Below, one piece after another: positions 1 to 64,000 of a stretch of 64,000 nt of DNA (positions are counted from its first letter, which is position 1; each line of letters begins with the position of its first letter). Under the pieces are notes generated by a model. That model saw only the letters and a list, made by a program, of their open reading frames with translations. It did no database searches and had not been told where the DNA came from. Made by a program: the position numbers and the translations under genes. Location: the NCBI GenBank assembly GCA_021234155.1, contig JAJEKV010000401.1, forward strand, positions 62,001 through 126,000, given 5' to 3'. Origin of the DNA: Isoetes taiwanensis. Lineage: Eukaryota > Streptophyta > Lycopodiopsida > Isoetales > Isoetaceae.

Positions 1-869
1 CCTGTCAATTTAACACAGGCCAAGTTCAGAATGCAAGAGAACTTGAAGAGATATACAGGAAACTACATGATATTGGCAATTATAATCTTCTTATGTTTTT
101 TGTAAGTGTTATTTTTGCTAAAATTCTAAATTTTGCTGTTTGAGTTGAAATTTAGGTCATTTATTCATGAATTTAGCTAAATCTTCACGATTGTGTTTCA
201 TAGGCAGTTCTGTTTTGCTGTTTAAGTTGACATTTAGGTTATCTTTTCATGAAACTAGCTAAATTCGCTGTTGTGTACTAGGCAGATCCATTACAATTTA
301 ATCAGAGATAAAACAGTTTGACATTTCAATCCTTTACTCATCCTTCGTATACGTTTGAGCAGGTATAAAATGCCTTTGGCTTTCCTGGGCATTATTTTCA
401 TTTTTGGACTGTGGGACACAATAAGGATTTTTGGGAACAAATGGAGCCTAGAAAAGCAGAACTTGTCATACCGCATTCTAGCTTTCATTGGGAATCTTGG
501 TACAATCTTATGTCATTCATCATTCAATGCAAAACTTGGATACATTGAATAGGCAATGCCATAGTATTACCAGAAATATGATAGATTATTATGCTGTTTT
601 GTTATTACTACATTAGAACTTATGGATGGGGAAATTCTTATGGCAGGCACTGGTTTGATATTGGTATATTGTAAAGTAGCAGTGGCGCTTTTGTGGGCAG
701 GAGTTGTGAGCTTAGTCAGTAAGTCTCATTTTTGGTATGCGTTGTCCAGTAAATGGGTCCCTTCTAATAATTGTTGTAATTATTTGCAGTTGTTCTTATA
801 CATAGTTTTTTCCGAAAGGTTACATTGTCATCTAAGAAGTGTTTTCCGAAATGGAGGCGAAAGCGATAG
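1..869 (+). CDS. PRA1H: PRA1 family protein, PRA1H type (3' part of gene, four exons)
   Basis: The gene runs in from before the window. Exons read from splice sites are 1-101, 363-499, 647-718 and 790-869, with GT/AG borders and consistent phase, giving 129 codons and a TAG stop at 867-869. The peptide holds the PRA1 signature: RMQENLKRYTGNY, then hydrophobic stretches, then KMPLAFLG and a Trp-Asp in the second membrane block. It ends in a basic FRKVTLSSKK tail. From memory, Arabidopsis PRA1H has the same order (a VKRYARNY-like motif, YQMPLA, a basic end). PRA1 proteins are small multi-pass membrane proteins of the ER/Golgi that bind prenylated Rab GTPases. The family is known; the PRA1H subgroup is inferred from the long spacing and the tail. 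The 5' exons are outside the window. No frame damage was seen. Confidence 0.8.
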
Positions 870-2433
870 CACAGTACCAGTTCAGTACCAGTTTTATATG
901 AAAGTAATTGAAATACTTCAACTGTAAAATATTTTTGAGTATTGAAGGAATTTATTGATACATCTATGGTGCTTTTAAAGTGAAAGTGCTTTGGTTATAG
1001 TGATATTTTGTCATTTGACTCATTTCCATTAAGTCATACTGGGTTATTTTGTGTTGAATATAATACTTAATATTGCAGGTAGGATAACTAGACTACTTGG
1101 AGGACATGATGCAGTTTATGGATCAAGATTATGTTCTTGTCCAAAATCAAACATAAATGATATAGTTTTGATTCCAAAGGCTCATGGATTACCCGGCTTG
1201 CTTTGTGCTCATACCTGTTTATTGCTGCAGATATAGTGGCGATTTTGCAAACATACAATTTATTGTGTAGATTTGTTATAGAGATCAGTTATAGCTTATG
1301 AGGAGGATTCGAAGCACCCACTCAACCTATAATATTCCGCCTTGTCTGCATTTGTGTTTTGGCTTTGCAGAACCATAATATTGTACTGTGTTCCAAATCA
1401 TGCATTTAGAATGCTAACATGATTCAGGACTGATGTGTTTAAAAGAGAGAATTCAGAATCCAAAGAATTCCCACCCAGCAAGAGAAGGGTTGTTTGAAGG
1501 CTTCAGAATGCAATTTGTTCTGTATTACAATATAGAGCTTTTGTGCCATAATACTATGTCTATGAATATTTAAGAGTAGATAATATACGCAATGTAGTGG
1601 TGGTGTTTGTATATTCTCTGGGATGCGTAGCCTTATTTGTAATAATATGTGTGTTGTAAGAGATGTCCTGTCAATGTATTATAATTCAGCAAAACTTCTT
1701 TCATGAGTGGTTGCTTGAGTTTATTTCCTGTTAATTGAGGTCCAGGACTTGGAAATCCGCCAGGCCTGACATGCCAGTCATGTAAAAGGAGCATGGTTCT
1801 ATCGATTAAGTTGGTGTTATGAAAACTTTGGTATCGTATGGTGTGATCTTGTTGCAGCATTGATTCGTGCAGAAGATTTAACTGTCAAACATGGACATCT
1901 GATGTGGGAGATTTTATGATCTGAAGGTCCAAAAATAACAATATGAATGAGAACGATAAAGAAAGTGATGCACAAAAGTGGGGGCCGATTTTTAGCATCA
2001 TGGAAACCATCAAATATTAACATTAAGAGTTTGTTTACTAGGATAGCTTGCCATAAAACTGCCATGAAATTCTGCAGCACCGGCGGCACAGGCCGCCAAT
2101 TGTTGAAAATTGATGAAAATTGGATGCTTCCCAATTGTGATACTGTAAGGGTAAGGTTCCCAACAACCTTACCCTTATACATTAATAGTTTTTTGTTTGT
2201 CTTGGCCGCCATTGAAACAAATATGATCGACATGGAAATCATCAGCTGAAAACAGTCTGGCCGAATTTTATGTTATTACCCTTTCGGCCATTTTCTGGCC
2301 CACTAGAGGCTCATCCATTTCCCTGCATGAACATGAACATGAACATTAATAGTTTGCTGACTATAATAGCTGTTATTGATAAGACTGCAGATTGCTATAT
2401 GATCGGAGCACAAGAACCCTTTCTGAATGTTGA
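870..2433. other. Intergenic: PRA1H 3' flank and receptor-kinase upstream region
   Basis: No coding region recognised. 870 to about 1380 is probably PRA1H 3' UTR and flank. From about 1383 onward the sequence recurs inverted at 38900-39945, so 1383-2433 is part of a duplicated block and probably contains the promoter of the kinase. Relative to that copy, about 2066-2183 holds an extra stretch of roughly 115 bp ending in an inverted repeat (AAGGGTAAGGTT / AACCTTACCCTT). Confidence 0.6.
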
Positions 2434-4878
2434 ATGAAACATTACAGCATGGAACTTTTTATCAGGATTTCTTGGCTGATAATGCTCGCCATGCCTGTGT
2501 TGGGTTACACAGAATTGCAATATTACAAAGCAGGAAATGTTTCTGTGGTGAATCAGGGTCAGCTGTATAGTTTAGGCAACGGATTTACAGCCAGATTTAC
2601 AGGGTTGTACAGAAACATGACTTCTTCGGATGTCTCATATGGTTTATGGTTTGCCAATGCATCAAACGAGGAGTACTATTTGTGCTTGGTTGCCTGTAGA
2701 AATAATACAATCCCTTTTGATCCAATTCCAGCTCAGATTATGTGGTTTTTCAACACAAACGGAGTCAAACACAACCCTGTGGCCACTGGTGCCACTTTAC
2801 AATTTCAAAGGGATGGAAATCTGGTACTCAGAAATGCGGATACCACCAAAGTTTTTGAAACAGGAACTGCAGGAAGAGGGGCGCACTTGTTTGCGATAGG
2901 TTTTAAGCCAAATATTGTGCTCATGAAGGATGATGGCACTAATGTTTGGAAAAGCTTTCAGTACCCCACTGATACCATCATGTCTTTGCAGGCTTTTCTG
3001 CCTGGTATGAAGCTTGCGAGTTGGGCTAGTTCTACTAATATTTCCAGAGGTCCATACAGCATGGTGATGGAAAATGGTGGAATTGTGCTCTATGTTGGTC
3101 ACACTCCTTACTGTGTGTTTTCTAACAAGGATCAGAAACTTGAATCTGCAAAAGATTCTACCACACAACTGGAATGAGGTAGATTGTGATTTTGAGAATG
3201 AGCAGGCAAAAAAGTTTATATTTTGGTCCAACTATACTGCAGCACTATACAGTAACAAGCTTTCTCAGAATTGAAGTTGATGGTAACTTGGCGGCATACT
3301 ATTGGAAAGACGATGTGTCACAATGGTCCAGATTTTATTCTGTATTTTCTAACCTTTGTGATCTTCCAGATAGTTGTGGTCCTTATGGTCTTTGCTCTGA
3401 TAGCCAACAATGCACATGCCCCTCATCTTTTGTTCCAAAAGACCCTGCCAATCTAACACTTGGATGTAAACCTAGTGGCAATAACATCGTTGAATTCGAA
3501 GAACTGAAGGCTGTAAGTTACTTTTCTAACAGATATTCAACACCAAACTATGCCTCCACAAATGCTTCACAGTGCAAGAACTTTTGCAATAAAAATGCTT
3601 CCTGTGCAGCAGCTTTCTTCAATAGCACTGACTTCACGTGCTACCTTGTTCAAGAGGTCAGAACTCTGCAATCCGTAGGAGATCAGTATGTTTTTGCTTT
3701 CTTGAAGATTAATAGCTCACAGACTTCTCCAATCTCTTCTATTAGGAAAAAGAATTCAAGCATTATAGTTGGATCTATTATAGGATCCTGGGTGCTTTTT
3801 GTGTTTGCCATTATTTCTCTTGTTTATCTTCAAAAGGATGTACAAAAAATCAAACTCAACAAGGGAGGGAGAGGCAGAAGAGTGTCACGACTTTGATGTA
3901 GGGCCAAGAGTGTATTCTTTTGCAGAGCTTACAAAGATCACAACAGGCTTCAGCCAAGTTATTGGTGTAGGGGGATTTGCCACTGTCTATAAAGGAACTC
4001 TTTCTAATGGAGATGAAGTTGCAGTGAAACTCTTAAAACCATCCAGCCATAAAACAGAAGAATTTGCTGCTGAGATATCTATACTAGGGAAACTACATCA
4101 CTTAAACTTGGTTGAACTTCTTGGTTATTGTTTTGAAGAGTCGCACAGAATTCTTGTCTATCCATACATGGTAAATGGTTCATTATCTGACTGGATATTT
4201 GGTAATGTTTCATCTCCATTAAGTTGGGATGTCAGATTTGACATTATTAATGGCGTGACACAGGCCATGGCATATTTGCATGAAGGATGCAAACACAAAA
4301 TTTTACACTTGGACTTGAAGCCTCAGAACATTCTTCTTGATGCAAAATTTTGTCCAAGAGTAGCAGACTTTGGCTTTTCTAAATTCATGGACAGGGATCA
4401 AAGCAATGCTATGACAAACACCATGAGAGGCACCCCAGGCTATCTTGCTCCTGATTGGCTTGCAGGTATGGTTACAGAGAAAACTGATGTTTACAGTTAT
4501 GGGATGGTATTATTTGAGATCCTGAGCGGACAAAAAAATAAAGATCTGTCTGCATCATTGATGAGTGATGCAATTGATGATCAAAGTGAAGAACTCATCT
4601 CTTCTGCTCTCATCAACATGGCCATTCAGACATCAGCACATGCAAAGCAAGCTAAAAGGGTATTAAAGATTGCACTTTTATGCGTGCAGCAAGACCAAAT
4701 GGCACGACCTTCTATGACCCAGATATTGCAAATGCTCCAAGGTGTAATTCCAATCCCAGACGTATCAAGCGATGAAAGAAGAATGCTCAAGCATACGTTT
4801 AAGATTAGAGCTTCTGATAGAAGCAGTGGCAGCTATTACAGCAGCAGCAGCAGCAGCGGTAAGATGCAAGGTCGTTAA
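2434..4878 (+). CDS. G-type lectin S-receptor-like Ser/Thr kinase (SD2-5-like), frame broken twice
   Basis: A plasma-membrane receptor kinase. From ATG 2434 there is a signal peptide (about residues 1-24) and a B-lectin domain (GNLVLR, then WKSFQYPTDT near 2950). A Cys-rich EGF-like stretch follows (DSCGPYGLC near 3370), a PAN-like Cys cluster (3571-3650), a membrane segment (about 3759-3830) and a kinase domain (about 3930-4760). The kinase has a GVGGFATVYKG loop, AVK lysine, HLDLKPQN catalytic loop, DFG and GTPGYLAPDW. The HLD in place of HRD makes it non-RD, as in SD2-5 kinases. A (AGC)n run codes a Ser tail. The frame changes twice. Around 3160-3182 the paralogue near 21 kb has about 76 extra bases. 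Near 3813 there is one extra T compared with the paralogue. The kinase ORF itself (3799-4878) is open. It is either a young pseudogene or carries assembly errors; I cannot decide. No intron with good borders repairs the breaks. Confidence 0.85.
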
Positions 4879-5885
4879 TCAAGTCTTCAATGTATTTTGG
4901 GGAAGATGAAAACAGCATTTGCTGTAAATAAACAACCCTGTTCTGCATTGAGATTTTTTTATCTTTTCCGTTTCCTGTATTGCCATCTAACAAAAGAAGC
5001 TTCGCAATGGTAAAGACCTTCTACTGGCAAAGACCTGATCAGGAAATAAAGCCGAAACGATACCAGGGAGAAGCCGATTTTGATTAAGCACAGAGAATCC
5101 TTATACAGCATTGTAGTTCTAAAATAGAAGTCACTAAAATAGAGGCAACCCCCTTTAGGGTCAGGTCACATGATGCCGTCATTTCGGATTTTTCCCTCTT
5201 GACATTAGCGTTAATGTTTTGTTAGGGTCCCATGTTACCATCTAACACCAAGGCACATTCGCAAAAAGAAATTGGCGCCAGCAATGCATTGTCATGGAGT
5301 AAGCTCCTTTTCAATCGTAGTAATCTGCGGGATTCCCATTGCTTGGTGACTCGCACAAAGTACAATCCAATGCGCCCACACAATTGGGGAAGCCATGGCA
5401 CTGTAGTGTGGTTAATCTGTTCATATTTTGACACTTTGCTCTAAATTGTCATATTTGATGTATGTTTGATGATTACTCTACTTTTTTTCTTGGCGCGGGG
5501 CCGTTAAGTAGGGTATGGCGGAAGGCGCACGGAAGGGTCGAGGGGATTTAGGGTATTGCGAGAAAGGCAAAACAAAGTTATGGCGAGAATGATTTATGGC
5601 CCGGGCTTAATCAACCGCTCTCCTCCCCGTATTTTTGTTTTTTCAGGTTCCATCTTTAACACAAAGGCGGTCTTGGCAAAAAGAATGGCGAATTATGGCT
5701 GATGATTAGGGCTTCGGATTGCTTAGGCGTTGTCTTCTTGGACTATGGCTTTGTATATATCATCTAATCGAGCGGAAAAGACCGATTTTTTTCTTTGCGT
5801 GTATTGTAAACACATATCATAGGCGGGGCTTGGTTTTAATTGAGATAGGCAAGTTCCGATAGCAAAGGAACACGGTGTTTTTTAA
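4879..5885. other. Receptor-kinase 3' flank and repeat-derived sequence
   Basis: 4879 to about 5145 is the 3' UTR/flank of the kinase and recurs at 18960-19260 and 46575-46835. 5285-5400 recurs at 17281-17396, and 5400-5465 recurs inverted at about 11950-12010 and 12292-12362, so this is a dispersed repeat. From 5465 to 5885 I see nothing coding. Confidence 0.6.
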
Positions 5886-6099
5886 GGAAGGAAGGAAGGA
5901 AGGAAGGAAGGAAGGAAGTATATTTTAACGTCCATGAGGCCAAACTTGACCTATGAGACGGTACATGCAAGCATTACACAAAGTGATAAAACCACACCAA
6001 AAAGACAAATGCTACTATACAATGTGTCCCTACCTTTGGGATGAAAAACCCCACATGGGAGGAAAAACCCACGGTAGTAGGCTCTCGATCCCTTGTCCT

Positions 6100-9000
6100 G
6101 TAAGGGATTCTCTAATGGTAGAGACTTGCAAAATGTAGGATGCGAGGCGTGCAACCATTGGCGATGCCAAAGAATTGATGCACCGGTGCCTCGAGCATCT
6201 AAGATCGGCATGTTGCTCGGATATGCGTATATGTCGGACACTCTTTTTGAGCATGGTGCTCATCCTCTACATGTCGCATGTGGCAACACGGCATATTCTC
6301 TCATGTCGGGATTCTCCGCCTCCATCCGGAGTCCAACGACACCATTTCACCCCGAGATGATGGGACCCGTCCTCACGGAGGCAATAGCTCTCCGTTTCTT
6401 CATATATATCGCTTTCGCACTGGTGTGGGCCATGTTCCGGTGTTGGATTAACCGTGTGGTAGTGCTCTGTTTTAGGCTTTGCACAGTGGTTGCATCCCAC
6501 GAGTGGTGGCAAAGCGCTCATTCAGGTGTGCGGCACTCCCCGGGCATCGAGGCATAGCCACAATCTGGCCGGTAGTCTATAGACCACGTTGCGAACCACC
6601 CCGGCGGTGCTCTCGCCCATACCCTCTTCGGTCGTTGTGGCTCTTGTGCCAATAACAAAGCCCTCGGGAAGAGGCGTTGTGCATCCATCTTTGGTGACCT
6701 TGTGGAAATATGCAAGATGTCCACAAGATAGCGGGAATGTTGCGGGGCGAACCCGGTCTCATATAGCAAAATCCGATAAGGCACCGTGTCCTTGATACCT
6801 AGATCGTATGTTAAGAAGGCCTTTTGCACCCTCTCTAGCTTATCCTGTGTGTTCTTGCTAATTGCGGGACCCGGACCTCTACCCCATACAACAATCTTGG
6901 TTCAACGAGTGCTCTCGAGCGGTGTGCTCTACGTGCCCGGTCACATAGGTCTATTCTCAGCGGCTATTTATTCTCAGATAGCATCTGGGGCTACTTGAAG
7001 GTCCTTACAACATCCACCGCGTCCCCTCGTAATAGAGATCGGGATATCATCTTTGCGAGAGGGAGGACCGCCAGAGCTTAGTTTTCTGCGGGTTCACCGG
7101 TCATTCTGTTGTGTCACGTAACCCACTAAGAGCGGCCCAAATGCTGCTTTGATACCGGCTGTATGGGATAGCAAGTCTACATCATCCGCTTAGAGCAATT
7201 GCCTTATCTTGTGATGCCTCGGTAGGCTGTGGGCCCCGCCCCCATGTTCTTGCATCCAAGTCTCCAACTTGTCAATGTAGAGACTAAAGCGTTGGAGATA
7301 ACGGACATCCCCTGTTTAACCCCTATGGTACTAGCAACTCAATCTGATCCGGGGCAATGCGGCAAAGATATATCCCATCATAGAGTCTATAGATGACATT
7401 TTGTAAGTCCTGTGGGGCATGTACACGCAGAATCTTTGCCACAACAGTCCCCAGAGGGACCCGTATCATATGCCGTCTTGAAATCTACTGAAACAGAGTA
7501 CAGGTCACGGCGCATTGCAAGTAGCTTCCATAAGGATTCTGAGAGTGAATATATGGTCGATTGGGAGTGGGCGTGGCGAAACCCGCCTGGCCAGCTGCGC
7601 CTCCGACTTCCCTCACCGAGGTTAACTTCTTCTCCACCACACCGCTAAAGCTTTTTGCGGTAATGGGCTCACCATGATCATGCGCGGTAGTTCGCGAATC
7701 ATCCTCGTTACTGTCTTATGAATTGGGGTGACCTTGCTAACCATCCACTCTCGGGAGGCCCTCCCTTATGGCTGGTTAATAATCATTTGTCGAGGCCCTA
7801 GCAAAGGCGGGCCCACCCCATTTCAATAACTTCGGCTTGAAGTCCCCGCAGAAGTCCTTCGCTTTTGCCATTAGCGGTGTCTAAGGCCTGTTGGATGTCT
7901 TCCTCAGGAGCCGCGGCATTTCTCCTACGATTCGGAACCCCAAAGAAATGCTCTGGGGGATCATACGGCTCCTCCAAGCGATGCATCCATCGATCTACGG
8001 TATTATTGCGGGTGGTTGATGCCTCTTGTATAACACCCTCACGCGAGGAAGGCTTTCGGCTTAGTCATCAACAAATCAAACATGCCGCGGTGATGGTGCG
8101 CAATGTCGCATGCTTTTGGATTTCAAGAATGCTCTATAGTCTGAATGGCCTGCTGCCGCAATTGTGGATCTGATTCGAGGCGCACTTGGGTCTTTAGAGC
8201 CTTGCACTTTCGGCGTCAAACTAGGGATTCCGGGGAATTGGCGAAGTGTCCATTCGCGGCGATCCCTCACGCAAAGCATGCACTAGGGCCGTGAGTAAAG
8301 GCATTTACAAGCCATTCCCACCTATCATGTAACGTGCAAAAGGGCATCAATCCCCTGCAGTTCACGCGTTCCAACACGGACTCATATTACGCTTGCTTTT
8401 CGATAGTCGGGGTTGTATCTCAACCCCCGATGGTTTCTACTGCGGATTGGCGCTCGAAAGTGCTCCCAATCCAAAGTGACATAAAGTGGATAGTGGTCCC
8501 ACAAAAGCCTCCTCATCTCCCTCGTTCATGTGCCAATTGAGAGCTCGTGATCATGTCAAGTCCTACCACTTTGGAGCAAGGAGATAGTCTACCCACGCTA
8601 GCTCCACCATCATGTCTATCACTCTTGCAAGTAAAACCCCCGATTGCGGCCATCCGATCATACCATTGCACACTACCATGTCAAAGACCTGACAGAGTTG
8701 AACCAACTCCCTTCCAAAGGTGTTGGTGAATGTATCTTGAGACCTGCCCGCATGTTGGGGTGCAACTGTTTTCAAGCAGTGGGGTCGGCCTCTCCTCCGG
8801 AAGGTAACCGACTGGGGTGTGCGGTGCGGGCATTGAAATCTCTAACAAGAGCACATGCCCTTGCTTTGGCGATATTGCTCTATGTCATCATACGTATCTC
8901 TCGTAAGGCATTTGTACATCCGTAATGCGCCTCCACGGACTGGTAGAACTTAGAGGCTGCATGGGGTATATAACAAACATGCAATAAATAATGGACGATC

Positions 9001-9400
9001 TTTGAGGCTCCGGTATTCTCACCCACGGTGTAGATTAAGTTAAGTCGACCTTTGGGCGTGACCGTGGCTGCTATAGCATCTTTGAAGTAGCATGCCACCC
9101 TCCATATCCTCGCTTGCCATGGCGGCGCATTAGCGGCGAAGCACCGTATCCGGGATGTCCGCGGTGATGCCCACGATATTCCCATGTCTCTTGCAAGAAG
9201 ATGATGTCCATACCCGTAGCGATCCCAACAAGGCCAATCGCCCTTCTTCGGGGAATTCCCTCTGATTCCATGATACAAGTCGAAGACACTTGTCCCTATG
9301 CCGCCTTTGTGGCGGTTGTCCCGCACCGCCTCAGGAGGTTCGGGGGCCGTGGTGCCCGAAAGCACCGGGTCCTGGTTGTTGCATCCGGTTTGCCGCCTCG
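6100..9400 (-). pseudogene. LINE ORF2 (endonuclease plus reverse transcriptase), broken
   Basis: Fragments in order on the minus strand: DIIFLQETWEY near 9210 (EEP endonuclease motif with the metal-binding Glu), NTFGRELVQLC and VVCNGM near 8680 (endonuclease C-terminal half), a GQAGFR..H.T motif near 7590, SVDFKTAYDT near 7480 (RT motif A with its catalytic Asp), and RGCPLSPTL near 7290. The YADD box appears as *ADD near 7180. Many frame shifts and stops remove function. The protein would have nicked target DNA and copied its own RNA. Order and motifs fit plant non-LTR retrotransposons. Limits are approximate. Confidence 0.8.
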
Positions 9401-9437
9401 AGGTGAAAGGTCTAGATGTCCTCGCCCCATCGCCGTC

Positions 9438-10215
9438 TCATCCATGTTGGCGTGGAGGTACAAACACCTTCATCTTGCCATTAACCAAGCCCCGCCGATC
9501 CCCCCTTTTGTCGACTTGCCTCGATTTTTGTGAACTCCTCGTCTCTCCTTTTGTTGCACGGAGTAAGATCGTGTCCAAGTATATTGATGTCCCCTTCAAC
9601 CGGCTAGCGTTGCGGCAATAGAGTCTTGGATGCCCGGTCCAACATCTTGTGAATTTGACCGGTCGGGGTCTCATGTTTGGCCCCCGACTCGGGTCGGGTT
9701 TCTCACCCCAAATACTGCAGGTTGTAGTCGTCCGGCACCAGGGCATTAAGCTTAGCCGCAGATCTTCCCCGTGATCTTCGGGCAAGCCCGGACAATGAGG
9801 TTCACCGACGGGATTAGCGATCCTGCTCCTCGCGAAGGACCGCTTTCGATTCCACGGGCCACCTCGCCTCCGGCATTGGGCACACCGTTGATGCCGCCTC
9901 GGCAGTATTCGTTCGTTCATCTCCGAGGGAGATCATACATCTCTCGGTGAAACTTCGGCCATCCTCTTCTAGGGCCGAGCACGGTGTCTTTCCTTCGTCC
10001 TTCCGTTGTCTCTTTTCTAGGGTGTCCAACCTTGCTTGCATCGATATTCTAGCTTCATGGTCCGCGAAGGCCAGTAAACTGCGGTAGCCAAGCTCGCGGT
10101 AACTGCTCCACCGCTTGCACGAGCTCTCTCTGCGGTTGTGATATCTCATCTGTCACTGCCGATGGATCCTATCAATCGGCGGGTAACCTCATTCGGTGTT
10201 TGAGATGTTGCCATG
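9438..10215 (-). pseudogene. LINE ORF1-like region, broken
   Basis: It starts at an ATG read MATSQTPNEVTRRL from 10215 on the minus strand and soon meets a stop. Open pieces of 111 and 160 codons follow in shifted frames, rich in Arg and Glu. The position directly upstream of the endonuclease fits an ORF1 (RNA-binding) protein, but I recognise no domain, so the role is inferred from position only. Confidence 0.45.
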
Positions 10216-10599
10216 AATTCACTTCTTAAGGGGCGACAATACCCCGTGCTTGATCAAGCTTCGAAGTCGGGCCAGCCCAAAGCGGTCATTCAATGGCCGC
10301 ACTTCGCTTCTTCTAATGTGGAGATCCGTTTCTCTCCTTCACCAATCAAGCTGTTTCTTGAGGATGGCTGTTGGTTTGGGTGTCTCTTTGTGCCTCCATA
10401 CTTGTCAACCTATCCCCAGACTGTCAACTTTGCCTCCAAGGCTCGATATTCTGGTTGCGTGACATGCTCGAGGGAGAGGAGCCCTCTGGATTTCCGTGCT
10501 TTTCGCTTCTTTAGTGCATGCGACTTTTCTTCCATTGTCTGGCTGCTTTGAGAGTCACGTCTGGGTCATTTAGAGTCTCACTCACGCAAGTCCGAACAC

Positions 10600-11060
10600 G
10601 AGACCAAGTCTATTGTGAAGTCCCCGATTCTGAACCCAAAGCTCCCAAGCTCCAGATATGATCGAACGTGTGGCCCGACCACCAGCGCTCGGGGGTTTTT
10701 GGGCGTTTTATTGGCAGCCCGGAAATCTACAATTTTGCTTTGGAAATATGACTCAATCACATGTAAATCACATACCTACTGAAAGGTCTCTGAGAGGGCT
10801 TTCCAACGCAACAAATTTCAGCTGAAACGAGCTCGATCTCTAGATATGATCAAAAACGTGCACTGGGACCATGAGCGCTTTAGGGTTTCTGGGGGCCGGA
10901 TTGTGCAGTCCGGAAATCTGTGATTTTGACAAAGATATAAGCCACAATCAATGGCAAATCATATACCTACTCGAAGATCGCTGAGAGGGCTCTCCATCGC
11001 AACAAATTTCAGCTGAAACAGGCTTCTGGATCTCCAGATATAAGCAGGAACGCGTGACCG
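10600..11060 (-). repeat. Tandem ~190-bp repeats at LINE 5' end
   Basis: About two and a half units. GATATGATC recurs at about 10656 and 10844, and a related GATATAAGC at about 11036. CTGAGAGGGCT and CAACAAATTTCAGCTGAAAC recur with the same period. Their position ahead of ORF1 resembles the promoter monomers of some LINEs. Confidence 0.65.
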
Positions 11061-11700
11061 GAAAGGGGCACCACCTTCTATCAAAGGGTGGAGATGCTTC
11101 CGCAGATGTTGACACAAAGAGATTTCCCATTTCAGCTTTTGCTAAGGCATTTCTGGTCAAATTATCTGGTAGACAGCAACCTTGATATAACAAAATTTAA
11201 CCCCAAATTGCAATGGCAGATGGTAAATTGCAATATTCTAATGGTTCCTTTTTAGATAAATAGCACCGAAGCAGGAATCAAAGCATTTGGCATTCCATTC
11301 AATCATGCTGGCCAGGCATAGAAGATTTAGAAGCCTTTTCATCCAAAATTATTTTGCAAGTACATTCAAAAACCAGATCCATACCTCGGAAATTAATCCT
11401 TGTTCTGCACAGATGAGATCTGCATCTCTATGTGACACTTTGTTTGAAGATATCATGCTGATAGAATGCTGCTATTCTCGGAATGCCCCCCAATTATGTA
11501 ATCCAACATAATGAACCAAACCCCAAGCTGAGCAGAATGCAAAATATATGCATCAAGCTGCGCCACACTCTACCAGCAAATAGATTAAACACAAATTGCA
11601 GATGAAGAAGGAGAGAGATAAAATAAGTCTGGAGGTTCATCCTCATCATTTTTATTTATTTCTTCCATGGAAGATGCACTCTACAACAAAATAATCTCTT

Positions 11701-12022
11701 CAAGAGCAAGAGTGAGAGAGAGAATGAGGAGACGTGCCTCCTCTTAAACTTACACAACAAATCTCAGCCCTTCATCTTTGAACAATCTCCACCATAGGAT
11801 CCCCAATAACTTACATGTCTCCTAGGATTGCGCCACCTCATCAATTATTCAACCATTAAAAGGGACTTTTATACACCTTCAAGTTCAATTACAAGTGCCC
11901 ACACTAAAATATCCAATAAATACAGTATCTTCTCCAACTTCAGCAGAGTAATCATCAAACATACATCAAATATGACAATTTAGAGCAAAGTGTCAAAATA
12001 TGAACAGATTAACCACACTACA
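11701..12022. repeat. Direct duplication, unit 1 (with 12041-12363)
   Basis: About 320 bp from AGAGCAAGAGTG to AACCACACTACA recur almost unchanged at 12041-12363, separated by 18 bp. No ORF of interest. The distal 60 bp also match 5400-5465 inverted. Confidence 0.9.
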
Positions 12023-12040
12023 TTGTAGACAATTTCCTTC

Positions 12041-12363
12041 AAAGAGCAAGAGTGTGTGAGAGAGAATGAGGAGACGTGCCTCCTCTTAAACTTACACAAC
12101 AAATCTCAGCCCTTCATCTTTGAACAATCTCCACCATAGGATCCCCAATAACTTACGTCTCCTAGGATTGCGCCACCTCACCAATTATTCAACCATTAAA
12201 AGGGACTTTTATACACCTTCAAGTCCAATTACAAGTGCCCACACCAAAATATCCAATAAATACAGTATCTTCTCCAACTTCAGCAGAGTAATCATCAAAC
12301 ATACATCAAATATGACAATTTAGAGCAAAGTGTCAAAATATGAACAAATTAACCACACTACAG
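12041..12363. repeat. Direct duplication, unit 2
   Basis: Second copy of 11701-12022, with a few substitutions. It abuts the broken end of the Harbinger transposase fragment at 12364. Confidence 0.9.
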
Positions 12364-12971
12364 GCACCTTCCTCTAAATCATTCCCTTCAGGCCATGATA
12401 TAGAACTGTGAGCCTTATTAATAAGAGTGCTAATGAATAAATCAAATATTTTTATACATGTAGGCTTGGCTATTCCACCCCAAGAATCGCCACTAGCCAA
12501 TTTGCGAATAGCCAATGCTACCTATTTCTCAACTGATATATACCTGGAGGTGGATACTTCTGCATATCATCTTCAACCAAGTTGCAAACATACTCGAAAG
12601 TTGGAACTGACAACCTAATAAACTCTTTCCACCTTCAATGGATCATTGTGCATAACATCACGGCTAAACATATTCCACCAATATAATGATCTAGGCTTGA
12701 TGTAATAAGGGCCAGTCTCTCTCCCTTTCGGTTCTTGATCCATGTCTTTGAAAAGCAAAATTGCAATACTTACATTTGTCAACTCCAACAAGGATGCCAA
12801 GAATGCGTTCTCGAGCGAATTCTCCAAAGATGACATAATTTCTTCACTGTCTGTTAATTGCATTGAAGCTAATTGTAAAACACTATTTACAATAGTACCA
12901 AAAATTTGTAGCAGGATTGTTCCAATCACCAGCAAGCAATGTTGCGGATTCATAGTTTCTGATAGCAGCAA
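12364..12971 (-). pseudogene. PIF/Harbinger-type transposase (HARBI1-like), N-terminal fragment
   Basis: A minus-strand open piece 12971-12615 runs to RSLYWWNMFSRDVMHNDPL and KVERVY. Further pieces give STSRYISVEKYVALAIRKLA with SGDSWGGIAK, then a WPEGNDLEE stretch. The LAIRKLASGDS...GIA block is the helix-turn-helix region that precedes the DDE domain in Harbinger/HARBI1 transposases, and the WPEG...EE segment leads into it. The DDE core itself is missing: similarity stops at 12364, where the direct duplication starts. There is at least one frame shift. A short related stretch (EGNDLEEVKAGF-like, with a stop) occurs at about 17396-17440 on the same strand. Family assignment rests on motif memory. 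Confidence 0.65.
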
Positions 12972-13037
12972 TGGCCTCTGCCGAATACGTCTGCCAGATC
13001 ACCTCTGCCGGATCACACAGGGAAAAAAAGTGCGCCC

Positions 13038-13417
13038 AGTGGACATGAAATCTAGGTTTCTGGACATTTTTATTGGGTTTCCAGGGTGTGTCAGTGTGAC
13101 GCTCCCTACAAAATATACGGCCCCCGGCCGTACACTCCATTGGAAATCCCCCATCTGGTCCTTCGATCGCACGGGCCCTCTGTCTATCCCGCACTCCAGG
13201 GTAACCCTTGTGCGGGAAGGGGACACGAAGGTCTCTTGCGCGCCCTTCCCCTATGGGCTCCTATAATAGCGGAAGCATAAACAGCGTCAGAACTAGCAAC
13301 AAAAATATATCGAACTACCTCGAAGGGTAGCACATCCATATTTCCAAAGATACAATAGAGATAAACATATGCCGTAAAACATGAGAGCTCCTACCCAAGG
13401 CTCGGACTCATGGGGAG
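13038..13417 (+). repeat. Left terminal inverted repeat of the 4.2-kb element
   Basis: Pairs with 16891-17270. GC-rich, no conserved ORF; the open frames on both strands are by-products of the inverted copies. Confidence 0.9.
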
Positions 13418-16400
13418 GTAGACTGACGGCTAGGCCACAAGATAGAGTAGACCTAGTCATAACAATGGCAGGGCTAGCTCGAGACAATGGCTAGGGTTGA
13501 CCACTCCATCGCCCCTCTTGTGCATACTTTGCAAATGGGCTAGATCGGGCTGCGGTATGACTCTAGCCCATGATATGCAATCTCATGGTATCACCCATTG
13601 GGATTTGCCTCCCGTGTTGCATCTCCCCGTGCAGCGAGAGGCAGGAAGGGTTTCCGTTTCCCCTTCCCGGGGTCTAGAGGTTCCATGGGCTGCTAGAGAA
13701 TCGTGGCAATACACGATTCTTACCTGACTTAACCCCCCAAAACAAGAGCCAGGCCGTCACCTGCAGCCCTTGAGAGGCAGGGCAACACCATTGCCCTAGG
13801 GGGTGTCGGACCCATGCCCGACTCACTCGAAGTGACCGGCCATAAGCCTAGCCCGCTATGGGGACCCCAAGAGGGGCCAGTGGGGACTCTCCCTCCGTAT
13901 CGCCTCTAGCTCCGTTGTCTGGTGCTGAGTCATATCATAGCCCCCGTAGCCTAGTAGGTTCCTATGCACAGGCCGCATAATAATAGGAACTAAAGGGTCT
14001 AAACTAGAAGCATTACTAAGTAATGGCTACTAGGTCTCTACCCCCCTTCCCAATACAAGAGGAGCAAGGGCAGTTTGTAGTTCTTCTATCACGAATTTTC
14101 ATTGGAGGCTGCTTGTGGCGGCATTATGGTGATGTGCACATTTTCATGGCATATATTACATAGTTCTCTCCTGATATGGGGCATGCTAGGGGGAGTGGTC
14201 CAGAGAAGAAATGAACTAAGGCAATGGGGTATTTGGAAAAACCAAGGGGCATGATATTTTAATTGACCATTAAAGCTAAAGATAAGGGAATGATATTTGC
14301 AAAGAAAGGCACATCCAACTAATTCTACTAAAAAGAGAAGGATTTGGCGGAGATAACCTGGGACGTCAAAAATAGGTCACACAAGTCTCGAACAGATATT
14401 CTTGAAAAAGGGCGGATTTCTGGAGATCGAAATAGCAGGGGCGTGAATGCCTTTATCGGAAGAAAAAAGGGTTCGGGAGGCTATAAAAATGGCTGTCGGC
14501 ACAGATCAGGGAGGAAGACATCCGCTTTTGGAATCCGGCTCCTGCTCCTGCAACAATCCGGCACTCTGAAACATCTGCCTTCAATTCCGGGCTTCTGACT
14601 CCCAGCTTCTGGTCGCTGTTCCTAGATCTGACCGGCGAACAGCTATTTGAGCAGAAGCAGTTGCAAGTGGCGATTTCTGATTCAATACTTCTCGGCGAAG
14701 TCTAAGATTGCTTCTCATTCTATTCCTTGGTGGTTGGATTGAGCCCATACTGTTGTAAGATTGGGTTGTTCACAAGCTGAAGGGATAATAGGCTCTGACC
14801 AATTCCTTTCATTCCTTTCCCTTGGAAATTGCCTTAATTCTATCTGGATCCGGTTGGGTGGAAACTGGATGCCCAAATCCATTGGTTGTGGAAACCAAGC
14901 TATTTGATCTTATATAAAGATTGTTATCTTCTTAATCTTGTCTATAAAATTGTGGTTCAAAGTAGTTACGTCTTTAAGCTTTTCCCTTAAAGCGTATCAT
15001 CTCCATCGTTGTTTTTCCAAATTTCTTAGTTGTTTCGATTATCTATCTTGTGTTATGGCATTAGAGTTGCTCTGGGCGTTGTTTGCAAGTTATGGATCTC
15101 ACTGAGCTATTCATTTATAGGGTCTCCTATAAAATTTTCAGTTGTTTATCATATTGTTCCTTGTTCTCCATTCTTCGCTTAAGTCATCCTATTTGCTGTT
15201 ACATTCGTTCCTTTGTCCCCTTTTGTTGCTCCGTTGTTCCTGCCTTCGTGCAACTCTTGCTCACTTTATTATTTTTCGTCCTCCCAAAATTAAGCTCAGA
15301 TTTTTTGGAGATATAGTTTGCATATGGAGCATGGCTAAACTTGCAAACTTGGGACAGTTAGATTTCAGTGCATATATCAGGGATTTTGCTCAAAAATAAA
15401 AAAAAATGCATGAAACAACTTGAATAGTCATAACAATGCCAAGGGTAGTATTATATCAGAATCTCAAAGGAAATATGAAAATACATCAAGAATTTGGATT
15501 TTTTTGCTCAAGGCATGTCAAAAAACTGAAATATGGAAGCTATTCTTCAAGTAAGAGCCCTCAATCCTTCTTTCAGAGCCACGTCGACATGTTCTTCATG
15601 CTCCAAGCTTCCCCCCCTTCTCTGATAGCCAAAGCCCCTTTTTCTAATCCCCTGTTTTGGTTGATTCTTGGCAAAATCCATGGCTTTTGTTTGTTTTTAG
15701 TGCATGGGTCTATTTCTTGGCTTGGATCCAGGCATTTCGAGACCCATAGACCATGATTAGGCCGTTGAATCAGCAGAAAAAATGGTTCTTGGCATGATCA
15801 AGTTTTTAGGGTTCTTCAAGAATTCATAGGAAATATCCCACAGGCATTTTTACGAAAAAAAGTTCGGAGGATATAAGGCACAAAATTCTGAACTTTATAA
15901 TTTATTCATATGCTATTTCCATGTGGTTGCCACCTCACATACTCGAGATGGGGAAATGAGTGACTAGGCTAAAGGGAGTAAATAGGATTTTTTTTTTTGT
16001 TTTTTCAAATTTGGCACGATTCCCAAGAAATGGAATATGAGGGTCATAACAAGGTCTTTTTCAAAAATTCTTTTTTCCACTTGGAATCTTTTTTGATGCT
16101 CTACGTGATGAGAGAATCTTTTAGCAAAAAAAAGCATCTTAATTTTTGGCTTAAAATGAGGCTAATTTTGGTGAGATGGCAAGGTTATGGAGTGATGTGG
16201 CAAATGGATGATGACATGGCACAATGAGGTGATGATGTTGCAAGCAAGGTGGTAAAATAACTTTTTTCTAGTCAAAACTTTTTGTGATGTGGTGATGAGG
16301 TGGATGATATGTGTAATTTGAAGATGATGTGGATGATTTGGCATAATATTTGGCACTTGTGTGCACAAATGGTCTTAGACCTTAGGAATAACCAATTTGG

Positions 16401-16890
16401 TGGAGTTTTTTGCATTTTCTCAAGAAAGTGGATGAATAATAGGTATGTGATGTGCTTTGACAAGAAAAAAGAAACTTTGCCAACCTTTGGCTAGGGGAAA
16501 TGGTAATGCAGTATGGAGATAGGAACTCATGAATGGGATCAAGATGATAGGAACATGAAAGAAGCCTCGGAAAATGGAATTCATGCCAAAATGACTTAGA
16601 TCTAGCCACATACCAATGAACCTTGAGGGATCTTCCAAACTCGAACAAGGGGTCTTCAATTTAGGCTCAAATCTTCTTGCTTGAATCTCAACTTTCTTGC
16701 CATACTTGTATGATGCTCAATCAATGTTCTCCCTTGGTTCTTCATCACAAATGTCTTCTAAGAGTCTTCAAAGGTAGATGTCTTCAATTCTGTTGCTTGA
16801 TTAGCTCATGCATACATGTGTCAAACCAAATGTTAGCGAAAGGTGTAGTTCATGCAAATGGCTCTTCTATGCTGCCAAAATGTGGCAGCA
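13418..16890. other. Interior of the TIR element, no gene recognised
   Basis: Short frames only. 14340-14950 resembles a promoter plus leader (TATA-like box, then a GC-richer stretch). 15960-16660 is low-complexity with long T runs and repeated GATGATGTGG-like words. No protein domain seen in either direction. Confidence 0.5.
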
Positions 16891-17270
16891 CTCCCCATGA
16901 GTCCGAGCCTTGGGTAGGAGCTCTCATGTTTTACGGCATATGTTTATCTCTATTGTATCTTTGGAAATATGGATGTGCTACCCTTCGAGGTAGTTCGATG
17001 TATTGTTGTTGCTAGTTCTGACGCTGTTTATGCTTCCGCTATTATAGGAGCCCATAGGGGAAGGGCGCGCAAGAGACCTTCGTGTCCCCTTCCCGCACAA
17101 GGGTTACCCTGGAGTGTGTGATAGACAGAGGGCCCGTACGGCCGAAGGACCGGATGGGGGATTTCCTACGGAGTGTACGGCTAGGGGCCGTATATTTTGT
17201 AGGGAGCGTCACACTGACACACCCTGGAAACCCAATAAAAATGTCCAGAAACCTAGATTTCATGTCCACT
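16891..17270 (-). repeat. Right terminal inverted repeat of the 4.2-kb element
   Basis: Reverse complement of 13038-13417 with about 15-20 differences by eye. Confidence 0.9.
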
Positions 17271-17280
17271 ATTGCTTACA

Positions 17281-17396
17281 TTGTCATGGAGTAAGCTCCT
17301 TTTCAATCGTAGTAATCTGCGGGACTCCCATTGCTTGGTAACTCGCACAGAGTACAATCCGATGCGCCCACACAATTGGGGAAGCCATGGCACCTT
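17281..17396 (+). repeat. Dispersed repeat copy (matches 5285-5400)
   Basis: Over 110 bp from ATTGTCATGGAGTAAGCTCC to GGGGAAGCCATGGCAC match 5285-5400 with about five differences. It lies just outside the right TIR. Confidence 0.9.
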
Positions 17397-18955
17397 CTAA
17401 ATCCAGCTTTAACTTCCTCTAAATCATTTCCTTCTTTCCATAAATCTAGAACAATCCAAAAGTTCTGGAATAAACCAGTCCTGATTGGTCTGAATTTGCA
17501 GTCTTATTTTGTGGCGGGAGAAATCCCCCGGAAGGAAATGCGACTCCAGAATAGTACGAAAGAGGTTTATACCATGTCCCAAAACTTGTCATAGGAAAAC
17601 TGTTCTATCTTAATTACTGAGGTGGACCAACCAAGACTCTGTGGCCGTGGAAAAAGGGCCTAAGGTTGGCATATCATTATAGGACAGGCTAATTGGGACA
17701 TGATTCCTAGTTTAGAAGATGCCCGTTAATTCCTCGTTTAGTAGTGACTGGCATTAGGAATTACGGACCATTTAGCTTACCGTAACAATGTCATAATTGA
17801 GGAAAGATTTTACCTGAGTCTATTGCACATCATAGGATTCCATAGCTGCAAATGACTGCTTCAACCTGTAATCCAGAATTGTTCCACCCGATTGCGATTC
17901 TCTGATATTGGAGCATCAGTCGTGACACAAGAATGCACCACCAGAAAAAGTCTTGACTCGATGGCTTGACCCGGCTAGTCTAGAGATATTGTATAAGGGT
18001 AAGGTTGTCGAAAAGGGATTCCCTGTTAGTCTGGTGGATGCTGCAGCCGAGAGCAGCTCACTGGCAACCAGGGAATCCTGATCAACAACATTACCCTTCC
18101 AGTATCACAATTGGGAAGCATCAAATATTCATCAATTCTTGTTTAATTTTGATCAATTCCTGAACTATGTCGTCGATGCTATAAAATTGGAGGACCAGAA
18201 TCACATTTTTTCTTAACAGGATAGACAACTTGGAATTCAGAATTAAACTACAATATTCGAGGTGCTTTATCAGTTATCAGCAGGATGGTTGAATCTATCA
18301 TCTTCCATTAGCTGAGTTTACCTATAGTAACTCAGTATATACTTCCACTAATCTATTCTTTCTGAACTTTGACCAGCAATAACATTTGTCCCTTCGTGTC
18401 GTAGAGGTGACTCTGTCAATCCTAATGTCGATTCTCGACTTAAGAAACTCCAAGCTCTTCAATCAGATCTTTAGCATCATCTTCTCCGAGCATAAGAATG
18501 CTATCGGCATTATGTTGATTTACATCGGCAGGAAGCTCCTACATTTCACGTTGGTGACCTTGTCTGACTTCTATGTAGGGATCTTTCTACCTCATATCCC
18601 TGCAACAAGCTTGACTATCGGCACCCTAGTTCTTACTGGATCATGGCTCAGATAAGCGATGTGGCATTCTAGCTCGAGCTACCCCCATTGCTCCACAAGG
18701 CCCCCAAAAATGAACTTGTATAAAAAATTAGCATAAAAACCAGTATGTATATGGTTTTTTTATACAACAATCCTTAATGAAAAAAAAACTATGTGTCATT
18801 CATGGTTATGCAAAATCAATAGTGGTCCATATCATATTTTTTGTACAAATTTAAGATTTCACACTAGTTTCTAGAAATTATAATTAGTTTATAAGATTGT
18901 TTTTAAGTGTACATTGATTTAGCGAAAACATTGTTAGTTCATATTTTAGTGATTT
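17397..18955. other. Intergenic, includes a small foldback repeat
   Basis: No gene recognised. About 17995-18103 is a foldback: AAGGGTAAGGTTGTCG and AAGGGATTCCCTG near the left end pair with CAGGGAATCC and CAACATTACCCTT at the right. The flanking 18104-18140 and the outer arms match 2115-2186. 18386-18655 is open for 89 codons but shows no known domain. Confidence 0.5.
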
Positions 18956-18959
18956 CTAT

Positions 18960-21410
18960 TTTAGAACTACAACATATTCTAGTGACTTCTATTTTAGAAC
19001 CACAATGCTGTATAAGGATTCTCTGTGCTTAATCAAAATTGGCTTCTCCCTGGTATCGTTTCGGCTTTATTTCCTAACCAGGTCTTTGCCAGTAGAAGGT
19101 CTTTACCATTGCGAAGCTTTTTTGTTAGATGGCAATACAGGAAACGGAAAAGATAAAAAAAATCTCAATGCAAATGCAAGCGTGGTTGTTTATTTTACGT
19201 GAAATCTTTGTTTTCATCTTCTCCAAAATACATTGATGAGTTGATTAACGACCTTGCATACCGCCACTGCTGCTGCTGCCGGGCCGCTTCAGAATACCGC
19301 CATCGCTTCTATCGAAGCTCTAATCTTAAACGCATGCTTGAGCATTCTTCTTTCATCGCTTGATACGTCTGGGATTGAAATTAAACCTTGGAGCATTTGC
19401 AATATCTGGGTCATAGAAGGTCGTGCCATTTGGTCTTGCTGCACGCATAAAAGTGCAATCTTTAATACCCTTTTTAGCTTGCTTTGCATGTCTTTGATGG
19501 ATGAATGGCCATGTTGATGAGAGCGTAAGAGATGAGTTCTTCACTTTGATCAATTGCATCACTCATCAATGATACGAGGACAGATCTTTATTTTTTTGTC
19601 CGCCAGGATCTCAAATAATACCATCCCATAATCAGTAAACATCCTTTTTCTCCTTAAACATACACCGCAAGCCAATCAGAGCAAGCTAGCCTCGGGGTGC
19701 CTCTCATGGTGTTTGTCATAGCATTGCTTTGATCCTCGGCCCATGAATTTAGAAAAGCCAAAGTCTGCTACTCTTGGACAAAATTTTGCATCAAGAAGAA
19801 TGTTTTGAGGCTTCAAGTCCAAGTGTAAAATTTTGTGTTTGCATCCTTCATGCAGATATGCCATGGCACATGTCACGCCATTAATAATGTCAAATCGACA
19901 TCCCAACTTAATGGAGATGAAACATTACCAAATATCCGGTCGGACAATGAACCATTTACCATGTATGGATAGACAAGAATTGCCATGCGACTCTTCAAAA
20001 CAATAACCAAGAAGTTCAACCAAGTTTAAGTGATGTAGTTTCCTAGTATAGATATCTCAAAGACAAATTCTTTCGTTTTTTATGGCTGGATGGTTTTAAG
20101 AGTTTCACCGCAACTTCATCTCCATTAGAAAGAGTTCCTTTATAGACAAAGTGGCAAATCCCCTACACCAATAACTTGGTGAAGCCTGTTAGATCTTTGT
20201 AAGCTCGCAAAAAGAATACACTCTTGGCCCTACATCAAAGTCGGACCCTCTTCTTCCTCTCCCTCCCTTTGTTGAGTTTGATTTTTTGTATATCTTTTTG
20301 AAGATAAACAAGAGAATAATGGCAAGCACAAAAGCACCTGTGGATCCTATAATAGATCCAACTATAATGCTTGAATTCTTTTTTCCTAATAGAAGAGATT
20401 GGAGAAGTTCAGTGAGCTATTAATCTTCAAGAAAGCAAAAACATACCGATCTCCCTAATGGATTGCAGAAGTTCGACCTCTTGAACAAGGTAGCATGTGA
20501 AGTCGGTGCTATTGAAGAAAGTCGGGCCAAGACAGAAGCATTTTTATTGCAAAAAGTTCTTGCACCGTGGAAGCATTTGTGGAGGCATAGTTTGGTGTTG
20601 AATATCCGCTAGAAAAGTAACTTATGACCTTGGTTCTTGAATTCAACGATGTTATTGCCACTAGGTTTACATTGGAACAAAAGACGAGGGGCATGTGCAT
20701 TGTTGGCTATCGTGAGCAAAGACCATAAGGACCACAACTATCCGGAAGATCACAAAGGTTAGAAAAATACGAATAAAAACGGACCATTGTGACATATCTT
20801 TTTCCAAAAGAGTATGCCGCCAAGTTACCATCAACTTCAATTCGGAGAAAGCTTGTCACCAGATAGTCTTTCTGCAAAGATAGTTGGACCAAAATATAAC
20901 TTTTTTTTGCCTGCTCATTCTCAAAATCACAATCTACCTCATTCCAGCTTATCGCCAATTTTAGAGAAGTTTGAACTAGATATAATATTGTTCGTTTCCT
21001 CAGCACGCTACGATGATTGACAAAAATCAGGTGTTAGAATCTTTGCGTATTCAAGTTTCGGGATCCTTGTTAGAAAACACCCAAGAAGGAGTGTGACCAA
21101 CATAGAGCACAATTCCACCATTTTCCATCACCATGTTGTATGGATATTGGAAATATTAGTAGAACTATCCCAACTCCCAAGCTTCATACCAGTGAAAAGC
21201 CCGCAAAGACATGATGGAATCGATTGGGGCATCGGAAGCTTTTCCAAACAATAGTGCCATCATCCTTCATGAGCACAATATTTGGCTTATAACCTATCAG
21301 AAACCATTGAGCCCCTCTTCCGCAGCCTCGCTTCAAAAACTTTGGTGGTATCCGCGATTTCGAAAGTACCGTGATTTCCATCCATTTGAAATTGTAAAGT
21401 GGCACCATGC
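18960..21410 (-). pseudogene. Inverted copy of the lectin receptor kinase, 3' part (lectin half to 3' UTR)
   Basis: Minus-strand homologue of 2788-5145. It begins inside the B-lectin domain (GTxxLQF... at 21408), continues through EGF-like and PAN-like stretches (DLPDSCGPYGLC near 20740), membrane segment, kinase (HLDLKPQNILLD near 19820) and 3' UTR. It has several frame shifts and stops, for example a broken activation loop at 19700. It keeps about 76 bp that the main copy lacks (around 20965-21040), and its membrane-to-kinase junction stays in one frame, so it is a useful reference for the ancestral frame. The missing 5' part lies at 38206-39945. Confidence 0.9.
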
Positions 21411-21435
21411 TAAGGTGAAAAAAGGTGCTCACATC

Positions 21436-22866
21436 CCTTGGAGAATCCCCCATTGAGGAACTGGGGGACTCGAGAGCAATGGGTTATTTTCTTTGCAATG
21501 GAGAATTCTTGAACAAAAGGGTATATCGTATGGGGGATTAGTAGAAAGGGGGATTCTTGAATAAAAAGAGTATATTCTAATGGGGAATTGGTAGAAATAG
21601 GGGATTGCAAATGCACATCGGGTATTTTTTCAAGAAAGGGGATTGGGGGAGGGGAATTTGCAAATAGATTGGGGTAATTTCAAGGAAAGGGGACTAGTTC
21701 AAAAAGGAATTTGCTAATTTTCAAGAAAGGAGACTAGTTCGTAAGGAATTTGCAAATAGATTGGAGTATTTTCAAATAAAAGGGATTGAATGAAAGGAAA
21801 TTACCAAAAATAGAGGATTGCAATAAATACCGTGGTATTTTCTAGCAAAAGGGTAGTTTCAAGGAAAAGGGTATTTTCAATTAAAAGTGAATTTATGGTC
21901 AGATTTGGCTAAATATTTACTCAAGTCGGCTTTGCATTTCCAAAATACTATCTACTTTCAATATATTAAATGGTCATATGTAGGTGGTCGGATTAGCTCA
22001 TAAGCCGGGAACTGCACCTTCAACGATGTGAAATAAGAATGATTTTTGGACTAAACAACCGATAAACTACGCCTTCAAAGAGGTCTCATCCAAAGAAAGA
22101 ACCCATGTTGTTCCTACTGGATGGAACCCAAATAATTCCTTTTTCCGTTGTCTCTACAACCAACTGCTAACCAAAGATGCTCATGTATCTGCTTGAGTGC
22201 GTACTCACTAGGATTACCTTTCTCAGCCTCAAGGAAAGTTGTAGTAAAAAGCACTCGTGTATGGTATCTTGGCGCTTGATCTTGGCTCTCACCTTAAAAA
22301 AAACATATTTCTCCATGATGACATGGCATGTCACACGATGACTAAACATCTTATGCACTCCATCGGGACATGGCGTTTCTTTGGATAATGTGGCATGTCA
22401 CATGATAACTAAGCATTTTATGCAAACCCAGTTGATTAGAAGAGCATCAAACTTTGCAACAAATTTTGGTCCAAGCGTAACTTTTGGTCCAAATCCAAAG
22501 CCATAACATTGACCCCTCATATCAAATAACTTGTCATGATCTATGTTTGGGTGCATTTAATTTTAGAAGACATTGATGTAAACAGAGTTGTTAGTAGAAC
22601 CAATGTGTTTATTTGATTCTACATAGCCTTAAGTGGTGCATTGCTAGCTAAATTTGCAGAGACAACAATAGTTATAAGTTAGTAAAATTTTCAGATGGGA
22701 AAGAATGTTGTTATATAAACAACAATAACAAAAAGGAGATCGCATTATGAAGAACCCATTGTGATGGGACCAATTGTGAAGAAGAATATCACAAGGCAAT
22801 GGGCAATGATTTTATTGAGTAATTTCTAACAAAATGGCATAGCTGTGCTTGACAAGTGCCATGCAT
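21436..22866. repeat. Low-complexity G/A-rich subterminal region and flank
   Basis: 21436-21900 is made of loose repeats of AAAGGGGATT and GGGTATTTTC. 22167-22358 (minus) is open for 63 codons (RVRAKIKRQDTIHEC-like, with QLSLRLRKVILVSTHSSRY). It may be the N-terminal part of a DUF7869-type protein of another copy, but this is a guess. Confidence 0.5.
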
Positions 22867-23889
22867 ATGTAAACAAAGTTTAAAATGAAACGCACTTATT
22901 TGCTGGAAACGCACTTCAAAAGGAATCTTTGAAAGATTCCCTAAAATTCCCTTAAAAAAGTCCATTTTTAAGATTTTTTTGTGACAGATGTGACAATTTA
23001 GTTAATTTAGGTACCTTTTTTGAGGGGTTGATTGAACATAACTTCCGTGCAAAAATTTCAAATAGCAATTTTTATCCTCCTATTTTAGAACAAAAAATAG
23101 TTACTTATGTAAAGTGTAGCAAAAAAGGGCAATAAAAAAAAATAGCAAGGGTAGTAGAGTGACAAAGAAGTGATATATTCAAGGTTGTGAAAATTGTACA
23201 AAATTATGAACAAAATTGTCAAAAAATATAGGACATTTTGATAGACAATCATCACCGCGACTTTCTTTTTTTACATGTTCGAAGTTATCCGGACAAACTT
23301 ACATTTTGCAGCAAAGATCGGGATGCATCTCATCCTCCCACTCATTTATTCCCCCGATCACTTGAGCCTTCATCCTCGCTTCACTCTCAAAACTAGATGT
23401 ACTCGAATCCATCTTCTTTCCTCACCGCCTACAAGTGAGTCTTCATCATCATCTTTTTGGCCACCTTTTGGCTTGTTTGTCTAATCCACATGCCTAACCT
23501 TTATTAAAGTTTGAGGACCATATGTAACTTATTAGCAGCAATTTAACAAAGTCATATGCAAGAACCTTTACTTCAGTTAGATCTATGATGCTAAAGGCTT
23601 GCTTTGGACTTAGATCTCTTTCCCACTCTGTTTTTTACCATCTCCAAAGTATAACTCCCATGAAAGCATTGGCAAAGCAATCGTTTCATCCAAATAAGAC
23701 TTTTAATTGAGTGGGAATTCCATCCTCTTGTTACCTCCAGTACTTTAGCTAGCCAAAATGGCCTCCCGATTCATCATTATCACTGGGACAGCTATGAGCA
23801 TTCCTTTCTCGAATCTCTCAGACCGGAACCGTGATACGAGCAACTTGTTGTGTCAGGCGTCCGGGGCCGGTGTACATGACTCTGTCATC

Positions 23890-24990
23890 TTCATCCGAAG
23901 CTAGCCAATATCTCTACATGTTCTCTTGATTCTCAACTTGCACTGGGAGAGTTTGCCTAGATGGCCATTGAATGTAACCGGTCTTCGACCTTGTAATGAA
24001 GCTTGCAACATGTCACGCAGGTGAAAAATTGAGGCCACCATAAAGCATCCGGCCCCCAAAGTGGTTAGAGCAGACTGAATACTTGTCTCAATATAATCCA
24101 ATGATTTGTTTGAGTCAAATGCTCTTCCCTCCTTTTTACTTTTTGTGATTTCTTTTCAAGCTTTTAGAGGCATTTGATCGGGCAGAGAGCATGGAACTAG
24201 TATTGGGGATGGTGCTAATGAATTGAATATTACTGCTGGGTCGCCACGCAAGGATGTGGCATATTTCTTTCTTGTAAGATGGCCTTGCCATCTACAAGTG
24301 AAATTTTGATCCGATGCTGAAATGTAATGTTTCTCAAGGGCTCAATAGCACGCTGACCTAGTTGATCTCTCCTAAAAATCCATTCTTTGAAATCATAAGT
24401 TTCTTCCAATAACTCATGTCCGGACGAGGATTGTAGGAATCTTGGATAACCTCATCATTGCTGGTAGGTCGAGAGCTTTTTTCGAAGCAAGACGCTTAGA
24501 GAACCCATGAACATCTGATCAATTTGATCGTGTGTATGACCAACAAGCAGGAAACCAATCTTCACCTTCTTGAAGATTTGTTTCTACTAGCATAGCATGT
24601 TAAGCAAACAACGCCTCGATTCTTATTTTCCCTTGTCGTGGTTGTCTAGTCAAGATACGTAACCCGGGTGGTATATGTTCTAGATTGGAAAGAAGCTTAT
24701 TCAATATTGTGATAGTGAGATTTGGATCAGCATGAATGTTTGGATAATTCAAAAATGCCTTGCAAGATAGTTTTCCATTAAATACCATAGCACCAACAAC
24801 ATGCGGATGTATGAAATCTTCTTCAAAGAAAGATCCTTAGGCACATTGACAAAATGTGGTAGGGTGTGGTCTTTCCGTCCATTCCATCAATAACAACCGA
24901 TATGTAGTTGAGTGGTTGTTCCAGTGCTTTCTTCCTATGTTTTGTCAATTTTCTCCTTTCCAAAGATTGTTGTTCTCTGTGCTTGTTCAG
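23890..24990 (-). pseudogene. DUF7869-type transposon protein, partial and broken
   Basis: Read on the minus strand from 24990: KHREQQSLERRKLTKHRKKA, VVIDGMDGKTTP, FVHPHVVGAMVFNGKL-like, DPNLTITILNKLLSNLEHIP, then (shifted) LLVGHTHDQIDQM and ELLEETYDFKEWI near 24410. The DGMDGK..., H.DPNLT and GHTHDxIDQ motifs are those I associate with DUF7869 proteins, which are widespread in mosses, lycophytes and ferns and thought to be mobile-element encoded. Several frame shifts and stops. The 5' end is cut by the left TIR of element B at 24994. The catalytic role is unproven; an RNase H-like transposase is only a possibility. Confidence 0.65.
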
Positions 24991-25758
24991 TTTCAACAAA
25001 GTTTAAATTGAAACGCACTTATTTAAGAAGTGCGTTTGAAAGATTCCTCTAAAAAATCTAAAAAATCTTAAGATTTAGCTAAAAAAAGAGGCCTTGATTG
25101 GTTTTAGCCAAAATTTATGCAAAAAACTTTTCCGAAAATAGTGATTTTGCATGCAAGTTTAATGAAGAGAAGTTCCAAAAAAAATAAAATCCTATTTTGG
25201 GGGTTAACAAACCATTATGCAAGCCAAGAAATAATAAGTAGCAAAATGATGAAGATTAGAATGAGACGTTTTAACTTTGTTCATGAGCATTTAAGGAATT
25301 GCATGTTGTAGAAGCCATCCAATGTGATGCCACACAACAAATATAGGTTACGTTCTAAAAACTCAAAAATGCAATTATATGCAGCGATAAGCATAGGATA
25401 CCATAACACCACATTTCGCTTTGGCAACCCTTCAGGATTATTTAAAACAAATCACATGGATATCCAATCACATACGTGAGTTTAAATATAATAACATGTG
25501 CTAGCGTGGAAGGAACAATCACAGGGGACATCATGTGTAATGGATGTCATATGTATGCTATCTTACATGTTATGGTTATCGAACATGGAACTTCCGTAAA
25601 ATGATGGTTGTACCTTCATTTGCTTGATGCATGCCATTAGTGCATACATCTCAACTTCCAAGCTCATCATTACTTTATATTTTGCATAAACAAAATTTTC
25701 TAAGTGAGAAATCTAGACGCCTAAGGCTGCATCATTTGGTTTATATTTAACATGATTA

Positions 25759-26345
25759 TCAAAGTGAGAAATTTAGATTTAAAGTAACAATATGATGTGA
25801 CAACTCTTGAAGAAGCCACTTTGCTAGTCCAAAATCTGAAATCGAGCATCGCAAATTGGAATCACAGAGTGCATAATTGCAAAGTACACCGCAGTACTTC
25901 ATCCGAAGCTCATGGTCTACACCAAGTGAGATATTACATGATTTGATATCAACATTTATGATGTGTCTTTGACAGACTTGTGGAAATAGTGAAGACCACA
26001 GCAAAGCATCAACTGTTATGTGGTGCCTTGCGTGCCGACCCAATGCTTGTCTCAGAGGACCCGATGCACATAGTAATTTAAGTTGCAACTAGAGGTGGAA
26101 CCAAATACATTCAGAACCATGAAGGAACAAACCATGAAGAAGCGCAACGAGGCTTCCACAAGGACAAAGTGAGGCTTCCATATTGTTACCAGTGTGATAT
26201 CCTGATCTAATATTTGGCGCTTGATATCCGTGACTTGTGAGACATTTGCAAAGAAAAAAATCATGTTTGGAATGGAGTAATCTTCATGACCAACCCCATA
26301 AACAGTCTTTACAGTTTTAGCTCCATGAAGTAGTACAAGGAAAAA
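25759..26345 (-). pseudogene. Receptor-like cytoplasmic kinase (RLCK VI / RBK-like) fragment
   Basis: On the minus strand: a CPCGSLVALLHG stretch near 26140 (matches SPxGSLASLLHG of RLCK VI), then VCQRHIINVDIKSCNISLG (kinase catalytic loop, HRD changed to NVD), then SDFGLAKWLLQELSHH near 25810 (activation segment; DFG present, AKWLPEQWTHH in the family). Frames are shifted and the N-lobe and C-lobe ends are absent, so it is dead. It lies within the TIR elements and looks like a host gene fragment carried along. Functional RLCK VI kinases are cytosolic Ser/Thr kinases that interact with ROP GTPases. Confidence 0.7.
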
Positions 26346-26814
26346 AAATATTTGAGGCCTTCTACCTGTATTGCAGTTCAGGAGAGTGTATCGGTCTCCT
26401 AGAACAGGAGTTCAGGAGTGCAGCCGAACTTCTAAATCTGCCATTCAAAACCATTCAAAACCGCTATCCCCGCGGTGCCGACCCATTCAAAATGTAAGAA
26501 CCTCGGCTACCCCCCTGTGCCGAATTGTGTGAAAAACCTTGAAAACCGACACTGTGTGAAAACCTTGAAAACTAGACTGTGAAAGCATTCGACCCGTCGA
26601 CACCAGTATGGAAACCTATTCGACATGTGTGGATGAAGAAGCTGGGCCGCATTAAGAGTGTAGAACCTAAAAATTTTTTTTTCTTCAAAGCTTCTTCGGA
26701 CTAAGAAACAAGCCCTTCAGATCACTAAGAAACTCATGCCGCACCAACAAACACCTTAAATCGTTAGATTATCACAACCCTAAAGTTTTCCTCGCACAAG
26801 TTTTCCTAGCCAGA

Positions 26815-27275
26815 GATAAATTTATACCGTCAAAAGCATCCGCCATGTTTTAACCAGGGCAAAATCATGTTATATCCATGGAGTGTCAAGTTATAACCAT
26901 AAATAAAGTTTCATTTACCAAAAATTTCTTGTTATAATGCATTGAATTTTTAACTAAATCTTTTTCAAGAGAGCTCGTGGTATAAATTTATACCGTGACT
27001 ATAAATTTATACTGCTCCCGATATTTTCACATGTGGGGAGATGGTATAAACTTATACCGCTTGAGCTCACCGGCGGTATAAATTTATACCACTTGAGTTC
27101 TTTCCTTGCATACCGCTTGAGCTCACGTGGTAAAATTTGTATCGCTTGAGCTCATGCGTATAAATTTATACCGCTCACTAAATTCAATGTATCACTTGAG
27201 CTCACGTTGTAAACATTTATACCGCTGGGTGCAATGCCTCATGAGCTCCCATTTGGTATAAATTTATATCGCCCA
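26815..27275. repeat. Palindrome cluster 1 (GGTATAAATTTATACC)
   Basis: Exact copies at 26979-26994 and 27075-27090, variants at about 26816, 26999, 27043, 27158, 27211 and 27255. Spacers repeat GCTTGAGCTCAC. Non-coding. Confidence 0.9.
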
Positions 27276-28099
27276 ATAACATTAATGCTTACTTAACTAA
27301 AACTAAAAAAATATTAATGCTTACTTAACTAAAACTAAAAGACACCTTTTAATGAAACAATCATGATGTACGATTACCTGGCCATCATCTGGTAACCGAA
27401 AGCGCATTTTGGATCAACTATACGGGAAGCTCACAAGTTGCCTGTTGTGACTCAAACAATACTGAGGTTAGCATGCGGGTTGTGGTTTCATTGATTGACA
27501 ATGCTGAGGAACGTATACTTTTCATAGTGAGGCAGAGGACAAGAATAGCTCTGGTGATCATGGTCTCAACGTGTCAGACCATGACATGCATCCTGAATTA
27601 GCCGCAGTCTAACTTTATTCAAAATGCCAAATCTACCACATTTTTTACAATTTTGTTCAAAAATTTGTAGTGATTTCAAAAACTTTGAATGCAGTATCTT
27701 TTTGTCGCTCTAATGCACTTGAAGCTTTTTTCAATGTCTACTTTTTTTTAGTCTCTGAAATTGCTACTATTTTTCATACTAAACTAGGGGGCTAAAAGGG
27801 GGTATCAAACAATTTTGCATGGAAGCTAAGTTGAATTGCCCCCTCCAAAATAGTACCTAAAATATCCAAATTGTCACACTTGTCACAAATTTGCCTCGAA
27901 AAGGGGTCTTTTTGAGGGGATTTTAGGGAATCTTTTAAAGATTCCTTTTAAAGTGCATTTGGAGCAAATAAGTGCGTTTCATTTTAAACATTGTTTTTCT
28001 CCTTCAATGCATCTGAAATGAAAATATGTTTAGGAAAGAACCTACTTTTAGTTAGAACTAGGCAAGAACACGTCCTGGAAGCTTACTTTTAGTGTGAAG

Positions 28100-28640
28100 T
28101 GTCCTTGCATTTTGTCTCGAGCTTTTAATTCGTGAGCATGTAGCACAAACAGACATCCGGTGCTTTTCTAGGAATGGACACTGGTGAGAAAACTCTTTTT
28201 TTCCAGAGAGCACAAGAAAGTAAAGAGTAGTGCATAAAGCGTTCTCTCACCTCAACACACATCTCCTTATAATTATCGAGACTTCTTTGTTTCGCGGAAA
28301 TTGTTGTCACTCAAGTGGTACATGGGGCTGTTAGGAGTTTCTCGCAAGACTCCTTAAAGAAACCTTCCATCCAAGAAATACATTGAAGGGCATGAATTCG
28401 GATATACCTCCCGAATGGCGTGAGTCATTAATGCCGGATTCTTGTCAAGCCTTTTCTTCAGCGGTCAAGTCGTCACGCCTAAAGCATGAATCAATTTGAA
28501 GGCCGTTTGACGACGGCGTGGCCACCAAGTTGTGTAAGTAAACTTCTCACCACAATCAGGCCTAATATTGAAGGCTAAGTAGCCCCTTTGGTCTAGCAGA
28601 GTCATTGAATCGTAACTATCACTTAATCAACCTCAATTCC
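28100..28640 (-). other. Possible downstream exon(s) of the proline-rich gene
   Basis: Minus-strand open stretches in shifting frames: GEKFTYTTWWPRRRQTAFKL near 28540, then MTHAIREVYPNS, PMYHLSDNNFRE, NYKEMCVEVRERFMHYSLL. The composition looks protein-coding but I recognise no family. It could be the rest of the gene whose start is at 29430 or a separate remnant. Confidence 0.35.
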
Positions 28641-28641
28641 T

Positions 28642-29430
28642 TTAGTCCAATCTTAAGCAAACAACGTTGAGAACAACAATGCTTTGTATGTGTTGCCGCA
28701 AGTGAGCCTCGTCCATGAGTTTCTTTCTTCTAACGGTTGTACATGCTTTCTTGTGTAAATTACGCTTAAGATTCTTACTTGCAGGGGCTTTGAATTCGAA
28801 CATGGAGTCTTGTGGCTTCGGTAGGTCCTCGTCTGAGACATCAACATGAGGTGTTTCTTCGTCTGAGAGATCAACATGAGGTGTACTTGTAGATGCTGAG
28901 AGGTTTGATGTGGGCAAGTCCTGGGGGGAGGTGCTTTCCCTCTCTCTGGGAAAAAGTAATCGAGGTTGGTGACGTAGTTGACCAGCTCCTGAAGTGTCGT
29001 AGAACACAGGAGTTGCGTGTCGCTGACTGCTCCCACTTGTTGTAGTACCATTTAGCGAAATGGATGGAGTTGGCGTAATTTGCCTCCGGGGAGGGAGCCT
29101 ACGGTGGACTATGGGCGACGCACTAAAATTAACTGGAGGAGGTAGTCTGAGCTCTCTAGCCTGTGGTGGAGTAAAACGCATTGGTGGGGGCAAACGACGT
29201 TCAGGAGCAGGGTGTGGTGGAGTAAATTGAACTGGTGGTGGAAGCCGAGGTGGTCGTGCTGGAGTAAGCTCAACAGAGCTGGGTGTTGGAATGTCGGAGC
29301 TAGAATATTCATGACTACTTCCTGGTGTCTGTTGAGGAGGTGTGAAACTCATTGCAGGTGGGAGCCTGCGAACAGGAGTTGGAGGCTCGCAGGTTTTTTT
29401 CTCGAGCCATACCGTAAAGTTAGGCCACAT
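28642..29430 (-). CDS. Hypothetical proline-rich, repeat-containing protein of element B
   Basis: A clean 262-codon frame, the longest unbroken ORF inside the insertion, starting MWPNFTVWLEKK. The first 130 residues hold at least six degenerate repeats of RLPPPxxFTPP type. An acidic tandem repeat follows (STPHVDLSDEETPHVDVSDE) and then a basic C-terminus with KKACTTVRRKK, possibly a nuclear signal. No catalytic motif. It is transcribed away from the ParB-methyltransferase gene. A palindrome (29433) lies immediately upstream of its ATG, and none lie within it. It is probably an element-encoded protein or its first exon. No function assigned. Confidence 0.5.
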   Translation of the reverse strand: MWPNFTVWLEKKTCEPPTPVRRLPPAMSFTPPQQTPGSSHEYSSSDIPTPSSVELTPARPPRLPPPVQFTPPHPAPERRLPPPMRFTPPQARELRLPPPVNFSASPIVHRRLPPRRQITPTPSISLNGTTTSGSSQRHATPVFYDTSGAGQLRHQPRLLFPRERESTSPQDLPTSNLSASTSTPHVDLSDEETPHVDVSDEDLPKPQDSMFEFKAPASKNLKRNLHKKACTTVRRKKLMDEAHLRQHIQSIVVLNVVCLRLD

Positions 29431-29431
29431 C

Positions 29432-30126
29432 AGTATAAATTTATACGACAGAAGAACAGACGGTATAAATTTATACAGAGATGGTATAAATTTATACAGG
29501 AAAGGGAAACTCTTGGCGGCAGACAGTATAAATTTATACGGAGATGGTATAAATTTATACAGAGGAGGGCAACATAGAACAGAAACGGTATAAATTTATA
29601 CCTAAAACTCATGCACACTTGTATTGGAAACTTTATGGAGAAACGCTTATACCGAAACGGCACTTAGCGAGGGGGGTACTTAGCCCTGGGCTACCGCCAC
29701 CCTATTTTCCATATACATTATTTGAAGTATAAGGCCATGGACCCCTTTATATATCCCTTCTTATTTGCTCTCCTAACGCTCTATACGCTTAGTCCATACG
29801 GCCATGGCCACGTAAGTCTACTTCTCCGCATCGCTTTTAGTTTCTCTTTTTGTTTTAATCATTTAGAGTGGTAGCTCGAAGCGGTATAAATTTATACCGA
29901 GATGGCTCGGTCGGTATAAATTTATCAGTAGCTAAATTTATACCGCCTCCGCTTTCAGAACACACCTTATAAATTTATACCGACAGAACACGGAGCGGTA
30001 TAAATTTATACGATTGTGTTCGAGCTTATATAATTTATACCGCCGAGCACGGGCTTATAAATTTATACCCACCCGTATTATCTCGGTATAAATTTATACC
30101 GCCGAGTTTCGGCGTATAAATTTATA
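29432..30126. repeat. Palindrome clusters 2 and 3 (GGTATAAATTTATACC)
   Basis: 29432-29602: six copies, the last exact (29587-29602), spaced 13-45 bp. 29880-30126: about eight copies, exact at 29883-29898 and 30085-30100, spaced by GC-rich words such as CCGAGCACGGG. Between them 29610-29880 is unique sequence with no gene seen. Frames encoding repeated YKFIP or INLYR peptides here are products of the palindrome. Confidence 0.9.
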
Positions 30127-30363
30127 TTGTTTCAAAATTGTTTCTAATCTTGGTGTCTAGTGCTTAAAGAATGGACCCGAACCTTAATATTTTAGTAATA
30201 TTGTTGTGTTTTAAGCTTAAATAAGACAAAAAAAGTGTTAATTAATTGTGGATTTTATGCCCTTTTAGCCTCTGCTTTTCTTTGTTTTTGTGTGTCAAAA
30301 AGTAAAAATGTGTTATTTTTCTTAAAAAATGGTTTTTAACTCACGCCCGCCCAAGGATAAAGT

Positions 30364-30640
30364 TTGTGCAAAAGGCCAATCTTCGTGTCAATCTTCACAG
30401 TCGCACCTCACCGTGCCATGACGCATTTAACCAAAAAGACCGACGTGGGGGCAAGAGAGAGCAAACCAACTGAGGCGTACCTGTACTTGTGCCATCATTC
30501 AGGGAAGGGCAAGTACAAGGCCGATGATTATTATCTTGCCGGCGAAATAATAAACCTGGTTGCTACAGAAAACGAAAATGAACTTTTAATGAAGTGCATG
30601 CATGACAATGGGGAAGTCTTCTACGTTTATACCGCTCGAG
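30364..30640 (+). other. Conserved exon-like ORF in duplication unit 1
   Basis: Open frame with YLCHHSGKGKYKADDYYL and NENELLMKCMHDNGEVF, ending where a palindrome cluster starts. Unit 2 (31050-31411) encodes the same peptide with breaks and continues past the point of truncation to a good donor (GCTAT|GTAAGT at 31411/31412). It is probably a duplicated 5' exon of the ParB-methyltransferase gene. No domain recognised. Confidence 0.4.
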
Positions 30641-30815
30641 CACGAGCCGTATAAATTTATACCGTTCAAGAACACTTGCGGTATAAATTTATACCGATTG
30701 TGTTCTGGAGCGGTATAAATTTATACCGCTCGAGCACGGGCGTATAAATTTATACCGACCCAGAGCCATCTCGGTATAAATTTATACCGCTCGAGCTCGG
30801 GGCGTATAAATTTAT
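30634..30815. repeat. Palindrome cluster 4
   Basis: Six copies, exact at 30680-30695, 30712-30727 and 30773-30788, with spacers such as CGCTCGAGCACGGGCG. Confidence 0.9.
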
Positions 30816-32549
30816 ATTGTTTCAAAATTGTTTCGGAATCTTGGTGTCTAGTGCTTAAAGAATGGACCCGAACCTTAATATTTTAGTAATATTGTTGTGT
30901 TTTAAGCTTAAATAAGACAAAAAAAGCGTTAATTAATTGTGGATTTTATGCCCTTTTAGCCTCTCGTTTTTTACCGCTTTTTGTGTGTCAAAAGTCAAAA
31001 ATGTTCTCGCTTTCTTACTAAAAAAAATGGTTTTAACTCACGCCCGCCCAAGGATAAAGTTTGTGCAAAAAGGCCAATCTTCAGGTCAATCTTCACAGGC
31101 GCGCACCTCCCGTTACCACGACGCATTTTAACCAAAAGACCGGGACGGGGGGCAAGAGAGAGCAAAACCAATCGAGGCGCACTGCATTTGTGCCATCATT
31201 CGTGGAAGGGCAAGTACAAGGTCGATGATTATTATCCCCGCCGGCTAAATAATAAACCCGTTGCTACGTAAAACGAAAATGAACTTTTAATGAAGTGCAT
31301 GCATGACAATGGGGAAGTCTTCTACGTTCTCAGTAGTAACATGCTTAGATTAAGCATGTGCAAGCCCAAAGACGGAATGAGTACATATCCGGAAAATTAC
31401 AAGGGCGCTATGTAAGTTATTCTTAGTGGCTTTACGATAAATTTATACCGCTCATCCTCCTAACTAAACCCCGCACACAGGGATATAGTGGACATTTTGA
31501 TGTCGCTGGTGCTTTGGAAAAAAATGAAAAGGTGTTGGTCAAAGGTCCGTGGGTACCCCCACTACTATCGAAGAGGAAGAAAATGTTGATTAAGTAGAAG
31601 AAGAAGAGGAGGAAATAGTAATACCAAAGGGAAAGGGTAGGAAGCATTCCCCGGTAGTAGAGATACATAACCTCCCACCAAAAAAAAAAGACTAGAACCA
31701 CAAAGGCATTGACTATAGAGGAGTCGCCAGGCTCTTCGGAAGGCCCTCAGGGTGCAGATATTGTTGTGAAGCCCGTGGACAAGTCAAGTGCTATTCTAAA
31801 AAAGGTTAATGACACTAAACTGCTTAAGCAAACAATTTCCTTGACATTGAGCACTATTAAGAGGCCGCCTAAAAATGAAGATGGGGTCGAGAGTTCTTCA
31901 GTATTTAAAGTCAGACGCAAGACACATGTGGCTATACTCAAGCAAAGAATGAGAAGGAATCCTCATGCCCATGTGTCGCCACTTGTTGTAATGGTTGACA
32001 GGAGTCAGTGCAACCAACTAAAAGATTATAAAAAGGCTAACTTTGAGGATTACACATATTTTGTACTTGGAGGCACACATAGTTACAAAGCAAGGAAGGA
32101 ACTTTCAAAAGAAGAATCCCGTGAATTAAGTTTGGAAGAGCGAGAAGCACATATCTCACGCTTGGAGTCACGTGCATTTAGGAAGCAAAGGTCATTGCCG
32201 TGAGTCATAATCTCGACAATGACTTCAGACTAAAAATGAGTCTTATAGACAAGATCCGCTTCATGCACCGGGAATACGTAGAGTTCAAGCAAGTGCATGG
32301 GGAGGACTTCAAAAAACAAAAGAACAAGCTCCAAGAACTTCGAGAAGCTTGTGTCACAGAGTGCTGCCTCAGCTACGATTCAGATAAGAAGCCCATAATG
32401 GCTGTGAAGCAGTACGACAATTACTTCCAGCTTGCTTTCAGAGATGGTCAAGTAAGTAAAAGCTTTAATTTAGTTGTCTGTAGTATTCTTAGCATAGCTG
32501 AGTTTGTATATTAACATCGAACTTTGTAAATGCGTACCAAGGAAGACCA

Positions 32550-32835
32550 GCCACGGTATAAATTTATACCGTGCCTGGTTACAGTATAAATTTATACCGT
32601 GACCAGACACAAGATGCGGATAAATTTATACCATCACCGTGCACTGCAGATAAATTTATACCGATCACCGGGGTGACGGGATCACCAGCACGGTATAAAT
32701 TTATACCGCGGTGCACGGTGATCGTGATAAATTTATACTGCGTCGGCAGCAGATACTTCCAGATAAAGTCATACCGTTGCCAGGCACGGTATAAATTTAT
32801 ACCGTCACCAGGCACGGTATAAATTTATACCGTGC
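32550..32835. repeat. Palindrome cluster 5, inside an intron
   Basis: About ten copies within the intron that starts at 32452, exact at 32555-32570, 32692-32707, 32789-32804 and 32816-32831. Spacers repeat GTGCCTGG / CCAGGCAC and GTGACC / GGTCAC, so the arms are longer than 16 bp in places. Confidence 0.9.
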
Positions 32836-33904
32836 CTGGTATTCCGTGTGCAATAATATAGTAGACAGAGTAACCAACGCTTGTTCGCCATTCAAAACTA
32901 AAATACTTGTGTTCGATCACAACAGTGTGGGATCTTCAAGAAAGAATATTTTGTATGTTCAAGATGGTGAGCCGAAAAGAACAATCTAGCTCACTTGGGA
33001 AAAAAACCAAAAAAAAAGGTGGTGAGGCAAAACAAAAAAAACATGAGCATTGTACCGGATGCGCCATGTGGTTTGAAAAGCAAAGAAATTTTTGTAAGAC
33101 TTCTAGAAAAAGTTGTGGCCAAAGAATTTACTCGGAATTTAAATGGCCAAAGAAGCTAAGACGTAAGCCACACTTTTATGTCGTGTTCTTTGATTCTTAA
33201 TTTTGTCTGATCACATTTTTCCCTCCGCAAATGAAAAGACATTGTCACCGCCAAAGTGTAATTAATGAAGCAACTTAACCTGGAGGACTGGGAGGAGTGC
33301 AAGGCTTTATATCCAACCTCTACTACAGATACTATTATCAGAGAGCACGCTGTTAACTTCAGTGGCTGGGTAAGTTGTACAGAAAATACTTTTTGTTTTC
33401 GTGCCTTTGTCTCACAGTTTTCTTGCAGAATAAGAAGAAAGGCCTACCAACAGGATTTTTAAACCTGGTTCGTAGGGCCAAGGAGGAGAGGCAGAGACTG
33501 AAAGTAATTGAGCAAGGAAAGCAAGTCAACACTAGCAGCTTTGACACTACTTACGAGAGATTCACTACATTTGGTCGACGCCCAAGACATGTGGTTGTTC
33601 GTGGTGACCGCGACGAGGTCGGGACTCTTTTTTAGACAAACAAAATTTTTACGTTATGCATTGTAGATATTCCTTATGGCTTCAAAATCAAGGATAGCAC
33701 TTTTGACGAGGAGGCTTTTACTCACGCAAGTCCGTTCTTTCTTGGATGGCCTAAAAGAAGTCACGACATCTGAAAACCGAGGGTCATCATTTTTCATTCC
33801 GACCGCAGACGCGATGTCGATTGCTAAAGCCATTGGGAGTCGCTCAGAACGCTTAATTGCGTATGGTAAGCTTTGAATTTCTTGCTTTTCTATTTACTTT
33901 AACA

Positions 33905-33985
33905 CCACGGTATAAATTTATACCTCAATTAAGCCGTGGTATAAATTTATACAAAGAAGGCAATGGTGGTATAAATTTATACCGC
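33905..33985. repeat. Palindrome cluster 6, inside an intron
   Basis: Three copies, exact at 33909-33924 and 33968-33983, within the intron 33866-34056. Single further copies lie at about 31437 (intron 31412-31480) and 34718 (just past the stop codon). Confidence 0.9.
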
Positions 33986-34739
33986 CACACCACTTAACTA
34001 ACTTATTTTGTTCGTTTTCTTTTCTCGCCAATGTTTAATTGCTTTTTGTTTGGCAGGCTAAAACAAATGTCAAAGGACATGGTGGTGGTCCGCGCTTAGT
34101 AAGTCGCTTTGAACATTTCCATATTGGTTTTTACAGCGCGGACGCCAAAAAAACCATGGTTCATTTCAACACGCAGAATGAAAAGACTCCACCCTGCAAC
34201 GCCTTTCAGTTTCCGGCTGTTCTACAAAAATTGAGAGACCCACAACGACAAGGAGCTGTGGTATCTCATTATCAGAAGCCACAATGGCTAATTAATAATT
34301 TAATTCAGTGGTTTTCGCCCAGGAGACTGGATTCTAGATGCATTTTCGTGCTCGGAGTTTGCGCCTAAGCAAGGGCGCAATGTTGTCTCCGTCGACATAG
34401 ACCAGGACAAAATATGTTTCATCGGACCGTGATAAGCTCTTGTGAATCCTTTCCTGATGAAAACGAGGAACTGGGAGCAAAAAACGGTGCTGGCGATGTG
34501 AAAGGCACATATACAGAAATCCAGCCTCCACTTACGGGAAGAAGAGATGAGGAGGTGGAGTTTGTCGATCTGGAACCTGTGGTGCCCTCGAGCGAAAAAT
34601 CAGCCTGCACTGCACTACCATTGGAATCGGGAGGGGGCGTCTCGCTATTAAAACCGCAAGTAAGAGATGCATCCTAAGGGGAACGAGAGTCCAGTGGACT
34701 GGGAAGAGCCACCTCCCGTATAAATTTATACAGACAGTA

Positions 34740-35910
34740 TTTTAAATTAACTTTCATTGTAATCTATGTGCTAAGAATTTTAATATATTTTGATGAAGAT
34801 TTTTCAACTGAAAACTTTGTCTCTTTAACAATGCTTAATTAGAACAATTCTTTTTTTGATTTATGATTTCACACTCTTTCTCTTTTCTATGTTTGATTTT
34901 CTTAGTACTTATATTAAGCTTGCAAAAAGACAAACTATATTTCCTTCTATTTTCAACAACAAATACTTAATGAGTTTTTAAATTTAATGTCTCTCTCCTC
35001 AAAACAAGCTTCTTTTTTTTTTGCCCTTTTTTAAAAATGAAAAGGCTTCAAAAATGTTGCTTTTTTTGGGGTATTTTGAATGCTATTTGCTCAACAATCT
35101 ATTTTGCTCCCTATTTTGTCCATTTTTTTCAAGTTTCCAATTTTTATAAAGGAATCTTTCAAACGCACTTCTTAAATAAGTGCGTTTCATTTTAAACCTT
35201 GTTTGTAGAGGTATGTGTTTAAATGGGCTCTTAATGTAAGACTTGCCTACATGGGCTTTAGATGTAAGATAGATTACCTCATATACTTATTCTGCATATG
35301 TAGGGATGTGTGTCGAAATGGCCTGAAGATGTAAGACAGAGGTAATGGTGACACCCAATAGCAATGGGCTATTATCAGCAATAGGCCATGAGGATGCTCC
35401 AAGTTTGATAGTTTAGTTTTATTTTCATTTTCCCTATAGGTTGGGCACCCAGCTTTATAAGCATCAACATTATATACAACATTATATACACCGACATTAT
35501 ATACGACAAATATTCTAATCCACCAATTTTGAGGGAAAAGCCCTCTACCATTTCTCCTAAGAACGAAGCTTCAACAAGATTATATGTTATGCGATTAGGA
35601 ACGATCCGTGCTAGATGTTTCCTACCATAGTCTCCGGCTTTGAGCAAGGTATTACGTAATCTCTATCCAGCGCATTCTTTTGAGGTGGTGTGGAGTCGAA
35701 GGTAAGCCTTTATAGAACTCTATTCGAAGTTTTTTGAATCTTTTAATCTATAGGTTAAAAATTACCGCCTCTGCTCACGCTAATTTACCATTCAAAAGAC
35801 GATTTATGTTTTTTTTCGAAGCTTAGATCTTGCCTTGAAGAAAATTCTTATCAAGATTCTTGACGCGGCAACTATGCACCATTGGCAACAAATGATATTA
35901 TTTTTGCCAA
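34740..35910. other. Element B right end and following unique region
   Basis: 34740-35145 is AT-rich with no gene; 35150-35205 is the right TIR. 35206-35910 has no clear gene; a 90-codon minus ORF (35375-35647, KAGDYGRKHLARIVPNRITY) is unrecognised. ATTATATAC occurs three times at 35467-35505. Confidence 0.5.
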
Positions 35911-37022
35911 CGCCGGATTGTTAAATCAGCCACGGATAAGCGTTTTGATGAATTAAATGGCCACAACAGTGGAGCAGATGAGGAACCACATGAAGATTAA
36001 TGACCGGGTAAGTCTACATGAGAGCTTTGATAAAATAAACAAGCAGCCTTGAGAAGGTCATTAGGGTCACAGAAAACCGATAAGGTTCCTCGCCTATACA
36101 TCAAAGCTCTTGTCACATTAGAAGATTTTCCGCCTTTACTTTTAGCTAACAAAGATGCAAAGAAGAAAATGAGCAAAGAGCAATGCAAAAGCTTTGAATT
36201 ACATGAAACAAGAAAGCAGAGAGTGATGACGAAGAAGCATCAGGTGTTCCGGAACCCAATACGCTGATGAGGAGCCCGAGGATATTATTGCACGTAATGA
36301 CTCATGAAGATGTGTACTGACTTAAGAACCTCAAGGAGGTGGGAAAAGAGCAAAAGTAGGAAGGATAGGTTAATGGACAATCAATTTAAGAAAGATCCAA
36401 GTGAGATTACATGGGACATGGTCGACAAGAAGAATAAAGAAATAATTGCCGCAAGAGGTAGGAAAGGCAATGATAGGGTAGAGCAAGTTGAGCAGCTTGA
36501 CTTATTTGACACGAAGTTGCAAAAACTCCTACCAAAAATCTGGAAATTTTTGCTCCGTTGTTGTCTCGCGCATTTGATGTGACATCTGGTCTAAATACGT
36601 GATTTGCGGGTCGCCCGGGAAAAGTCCATGGCAAAATATTTTGGTTATCTTGGATGTGCTTGCCCGTTTCCAAATATAATAATGAATGAAAATGTCGAAC
36701 AAGACATGGACGCAGAGATCCGTAAAGGAGCGATTATGAAGGAGAAATTCACATCCGGGGAACATTGTTTCATATCCGGAGAAAATTGATGATGAACTAT
36801 TTAAGAGCTTGCAATTCATTGACCCACATACTAAGGAGTACTAAGGAGTATGTGGAACGGATGCGTGATGAACCAATCGCTCATGGTTCTCGGGGCCAAA
36901 ATATTCGTGGATTATGTGCATCGGATTGGGGAGATGAGATCTGTTGCAAGAGTAGCATTGAGAAGGTTAAAGCATGTGTACTATAAGCCCCAAGAAGTGT
37001 AACGGTTATGAGGAAGCTTGCG
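35911..37022 (+). pseudogene. eIF3 subunit C fragment, intronless and broken
   Basis: A run of shifted frames with the eIF3c order: RIVKSATDKRFDELN (35914), NHMKINDRVSLHESFDKINK, PRLYIKALVTLEDF, ANKDAKKKMS, KKDPSEITWDMVDKK (36384), [30 protein letters not shown] and VERMRDEP (36800-36870), VALRRLKHVYYKPQEVY then MRKLA (to 37022). eIF3c is a scaffold subunit of the translation initiation factor that binds 40S ribosomes. Many frame shifts and the missing N- and C-terminal parts show it is dead. No introns are apparent, which suits a processed copy or capture of a large exon. It lies inside the insertion but outside element B. Confidence 0.85.
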
Positions 37023-37305
37023 TAAATGCAAGCACGCAAGTGATATTTTAGCAAATGAACCTGAACTTAAACTTACGATGATGACGGTAATCTTGTATCG
37101 GCAGATCCACGCCTTTAAAGCCAGAGATAAGGGGGCACCCTCATTTGTAACAACCCGAGTTGGTTCCGGTTGCAAGTGGAATGACTTGCTTTTATTTGTT
37201 CATTTCAGAGGAAGAGGAGGAGAATACTGTGTCTTCTCAAGAGAAGCATGTAATCCTCGTGAACACCTTGGAGTTAAGGTAAAAAACATCTTTCAATGTT
37301 ATTAA
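37018..37305 (+). CDS. Unrecognised 95-codon ORF or exon next to the eIF3c fragment
   Basis: Open frame with ILANEPELKLTMMTVILYRQ and FKARDKGAPSFVTTRVGSGC then KWNDLLLFVHFRGRGGEYC. It ends at GTTAAG|GTAAAA, a possible donor. It overlaps the last few codons of the eIF3c fragment in another frame. The composition and two Cys in spaced positions look like real protein. I recognise no family. It could be an exon of a mobile-element protein that was broken here. Confidence 0.35.
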   Translation: MRKCKHASDILANEPELKLTMMTVILYRQIHAFKARDKGAPSFVTTRVGSGCKWNDLLLFVHFRGRGGEYCVFSREACNPREHLGVKVKNIFQCY

Positions 37306-37739
37306 TATTTAGTTAGTCTTAAAATCTAAAATTTCAGTAAGCATGCTTGCATTCTTTTTAATATGTTGCTTTTTACAATGAAGGAAAAAGAGGCTGTATG
37401 TATGTTGTATGTATGTTCCTCCTGAAAATCTCAAACGTGGATCAAATGTATTCTCAACTAAACAAGTTCATGGCAGAGAAGAACAAAGCAAGACAGTGAA
37501 CGTTCATAGGTACTAGGAGAACTACACAAAGTTGGACTTAGTGGTAGAGTACTTATTGAGCAAGAATTCTCAGTTAACTGCTAGGAAACAACCTGGTCAA
37601 GCAGAATTTTGTATATCAGATTTGTTTCTTGAAATCTGATCAGTTTATTACACTTTGTCAATTTGTTACTGATTAACTCTGCTCAAGTTGTTGCTTATCA
37701 ACTTATTTTTGAAATATATTAACTTACAAATGATAATAG

Positions 37740-38189
37740 GGCATTTTCTTATGGTGTCATAGAGTATTATCCTACGAATGATAACAGGGTATGTTATTTG
37801 GAATGGGGTATTATTTGAAACAGGGAATTATTTGGAATGGAGTACTATTTAAAACAAGGAATTATCTGGAATGGGGTATTATTTAAAATAGGGAATTATT
37901 TGGAATGGGGTATTATTTGAAACGGGTATTATTTTGCAAAATGATATTAGGGTATGATTTGAAATAAGGTATTACTCAATAGGGTATTATCATAACGGAT
38001 TATAACAGTAGTATGAATTCACATTCTTTGACTGGGGATTGCGACACCAAAGATAACGGGTATTATCATACAAATGAGGAAAAGGGGATTAGGCCAACAT
38101 ACCGACATTCGAAAAAATACATTTTATCCCCTGTTCTCGATTAAAAAGGGGATTTTATAGGCATTTTTATGGGTATTTTATAGGGTATT
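37740..38189. repeat. Low-complexity GGGTATTATTTGAAA-type repeats
   Basis: Irregular repeats of GGGGTATTATTTGAAACAGGG up to the right edge of the insertion, similar in flavour to 21436-21900 at the other edge, on the same strand. Confidence 0.75.
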
Positions 38190-38205
38190 GGAGCACCTTT
38201 TCGTT

Positions 38206-38969
38206 GTGGTGGTCCCGGGGTTGTGTTTGACTCCGTTTGTGTTGAAAAACCACATAATTTGAGTTGGAATTGGATCAAAAGGGATTGTATTATTCCTACA
38301 GGCAACCAAGCACAAATAGTACTCCTCGTTTGATGCATTGGCAAACCATAAACCATATGAGACATCCAAGAAGTCATGTTTTCAGACAACCGTAAACCGT
38401 CAGAACTGCTGCCTAAACTATACAAATTGACCCTCGATTCACCACGTAAACATTTCCGAGCGCCGTATTCCTTCAGGAGTAAACCCGACACATGTCCGGT
38501 TAACCACCGCCGCCTCAGTTTCAAGCTCAAAAGACAACGGTTTCTCGTGATTTTTTTTCACCGATCTTGCTTGATCCATGCTCAAATCTCTTGCTCTTTT
38601 GATAGAATAGGGTTTTTAGGGGCTGTCAAGGTGATTCCAATGGTGTTTGAACCGGATTGAACCGTTCAATAAGTTGATTGCAAGCTCTATTCAAAGATTA
38701 GCATGCCAAAACACAGTCCCACGCTCAGTTCACCGCGTGGTTATCCCAGCCAAAAAAAAGTGGTTAACCCGGACAAAAGTGTGGTTAACTCGGACATGAC
38801 AGTGGTTAACCCGGACATGTGTCCGGGTTTACCACTTCCCGGAGTAGGAATACGGCGCTCCAACATTTCCTGCTTTGTAATATTGCAATTCTATGTAACC
38901 CAACACAGGCATGGCGAGCATTATCGGCCAAGAAATCCTGATAAAAAGTTCCATGCTGAAATGTTTCAT
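38206..38969 (-). pseudogene. Inverted copy of the lectin receptor kinase, N-terminal coding part
   Basis: Minus-strand homologue of 2434-2790. It starts at ATG 38969 (MKHFSMELF..., signal peptide kept), is interrupted after about 35 codons by a 404-bp MITE (38458-38861), resumes with NMTSWMSHMVYG-like frames, and stops at 38206 where the 16.8-kb insertion begins. The rest of the gene is at 18960-21410. Confidence 0.9.
38458..38861. mobile_element. 404-bp Mutator-type MITE with 9-bp target duplication
   Basis: Terminal inverted repeats of about 50 bp start GAGCGCCGTATTCCT at 38458 and end with its complement AGGAATACGGCGCTC at 38860. Inner arms hold ACATGTCCGG. The 9-bp word AACATTTCC flanks both sides (38449-38457 and 38862-38870) and occurs once in the uninterrupted gene at 2535-2545. 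A 20-bp unit with GTGGTTAACCCGGACA is repeated near the right end. A 9-bp duplication is typical of Mutator-like elements. Confidence 0.88.
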
Positions 38970-39945
38970 TCAACATTCAGAAAGGGTTCTTGTGCTCCGA
39001 TCATATAGCAATCTGCAATCTTATCAATAACAGCTATTATAGTCAGCAAACTATTAATGTTTATGTTCATGCAGGGAAATGAATGAGCCTCTAGTGGGCC
39101 AGAAAATGGCCCAGAGGGTAATAACATAAAATTCGGCCAGACTGTTTTGAGCTGATGATTTCCATGTCGATCATATTTGTTTCAATGGCGGCAGAATGCA
39201 GGCCAGAAAGCCAAGACAAACAAAAAACTATTAAGATTTTTTTCATGGCAGTTTTATGGCAAGCTATACTAGTAAACAAACTAGTTAATATTTGTTGGTT
39301 TCCATGATGCTAAAAATTGCAACGGCCTCCACTTTTGTGCATCTAATTCGCATCACTTTCTTTATCGTTCTCATTCATATTGTTATTTTTGGACCTTCAG
39401 AGCATAGAATCTCCTACATCAAATGTCCATGTTTGACAGTTAAATCTCCTGCACGAATCAATGCTGCAACAAGATCACACCATACGATACCAAAGTTTTC
39501 ATAACACCAAATTAATCGATAGAACCATGCTCCTTTTACATGACTGGCATGTCAGGCCTGGCGGATTTCCAAGTCCTGGACCTCAATCAACAGGAAATAA
39601 ACTCAAGCAACCACTCATGAAAGAAGTTTTGCTGAATTATAATACATTGACAGCTTCGACATCTCTTACAACACACATATTATTACAAACAAGGATACGC
39701 ATCACAGAGAATATACAAACACCACCACTACATTGCATATATTATCTAATCTTAGATATTCATAGACATATAGACATAGTATTATGGCACAAAAGCTCTA
39801 TATTGTCATACAGAATAGCAAATTGCATTCTGAAACCTTCAAACAGCCCTTCTCTTGCTGGAGTGGGAATTCTTTGGATTCTGAATTCTCTCTTTGCAAC
39901 ACATCAGTCCTGAATCATGTTGCGCAATGCATGATTTGGAATGAG
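38970..39945 (-). repeat. Inverted copy of the kinase upstream region (matches 1383-2433)
   Basis: Reverse complement of 1383-2433. It lacks most of the extra stretch at 2066-2183 and has its own small indels. Similarity ends at about 39945. The 150-codon plus frame 39461-39913 is a by-product with the same peptide on the minus strand at 1860-1633. Confidence 0.9.
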
Positions 39946-40727
39946 TTCTCATCCTTCATTTCATGCCTGAATCATATTGAATCCCATCACTAAGAACGAG
40001 CAAGCGATCATTGGGGATTTATTTATGAGGAGGTGTTGCAGTCAAAAAATGGAATTGTAAGACTGCATGAATGACAAGTCTAGTGTAAGACGCCTGATGA
40101 CAAGCCTAGATGACCTCACCAGAGCCTCAAAGATCTCGAGAACCCCTCACAAAACCATCCGCAAATCCTAATCGGCATGGCAACCGGGCCTAGAAGGTCG
40201 CGTTCAGACCCTGCTGCTTTCTACTTCTAGCCCATTAAAAGAAAGACTAGTTCAAAATACTGATGAAATTAAGCTCCTCTAAATTGAGCAAAAAGCTCCT
40301 TTCTTTCAGTATTCATATGACTACAAGTACCATACTGCATCAAAACCTTATTCCCCATCTTGCATGAGTACCCTCCCACAATACAAGAAGGATTGTGCAA
40401 ACTTTATTGCATTTTTATTGTGAAGTTGATCTAAATTCAGTTGCTCTCTACTTACAATATGTCCCTTCTGGACAGATTGCTAATAGCTCTTAATCAAGAT
40501 GTGATATACTTAACCAACTTGCCCAATGCTGGAGAGAGAAAATTGGATGCAGAAGCCATCTGTATGAGTATGCGAATGAGGCCTAATTTGTTGTGGCCAT
40601 GGAATTTTCCGAATTGTTGTTGTTTACGTTGAGGTCACGCATGGAGTATCAGTATACAAAGGAATGATTCCAGATCTTAAAATTTGTAGATTTGGCTACA
40701 ACACAATGAAAGTGTTAAAAGTCAGGA
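39946..40727. other. Intergenic, no gene recognised
   Basis: Short frames only. Nothing repeated elsewhere in the window was noticed. Confidence 0.5.
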
Positions 40728-43720
40728 TGAGTATAAAGGGAAAGCTTGAATTGATAAGAAGGATATGCAGGCATACATGCGCTGCTACAGAGAACAAGGA
40801 TCAATGGGATCACACACTGGTGTCTTATGTCCTAACGATCGTGCTATAAATAGTACTGCTGCTAAACTGAAAACATAAAGACTTAACTAGAGTCTTAACT
40901 AACTGATTTGTTGACAACAGAATCTTGTAACCATGTAACAAATTCTGCCCGGGATTTTCTGTTATCTCTGACAACAGACAACACCTCCACTTCAGAGATA
41001 AAAAATCTAGGTGTGGCTCTGTTGTCAACCATAGCCCCCACTCAGAGACATACCAATCGGATGAAATCCACAAATTTAGAGAACTTGATGCGAGCTAAGG
41101 GTTTAGTCATCATATCTCTGGGCATGTGTTCAAAGAGGATGATTGAAGAAGGATAGTCCCATTTTCAAGCGGATCACCGAATGAAATGATATTGCGGATC
41201 AATGTGTTTCATACGGCTTATGCAAAGATTGGATTCTTGGCAACCGCCATGGTGCCTTGATTATCAAGATGAATGAGAAGTCCGGGAGAGGAAACAATGC
41301 CAAGCTCAAGACTAAGACGTTGCAGCCGGATAGCTTTTGTCGGCATGGGTACGAGCAACATACTCGCCCGTTGTTGATAATGCCATACATTTTGCTTGTC
41401 TCCTCCAATCGATAGCAAGTGGCTCCATAAGTGAAGATGAAGCCGAGATGGATTTACTGATCATGCTGGTCGCTTTCCCAATCTGCATCGGAATATCCTT
41501 GAAGAGAGGGATCCTCCTGGGAGTGATAACATAAGCCATGTGCAACTGTTCCAGCAAGGTAACAGAGAAGGCATTTCAAGGCAGAGCAATGAGTCTGTTT
41601 AGGATCAAGGCAGGATTGACCGAGTTTGCACAGTGGTAAAGAGAGATCTGGACGGGTATAGGTAGCTGCAAAATTCAAGAGGCCAAGTATAGTGCGATAA
41701 GAAAGACAGATATGATCAAAGGACGGTGAACAAGGAGGGTCGTCAGTGCAGTGTTTTTGGTTAAAAAAGTTAACTAAATTCTTAACTATATTTCTTAACT
41801 ATATGCTAACTTAACTAGTGGTGCGAATGTAAATTTAGTTAAAAACCATATTTTAACTTAACTTAACCACGGGTGCGAATGTACCCTTAGTATGGTAGAT
41901 GTTTGCTAAAAAGTTGAAGTTACATATATGTTTTGTACAAATTCAAAACTTTTTCTTTAGAGCGAGAAGTTTGTTCAGGATCTCAGCGGCTAGTTATGGC
42001 GAGCACAATGGCAAGGCGCTTGCTTGCTGGCTCTCGACCCGCCTTCGCCCAGTCTCTGCGTGATCCAGTCCATGGTCTAGAGGGGTAGAAACAAAATTAG
42101 AGTGGAACATTTGAAAACGGTGGAATGTCGGTAAGGTACTTGCGTTGGCTTAGATGAAGTGTTCCTTTGGATTGATCATAACGAATTTCCATGACAAGGA
42201 AGTAAGTAGCTTGACCCAAATCTTTCATATGAAATTGAGTTTGGAGCTGAATTTTGAGTTCATTGAAAGCAGTGAGAGAATCAGCAATGATGAGAAGGTC
42301 GTCCACATAGACTAGAATAATCAAGAGATGAGGAGATAAGGAAAAATAGAGACTGGGATCAGCTTAGCATTTGGAGAATTTGAGATGGATAAGGCTTTGG
42401 TCCAGCTTGTCATACCAAGAACGTGAAGCTTGTTTTGAGCCATAAAGAGCTTTGGAAAGTTTGTAGACTTTGGTAGCCTGAATAAAACCTTCGGGTTGCT
42501 CAATATAGACCTCTTCCTTGAGATCACCATGTAAGAAGGCATTGCTGACATCCATTTGATGGATATAGTAATGATTTTGAGTGGCATAAGCAAGAAGAAG
42601 GCGAATGGATGGAATTTTCACAACCGGGGCAAAAGTTTCAGCATAGTCAAGGCCTTCTACTTGATTGAAACCACGGGCAATAAGACGTGCTTTGAAGTGA
42701 TCAACAAGGCCAAGGTGATTATATTTAACTTTGAAAACCCAGCGGCTGCTAATGATAGTGCGATCAGAGGGACGGGGAACAAGAGTCCAGGTATTATTAT
42801 CGTGAATGGACTGCAGTTCGGCAGCAAGACATTGTGCATGATGAGGAGATGCCATGGCCTGGGAGTAAGAGTGAGGTTCGATGATAGGTTCTTCAGTTAG
42901 CATGTTGTAATCACGGGTCCAAGCAGGAGGTTGACGATTGCGGCATGGGCGGGAGCTTGGAGGAGGCTCTAATGGAGAAGTATCTGGATGGGACTCAGAT
43001 GGTGGTAACACTGGATCTGCAGCAATGGGTACTGGAGAATGATCATCAGACAGTGATATAGTTGGAGCAGGCCCTGCCAGAGTGGTTGGCTCAAGGGATG
43101 ACATAGGATGAGAAGCTGATGGTGACACGCAATCCATAGGAACTTCAACGGTAGAGGAGGTAATTGGAAGTGCAAAAACATCTCTCATATTCATTGAACG
43201 TGGCATGGCAGGTAACAAGAAGTTTGTGAGTGGCAAGATTAAGAAATCGATAGGCTTTGCTGGTGGTGGAATACTCTAGAAACATACAAGGAATGGCTTG
43301 GGGATCAAGCTTGGATCTTTTGGCAGCAGGGATGTGAGCAAATGCTTTACAGCCAAAAACACGAAAATGTTTAAGAGAAAGAGATGTACCAAAACAAATC
43401 TCATGTGGAATTTGATGATCAAGGCTAGAGTGAGGAGTACGGTTGATGATATGAGAGGCAGTATGAATAGCCTCTCCCCAAAACTTTGCTGGAACCTGCA
43501 TAGCTATAAGCAGACTGCGAGTCATCTTAATCAAAGTGCGATTTACCCTTTCTGCTCGCTCGTTTTGCTCAGGAGTGTCAGGAGATTAAACCTCATGTCG
43601 AATTCCATGTTGATTGCAGAACTGAGCAAATTCATTTGATGTGAATTCACCACCTCCATCACTACGCAGGATAGCCAAGGAATTCCCTGTAAAAGTCTGA
43701 GCTTTTATCATAAAAGATAC
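40728..43720 (-). mobile_element. Ty1/copia LTR retrotransposon, 5'-truncated
   Basis: The minus-strand pol stretch 43720-41050 is followed by a probable 3' LTR at about 41037-40728. The LTR start lies just after a G-rich tract (GAGTGGGGGC) and the end is at CTCA/TGAG at 40728. No 5' LTR, gag or protease is present. An insertion of about 310 bp interrupts pol at roughly 41740-42050 (with two ACATTCGCACC words). The LTR limits are tentative because there is no second LTR to compare. Confidence 0.75.
41050..43720 (-). pseudogene. Copia pol (integrase C-half, reverse transcriptase, RNase H), broken
   Basis: Order on the minus strand: integrase C-terminal half (PAKFWGEAIHTASHIINRTP, 43500-43430), linker, RT (NTWTLVPRP, RWVFKVKYNHLG, RLIARGFNQVEGLDYAETFA, MDVSNAFLHGDL near 42530, YVDDLLI at about 42310), then RNase H pieces (SDADWESD near 41480, ALSTTGEY near 41380, DNQGTMAVAKNP near 41240). 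Frames change near 42330 and several times after 41700. The gene would have made the copying and insertion enzymes of a copia element. Truncated 5' of the integrase zinc finger. Confidence 0.88.
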
Positions 43721-44243
43721 AAAGTTTGTAAACACCTCAGGGATAGGTTCAATACTGTATATGTTTTATACTCAATACATATTATTCGAATGATACGGCA
43801 CACATTTGAAGTATAATACGTCAAAATTACAGCAAAAAAAAATTCCGACGTCGGGAAATTTTCGCGTAAGCGAAACCTTCGTTTACACAAAACGTTTTTC
43901 GCGTAAGCAAAACTACCTTTTTTTATTTATTTATTTATTTATTTATTAGGTAATGATAGAATGCAGTATTATGTGTTGCTCCTGCACTTGGGAAACAATG
44001 AGATATAAGGCAGTAAGATAAGTGGACTTGTGCGACTTGTCAAGTCCTTGAAAATGTTCGGCATGCTTTCTATACCTAATTTACTTCTTAAAGCTTGTAA
44101 GACTTCAAAAAATGCATGGTCGCTTGGTCATTAGACATGAATTACAGCCTCATCAATGAGTGGATACGTGGCTTAGGTTTTTTCCACAGTCGATTTAGCC
44201 TTACTTAGCCTTACGGCTTGGGATATGTATTAATAAGCAAGGT
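43721..44243. other. Intergenic with palindromic TTTTCGCGTAAGCGAAA motif
   Basis: 43738-43915 starts AGGGATAGGTTC and holds TTTTCGCGTAAGCGAAA and a second TTTTTCGCGTAAGCAAAA. A related stretch at about 45648-45795 starts AGGGATAGGTTC and holds the perfect 16-bp palindrome TTTCGCGTACGCGAAA. A (TTTA)n run lies at 43920-43945. No gene seen. Confidence 0.55.
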
Positions 44244-44262
44244 ATGAAGCTCTATTTATTAA

Positions 44263-44847
44263 AAAAAATTTTGAAGGACGTCAGACTTTATTCAATCAAA
44301 GAGTCAAATACAAGTATAAATGCAGAGACAGGAATAAAATCTCAGCGGATAAGCGGAGACCCACCGAGTGAAGCAACCTGCCTAAGCATAAGAGTGCACA
44401 TCCAAAAACTCCTCAAAAATCAATCGCCTCTTGCGAGGGGCAAGTGAAGAACAATGATACGACTTTACAATGTAACCTTGAGCTTCTTGGAGAACACGAT
44501 TATCTGCCACATCCGGACCTTTGAAGATTACCAATCTTCGCTTTTCCGTGATAGTCCAAAGCAACCATCCCGCCGCTAGATGAAAAGCCCGCCTTGTAAC
44601 TCGTCTGTACTTGGGTAAATTGCCAAAAGCGCTTGTTGACTTGTTAGTGAAACCGAAAAGGGAAAACAACCAGTCCCATAATTGCCTAAGGTGTTCACAC
44701 ATGAAAAAGCAACGGCCAATGGTCTCGGATCCACGCTTGCATACCGGACAATCGATTTGATATTATAGGGTTAAACTTATGGACAAGCACATTAACCCCG
44801 CCAGACACCTATGAAGAATGCGCCACCAAAAGAACCGCCACTTTAGG
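44263..44847 (-). mobile_element. 5'-truncated LINE (zf-RVT end) with 19-bp target duplication
   Basis: The minus strand encodes WRILHRCLAGLMC, then DCPVCKRGSETIGRCFFMCE (Cys/His pattern of the zf-RVT domain), HLRQLWDWLF and a C-terminal tail ending near 44390. This is the extreme C-terminus of a plant LINE ORF2. The same 19-bp word ATGAAGCTCTATTTATTAA flanks it at 44244-44262 and 44848-44866. Upstream RT is absent, as usual for truncated insertions. Confidence 0.85.
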
Positions 44848-44866
44848 ATGAAGCTCTATTTATTAA

Positions 44867-46574
44867 GAACAGGTTGGCTCACCTTCTTTAGAGTATTTCT
44901 ATCGAGGATTATGCATCTTCGCTCGGATTTGAGAAAAGTTTAGGCATCCCAGTGGGAGATGGATCTACCATAATAACGCCTCGAAATAGAACGTGGTGCA
45001 GATCCTCACCGCAATCAATTCCATGAAGAAAGATGCTGCTCAGCCTGATGCAAATGTGAAGAATACTGGGTGCAATACCAGTGATGAACCTGGGGAGAAA
45101 GTACCCGAACTTCAAAATCCTCCACAGGTTTGAGGCTCTATTTTTTCAATTGTCCTACTATTTTACTACAGATCTATAATTATTATGAGATTATGCATTG
45201 TACTGCACCGATTTACTTAAACATTGCATGATGCTGATGCACTAAAAAAGGGAAAGGTGATAATTAAACTGAATGCATAGGTTGCTAATAATCTCTAGTA
45301 GTATCATCCAAAATGTATGGGTATATGAACATGGATATAATAATGGCTAGCAGGCTGCATTAAGTAGATCTTGAAGATATAATCACTTTAGAAATATGCA
45401 GTTAGAAATAGGCTATTGGAAGCTTTGCATGTTGCATGGATCTCCCAGGGATCGAGATTATTGCATGAAGATAAGGAGATGTCCCTTTTAATTCTAAGGC
45501 ACAGATCTACAAGTTTGATTGATGTATGATTTTTAATAACATTGTCTTTTTGTTCTTTTGTAGGATATTTTATTGTTGTAATGAAATTTTGATAACATTG
45601 GTTGTTGCACAGGTTTTGGATGAGTTTGTAGCAAAGATGTGTTCCTGCCAGGGATAGGTTCTGTATGTACGAAATCTAAATTCCTGACATATAAAGTTAA
45701 AAAAAAATGTATTTTTTTTTGAAAAAAACGTATTTTACGTATTTCTTCGTCGCCAGCCAGAAAAAAAATAATTTCGCGTACGCGAAACAGTAAAAACCGC
45801 GGATGGAAACAATTTATACGTATTTCATATAAAATGTACAGCATATGGAAACTATCCATGGTTCCTGCATGTGCTATTCCAAATATAATGTTCGAGTTGT
45901 AATATGCCAAAGATTACCCTCTTTTTTTTTTCAAATATCATAAGAATTGTTTATGCAGAAAGCTATAGTTGGAAGAATAAGTTCGTATGCGCTTGCAATG
46001 GAAATCTTGAAGTTGTAATGTTACAAAATATTCATCATTTTTGTTTAAACTACCAAAGTCTGTTGTAAATTATGATCGAACTATTGTACAAAGCCTCAGA
46101 TTTGGAGGAAAAAAATTGCGGTCTAGAAGTAGATCAGACTGAGAGAAGCCCCGATGGTAGAGGAATGTATAGTCTTCTCTCTCTTCGAATTCCAGAAATT
46201 TCATTTAACGTCCAAATTTATCCACGTGGCACCTAATTTCGATGTAGTGGAATCGCAACTTTGGCTATGGTTGTTAAATTTTGGGGCAATTGATGCCACG
46301 CAGATAACTGCAGGTTCCAGCAGTGGAATCTGGATGTAAAGTAGGTTCTCTTCCGAGAATGCTTTCAATTCGTGGATTCAAATTGAATCAAGGCAAGAAA
46401 AGAAAGACGACCAAAAAGCAAATGCCTCTAAAGTACGGAGTCTTCCAAGGAAACAAAATAGCATAGTAAGACATACATGTTGTATGATTTGAACCACTGC
46501 ACTACCGTTTAGCTGCTGAGTCCGAGCTCAAGATCGGCCACTAATTCAAATACGGCCTAGACATACTTCCTAGG
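44867..46574. other. Intergenic, possible isolated exon
   Basis: On the plus strand about 44990-45127 reads INSMKKDAAQPDANVKNTGC then SDEPGEKVPELQNPPQ and ends CACAG|GTTTGAG; it could be an exon but has no recognised domain. The rest is AT-rich and without genes. 45648-45795 carries the TTTCGCGTACGCGAAA palindrome. Confidence 0.35.
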
Positions 46575-46835
46575 AAAACACGGCTTGAATAACCAGGTCT
46601 TTGCCAGTAACTTAGGTCTTTACCATTGCGAAGCCTCTTTTGTTACGTGGAAATACATAAAATGGAAAAGATCAAAAAATCTCTAACCATTTAAAGAGGG
46701 GACTATACAACAAGGTGGTTTATTTATAGCAAATGTTGTTTTCATCTTCTCCAAAATACATTGATGAGTTAATTAACGACCTTGCATCTTACCGCTACTG
46801 CTGCTGCTGTAATAGCTGCCACTGCTTCTATAGAG
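46575..46835 (-). pseudogene. Third fragment of the receptor-kinase gene (last codons and 3' UTR)
   Basis: Reverse complement of about 4812-5045: the poly-Ser codons (GCAGCAGCAG), the stop region and the CTTTGCCAGTA 3' flank. It does not continue the split copy, because its order relative to that copy is wrong. It is a separate fragment. Confidence 0.85.
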
Positions 46836-49255
46836 ATAACCCTTGTTTGTCACGGTTTTTGTCACGCAAAATATACTATCCTTCCTATATTCCTTCCTAT
46901 ATTCCTTCCTATATATAAAATTATTAGAAAAAAAGCCGGTTACAAAAAAGGGCCATTTCGAATTATCTATATCTATTTTTGGCGCCGGAATAGGCATTTC
47001 CGGGTGTTCGCGTGGGGTGAGAGGGATTTTTTTCCCCTGGGAGAGTCTTTTGGCGGAGGCGATAGGAGGGCGGACGAAATAGCGGCTGAGGAGAGGTCGG
47101 CCGGGGTTGGAACTGCGGGTCTTTCCAAGCTCCATGTTTAAATAAGATAAGTGTTTTGCTTGCTTTAATTTCATGCTTCGATTTAGAGTTTAAGGCTCAC
47201 CAGCTTCTGTGAGCAAAAGCCCAGCGTAGCTTGAAGCGTGTTGCTCCAAGATGGCGGTGTTTGCCAAATTCGCGGTAAACAGGATAAAACAAAATTCTAT
47301 GGGTGGTGCCGATTAAAGCCTGCAATTATCCTTGCAGTCTCACTTCCCTGACCTAGATGGCTGAGGCATGAGGACCCAAAGTTTTCCCTAAGCTTATTAA
47401 GATGCCATAGTGCAAGTCGGTAGTGCCCAAATCTGTATAGATTCTTGCCACATACAAGTTTCGTACAGAGATTTCATGGGCTTCCATTATGCTTCTTCAC
47501 CACGCGAAAGAACTTGACAAGACTATCTGCAAAATTTGGGATGGGCATGTCCTTAACTTCTTTGTGAGGCTATCTTTGATTCTGCAAAATTAATGCACTT
47601 TGCAAATAGAGACTGCTCTATTGCCGAAAACTCCATTGTACAATTCAAAGATATTGAGTAAAAAATGGCTGCACAGTATTGCTCAACTAGGATTTTGCAT
47701 TCAAAAAATCGTCTTAATCTGGTATCAATTCTGTTTCTACTGATTAAGGTGTTTGCTTAGCATATTGCCACAAAATCGAACTTTGGCATGGGCAGGCATG
47801 ATGGATTTTCAGGCGGCTCTTGCTTGCCCAATTTGCCTGGTTATAATTGTAGGTTCTGGCAATGATTTCAAGCTTTTAAGCAGGATTATGGGCAAATTCT
47901 CAGGCAAAGCTGCATCTAATGTTGGGTTTTGTTGTTTGTGCAGAGAAAGCAAAGATGGGCAGCAAAGAATGGTATTTCCAGACGCTTCGATGTTGGAAAT
48001 ATCCGATTAGAATGTGGAGTCAACGGGCTCAAGCATTTTAACTTTGTTTCTAAGCTTACTGTATATTTTCTCAGATTTCCTAAGCTTTCCAGTTCCAATT
48101 GCACATGTAGTTTCTGATTGCTACATATTTATGGATTATTGATTCATATAGCTGTTTTTGCCTGTAGTGTAGATGATATTCCCTGCCACAACACTTCAGG
48201 CTATCTGATTTGCTCCTTTAAAGGTCTAGCTATGCGGCCTGCTAGGCCAACATCTGCCTTCTTGAATTTCATAGAAGGGGGATTCCTGTGCATAAAATTG
48301 CATGGCATATTATGCTTTTTTTAAGGCTTGAAATTTGGAATGGTATCCGCTTCAAGAAAGATGAATGCCATGCAAAAAGGCCAGAGTTGCCAGATTTTTT
48401 CCTTTTACGTTGGCTAGATTTTGGATGAACAAAGATTTGGTGGAATTTATGGAAGAAAAACGTGGATGATCTGCGAGATAATGAGGGCGAGATTTTTGTG
48501 CCCATTTATTTTTTGTACCTCGCCTCCATGGTTGGACGACTACGGATGGTGATAAGGTGCGGTCGCCAAATCGGCAATGCACATCCGATTCGTGAACCGC
48601 GGGAGGAGACATTTTGGCATTTGTTGAGACAGGAGCCGTGCTTTCCCTTCCGAAGCCACCTGGAGTTTTGCAAACGAATGCCTTTGGCAGATAAATTACT
48701 TGCCAAAGGAGAACAAGATGCTCAAGGCAAGCTTTCTGCGCGTTTAATGGTAAACCAATTTGTTTACTAGTCGCTAACCAATTCATTCATTCAATAAATA
48801 TTGTTGAATACTATGAATACGGCATTTGGGAGATAGGAGAGTTTAAAATACAAATTGCCCTGTAATATGAATGAGAAATATGAATGCAAGATCAAATTGT
48901 TGCAGTGCTCGAATCAAATGCCTGCAGTGTATTTATCATGATGTTAACTTTCGTTCCCTTTTAAGGATGTCAATACCTCCCTTTAAACAATATATGAGGC
49001 CCAAAAAGGATTCAGATTTATCACAGCTTCTACATAAACTCTCTGTAACAGTGAACATAATCAATTTCATTTCATAAGTCTGCCAAATTTTAGCAGTCAA
49101 TGATGCAGATCAACCAACCCCATGTATTTAACAAATAAAGAAAAATAAGCACCTTCAGCGGAAATAGAGGAATTAAAGGCATGGCAAAAGAAAAAAGCAA
49201 GCAAGCTGTATTTTAGGTCAAAGTTTTCATCTCGTATATATCTTGATAGAGAACA
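46836..49255. other. Possible gene start and unassigned ORFs
   Basis: 46960-47115 is GC-rich with CpGs, unlike its surroundings. Downstream is ATGGCGGTGTTTGCCAAATTC at about 47251 in a good start context (MAVFAKFAVNRIKQ...), ending after 21 codons or spliced. A polypyrimidine-AG acceptor precedes 47943. 48352-48786 (minus, 144 codons) and 48462-48770 (plus, 102 codons) overlap; neither has a known domain. This may be a plant gene with short exons, but I could not build a model. Confidence 0.3.
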
Positions 49256-49279
49256 TTGCTCCCTCTACGCGATGCATAA

Positions 49280-49575
49280 GGCGCCGGCTCCGCCGGCGCC
49301 AAATTCTTGTATTATTATAGCCGGCGCCAAATTCTTGTATTATTATATTATTAGTATCGTGACATAACTTTTCTCACTCGTGACAAACATGAAACTTGTC
49401 ACGAATGATATTTAAATAACTTTGTCACTTGTGACAAATATAGGTTTGTCACGCGTGATAAATAATTATATTTGTCACGCGTGACAAATGTTAATTTGTC
49501 ACGTGTCACGCGTGACAAAACCTTTACTTTTGTCACGCCTGCCAATTTTACTTTTGTCACCCAGGACAAACTGAA
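49280..49575. repeat. Palindromic TTTGTCACGCGTGACAAA array
   Basis: Nine or so half or whole units of TTTGTCACGCGTGACAAA; a perfect 18-bp palindrome is at 49471-49488. Just before it, GGCGCCGGC-TCC-GCCGGCGCC is a hairpin (49280-49300) and a 28-bp unit beginning GCCGGCGCCAAATTC is present twice (49292, 49320). Non-coding. A smaller related cluster is at 54205-54295. Confidence 0.85.
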
Positions 49576-52050
49576 ATTTAATAATATTTATTTATTTGAT
49601 TTTTTTCTTCTTCAATTATGTTCTTACTAAGACTAAGGAGATAAAGTTTAAAAAAACATTTAAACGCCTCGTTCAAAGTACGTACATGTTTCCATATATC
49701 TACCCTGGGTTATAAGTCTAGGCCACATCAGGTACTCCTACTCCCATTTTAATTATAATATGAAAAGAATTATGCTTATGCCTCATTACATTTTAATTCC
49801 AATATTAAATAATGAAAGCAATCCATGGTACCTTGACTTTAAAAAGATTCTAACAATCATAAACTGAATTATCAATTTATCATGCAACACCAAATGCTAT
49901 ACAAAAAATGGGACTCATAAATCTTTTCTTAAGGTTAAAATTTGAGATATATTACCAGAGATATGTATCCAGGCCAACAACAATATCTAGTTTCAAATTT
50001 ATTCATGTTTTCAAATTAATTCAGTATAAGTGACCAAGCTGGATGTAAACTAATCCATTCCAGCGGACAATAATTCCCTATATCCATTTATTGTGACCAT
50101 AAAGCCACCTAAGTGTTTTGTTTAACAGCATAAACGCATAAACTACTGTTCAAATGTTACAAACCATAATCAAAAGACTCATTTGGTTCCAACTCTTTCT
50201 CAAAGGATGGATCTCACCAAATAAATTCAGATGCACCACACTGGGCCATGTATTTCCAATGGTCTCATGAATGTAGCGCATACACAAGCCGAAAATAAAC
50301 AGGAGAGAGAATTCCAGTTACCTGCACCCAAACAATGCATAAGTTAGCATGAGAATGGTAACCACACACGGGGCATCAGGTAAGCAATGGAAAACTCTGG
50401 CTTATCGCCCTTCACCTACAATTTTCAGTTGTATGACTTAATATTAAACCCATAAATGCCACACAAATTTAATGGGTCAGAAGCTACTAGCATAGTGCAT
50501 TTATCTAGAGCAAGCCAAAATCTGAAAGATCCTACAACAAAGCATGATTAGAGCATCATGCTATATGAGGCAGTATAAAAACTACATGAAAATACCATCT
50601 TTAAACTTCATTTATGGTATTACAGGTTGAGTTCCACCATGCTGCTCATAGTCTCACCATAAGCACCAGTATTCAAAACAATAATAAGACACGGTACAGC
50701 AATCAACTAAAAAAAATTTCACCTTTACAAGGCAACCTATAATACAAGAAATTTCTGATAAAAAATGCCTATTATGTGCCTAAGCTCAGGTTTCACCCAT
50801 CTGGAATTAACAGCACCTGGATTGTAACCCAATATGCAGCTACAACCTATTGGGTGGCCCCAGCATTTCTCCAGAAGACTTATTCTCTAAGACCACCACT
50901 ACAGTAAAACAAAGTGGATATTATAGCAAAAGCAACACATTCGGACTTGGAACACAGAAATAAGCATATAACAGCCTGCCACAAATGGATACTTGTGTAT
51001 CATACCAGGTTATAAATATCAGGCGCTCATCACCATGCATTATCCATATGTACTAGCAGTCAGAATGTTTGAGCAAATCATGAGCAATAAGGCATTCCGC
51101 GTGCCCATATGTCACATGATTATGGTATCCAAATCGAAAGAACCTAGCTTCACCGGATCATTCCAAGCACCAAGACTTTATAATAAACAAAGGCAGCTCA
51201 TCAAAACCGAGATGAAGGAGGCCCACTTCTTCCGTTGATCCGCGGCTAGCCCACCGTTGTTAGGCCTTTTGCCAAAGCTGCTCTTATCCAATTTTTGGAA
51301 GGGAATCCACCGCTACTAGCTCCCTTAGATTTCTTCCAGGAATCCTTTCATAACCTAGAAGGCAAAGCTTTGTTACCGATTCGGGATTCAGGCCGGTTTG
51401 ATCAAACTTTTCTATGTAATACGCCGTTTAGTTAATAACTCATATCCAAACATCCTTTATGTGGTAAATACTAACATGAGTCAAGCCTTGAATCAAAATC
51501 ACCGAGGACATTTTGTAGAATTGCAACCTCATTTGATTTGGATCCAGCATGATAACATCACTCCAAGCATGATTCTTAAAGTAACACCTCGGTTTTTTGT
51601 AAGAATAGTGTGTGCATGAAGGCAGCCAGCTATGTAGGATACTGACAACATAAATAATCAACTAAGATACGACATATTCCTTCCACCATCACATTTCTAG
51701 ATCTCTTTGAGGAATTACTCTCGATAGGTGGATGCACATGGCTAGCACAATAAGAAATATCTTCTTTGTCTATAAAGTAATAAAAAGAATAACAACTGCA
51801 TCTAAAATAACGAATGAATGTGCATGCTATATCTACCTTTATGGCTTACTCCACAAAACCTTTGAAAGGACGTGTCCTGCTTGTTGTGGAGGCTGGGTGG
51901 GAAAGTTTTGGGTCAAGTTTAAAATAAAGTATCAGATACATAATGTATATGACTGGAAAGCAAGAACGATTGTGTTCACAAACAGAAACAGATATTGAAA
52001 CGCAATTTTAAGAACCCATGACAGGATGTAATTGAAGTTTGAAATCTTAC
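49576..52050. other. Intergenic or intronic, no gene model
   Basis: AT-rich DNA without recognised domains. If the minus-strand gene at 52051-52627 is real, part of this may be its downstream introns or exons. Confidence 0.4.
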
Positions 52051-52262
52051 CTGGTGTCACCAACCTGTAGCTATGGGGCCGTTCTAGCTGGTACCCAACA
52101 TACAGTTTGCCGCCTGATGTGAATGATGTGAACACCTTGTGCTTGCTGCACACAGGATCGTCAGAGACCCAGTAAAGATGTCCAAAAAATCAATATGAAA
52201 TGTATAAGGCAAGGGTTTCAACTGAGGCACTGGTACATCCAAATATAAGGCACAAATAATGG
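51366..52262. repeat. Direct duplication, unit 1 (with 53176-54050)
   Basis: About 890 bp match 53176-54050 in the same orientation, offset about 1.81 kb. Unit 1 includes an exon with intact splice sites. Confidence 0.88.
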
Positions 52263-52627
52263 AGAGCTTCTGCAACTTCCCTGGAAAAGTGACAAAATCG
52301 CAATGATAATAAGATTTTAACATGTATCTTCTAGCACTTTTGTTTCTGTTTCTATACATGCTAAAAGATATGATCAAGGATGGTTGTCCTGCACAAGGGG
52401 GGCCAATCTGGATAAGCAGTTCACTCTAAGCCGGAAAGGCTGGCACTTACTTTGTACACTTTGCTTTCTAACTTCATATAAAGACCACTGGAGTTCTTCA
52501 AACATGTCAAATAAACCAGAATGTTTCTAAATCCAAGGCCTGCTTGTTGCATTAAGAAATCTACGTGGGCTTACCCTTCAAAACGGCCCATATGGGCATT
52601 GGAGGCCTTCACCACCAAATTAAGAAT
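52051..52627 (-). CDS. Unrecognised spliced gene, three internal exons
   Basis: Minus-strand exons that join in phase: 52627-52575 (ILNLVVKASNAHMGRFEG), about 52529-52457 (NILVYLTCLKNSSGLYMKLE then SKVYK) and 52141-52051 (HKVFTSFTSGGKLYVGYQLE then RPHSYRLVTPG). Donors are GTAAGC, GTAAGT and GTAAGA; acceptors are AG. The peptide looks like a folded, conserved protein and is unlike mobile-element proteins. I do not recognise the family. Start and end are not found. A second copy of the last exon at about 53855-53945 has lost its donor and has substitutions, so only this copy could function. Confidence 0.4.
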
Positions 52628-53175
52628 CTGCGCGTGGCAAAAAGAATGAATGGATCTGCACATGTGGTAGAAAGAATGAAATTGCATGACATGTTTTAAC
52701 AAAAACAATAAATTGTAAAGATGGTAGCAATTAAGTTCATTCAGGCCTATAACTTAAACATGAAAACAATAGAAGGTCCTAGCCCTCTAAGAAGGTAATC
52801 CCAAGAAAGCGGATCTCCGAAGAAGCTGCACATGCAATCTACGAGCTTCTACCTTATTCAAAGAGTTTAAAAAGTTGCATGTTTACAACATGAGTGGAGA
52901 TAAAGGAGCTCAAGCTCTTGCATAGCTAATAACTACTGAATCTTCTTTGCAAGATTCTAAATTTTCATCAAGCAGAGTAGCACACAGGAGCAACAGCATT
53001 GCCAAATGCATTGAGAAATGTGTGAATTCGAGATGAGGCTCTAGACTGGAAGCTCTGAGGTTACAAAATCCACATACCATTGCAATTTACATCAAGAATT
53101 TTCTAAAATGATCACAAATACACGGATGGCTCTAAGAATAGCCTAAAGTAGCATAATTTATGCATATGGTAAGGC

Positions 53176-54050
53176 CAAGCTTTGTTACCAGATTCAGAAT
53201 TCAGGCCAGTTTGATCAAACTTTCTCTATGTACATCGTTTAGTTAATAACTCGTATCCAAACATCCTTTATGCGGTAAATACTAACATGAGTCAAGCCTT
53301 GAATCAAAATCACCGAAGACATTTTGTAGAATTGCAACCTCATTTAATTTGGATCCAGCATGATAACGTCACTCCATGCATGATTCTTAAAGTAATACCT
53401 CGGTTTTGCTGTAATAGTGTGCATGAAGGCAGCCAGCTATGTAGGATCCTGACAACATAAATAATCAACTAAGATACGATGTATACCTTCCACCATCACA
53501 TTTCTAGATCTCTTTGAGAAATTACTCTCGATAGGTGGATGCAGATGGCTAGCACAATAAGAAAGATCTTCTTTGTCTATAAAGTAATAAAAAGAATAAC
53601 AACTGCATCTAAAATAACAGATGAATGTGCATGCTATATCTACCTTTGTGGCTTACTCTGCAAAACCTTTGAAAGGCCGTGTCCTGCTTGTTGTGGAGGC
53701 TGGGTGGGAAAGTTTTGGGTCAAGCTTAAAATAAAGTATCAGATACATAATGTATATGAAGGATTGTCACAAATAGAAACAGGTATTGAAACGTAATTTT
53801 AAGAACCCATGACAGGATGTAATTGAAATTTGAAATCTTTCGGCGCCACCAACCTCGCAGCTATGGGGCCGTTCTATTTGGTACCCAACATCTGATTTGT
53901 CGCCTGATGTGAATGATGTAAACACCTTGTGCTTGCTGCATTACAAGGATCGTTAGAGACCAATAAAGATGTCCAAAAATCAATATGAAATGTATAAGGC
54001 AAGGGTTTCAACCGAGGTAATCGTACATCCGGATATAAGGCACAAATAAT
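53176..54050. repeat. Direct duplication, unit 2 (decayed)
   Basis: Copy of 51366-52262. The exon equivalent reads KHKVFTSFTSGDKSDVGYQI and its donor GTAAG has become a non-splice sequence. Confidence 0.85.
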
Positions 54051-54204
54051 GAAGCTTCATGCAAACTTCGATTCAAAATCAAATCCTCAAAACCTCTTAA
54101 TCCGGACACAAAAACCAGTTTTCTATTCGTTTAATTTTTCGCTTGTGATTTGGCCCAGGAGAATGCAAGAACAGCAAGAAAGCTTTTCCCCGCTTCCATC
54201 GAAT

Positions 54205-54310
54205 TTTGCTCAAATTTTGTCACTAAAGTAAACATTTTGTCCCGTTTGACAAAAACTAGTTTGTCACGAATGCACCATTTTCCACGCGTGAGATAAAATT
54301 ATTAAAAATT
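54205..54310. repeat. Second TTTGTCAC palindrome cluster
   Basis: Half-sites TTTTGTCACTAAAG, TTTTGTCCCGTTTGACAAAA, GTTTGTCACGAATG and CCACGCGTGAG lie within 90 bp, matching the family at 49325-49575. Confidence 0.75.
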
Positions 54311-55158
54311 ATTATTTGTTATTTCAATGGTCCATAACTAGGTAGGCTACAATAGAAATAGGGTTTTTCTTTGACAACCAATAGTTTACTGCCACGTGGC
54401 AAGTCCCTACAATGCAAAACGAAAGTCGGCTAACCCCATTCCATATGACTAACCCTTGGAGCCGTTTTCAGGGTTTCTTTAGGGATGTCATCGCCGTATT
54501 GCTCTTCCTGCAAAGTTTTCGCACTATTTTTCGAACCGTCGCCACCACATCGTTCTTTGAGTCCTTGATAGAGTTTTTGCAGGGCAGGCCTAAGCTTTTT
54601 CTTTACCATTTTTTTTTCCACGATCAGGAAGTCCATGGCTCAATAGCAGTTTTTCTGTAGCTGCATTGCCTACATAGATTCACAACGCTAAGATGCAACT
54701 TTGCAGGGCAGAGTTTCGCAGGACAATGCAAAATTTTTGCGAAGCAGTTAAATTTCCACTGGATTTGCTGAAAATCTATTCAAGAGCTCTATAGAAACTA
54801 TGAGAGGAAGATAAAACATATGTTGCCCTATTTCTATTTCGTGAGGGAATGGCATTTCATATGCCGTTCCCTGTATATCCACCGAATAAACATGGAATGG
54901 CAGACCAAATGCCATTTTCATGTGAGTAGGATCGATCAATTATATAAGTATGCTCTAATTCAATGTGGTAATAGTTTTTGCCTTGTTTGCCCTTCCTTTT
55001 CTAGTAAATGCGTGTTAATTTGGAAAATACTAGAGGTGCTTGGAGATCATAAGTTTGAGTGGATAAGAATACTATGTTTAAATGTGCTAGTAAGTAGCAT
55101 ATTTGCCCTATGTTTCAACTTCACAACATTTGCCCTATCTTTTAATTACTACATCCCC
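54311..55158. other. Retroelement leader-like and unassigned DNA
   Basis: 54430-54636 (minus) is open for 68 codons without a known domain. 55085-55158 (TTTGCCCTATGTTTCAAC...) matches 60056-60130 and lies next to the primer-binding site, so it is probably the leader of the LTR retrotransposon. Confidence 0.5.
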
Positions 55159-55170
55159 CTCTGATACCAA
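55159..55170 (-). other. Primer-binding site for initiator tRNA-Met
   Basis: Minus-strand TTGGTATCAGAG, the usual plant PBS complement of tRNA-iMet, one base from the LTR end at 55172. Confidence 0.7.
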
Positions 55171-55171
55171 C

Positions 55172-58100
55172 TGTGATGGGCCTGGCCAGTTAACCTCTCG
55201 GTAACTGGAGATCCCATCGATCTCTACCGTTGGATCTATTTAACCGTTGCAACTCAAGAAATTAATACATGCATACTTAGGTAAAGAATTTAATCTTTAT
55301 ACGTGCTCTAGGGTCCCCAAAAAAAATTCTATACTTGCCATCGCACGTCAAAACCTCACACAACAACCAAGTTCAAAAGTAATTATAGTTTTAAGCCAAT
55401 CCATAATAATGATAATAAGAATATTAAGCAAATATATGGTCTAACAATCCACACACTCCTACTCGCCTTTTCGCAGCCTTGGCTACTTTTCCGAGCATCT
55501 CAAGACTTCGCTACACCATTTAACCACGGGGTTAGTCACACGGACTAAGTGGGGATCGGGAATTTAGAATATATCAAGCATCAATTACCACAAGCATTAA
55601 CTTAGAACAATAACTTAGCCTTACCGTAACCTCGCCCCTGCAATCCAAGTTACTAGTCCAACCAACATAATTACAATGCATAATTATGCTAAGCACAACC
55701 ATTGCAACTTGATTCCAGCATTAAAAACCACCTATACACTAGCCAAGCAACCATAGCATCAACATTGCAACCAATATTCCTGCTGGTGCGAGCAAGGTCA
55801 ACTTCTACCGGGCCGGTGATATAGAGGCGGGTAACCACGTGTGTACACACCCATCCACGCTGCGTCCAGCATTGGAGGACCACTTACTGTGCATGACGTT
55901 GCACCATACGGTACCAACGCCCGATGTTCAGATAATACCATTTACATAGCACTGTGCAAACCGTGAGTCTAGACCATCGCACCTAGACTCCGGCCCCAGA
56001 GGTCTATATCAAAGAATTTCACCAATGACAATTACATACAATTCACCATCATGCCCATGCCTTAACATACTCAACATCAAATTAATTCCATAATTAACAC
56101 TTCACGCAATGCAGAGAATCCAATTATGAGCTCATATAAACATTACCATGACTATAAATGCAACATGCTCTATAAGTACTAGACTTAAAGTCGGATACAA
56201 GCAACCATAGTTAATTTCAGTAATATTTCCCTAAGTTAAATCCCTTATCATAAATTATCATCTATGGCTGGATGACGTTTTTCTTCCGCGACCCAACATA
56301 TGATAACTTCTGTAATTTATAGCTCCTATCATTAATTTCCCTTCCTAATTCCTAACTTCTAGTCTCGCTAATCCTTAAAATCTCGAGAGCAATTCCTTGC
56401 TCCCACTAACCTTTATATTTTAGTTAATTTTAACCTTAGCTTTTTAACCTTTAACTTTCTTCTATTGCTATTTTACAAACAATTAACCAATTGTTAACAT
56501 CTTTACCTTTTTGATTAAACCTAAACCTAACGTGACAGGAACGAATTCGGCCTACAGCTGCCGGATATGGCCTCCAGGCCACCGAACTCATACCAAGACC
56601 TCTCAAACCCAGCCGATTCTGGCTTTTACTAAGATTTCCAGGCTAAATTTATCATGCAGGATCAAGAAAAGGATTCCAACTGCTTTTCTTCCTGGCAGAA
56701 ATCCGACCAGCAACTGCCGGACTTGGCATCAATCTGATCATAAACTACCAAATCGTCCCTCAAAACTCAATGAGCAAATACTTGATATCTCAATATAATC
56801 AAATAACATTAACATCCAAAGAATCCATATTCTCAATGGTTACAGCATCCATGTTAGCAACTCAATCCTAGAAGCTTCTTGCCCATCCATGAGCCAACAA
56901 ATACGGGTGCCATCGCCTTGCTCTTTCACCGCACATGCACTCACCGGGGTTAGTCCCAAAGTGACTAAGTGGGGATCCCCTCGCTGCCTGCATGCATGGA
57001 AATACTCTGGGAATCTTGGATAGCAAACATAACAATTCAAAGACACAAGAACCTATGGTGCAACGCTAGACTATGACAATAAAGAAAACATCATGAACAT
57101 CAAGAGCAAAGAACATAACCGGAGTATCAAACCATCATAAACAAACTCAGGGACAATGGGTAGCTCACCAGCCTACATACAGGCCTGTTAGCGACATGTT
57201 GCCACCGCCTTTTACATTCCAAGCCCCAGAGCGGTGGTGGGGTGAACCTCAGATCGCGATACCCCTCTGACCCACGCCCGCACGGAGGACCTCTTACCAT
57301 GGGGTTTCACAAGAGTTGACCGTGTAGCAATCCCCGGGGAGAACCAACGCCCGGTGTCACAGAGCACAAGAACCACGAGAATCACGGATGAACATGAGCA
57401 TGCGGAGCAACCTAGGCCACCGAACCTAGAAGCCCGGACCCAGGAGGTTCCAATAGACATAATCAAATACCAAGACAAAAGAGAGCAATGCAAAGACCAT
57501 GACATGTGAAGTTCATTACAATATTTATTAAACATGTGCCTAGATCATACTCTTAGCCCTTGTCGAGGTTGCCCATACAACCTAACCATGCCAAGTAGCT
57601 AACTCATTGGTGAAGATCATGATCACAATACAAACATGTGGAGGAAGTTACGAGGCGACCGTCATTGATGTAGCTTCAATACCTATATATCGTACTGATC
57701 AAGGAAAGATACTAACATCTTCTATAATGCAAAACTTACCTCGAAACCATCTTCCCATGAGGAATACAACGTTCCATAACGTTTATACTTTGAATCCATT
57801 AGCTATGATGCTCTTGATAAAATACAATGCAACAACTTGAAAACTTACGATTCACTTTCGGACTAGATGTACTTCATGCTATAGTCACATTCAGAAACCC
57901 CCAAGCTTCACATGGCTCTCCTTGTACCAATGTGGACCCGTCTCAATCTCAATAATCCTTGATGTCGATGACCGCTTATTCCTATTTCAAGATCCACATG
58001 CTAACTTGATCTTTGAAATCCTTGATGCCGAGGGGTCGTTGACGCTCTACATCTGTGCTAGACTACTTCTCAGCATTAGCCCCATCTCCATGAGCTAAGA

Positions 58101-59028
58101 AAGATACTTTATCCCAAACCTTAGAATTTTACCATAGTTAGACAATTATCCTCAGCTCTTCATGCTCCGATCTCCTCTGCTGCTAAGCTCGAATGCAACC
58201 CAATTCCATCTATGAGGACTTAGCTTCATACTAGGACATGCAAATAAATTGAGAAAGGCAGCAAATACAAGACCAACAAAATAAAGCACAAAACCAAAAT
58301 GACAAAAACATAACGTGAACACAAAATGGCATTGGAGAGCTCGGTGCCGACCAGATCCAATCTAATTCTGCCTTTTTTTAAAGTTTCCATGCTGAATCGG
58401 TGCTCTTCATGTAATATTCAGCCATTCTTGACTTAAAATCAGCCTTACAGGGATGTTTCCAATCATTGATTTTCTTCTCTAGCCTTATGAGTCTCCAACA
58501 AATTCATAATCTATCATATTTGCATGCAAAATCATGTGCGTACTAATCATGGCAGCTCATAGCACACCTCAATTGATCAAAAGCAAAACCCCACCTGATA
58601 ATTTCTTTCCACATAGACCTCTGGACCCCTTGTAATTGATTGCGCCTCCAAAGATCGTCTTCTAGCTCCAAGAAGCAAACTGCAGAAGAATAGGCATAGT
58701 GCAGTCAATTCTGACTCAGCATCACTATTTCTGTCATAACTTTTTCATACGGATGAGGTTTGGCTTGATCAGACCCATTCCGGAAAGTTTACTTAAAGAC
58801 CTTTCCAACAAAAGAAAAATCACCTGAAAAGGATCTCGGGTCGCCGAGATATGATGCTTCAAATTTTGGGCTCCAAAACTGCCCAGAATTGCTCCCTACC
58901 TTCATGCTCTGCAACAATCCTTTCTCCAAAGAGATAAAACCCTAATCTCATGCTGCATATATGCCATGAATATGTATATACATACATAAATAGGTATATT
59001 GACCCATTAGGTGGCCAGGACCGTTACA
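55172..59028 (-). repeat. Long terminal repeat, about 3.86 kb
   Basis: On the minus strand it begins TGTAACGGTCCTGGCC (59028) and ends GGCCAGGCCCATCACA (55172): TG...CA with imperfectly inverted 16-bp ends. A polypurine tract lies directly before it and a PBS directly after it. It contains an internal degenerate duplication: GGTTAGTCxCAxxGxACTAAG with GTGGGGATC occurs near 55530 and 56945, and CCAACGCCCG at about 55913 and 57346. No protein was recognised inside. The length is unusual but seen in some plant Gypsy elements. Confidence 0.65.
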
Positions 59029-59045
59029 GTCTCCCCTTCTAAAAA
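59029..59045 (-). other. Polypurine tract next to the LTR
   Basis: Minus-strand TTTTTAGAAGGGGAGAC ends exactly at the LTR TG. Confidence 0.65.
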
Positions 59046-59429
59046 TTAACCCATGTCCTCATGGGTCGTGATAGATTTACTGAAGCATTTCTTGATTCAA
59101 ATCTCAGATCAAGCATAGCTCAACTCAACTCAAAACTTCAGCTCCTGTAGCAACTTACTCTACCACGATCATATTCCAATCTTACCAGCACCATCTTACA
59201 ATTGCTATCATCTTCCGAACATGCCACAAGAAAGACCTTACCTTCAACATCGTCAAAATTTGCTTGCCTTGGCATCTTCAACCACCTCTAGATATTGCTT
59301 ATCCCTCTAAGGATACCATCTCTTGATGTCTCTGAAAGAAAGATCATTAGCATCACAATGCCACAACCAAACAAGCCAACTCCCAAAGATCTAGTTCTCT
59401 CTTCTACATTTTGCCATATCTTCCTTTTT

Positions 59430-60022
59430 CTCGGGCGGGCGCTTTAGCGCGCCGCTTCGAGGCGCGTGCTCGAGGCCTGCCCGGCGCGATGCAAAGTGAC
59501 GGATGGCGTTGAGCAGCGGCGGTGAAGGATGGCGACCTTGTGTGTGCTGCCTGGTGGATGTCCGCCACAAGATACCTGGGGTGCGGGCGCCTTTGGCGCA
59601 GTGGCCGAGGATAGGTGAGGAGGCACCGATGGGCTTACTTCCCCGGCGGTTTTCTGAAGCCGCCTTCCCCGCGTGCACGGGCGATTGGCGTTAGGCGCGT
59701 TTTCCAGCACCAGCCAGAAGAGGTTACGGTTCGAGCTGCTTGGTGAAGCCTTGTCTGCTGGAGGTATGAAGGTATGCTTGTTGCTTGTGCAACAGCATGG
59801 ATTTTTGGATCGGTGAGCAGCCATAGTCATCCTGGCAACGGTTTTTTCCCAGGTGGTTTTTAATCCGGGTCAGGATGGTTGTGTTCTAGCTCATGTTGTG
59901 CTTTGGTTTAAGGGCTTCGGGCCATGTTCTTGTTTGGACTTCGGTCCAGGACTTCGGTCCCTTATGTACTTGGTCCCATAACCCGATTGGGTTCCGTGGA
60001 CGTTAAAAATTTTTCCTTCCTT
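59430..60022 (+). mobile_element. LINE 3' end (truncated) with CTTC tail
   Basis: GC-rich segment ending GTGGACGTTAAAA and then TTTTTCCTTCCTTCCTTCC. The minus-strand LINE at 5886-11060 ends with the same TGGACGTTAAAA plus (CTTC)n. No coding part left; TTCGG-rich 3' UTR. Its left limit is set by the GC change. Confidence 0.6.
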
Positions 60023-60055
60023 CCTTCCTCACTAAGTTGAAAACTAAATAAATAC

Positions 60056-60130
60056 AAAGATGCTAGGCATATGCCCTATGTTTCAACCTCAATATCATTT
60101 GCCCCACCTTTTAACTTCTACATCACCTTC
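60056..60130 (-). repeat. Second copy of the LTR-element leader
   Basis: CATATGCCCTATGTTTCAACCTC to TTTAACTTCTACATC match 55088-55155, the region next to the PBS. This places a leader about 1 kb upstream (minus strand) of the polypurine tract, so the element's internal region is very short and non-coding apart from the LINE insertion. Confidence 0.65.
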
Positions 60131-60519
60131 ATAATTTGAGAAAAAAAAAATGCCCAAGGGTGGTACTAGTTCTAGAAATTCATTCGTTGGCACGAATGTG
60201 TCTCGGGGCATATTAAGGAAAAGGTGATTGAACATTATCCCTTTGATAGTAACGGTAGTCAACACTATACTACATGTTCGATTCTTGTAAGCCTTGACCT
60301 AACATAACATACACATACACCTATGTGAGCCATCATCCTGATCAAGTATGGCTAACATGGGTAAATGGAAGTTAATATCACAAAAATATATCTGAAGACC
60401 CAGAGTGTATTTTTGAGTTAAAAAACACTGCTAAACAGTACCTGTTATATCATACACTTGTATCACAGGATACTAATGGGGGCATGGGCCAGGGAACATC
60501 ATAAATACAATGACCACAT
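60131..60519. other. Intergenic, no gene recognised
   Basis: No domain, repeat match or structure noticed. Confidence 0.5.
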
Positions 60520-63500
60520 GGGATCCATCCGTGCATGTGGATGGCCGTTTCTTCTTTTCGGGGGCATTTCGAGGGTCATAAGCTCCTATTTGAATGGTAT
60601 CAGATGCCTGTATCAGGTTGGTCATGTAAGTTTTTCCCTAGGGTAACTTGGATGCTTTCAACTCGTGCGTGAAGATAGAGCCATATTCCGCGCTTGCTGG
60701 AGCTGCTGAACCGGCCGAATGCACCATCTCCCCATCGTGGCACTATGCCAGGAAGGGAAAAATTTGTGGATTGGCACATCGATGCGGTAGATCTCTATTT
60801 CTTCTTTTCGTGGACGTTTAATGGGATACAAGCTACCATTCGAATGGTGGAAGTAGCAAATGGAGCAGTTTTGGTGCCTTGATACTTAGACCCTTCGAAT
60901 GGTGGAAGTAGCAGCTGCTTGATTCCTCGATCCCTGAACCCTACTAAATCTGTAGGGTTTAGGTTTTGCTAGCCTTCCTTGCCTCTAAAATAGTCAAGAG
61001 CTTGCCTGCAGGGTTTCTTGTAGGGTCCAAATAAAGATCCTCAAGAGAGAAAACAAAAGAACACCCCCTAGACACGATTTCCAAATTTGCATCGTCGTGA
61101 TGGGTCATGACAGGCTTGACATTGTGTGTTCGAGCATGCCTGAAGGCACGACATGACAATTCAACTGTGCAATTGCATCCAGAAGGGGAAATTTGGGAAT
61201 TGGAAAATCCGTACGGTAGGTGTTTACTTTTTCTTTTGATAGATGTTTCATGGGACATGAGTTACCATTTGAATGGTGGGATTAGCAGATGAAGCTGTTT
61301 TGGTGCCCCGATGCTTAAACCCTACTAAATCTGTAGGGTTTAGGTTTTTGCAGCCTTCACTGCCTCTGAAGTGGTCGAGAGCTTGCAAACATAGTCCCTA
61401 AAGTAGATTTGATGTTTTCGACTCATGCACAAAGTCAAAAACACATTCTGAGCTTGCCAGAGTGGTCGAACTAGAGGAACACCCCATTTCTTGGTCGTAC
61501 CCCTACGTGGGAAAGGGGGAAATTTGGGGGTTGGCACATCCATGCGGTAGGTGTTCATTTTTTCTGTTCAGAGATGTCTCATGGGATATGAGATACCATT
61601 TGAACGGTGGGATTACTGTTTTGGTGCCCCGATACTTCAACCCTACTAAATCTGTAGGGTTTAGGATTGGCAGCCTTCCCTGCCTCTGAAGTGATTGAGA
61701 GCTTGCAAGCATAGTTTCTAAAGTAAATTTGATGTTTTTGACTCATGCACAAAGTCAAAACCACATTCTGAGCTTGCTAGAGTGGTCGAACTGGAGGAAC
61801 ACCCCATTTCTTGGTCGTGCCCCTACGTGGGAAAGGGGGAAATTTGGGGGTCGGCACATCCGTGCGGTAGGTGTTCATTTTTTCTTTTGGAAGACATTTC
61901 ATGGGATATGACCTACCATTTGAATGGTGGGATTAGTAGATGAAGCTGTTTTGGTGCCCCGATACTTAAACCCTACACAATTTGTAGGGTTTAGGTTTTG
62001 GAAGCCTTTCCTGCCTCTGAAGTGGTCGAGAGCTTGCATGCATAATTCCTAAAGTAAATTGGATGTTTTTGACTCATGCACAAAGTTAAAAGCACATTCT
62101 TGGCTTGCTAGAGTGGTCAAACTGGAGGAACACCCAATTTCTTGGTTGTGCCCCTATGTGGGAAAGGGGAAAATTTTGGGGTTCGGAGATGTCCAAGGCT
62201 CCGTCCTTGCATCTAGACAGCCAGAGTCACCCTTGATCACATGTTTGAGGAGTAGACAATCGATCAAGCGCCTGACTTGCCTAGTACATCTTATGCCTAG
62301 ATTAGCGCACTAGGCAAGAAGCGCATTGAATGAGAGGTCCACAAGTTGCTCATATCGAGCAGAGATTAGCTCTATTGGTCATGGAAGTTGGTCCCTATAG
62401 TAAATTCAATGCTTTGAACTCATGTGCGAACTAAAAAATAGATTCCAAGCTCGATAGAGTGGCTGAATTGGGGGACCACGTCATTTTCTCATCGTGCCCC
62501 TACATCGAGAAGCGGAAAATTTGGGAGTTGGCACATCCATGTGGTAGGTGTTCATTTTTTCTTTTGAGAGATGTTTCACGGAACATGAGCTACCATTTGA
62601 ATGGTGGGATTAGCAGATGAAGCTGTTTTGGTGCCTGATACTTAAACCCTACTAAAGCTGTAGGGTTTAGGTTTTGACAGCCTTCCTTGCCTCTGAAGTG
62701 GTCGAGAGCTTGGTTCGGGAAATACCGAGGTTTAAGCCCATGTGTCCGATTACTTTCTAAAATTAACATGTAGGCAAAATATTAGCAGGAAATTTTCGTG
62801 CTACAACTAGGAGTTTTTCTTGGTTTTTCCGGCAATTTTGAAGAATAGCCTTGTAGCTTGCCGGACATGTTCAAAACTGTAGGAAACTTGATGCTTTAGG
62901 CTAAAAAGTTTCCCGAACCAAGGTCGAGAGCTTGCAAGCATAGTCCCCAAAGTAGATTCAATGTTTTTGACTCATGCACAGAGTCAAAACCACATTCTAA
63001 GGCCTAGTACATCCTATGATTAGATTAGCGCACTAGGTAAGAAGTGCATTGAATGAGCGGTCCACTAGTTGCGCATATCGAGTAGAGATTAGCTCTATTG
63101 GTCATGGAAGTTGGTTCCTAGAGTAACTTCAATGCTTTGAACTCATGTGCAAACTAAAAATTAGATTCCGAGCTCGATAGAGTGGCTGAATTGGACAACG
63201 TCATTTTCTCGTCATGCCCCTACGTCGAGGAGGGGAAATTTTGGGAATTGGCACATCCATGTGGTAGGTGTTCATTTTTTCTTTTGAGAGATATTTCACG
63301 GGACGTAAGCTACCATTTGAATGGTGGGATTAGCAGATGAAGCTGTTTTGGTGCCCCGATACTATTAAATCTGTGGGGTTTAGGTTTTGGCAGCCTTCCT
63401 TTCCTCTGAAGCGGTCGAGAGATTGCAAGCATAGTCTCTAAAGTAGATTCAATGTTTTTGACTCATGCACAAAGTCAAAACCACATTCTGAGCTTGTTAG

Positions 63501-64000
63501 AGTGGTCAAACTAGAGGAACACCCCATTTCTTGCTCGTGCCCCTACGTGGGAAATGGGAAAATTTGGGGGTCGGCACATCCATGCTGTAGGTGTTCATTT
63601 TTTCTATTGAAAGACATTTCATGGGACATGACCTACCATTTGAACGGTGGGATTAGCAGATGAAGCTGTTTTGGTGCCCCGGTACTTAACTAAATTTGTA
63701 GGGTTTAGGTTCTGATGCCTTCCCTGCCTCTGAAGTGGTCGAGAGCTTGCATGCATAGTTCCTAAAGTAAGTTGGATGTTTTTGACTCACAAAGTTAAAA
63801 GCACATTCTGAGCTTGCTAGAGTGGTCGAACTGGAGGAACACCCCATTTCTTGGTCGTACCCCTACGTGGGAAAGGGAAAAATTTGGAGATTGGCACACC
63901 CGTGCATTGGATTTCCAACTTTTATTTTTGGAGATGTTTCTTGGGACATGAACTCTTATTTGAACGATGGGATTAGCAAACGACGCGATTTTGGTGCCTT
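60520..64000 (+). repeat. Tandem array of ~320-335-bp units with telobox-like hairpins
   Basis: About ten units, diverged at the left. Anchor words recur: GGTAGGTGTTCATTTTTTC (61547, 61866, 62541, 63262, 63587), CACCCCATTTCTTGGTCGT, GAGCTTGCAAGCATAGT, TACCATTTGAATGGTGGGAT. Most units carry AAACCCTACTAAATCTGTAG followed by GGTTTAGG, an inverted repeat containing the plant telobox AAACCCTA on both strands. A longer unit of about 723 bp is repeated (62279-63001 and 63002 onward), giving a higher-order period. Open frames are shared between units but not conserved past frame shifts, so I regard it as non-coding. The array continues past the window. Confidence 0.88.
62709..62922. mobile_element. 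214-bp hAT-type MITE in the tandem array
   Basis: Perfect 14-bp TIRs CTTGGTTCGGGAAA at 62709-62722 and its complement at 62909-62922. It is flanked by the 8-bp repeat GTCGAGAG (62701-62708, 62923-62930), which occurs once (GTCGAGAGCTTGC) in uninterrupted units. An 8-bp duplication is typical of hAT elements; a 9-bp reading is possible because of the adjacent G. Confidence 0.88.

Follow-up and report, generated by a model that had tools for sequence, protein, structure and literature searches.

A decayed transposon of Isoetes taiwanensis carrying a beta-class DNA methyltransferase gene and arrays of a 16-bp palindrome

The 64,000-nucleotide stretch of Isoetes taiwanensis DNA analysed here (the window) contains a decayed DNA transposon of 12.3 kb (22872-35203) with two head-to-head genes, inverted ends of 30 bp and a 4-bp TGTA target duplication. 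One gene carries a DUF7869 domain and is interrupted by a smaller relative of the element; the other, with six modelled exons and five GTAAG..AG introns, carries methyltransferase motifs. In window positions, the features are:

22868-22871: TGTA target-site duplication of the outer element, left copy
22872-23238, plus: outer element, left end ('type 1'), made up of the 30-bp terminal inverted repeat at 22872-22901 and some 340 bp of subterminal DNA
23300-24994, minus: DUF7869 gene, C-terminal part, with DGMD and GHTHDQIDQ motifs, frameshifts and stops (3' limit approximate)
24995-27995, minus: nested 3,001-bp relative that interrupts the DUF7869 gene in reverse orientation; no transposase gene recognised in it
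26813-27270: palindromes in the nested element, eight sites with up to 4 mismatches
28000-29430, minus: DUF7869 gene, presumed N-terminal part, with a proline-rich start and then a region whose frame runs on into the C-terminal part when the nested element is taken out
29432-30818: arrays of the palindrome GGTATAAATTTATACC between the divergent genes (29432-29602, 29883-30128, 30648-30818)
30361-31411, plus: presumed first methyltransferase exon in two tandem copies (30361-30627 and 31050-31411)
31481-32451, plus: exon with an acidic linker and a ParB-like region (GGTHSYKARKEL, HNLDNDFR, YDNYFQLAFRDG)
32555-32831: palindrome array in intron 2
32926-33369, plus: two weakly conserved spacer exons (32926-33162 and 33257-33369)
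33429-33865, plus: exon with methyltransferase motif IV (DIPYGF, about 33665-33682)
33909-33983: palindromes in intron 5
34057-34677, plus: last exon, with motif X (YQKPQWL), motif I (GDWILDAFS), GRNVVSVDID and an acidic tail with VDLEP
35142-35203, minus: outer element, right end ('type 2'), made up of the 30-bp terminal inverted repeat at 35174-35203 and 32 bp beside it
35204-35207: TGTA target-site duplication, right copy

Both ends of the outer and nested elements alike bear the 30-bp terminal inverted repeat (AACAAAG...), and the duplications of the outer (TGTA) and inner element (TTTC, at 24991-24994 and 27996-27999) are each 4 bp long with the same AACAAAG boundary. Each element has one end of each type: the outer left end shares 74% identity with the inner right end across 370 columns, and the outer right end, in which the 32 bp beside the repeat can pair with part of it, is 94% identical to the inner left end over 62 bp. 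Pairing the repeats by similarity (L1 with R1, L2 with R2) would give two overlapping elements, an arrangement ruled out by the duplications and by the minus-strand frame that in-silico removal of the nested element joins, open for 29 aa before the junction and 55 aa after it. Duplications and joined frame together indicate nesting, with L1-R2 outside and L2-R1 inside. The original prediction had placed a mobile element with terminal inverted repeats at 31050..34677. Its mobile nature is borne out by the ends, the two target duplications and the second gene with DUF7869, and the inverted repeats are present, but the element that they bound is far larger than claimed. No such element was described among the matches listed in the open-licence literature. 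Comparison of the inner with the outer element (blastn, E up to 1e-4) revealed common sequence in the ends and palindrome arrays only. A kinase-like fragment without a Pfam match was read by eye in the nested element at about 25.7-26.1 kb.

Window pieces of the interrupted gene, each taken verbatim and joined across frames, matched Pfam PF25273 (DUF7869) with E=3.8e-20 (72.7 bits, cut-off 26). The presumed N-terminal part gave no profile match of its own, a PDB search with the DUF7869 piece returned no relative, and DUF7869 was not found as a name in the open-licence papers searched. This gene is probably the transposase.

The exon-intron structure of the methyltransferase gene was placed by eye from the sequence, without a transcript; introns 2 and 5 span 32452-32925 and 33866-34056. 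GGTHSYKARKEL and HNLDNDFR are located at 32.1-32.2 kb, KPQWL at about 34275 and GDWILDAFS at about 34322-34348, and the acidic tail ends at 34677. The tract with the presumed first exon occurs twice, at 29965-30627 and 30647-31328 (87%). An in-frame stop lies just before motif IV, and the frame shifts inside the ParB-like region and again past motif IV and ahead of motif I, so that this copy is dead and its protein cannot be made. Thus, of the spliced gene predicted at 31050..34677, the motifs are where they were said to be and five introns with GTAAG donors and AG acceptors can be modelled, but the copy is broken and its start probably lies upstream of 31050.

Relatives of the gene were found in ferns. 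While an 824-aa join of the window pieces (words from residues 280-824, 7,996 candidates) gave no match up to E=1, the ParB-like exons alone matched one Adiantum protein (E up to 10, 235 candidates) and a two-sequence profile added six more (E up to 1, 6,795 candidates). There are thus several relatives rather than one, namely seven predicted proteins from two Adiantum species, on contigs of seven different lengths. Their loci are L7F22_017058, L7F22_012702, L7F22_000567, L7F22_025291, L7F22_024394, GOP47_0012334 and GOP47_0028670. Tblastn of one of them, P0002 (752 aa), against the raw plus strand matched the ParB-like exon (31835-32107 and 32182-32451, E=1.3e-29), a segment containing motif IV (33438-33710, E=3.1e-4) and a segment containing motifs X and I and most of the tail (34042-34635, E=1.1e-9); the presumed first exon lies outside these matches, and the spacer exons have none of their own. 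Because the matches are collinear and independent of exon joins, the motifs are not a matter of chance and their predicted placement is confirmed.

The same fern protein identifies the enzyme class. P0002 matched Pfam N6_N4_Mtase (PF01555) with E=4.3e-9 (37.1 bits, cut-off 26.7; the joined window pieces alone reached 20.4 bits, below that cut-off), PHROG_498 DNA methyltransferase with E=1.6e-15 and, in the PDB, M.RsrI (2.8e-4), 2zie (0.0058), CcrMI (0.14) and one tRNA methyltransferase (0.31). By tblastn, P0002 matched 70 phage records (E up to 0.1), with a best value of 2e-5 among the matches listed, which are mostly annotated as DNA methylases. An hhalign comparison of the fern-plus-window alignment with six phage methyltransferases gave E=4.4e-10 over motifs IV to I, and the order IV, X, I is that of the beta class. 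Since P0002 stands above the Pfam cut-off and is collinear with the raw window, the beta-class amino-methyltransferase that had been predicted is real, with Pfam, PHROGs, PDB and hhalign in agreement on the fern homologue. The methyltransferase profiles matched P0002 only, one of seven Adiantum proteins in Pfam (most of the others being shorter gene models) and one of the three tried in PHROGs. A structure prediction of P0002 with its six relatives reached a mean pLDDT of 29.9 and was set aside. Searches with the window pieces themselves returned three phage records by tblastn (E 1 to 7) and five PDB rows (E 0.66 to 1.4), all taken as chance. Two scans of viral contigs and one of prokaryote genome contigs gave no tblastn relative; as two of these three scans used a single peptide pattern each, they are weak negatives.

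The catalytic rule for motif IV is [DNS]PP[YWF]. The window reads DIPY and the three Adiantum proteins that reach the motif read EAPY, DAPY and DALY; in these four sequences the first proline is not kept and canonical DPPY is absent, suggesting that the family may have little or no catalytic activity. P0002 preserves motif I well (DLFAGTDTT), and the DAPY of P0005 is plausibly compatible with catalysis.

The ParB fold predicted for the N-terminal region did not find similar support. The window piece matched no ParB profile of Pfam, NCBIfam or PHROGs, nor did the seven Adiantum proteins in Pfam or three of them in PHROGs, and hhalign against phage ParB regions gave the expected register at a probability of 0.85% and a score of 16.7, which was exceeded by one of 60 shuffles. 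The region thus shows a weak resemblance to ParB, short of established homology. Matches of the piece to Asp2 (E=0.0019) and YfcE (E=0.0021) in NCBIfam, far below cut-offs, and to LIP (0.026) and SRP40_C (0.55) in Pfam were regarded as chance. A ParB-type N-terminus followed by a beta-class N6_N4 methyltransferase also occurs in phage fusions (Halobacterium phage phiH ycdA, L001), to which the hhalign likeness extends over the methyltransferase part only. The phiH ycdA protein is intronless, has 419 aa and DPPY, and matches ParB_N with 22.4 bits, just under the Pfam cut-off of 26.3; the gene described here differs in its long spacer, acidic tail and introns, in reading D-x-PY and in matching ParB less well.

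With up to 4 mismatches allowed, the window holds 42 copies of the palindrome, 41 of them inside the element. At up to 2 mismatches, 32 sites were observed against 0.02 expected, all of them inside the element. The sites form seven clusters in the outer element and are absent from the modelled exons, although six of them (29432-29602) lie within an open frame upstream of the chosen ATG, so that their non-coding status hangs on that start. The nearest array to any end is 725 bp away from it (inner element, right end), and an isolated site is found 471 bp from the right end of the outer element. The core is exact over 11 bp in 37 of the 41 copies, and the local duplication is identical at 486 of 516 aligned sites, plus 34 gap columns; the core is better conserved than its surroundings, a difference in which age and homogenisation are not separated. 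CG adjoins the left side of the palindrome in 16 of the 41 copies and its right side in 23. Decay of these CGs was considered, but the substitutes (left, TG 7 and GC 7; right, TG 4, AG 4 and CA 2) form no clear deamination pattern. The arrays could stem from replication slippage of a hairpin sequence.

We tentatively favour, at somewhat less than even confidence, the reading that the element supplied a sequence-directed DNA methyltransferase of its own, which would have marked or protected its regulatory DNA; we infer its activity, target and base. DUF7869 would act as a cut-and-paste transposase, and the methyltransferase would be directed to the palindrome arrays and modify bases there, most likely at adenine N6 because motif IV begins with D. 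The mark would shield the regulatory DNA of the element from silencing by host cytosine methylation, on the model of VANC and its motif arrays in Arabidopsis, and the nested relative would have retained only ends and array because these are what the two proteins read. Clustering of the palindromes makes such self-targeting testable, yet is no proof of it. Against the favoured reading count the broken state of this copy, the non-canonical motif IV, the restriction of methyltransferase profile matches to P0002, the weak ParB resemblance, the missing profile match for the N-terminal half of the DUF7869 gene, the possible growth of the arrays by slippage and the fact that no intact copy with terminal repeats was seen. 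The more specific claim of a land-plant transposon as a self-marking system, with 6mA or 4mC on the palindromes of its own promoter and introns evading 5mC silencing, we regard as doubtful. Use of 6mA or 4mC by land plants is disputed, and enzymes of this bacterial class have rarely been described from plant nuclei; a family of transposons with such an enzyme and candidate target sites allows a clean search for the mark on intact copies. If true, the favoured reading would bring an enzyme that writes marks into the arms race of transposons with plant silencing, where the anti-silencing factors known so far act by binding (VANC) or, in fungi, by erasing marks (TET/JBP).

Alternatively, the passenger could be an inactive, sequence-specific DNA-binding factor, with the methyltransferase fold as a clamp, that opens regulatory DNA or controls transcription via the palindromes. 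The variable catalytic positions of motif IV among the Adiantum copies and the likeness of the arrays to binding sites would fit this, and VANC21 itself works by binding its motif (PMC5735166). However, the well-kept motif I of P0002, the DAPY of P0005 and a fold still recognisable despite the divergence between window and Adiantum argue against it, and we consider it possible but unlikely. It is decidedly improbable that the enzyme served transposition by timing transposase action, for example after replication, in the manner in which Dam times bacterial IS10: the head-to-head layout of two genes and the palindromes of the nested relative would agree with this, but the sites are not at the ends. 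Plant transposons often pick up genes, and the kinase-like fragment suggests that this family may capture them as well; it is nevertheless very improbable that the methyltransferase gene was caught by chance from host or bacterium and has no role for the element, given that its introns contain the palindrome found in the rest of the element, that several fern relatives exist and that close relatives from prokaryotes or viruses did not turn up in the scans, two of which used one peptide pattern each. An artefact, whether from contaminating bacteria or from random frames read by chance, has nothing in its favour beyond the broken frames; it is refuted by the collinear fern match and is also at odds with the GT-AG introns and with the lectin kinase of plant type and the Copia-type reverse transcriptase that the window also contains.

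Several known systems are comparable in part. Arabidopsis VANDAL elements with VANC likewise combine a passenger gene with short motif arrays, and the VANC21 motifs lie chiefly outside coding sequence, within VANC21 and VANB21 introns and ahead of VANA21 (PMC5735166). The passages on VANC do not call it a methyltransferase (PMC5735166), whereas the element described here carries one. No MuDR or VANC profile was present among the Pfam matches of the submitted window pieces, and the likeness is one of working only. VANDAL elements belong to MuDR and have target duplications of about 9 bp, against 4 bp here, which sets the element apart from them. In fungi, DNA transposons of the hAT, EnSpm, IS3EU, PHIS, KDZ and other superfamilies carry a TET/JBP dioxygenase as a DNA-modification passenger, which is a 5-methylcytosine oxidase and not an amino-methyltransferase (PMC12730594). 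The giant-virus elements Mariner-2_PGv and Mariner-1_OLpv likewise encode a methyltransferase, but with a Mariner transposase, viral hosts and an endonuclease partner, and the passages on them mention no palindrome arrays (PMC3627910). The N4CMT of bdelloid rotifers is also a bacterial-type N6_N4 amino-methyltransferase of a eukaryote that affects transposons; it is a host gene with a chromodomain and SPPY that deposits 4mC at transposons and is not itself transposon-borne (PMC8885841). Sola elements share the 4-bp length of the target duplication, as stated for Sola2, but Sola2 duplications are AT-rich (PMC3627910), in contrast to TGTA and TTTC here. With its 4-bp duplications and two unlike ends, the putative DUF7869 transposase may define an undescribed superfamily.

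The 30-bp end AACAAAGTTTAAA(A/T)TGAAACGCACTTATTT occurs four times, at 22872, 24995, 27995, and 35203, two per orientation, with each right-hand copy carrying one extra difference. Past the 30 bp, type 1 ends (22872 and 27995) share 74% identity over 370 columns and type 2 ends (24995 and 35203) 94% identity over 62 bp. Target duplications revealed the true pairing of the four ends: TGTA bounds 22872-35203 (outer element, 12,332 bp) and TTTC bounds 24995-27995 (inner element, 3,001 bp). Both elements have two unlike ends, one of each type. In silico excision of the inner element and one TTTC rendered the minus-strand frame continuous, with 29 aa open before the junction (...PKHIFISDALKEK) and 55 aa after it (LNKHREQQSLERRK...). 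The pairing together with the rejoined frame indicates that the inner element was inserted, reversed, into a gene of the outer element. In addition, type 2 ends (24995-25056, 35142-35203), unlike type 1 ends, contain an inverted repeat resembling a hairpin (AAACGCACTTATTTAAGAAGTGCGTTT), located at the inner edge of their terminal repeats. By eye, a minus-strand frame of the nested element (25762-26088) resembles a receptor-kinase catalytic fragment, possibly a captured piece of a host gene; a Pfam search with this frame gave no match.

Features in the window
~29430 to ~23300, minus strand: interrupted DUF7869 gene
31412-31480, 32452-32925, 33163-33256, 33370-33428, and 33866-34056, plus strand: modelled introns of the methyltransferase gene
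2434-4878: B_lectin protein and kinase frame
42367-43275, minus strand: Copia-type reverse transcriptase (RVT_2)

The C-terminal part of the interrupted gene, with pieces joined across frames, matched Pfam DUF7869 (E=3.8e-20; 72.7 bits, cut-off 26). Region 28000-29430 had no profile match of its own and was placed in this gene because the frame rejoins once the inner element is removed. As it is the other long gene of the element and contains acidic motifs (DGMD; GHTHDQIDQ), we infer that it encodes the transposase. A sequence search of solved structures with the DUF7869 piece gave no relative, and the family was not named in the open-licence literature searched.

The plus-strand methyltransferase gene was modelled with six exons. 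In line with the original prediction of a spliced gene with good splice sites, all five modelled introns have GTAAG donors and AG acceptors. The tract holding the presumed first exon is duplicated (30361-30627 and 31050-31411). Our analysis covers a single, broken copy, with one in-frame stop directly before motif IV and frame changes inside the ParB-like part, past motif IV, and ahead of motif I. The proposed N6_N4_Mtase match was recovered with the joined window pieces as the best of three Pfam matches, under the cut-off (E=5.6e-4), and above the cut-off with the predicted Adiantum (fern) protein P0002 (E=4.3e-9). The joined pieces gave sole matches to PHROG_498 DNA methyltransferase in PHROGs (E=0.0045) and to an adenine-specific DNA methyltransferase in NCBIfam (E=0.049); all three methyltransferase matches of the joined pieces are weak.

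The ParB-like exons as query retrieved one Adiantum nelumboides protein (E=1.2e-23), and a profile built from the window and this protein retrieved six further Adiantum proteins. These seven predicted proteins (five from A. nelumboides, two from A. capillus-veneris) lie on contigs of seven different lengths. P0002 (752 aa) has the complete architecture and matched PHROG_498 (E=1.6e-15) and, in PDB, M.RsrI (two sequences, 2.8e-4) and the putative modification methylase 2zie (0.0058), followed by weaker matches to CcrMI (0.14) and a tRNA methyltransferase (0.31). The six others are 80-87% identical to P0002 and gave no methyltransferase match in Pfam; most are shorter gene models, ending before or inside the methyltransferase domain. 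Because the profile search had used hand-joined pieces, P0002 was searched against the raw window by tblastn as a reverse check, yielding four collinear stretches: 31835-32107 and 32182-32451 (jointly 1.3e-29), 33438-33710 (3.1e-4), and 34042-34635 (1.1e-9). The acidic tail is alike in both (VDLEP in the window, VDFEP in Adiantum).

The motif order IV, X, I assigns the enzyme to the beta class, as originally proposed. In hhalign, the fern-plus-window alignment was compared with six phage methyltransferases (Halobacterium phage phiH ycdA and five picked for their long match to it), and the aligned part spanned motifs IV to I (202 columns; E=4.4e-10, probability 96.7). The first residue of motif IV is D or N in N6-adenine and S in N4-cytosine enzymes, and a D-x-P-Y motif is plausibly compatible with an adenine enzyme. 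Motif IV varies among copies (DIPY in the window; EAPY, DAPY, and DALY in the Adiantum proteins P0002, P0005, and P0001, respectively), and some or all of them may therefore be catalytically inactive.

The ParB assignment of the N-terminal region did not hold at profile level: the window pieces matched no ParB profile in Pfam, NCBIfam, or PHROGs, nor did the seven Adiantum proteins in Pfam or three of them in PHROGs. Full-length hhalign against the phage proteins aligned only the methyltransferase part. With the N-terminal regions alone, GGTHSLIAKQEL fell in the expected register with phage GHxRLxAARKL (probability 0.85%, score 16.7; 1 of 60 column shuffles scored higher), and we use no stronger label than ParB-like. 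phiH ycdA matches ParB_N just under the Pfam cut-off (E=1.3e-4) and N6_N4_Mtase (E=5.7e-35), so the order ParB-then-methyltransferase exists in phages.

The palindrome GGTATAAATTTATACC occurs at 32 sites in the window with up to two mismatches (0.02 expected), all within 26813-34732, and at 42 sites with up to four, 41 of them inside the element. The sites form nine clusters, seven in the outer element, and none overlaps a modelled exon. Instead, they occupy the upstream region common to both genes, introns 1, 2, and 5, and sequence past the last exon. Under random placement over the outer element (66% modelled exon), the chance of 0/7 clusters in exon is 5.5e-4, or 1.6e-3 (0/6) when cluster 29432-29602, in open frame upstream of the chosen start codon, is set aside; both figures are rough as the exon model is our own. 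The two ends and the palindrome array were the only sequence common to the inner and outer elements (blastn, E <= 1e-4). This distribution is as expected for sites that proteins encoded by the element itself recognise.

The best-supported proposal, by analogy, is that the methyltransferase would be brought to the palindrome arrays, its presumed target, and may modify them, which would keep the regulatory DNA of the element open. Arabidopsis VANDAL/VANC transposons (PMC5735166) have a similar anatomy, whereas the passenger protein here is a methyltransferase. According to excerpts of the respective reports, fungal transposons carry the DNA-modifying enzyme TET/JBP (PMC12730594), viral Mariner elements carry a methyltransferase (PMC3627910), and bdelloids have turned a bacterial N4C-methyltransferase into a host tool for marking transposons (PMC8885841). 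Among the open-licence literature matches listed, none described a plant transposon that carries a DNA methyltransferase of this kind.

The B_lectin protein, kinase frame, and Copia-type reverse transcriptase make the window look like land-plant nuclear DNA. The lectin receptor kinase region (1391-5141) has two partial reverse-orientation copies (~88-91% identity): 18975-21407, pairing with 2787-5141, and 38209-39941, pairing with 1391-2786 with gaps. Immediately right of the outer element, at 36301-36579, part of an eIF3c N-terminal domain (E=1.3e-9 to PF05470) lies among apparently broken frames, suggesting a gene fragment or retro-pseudogene. Tandem repeats at 60600-64000 (units of ~320-331 bp) and 11698-12362 (340 bp) are possible satellites. 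A second, unrelated palindrome array at 49370-49570, outside the transposon, holds seven of the eight TTTGTCACGCGTGACAAA sites in the window (up to three mismatches; 0.03 expected) and may mark another mobile element.
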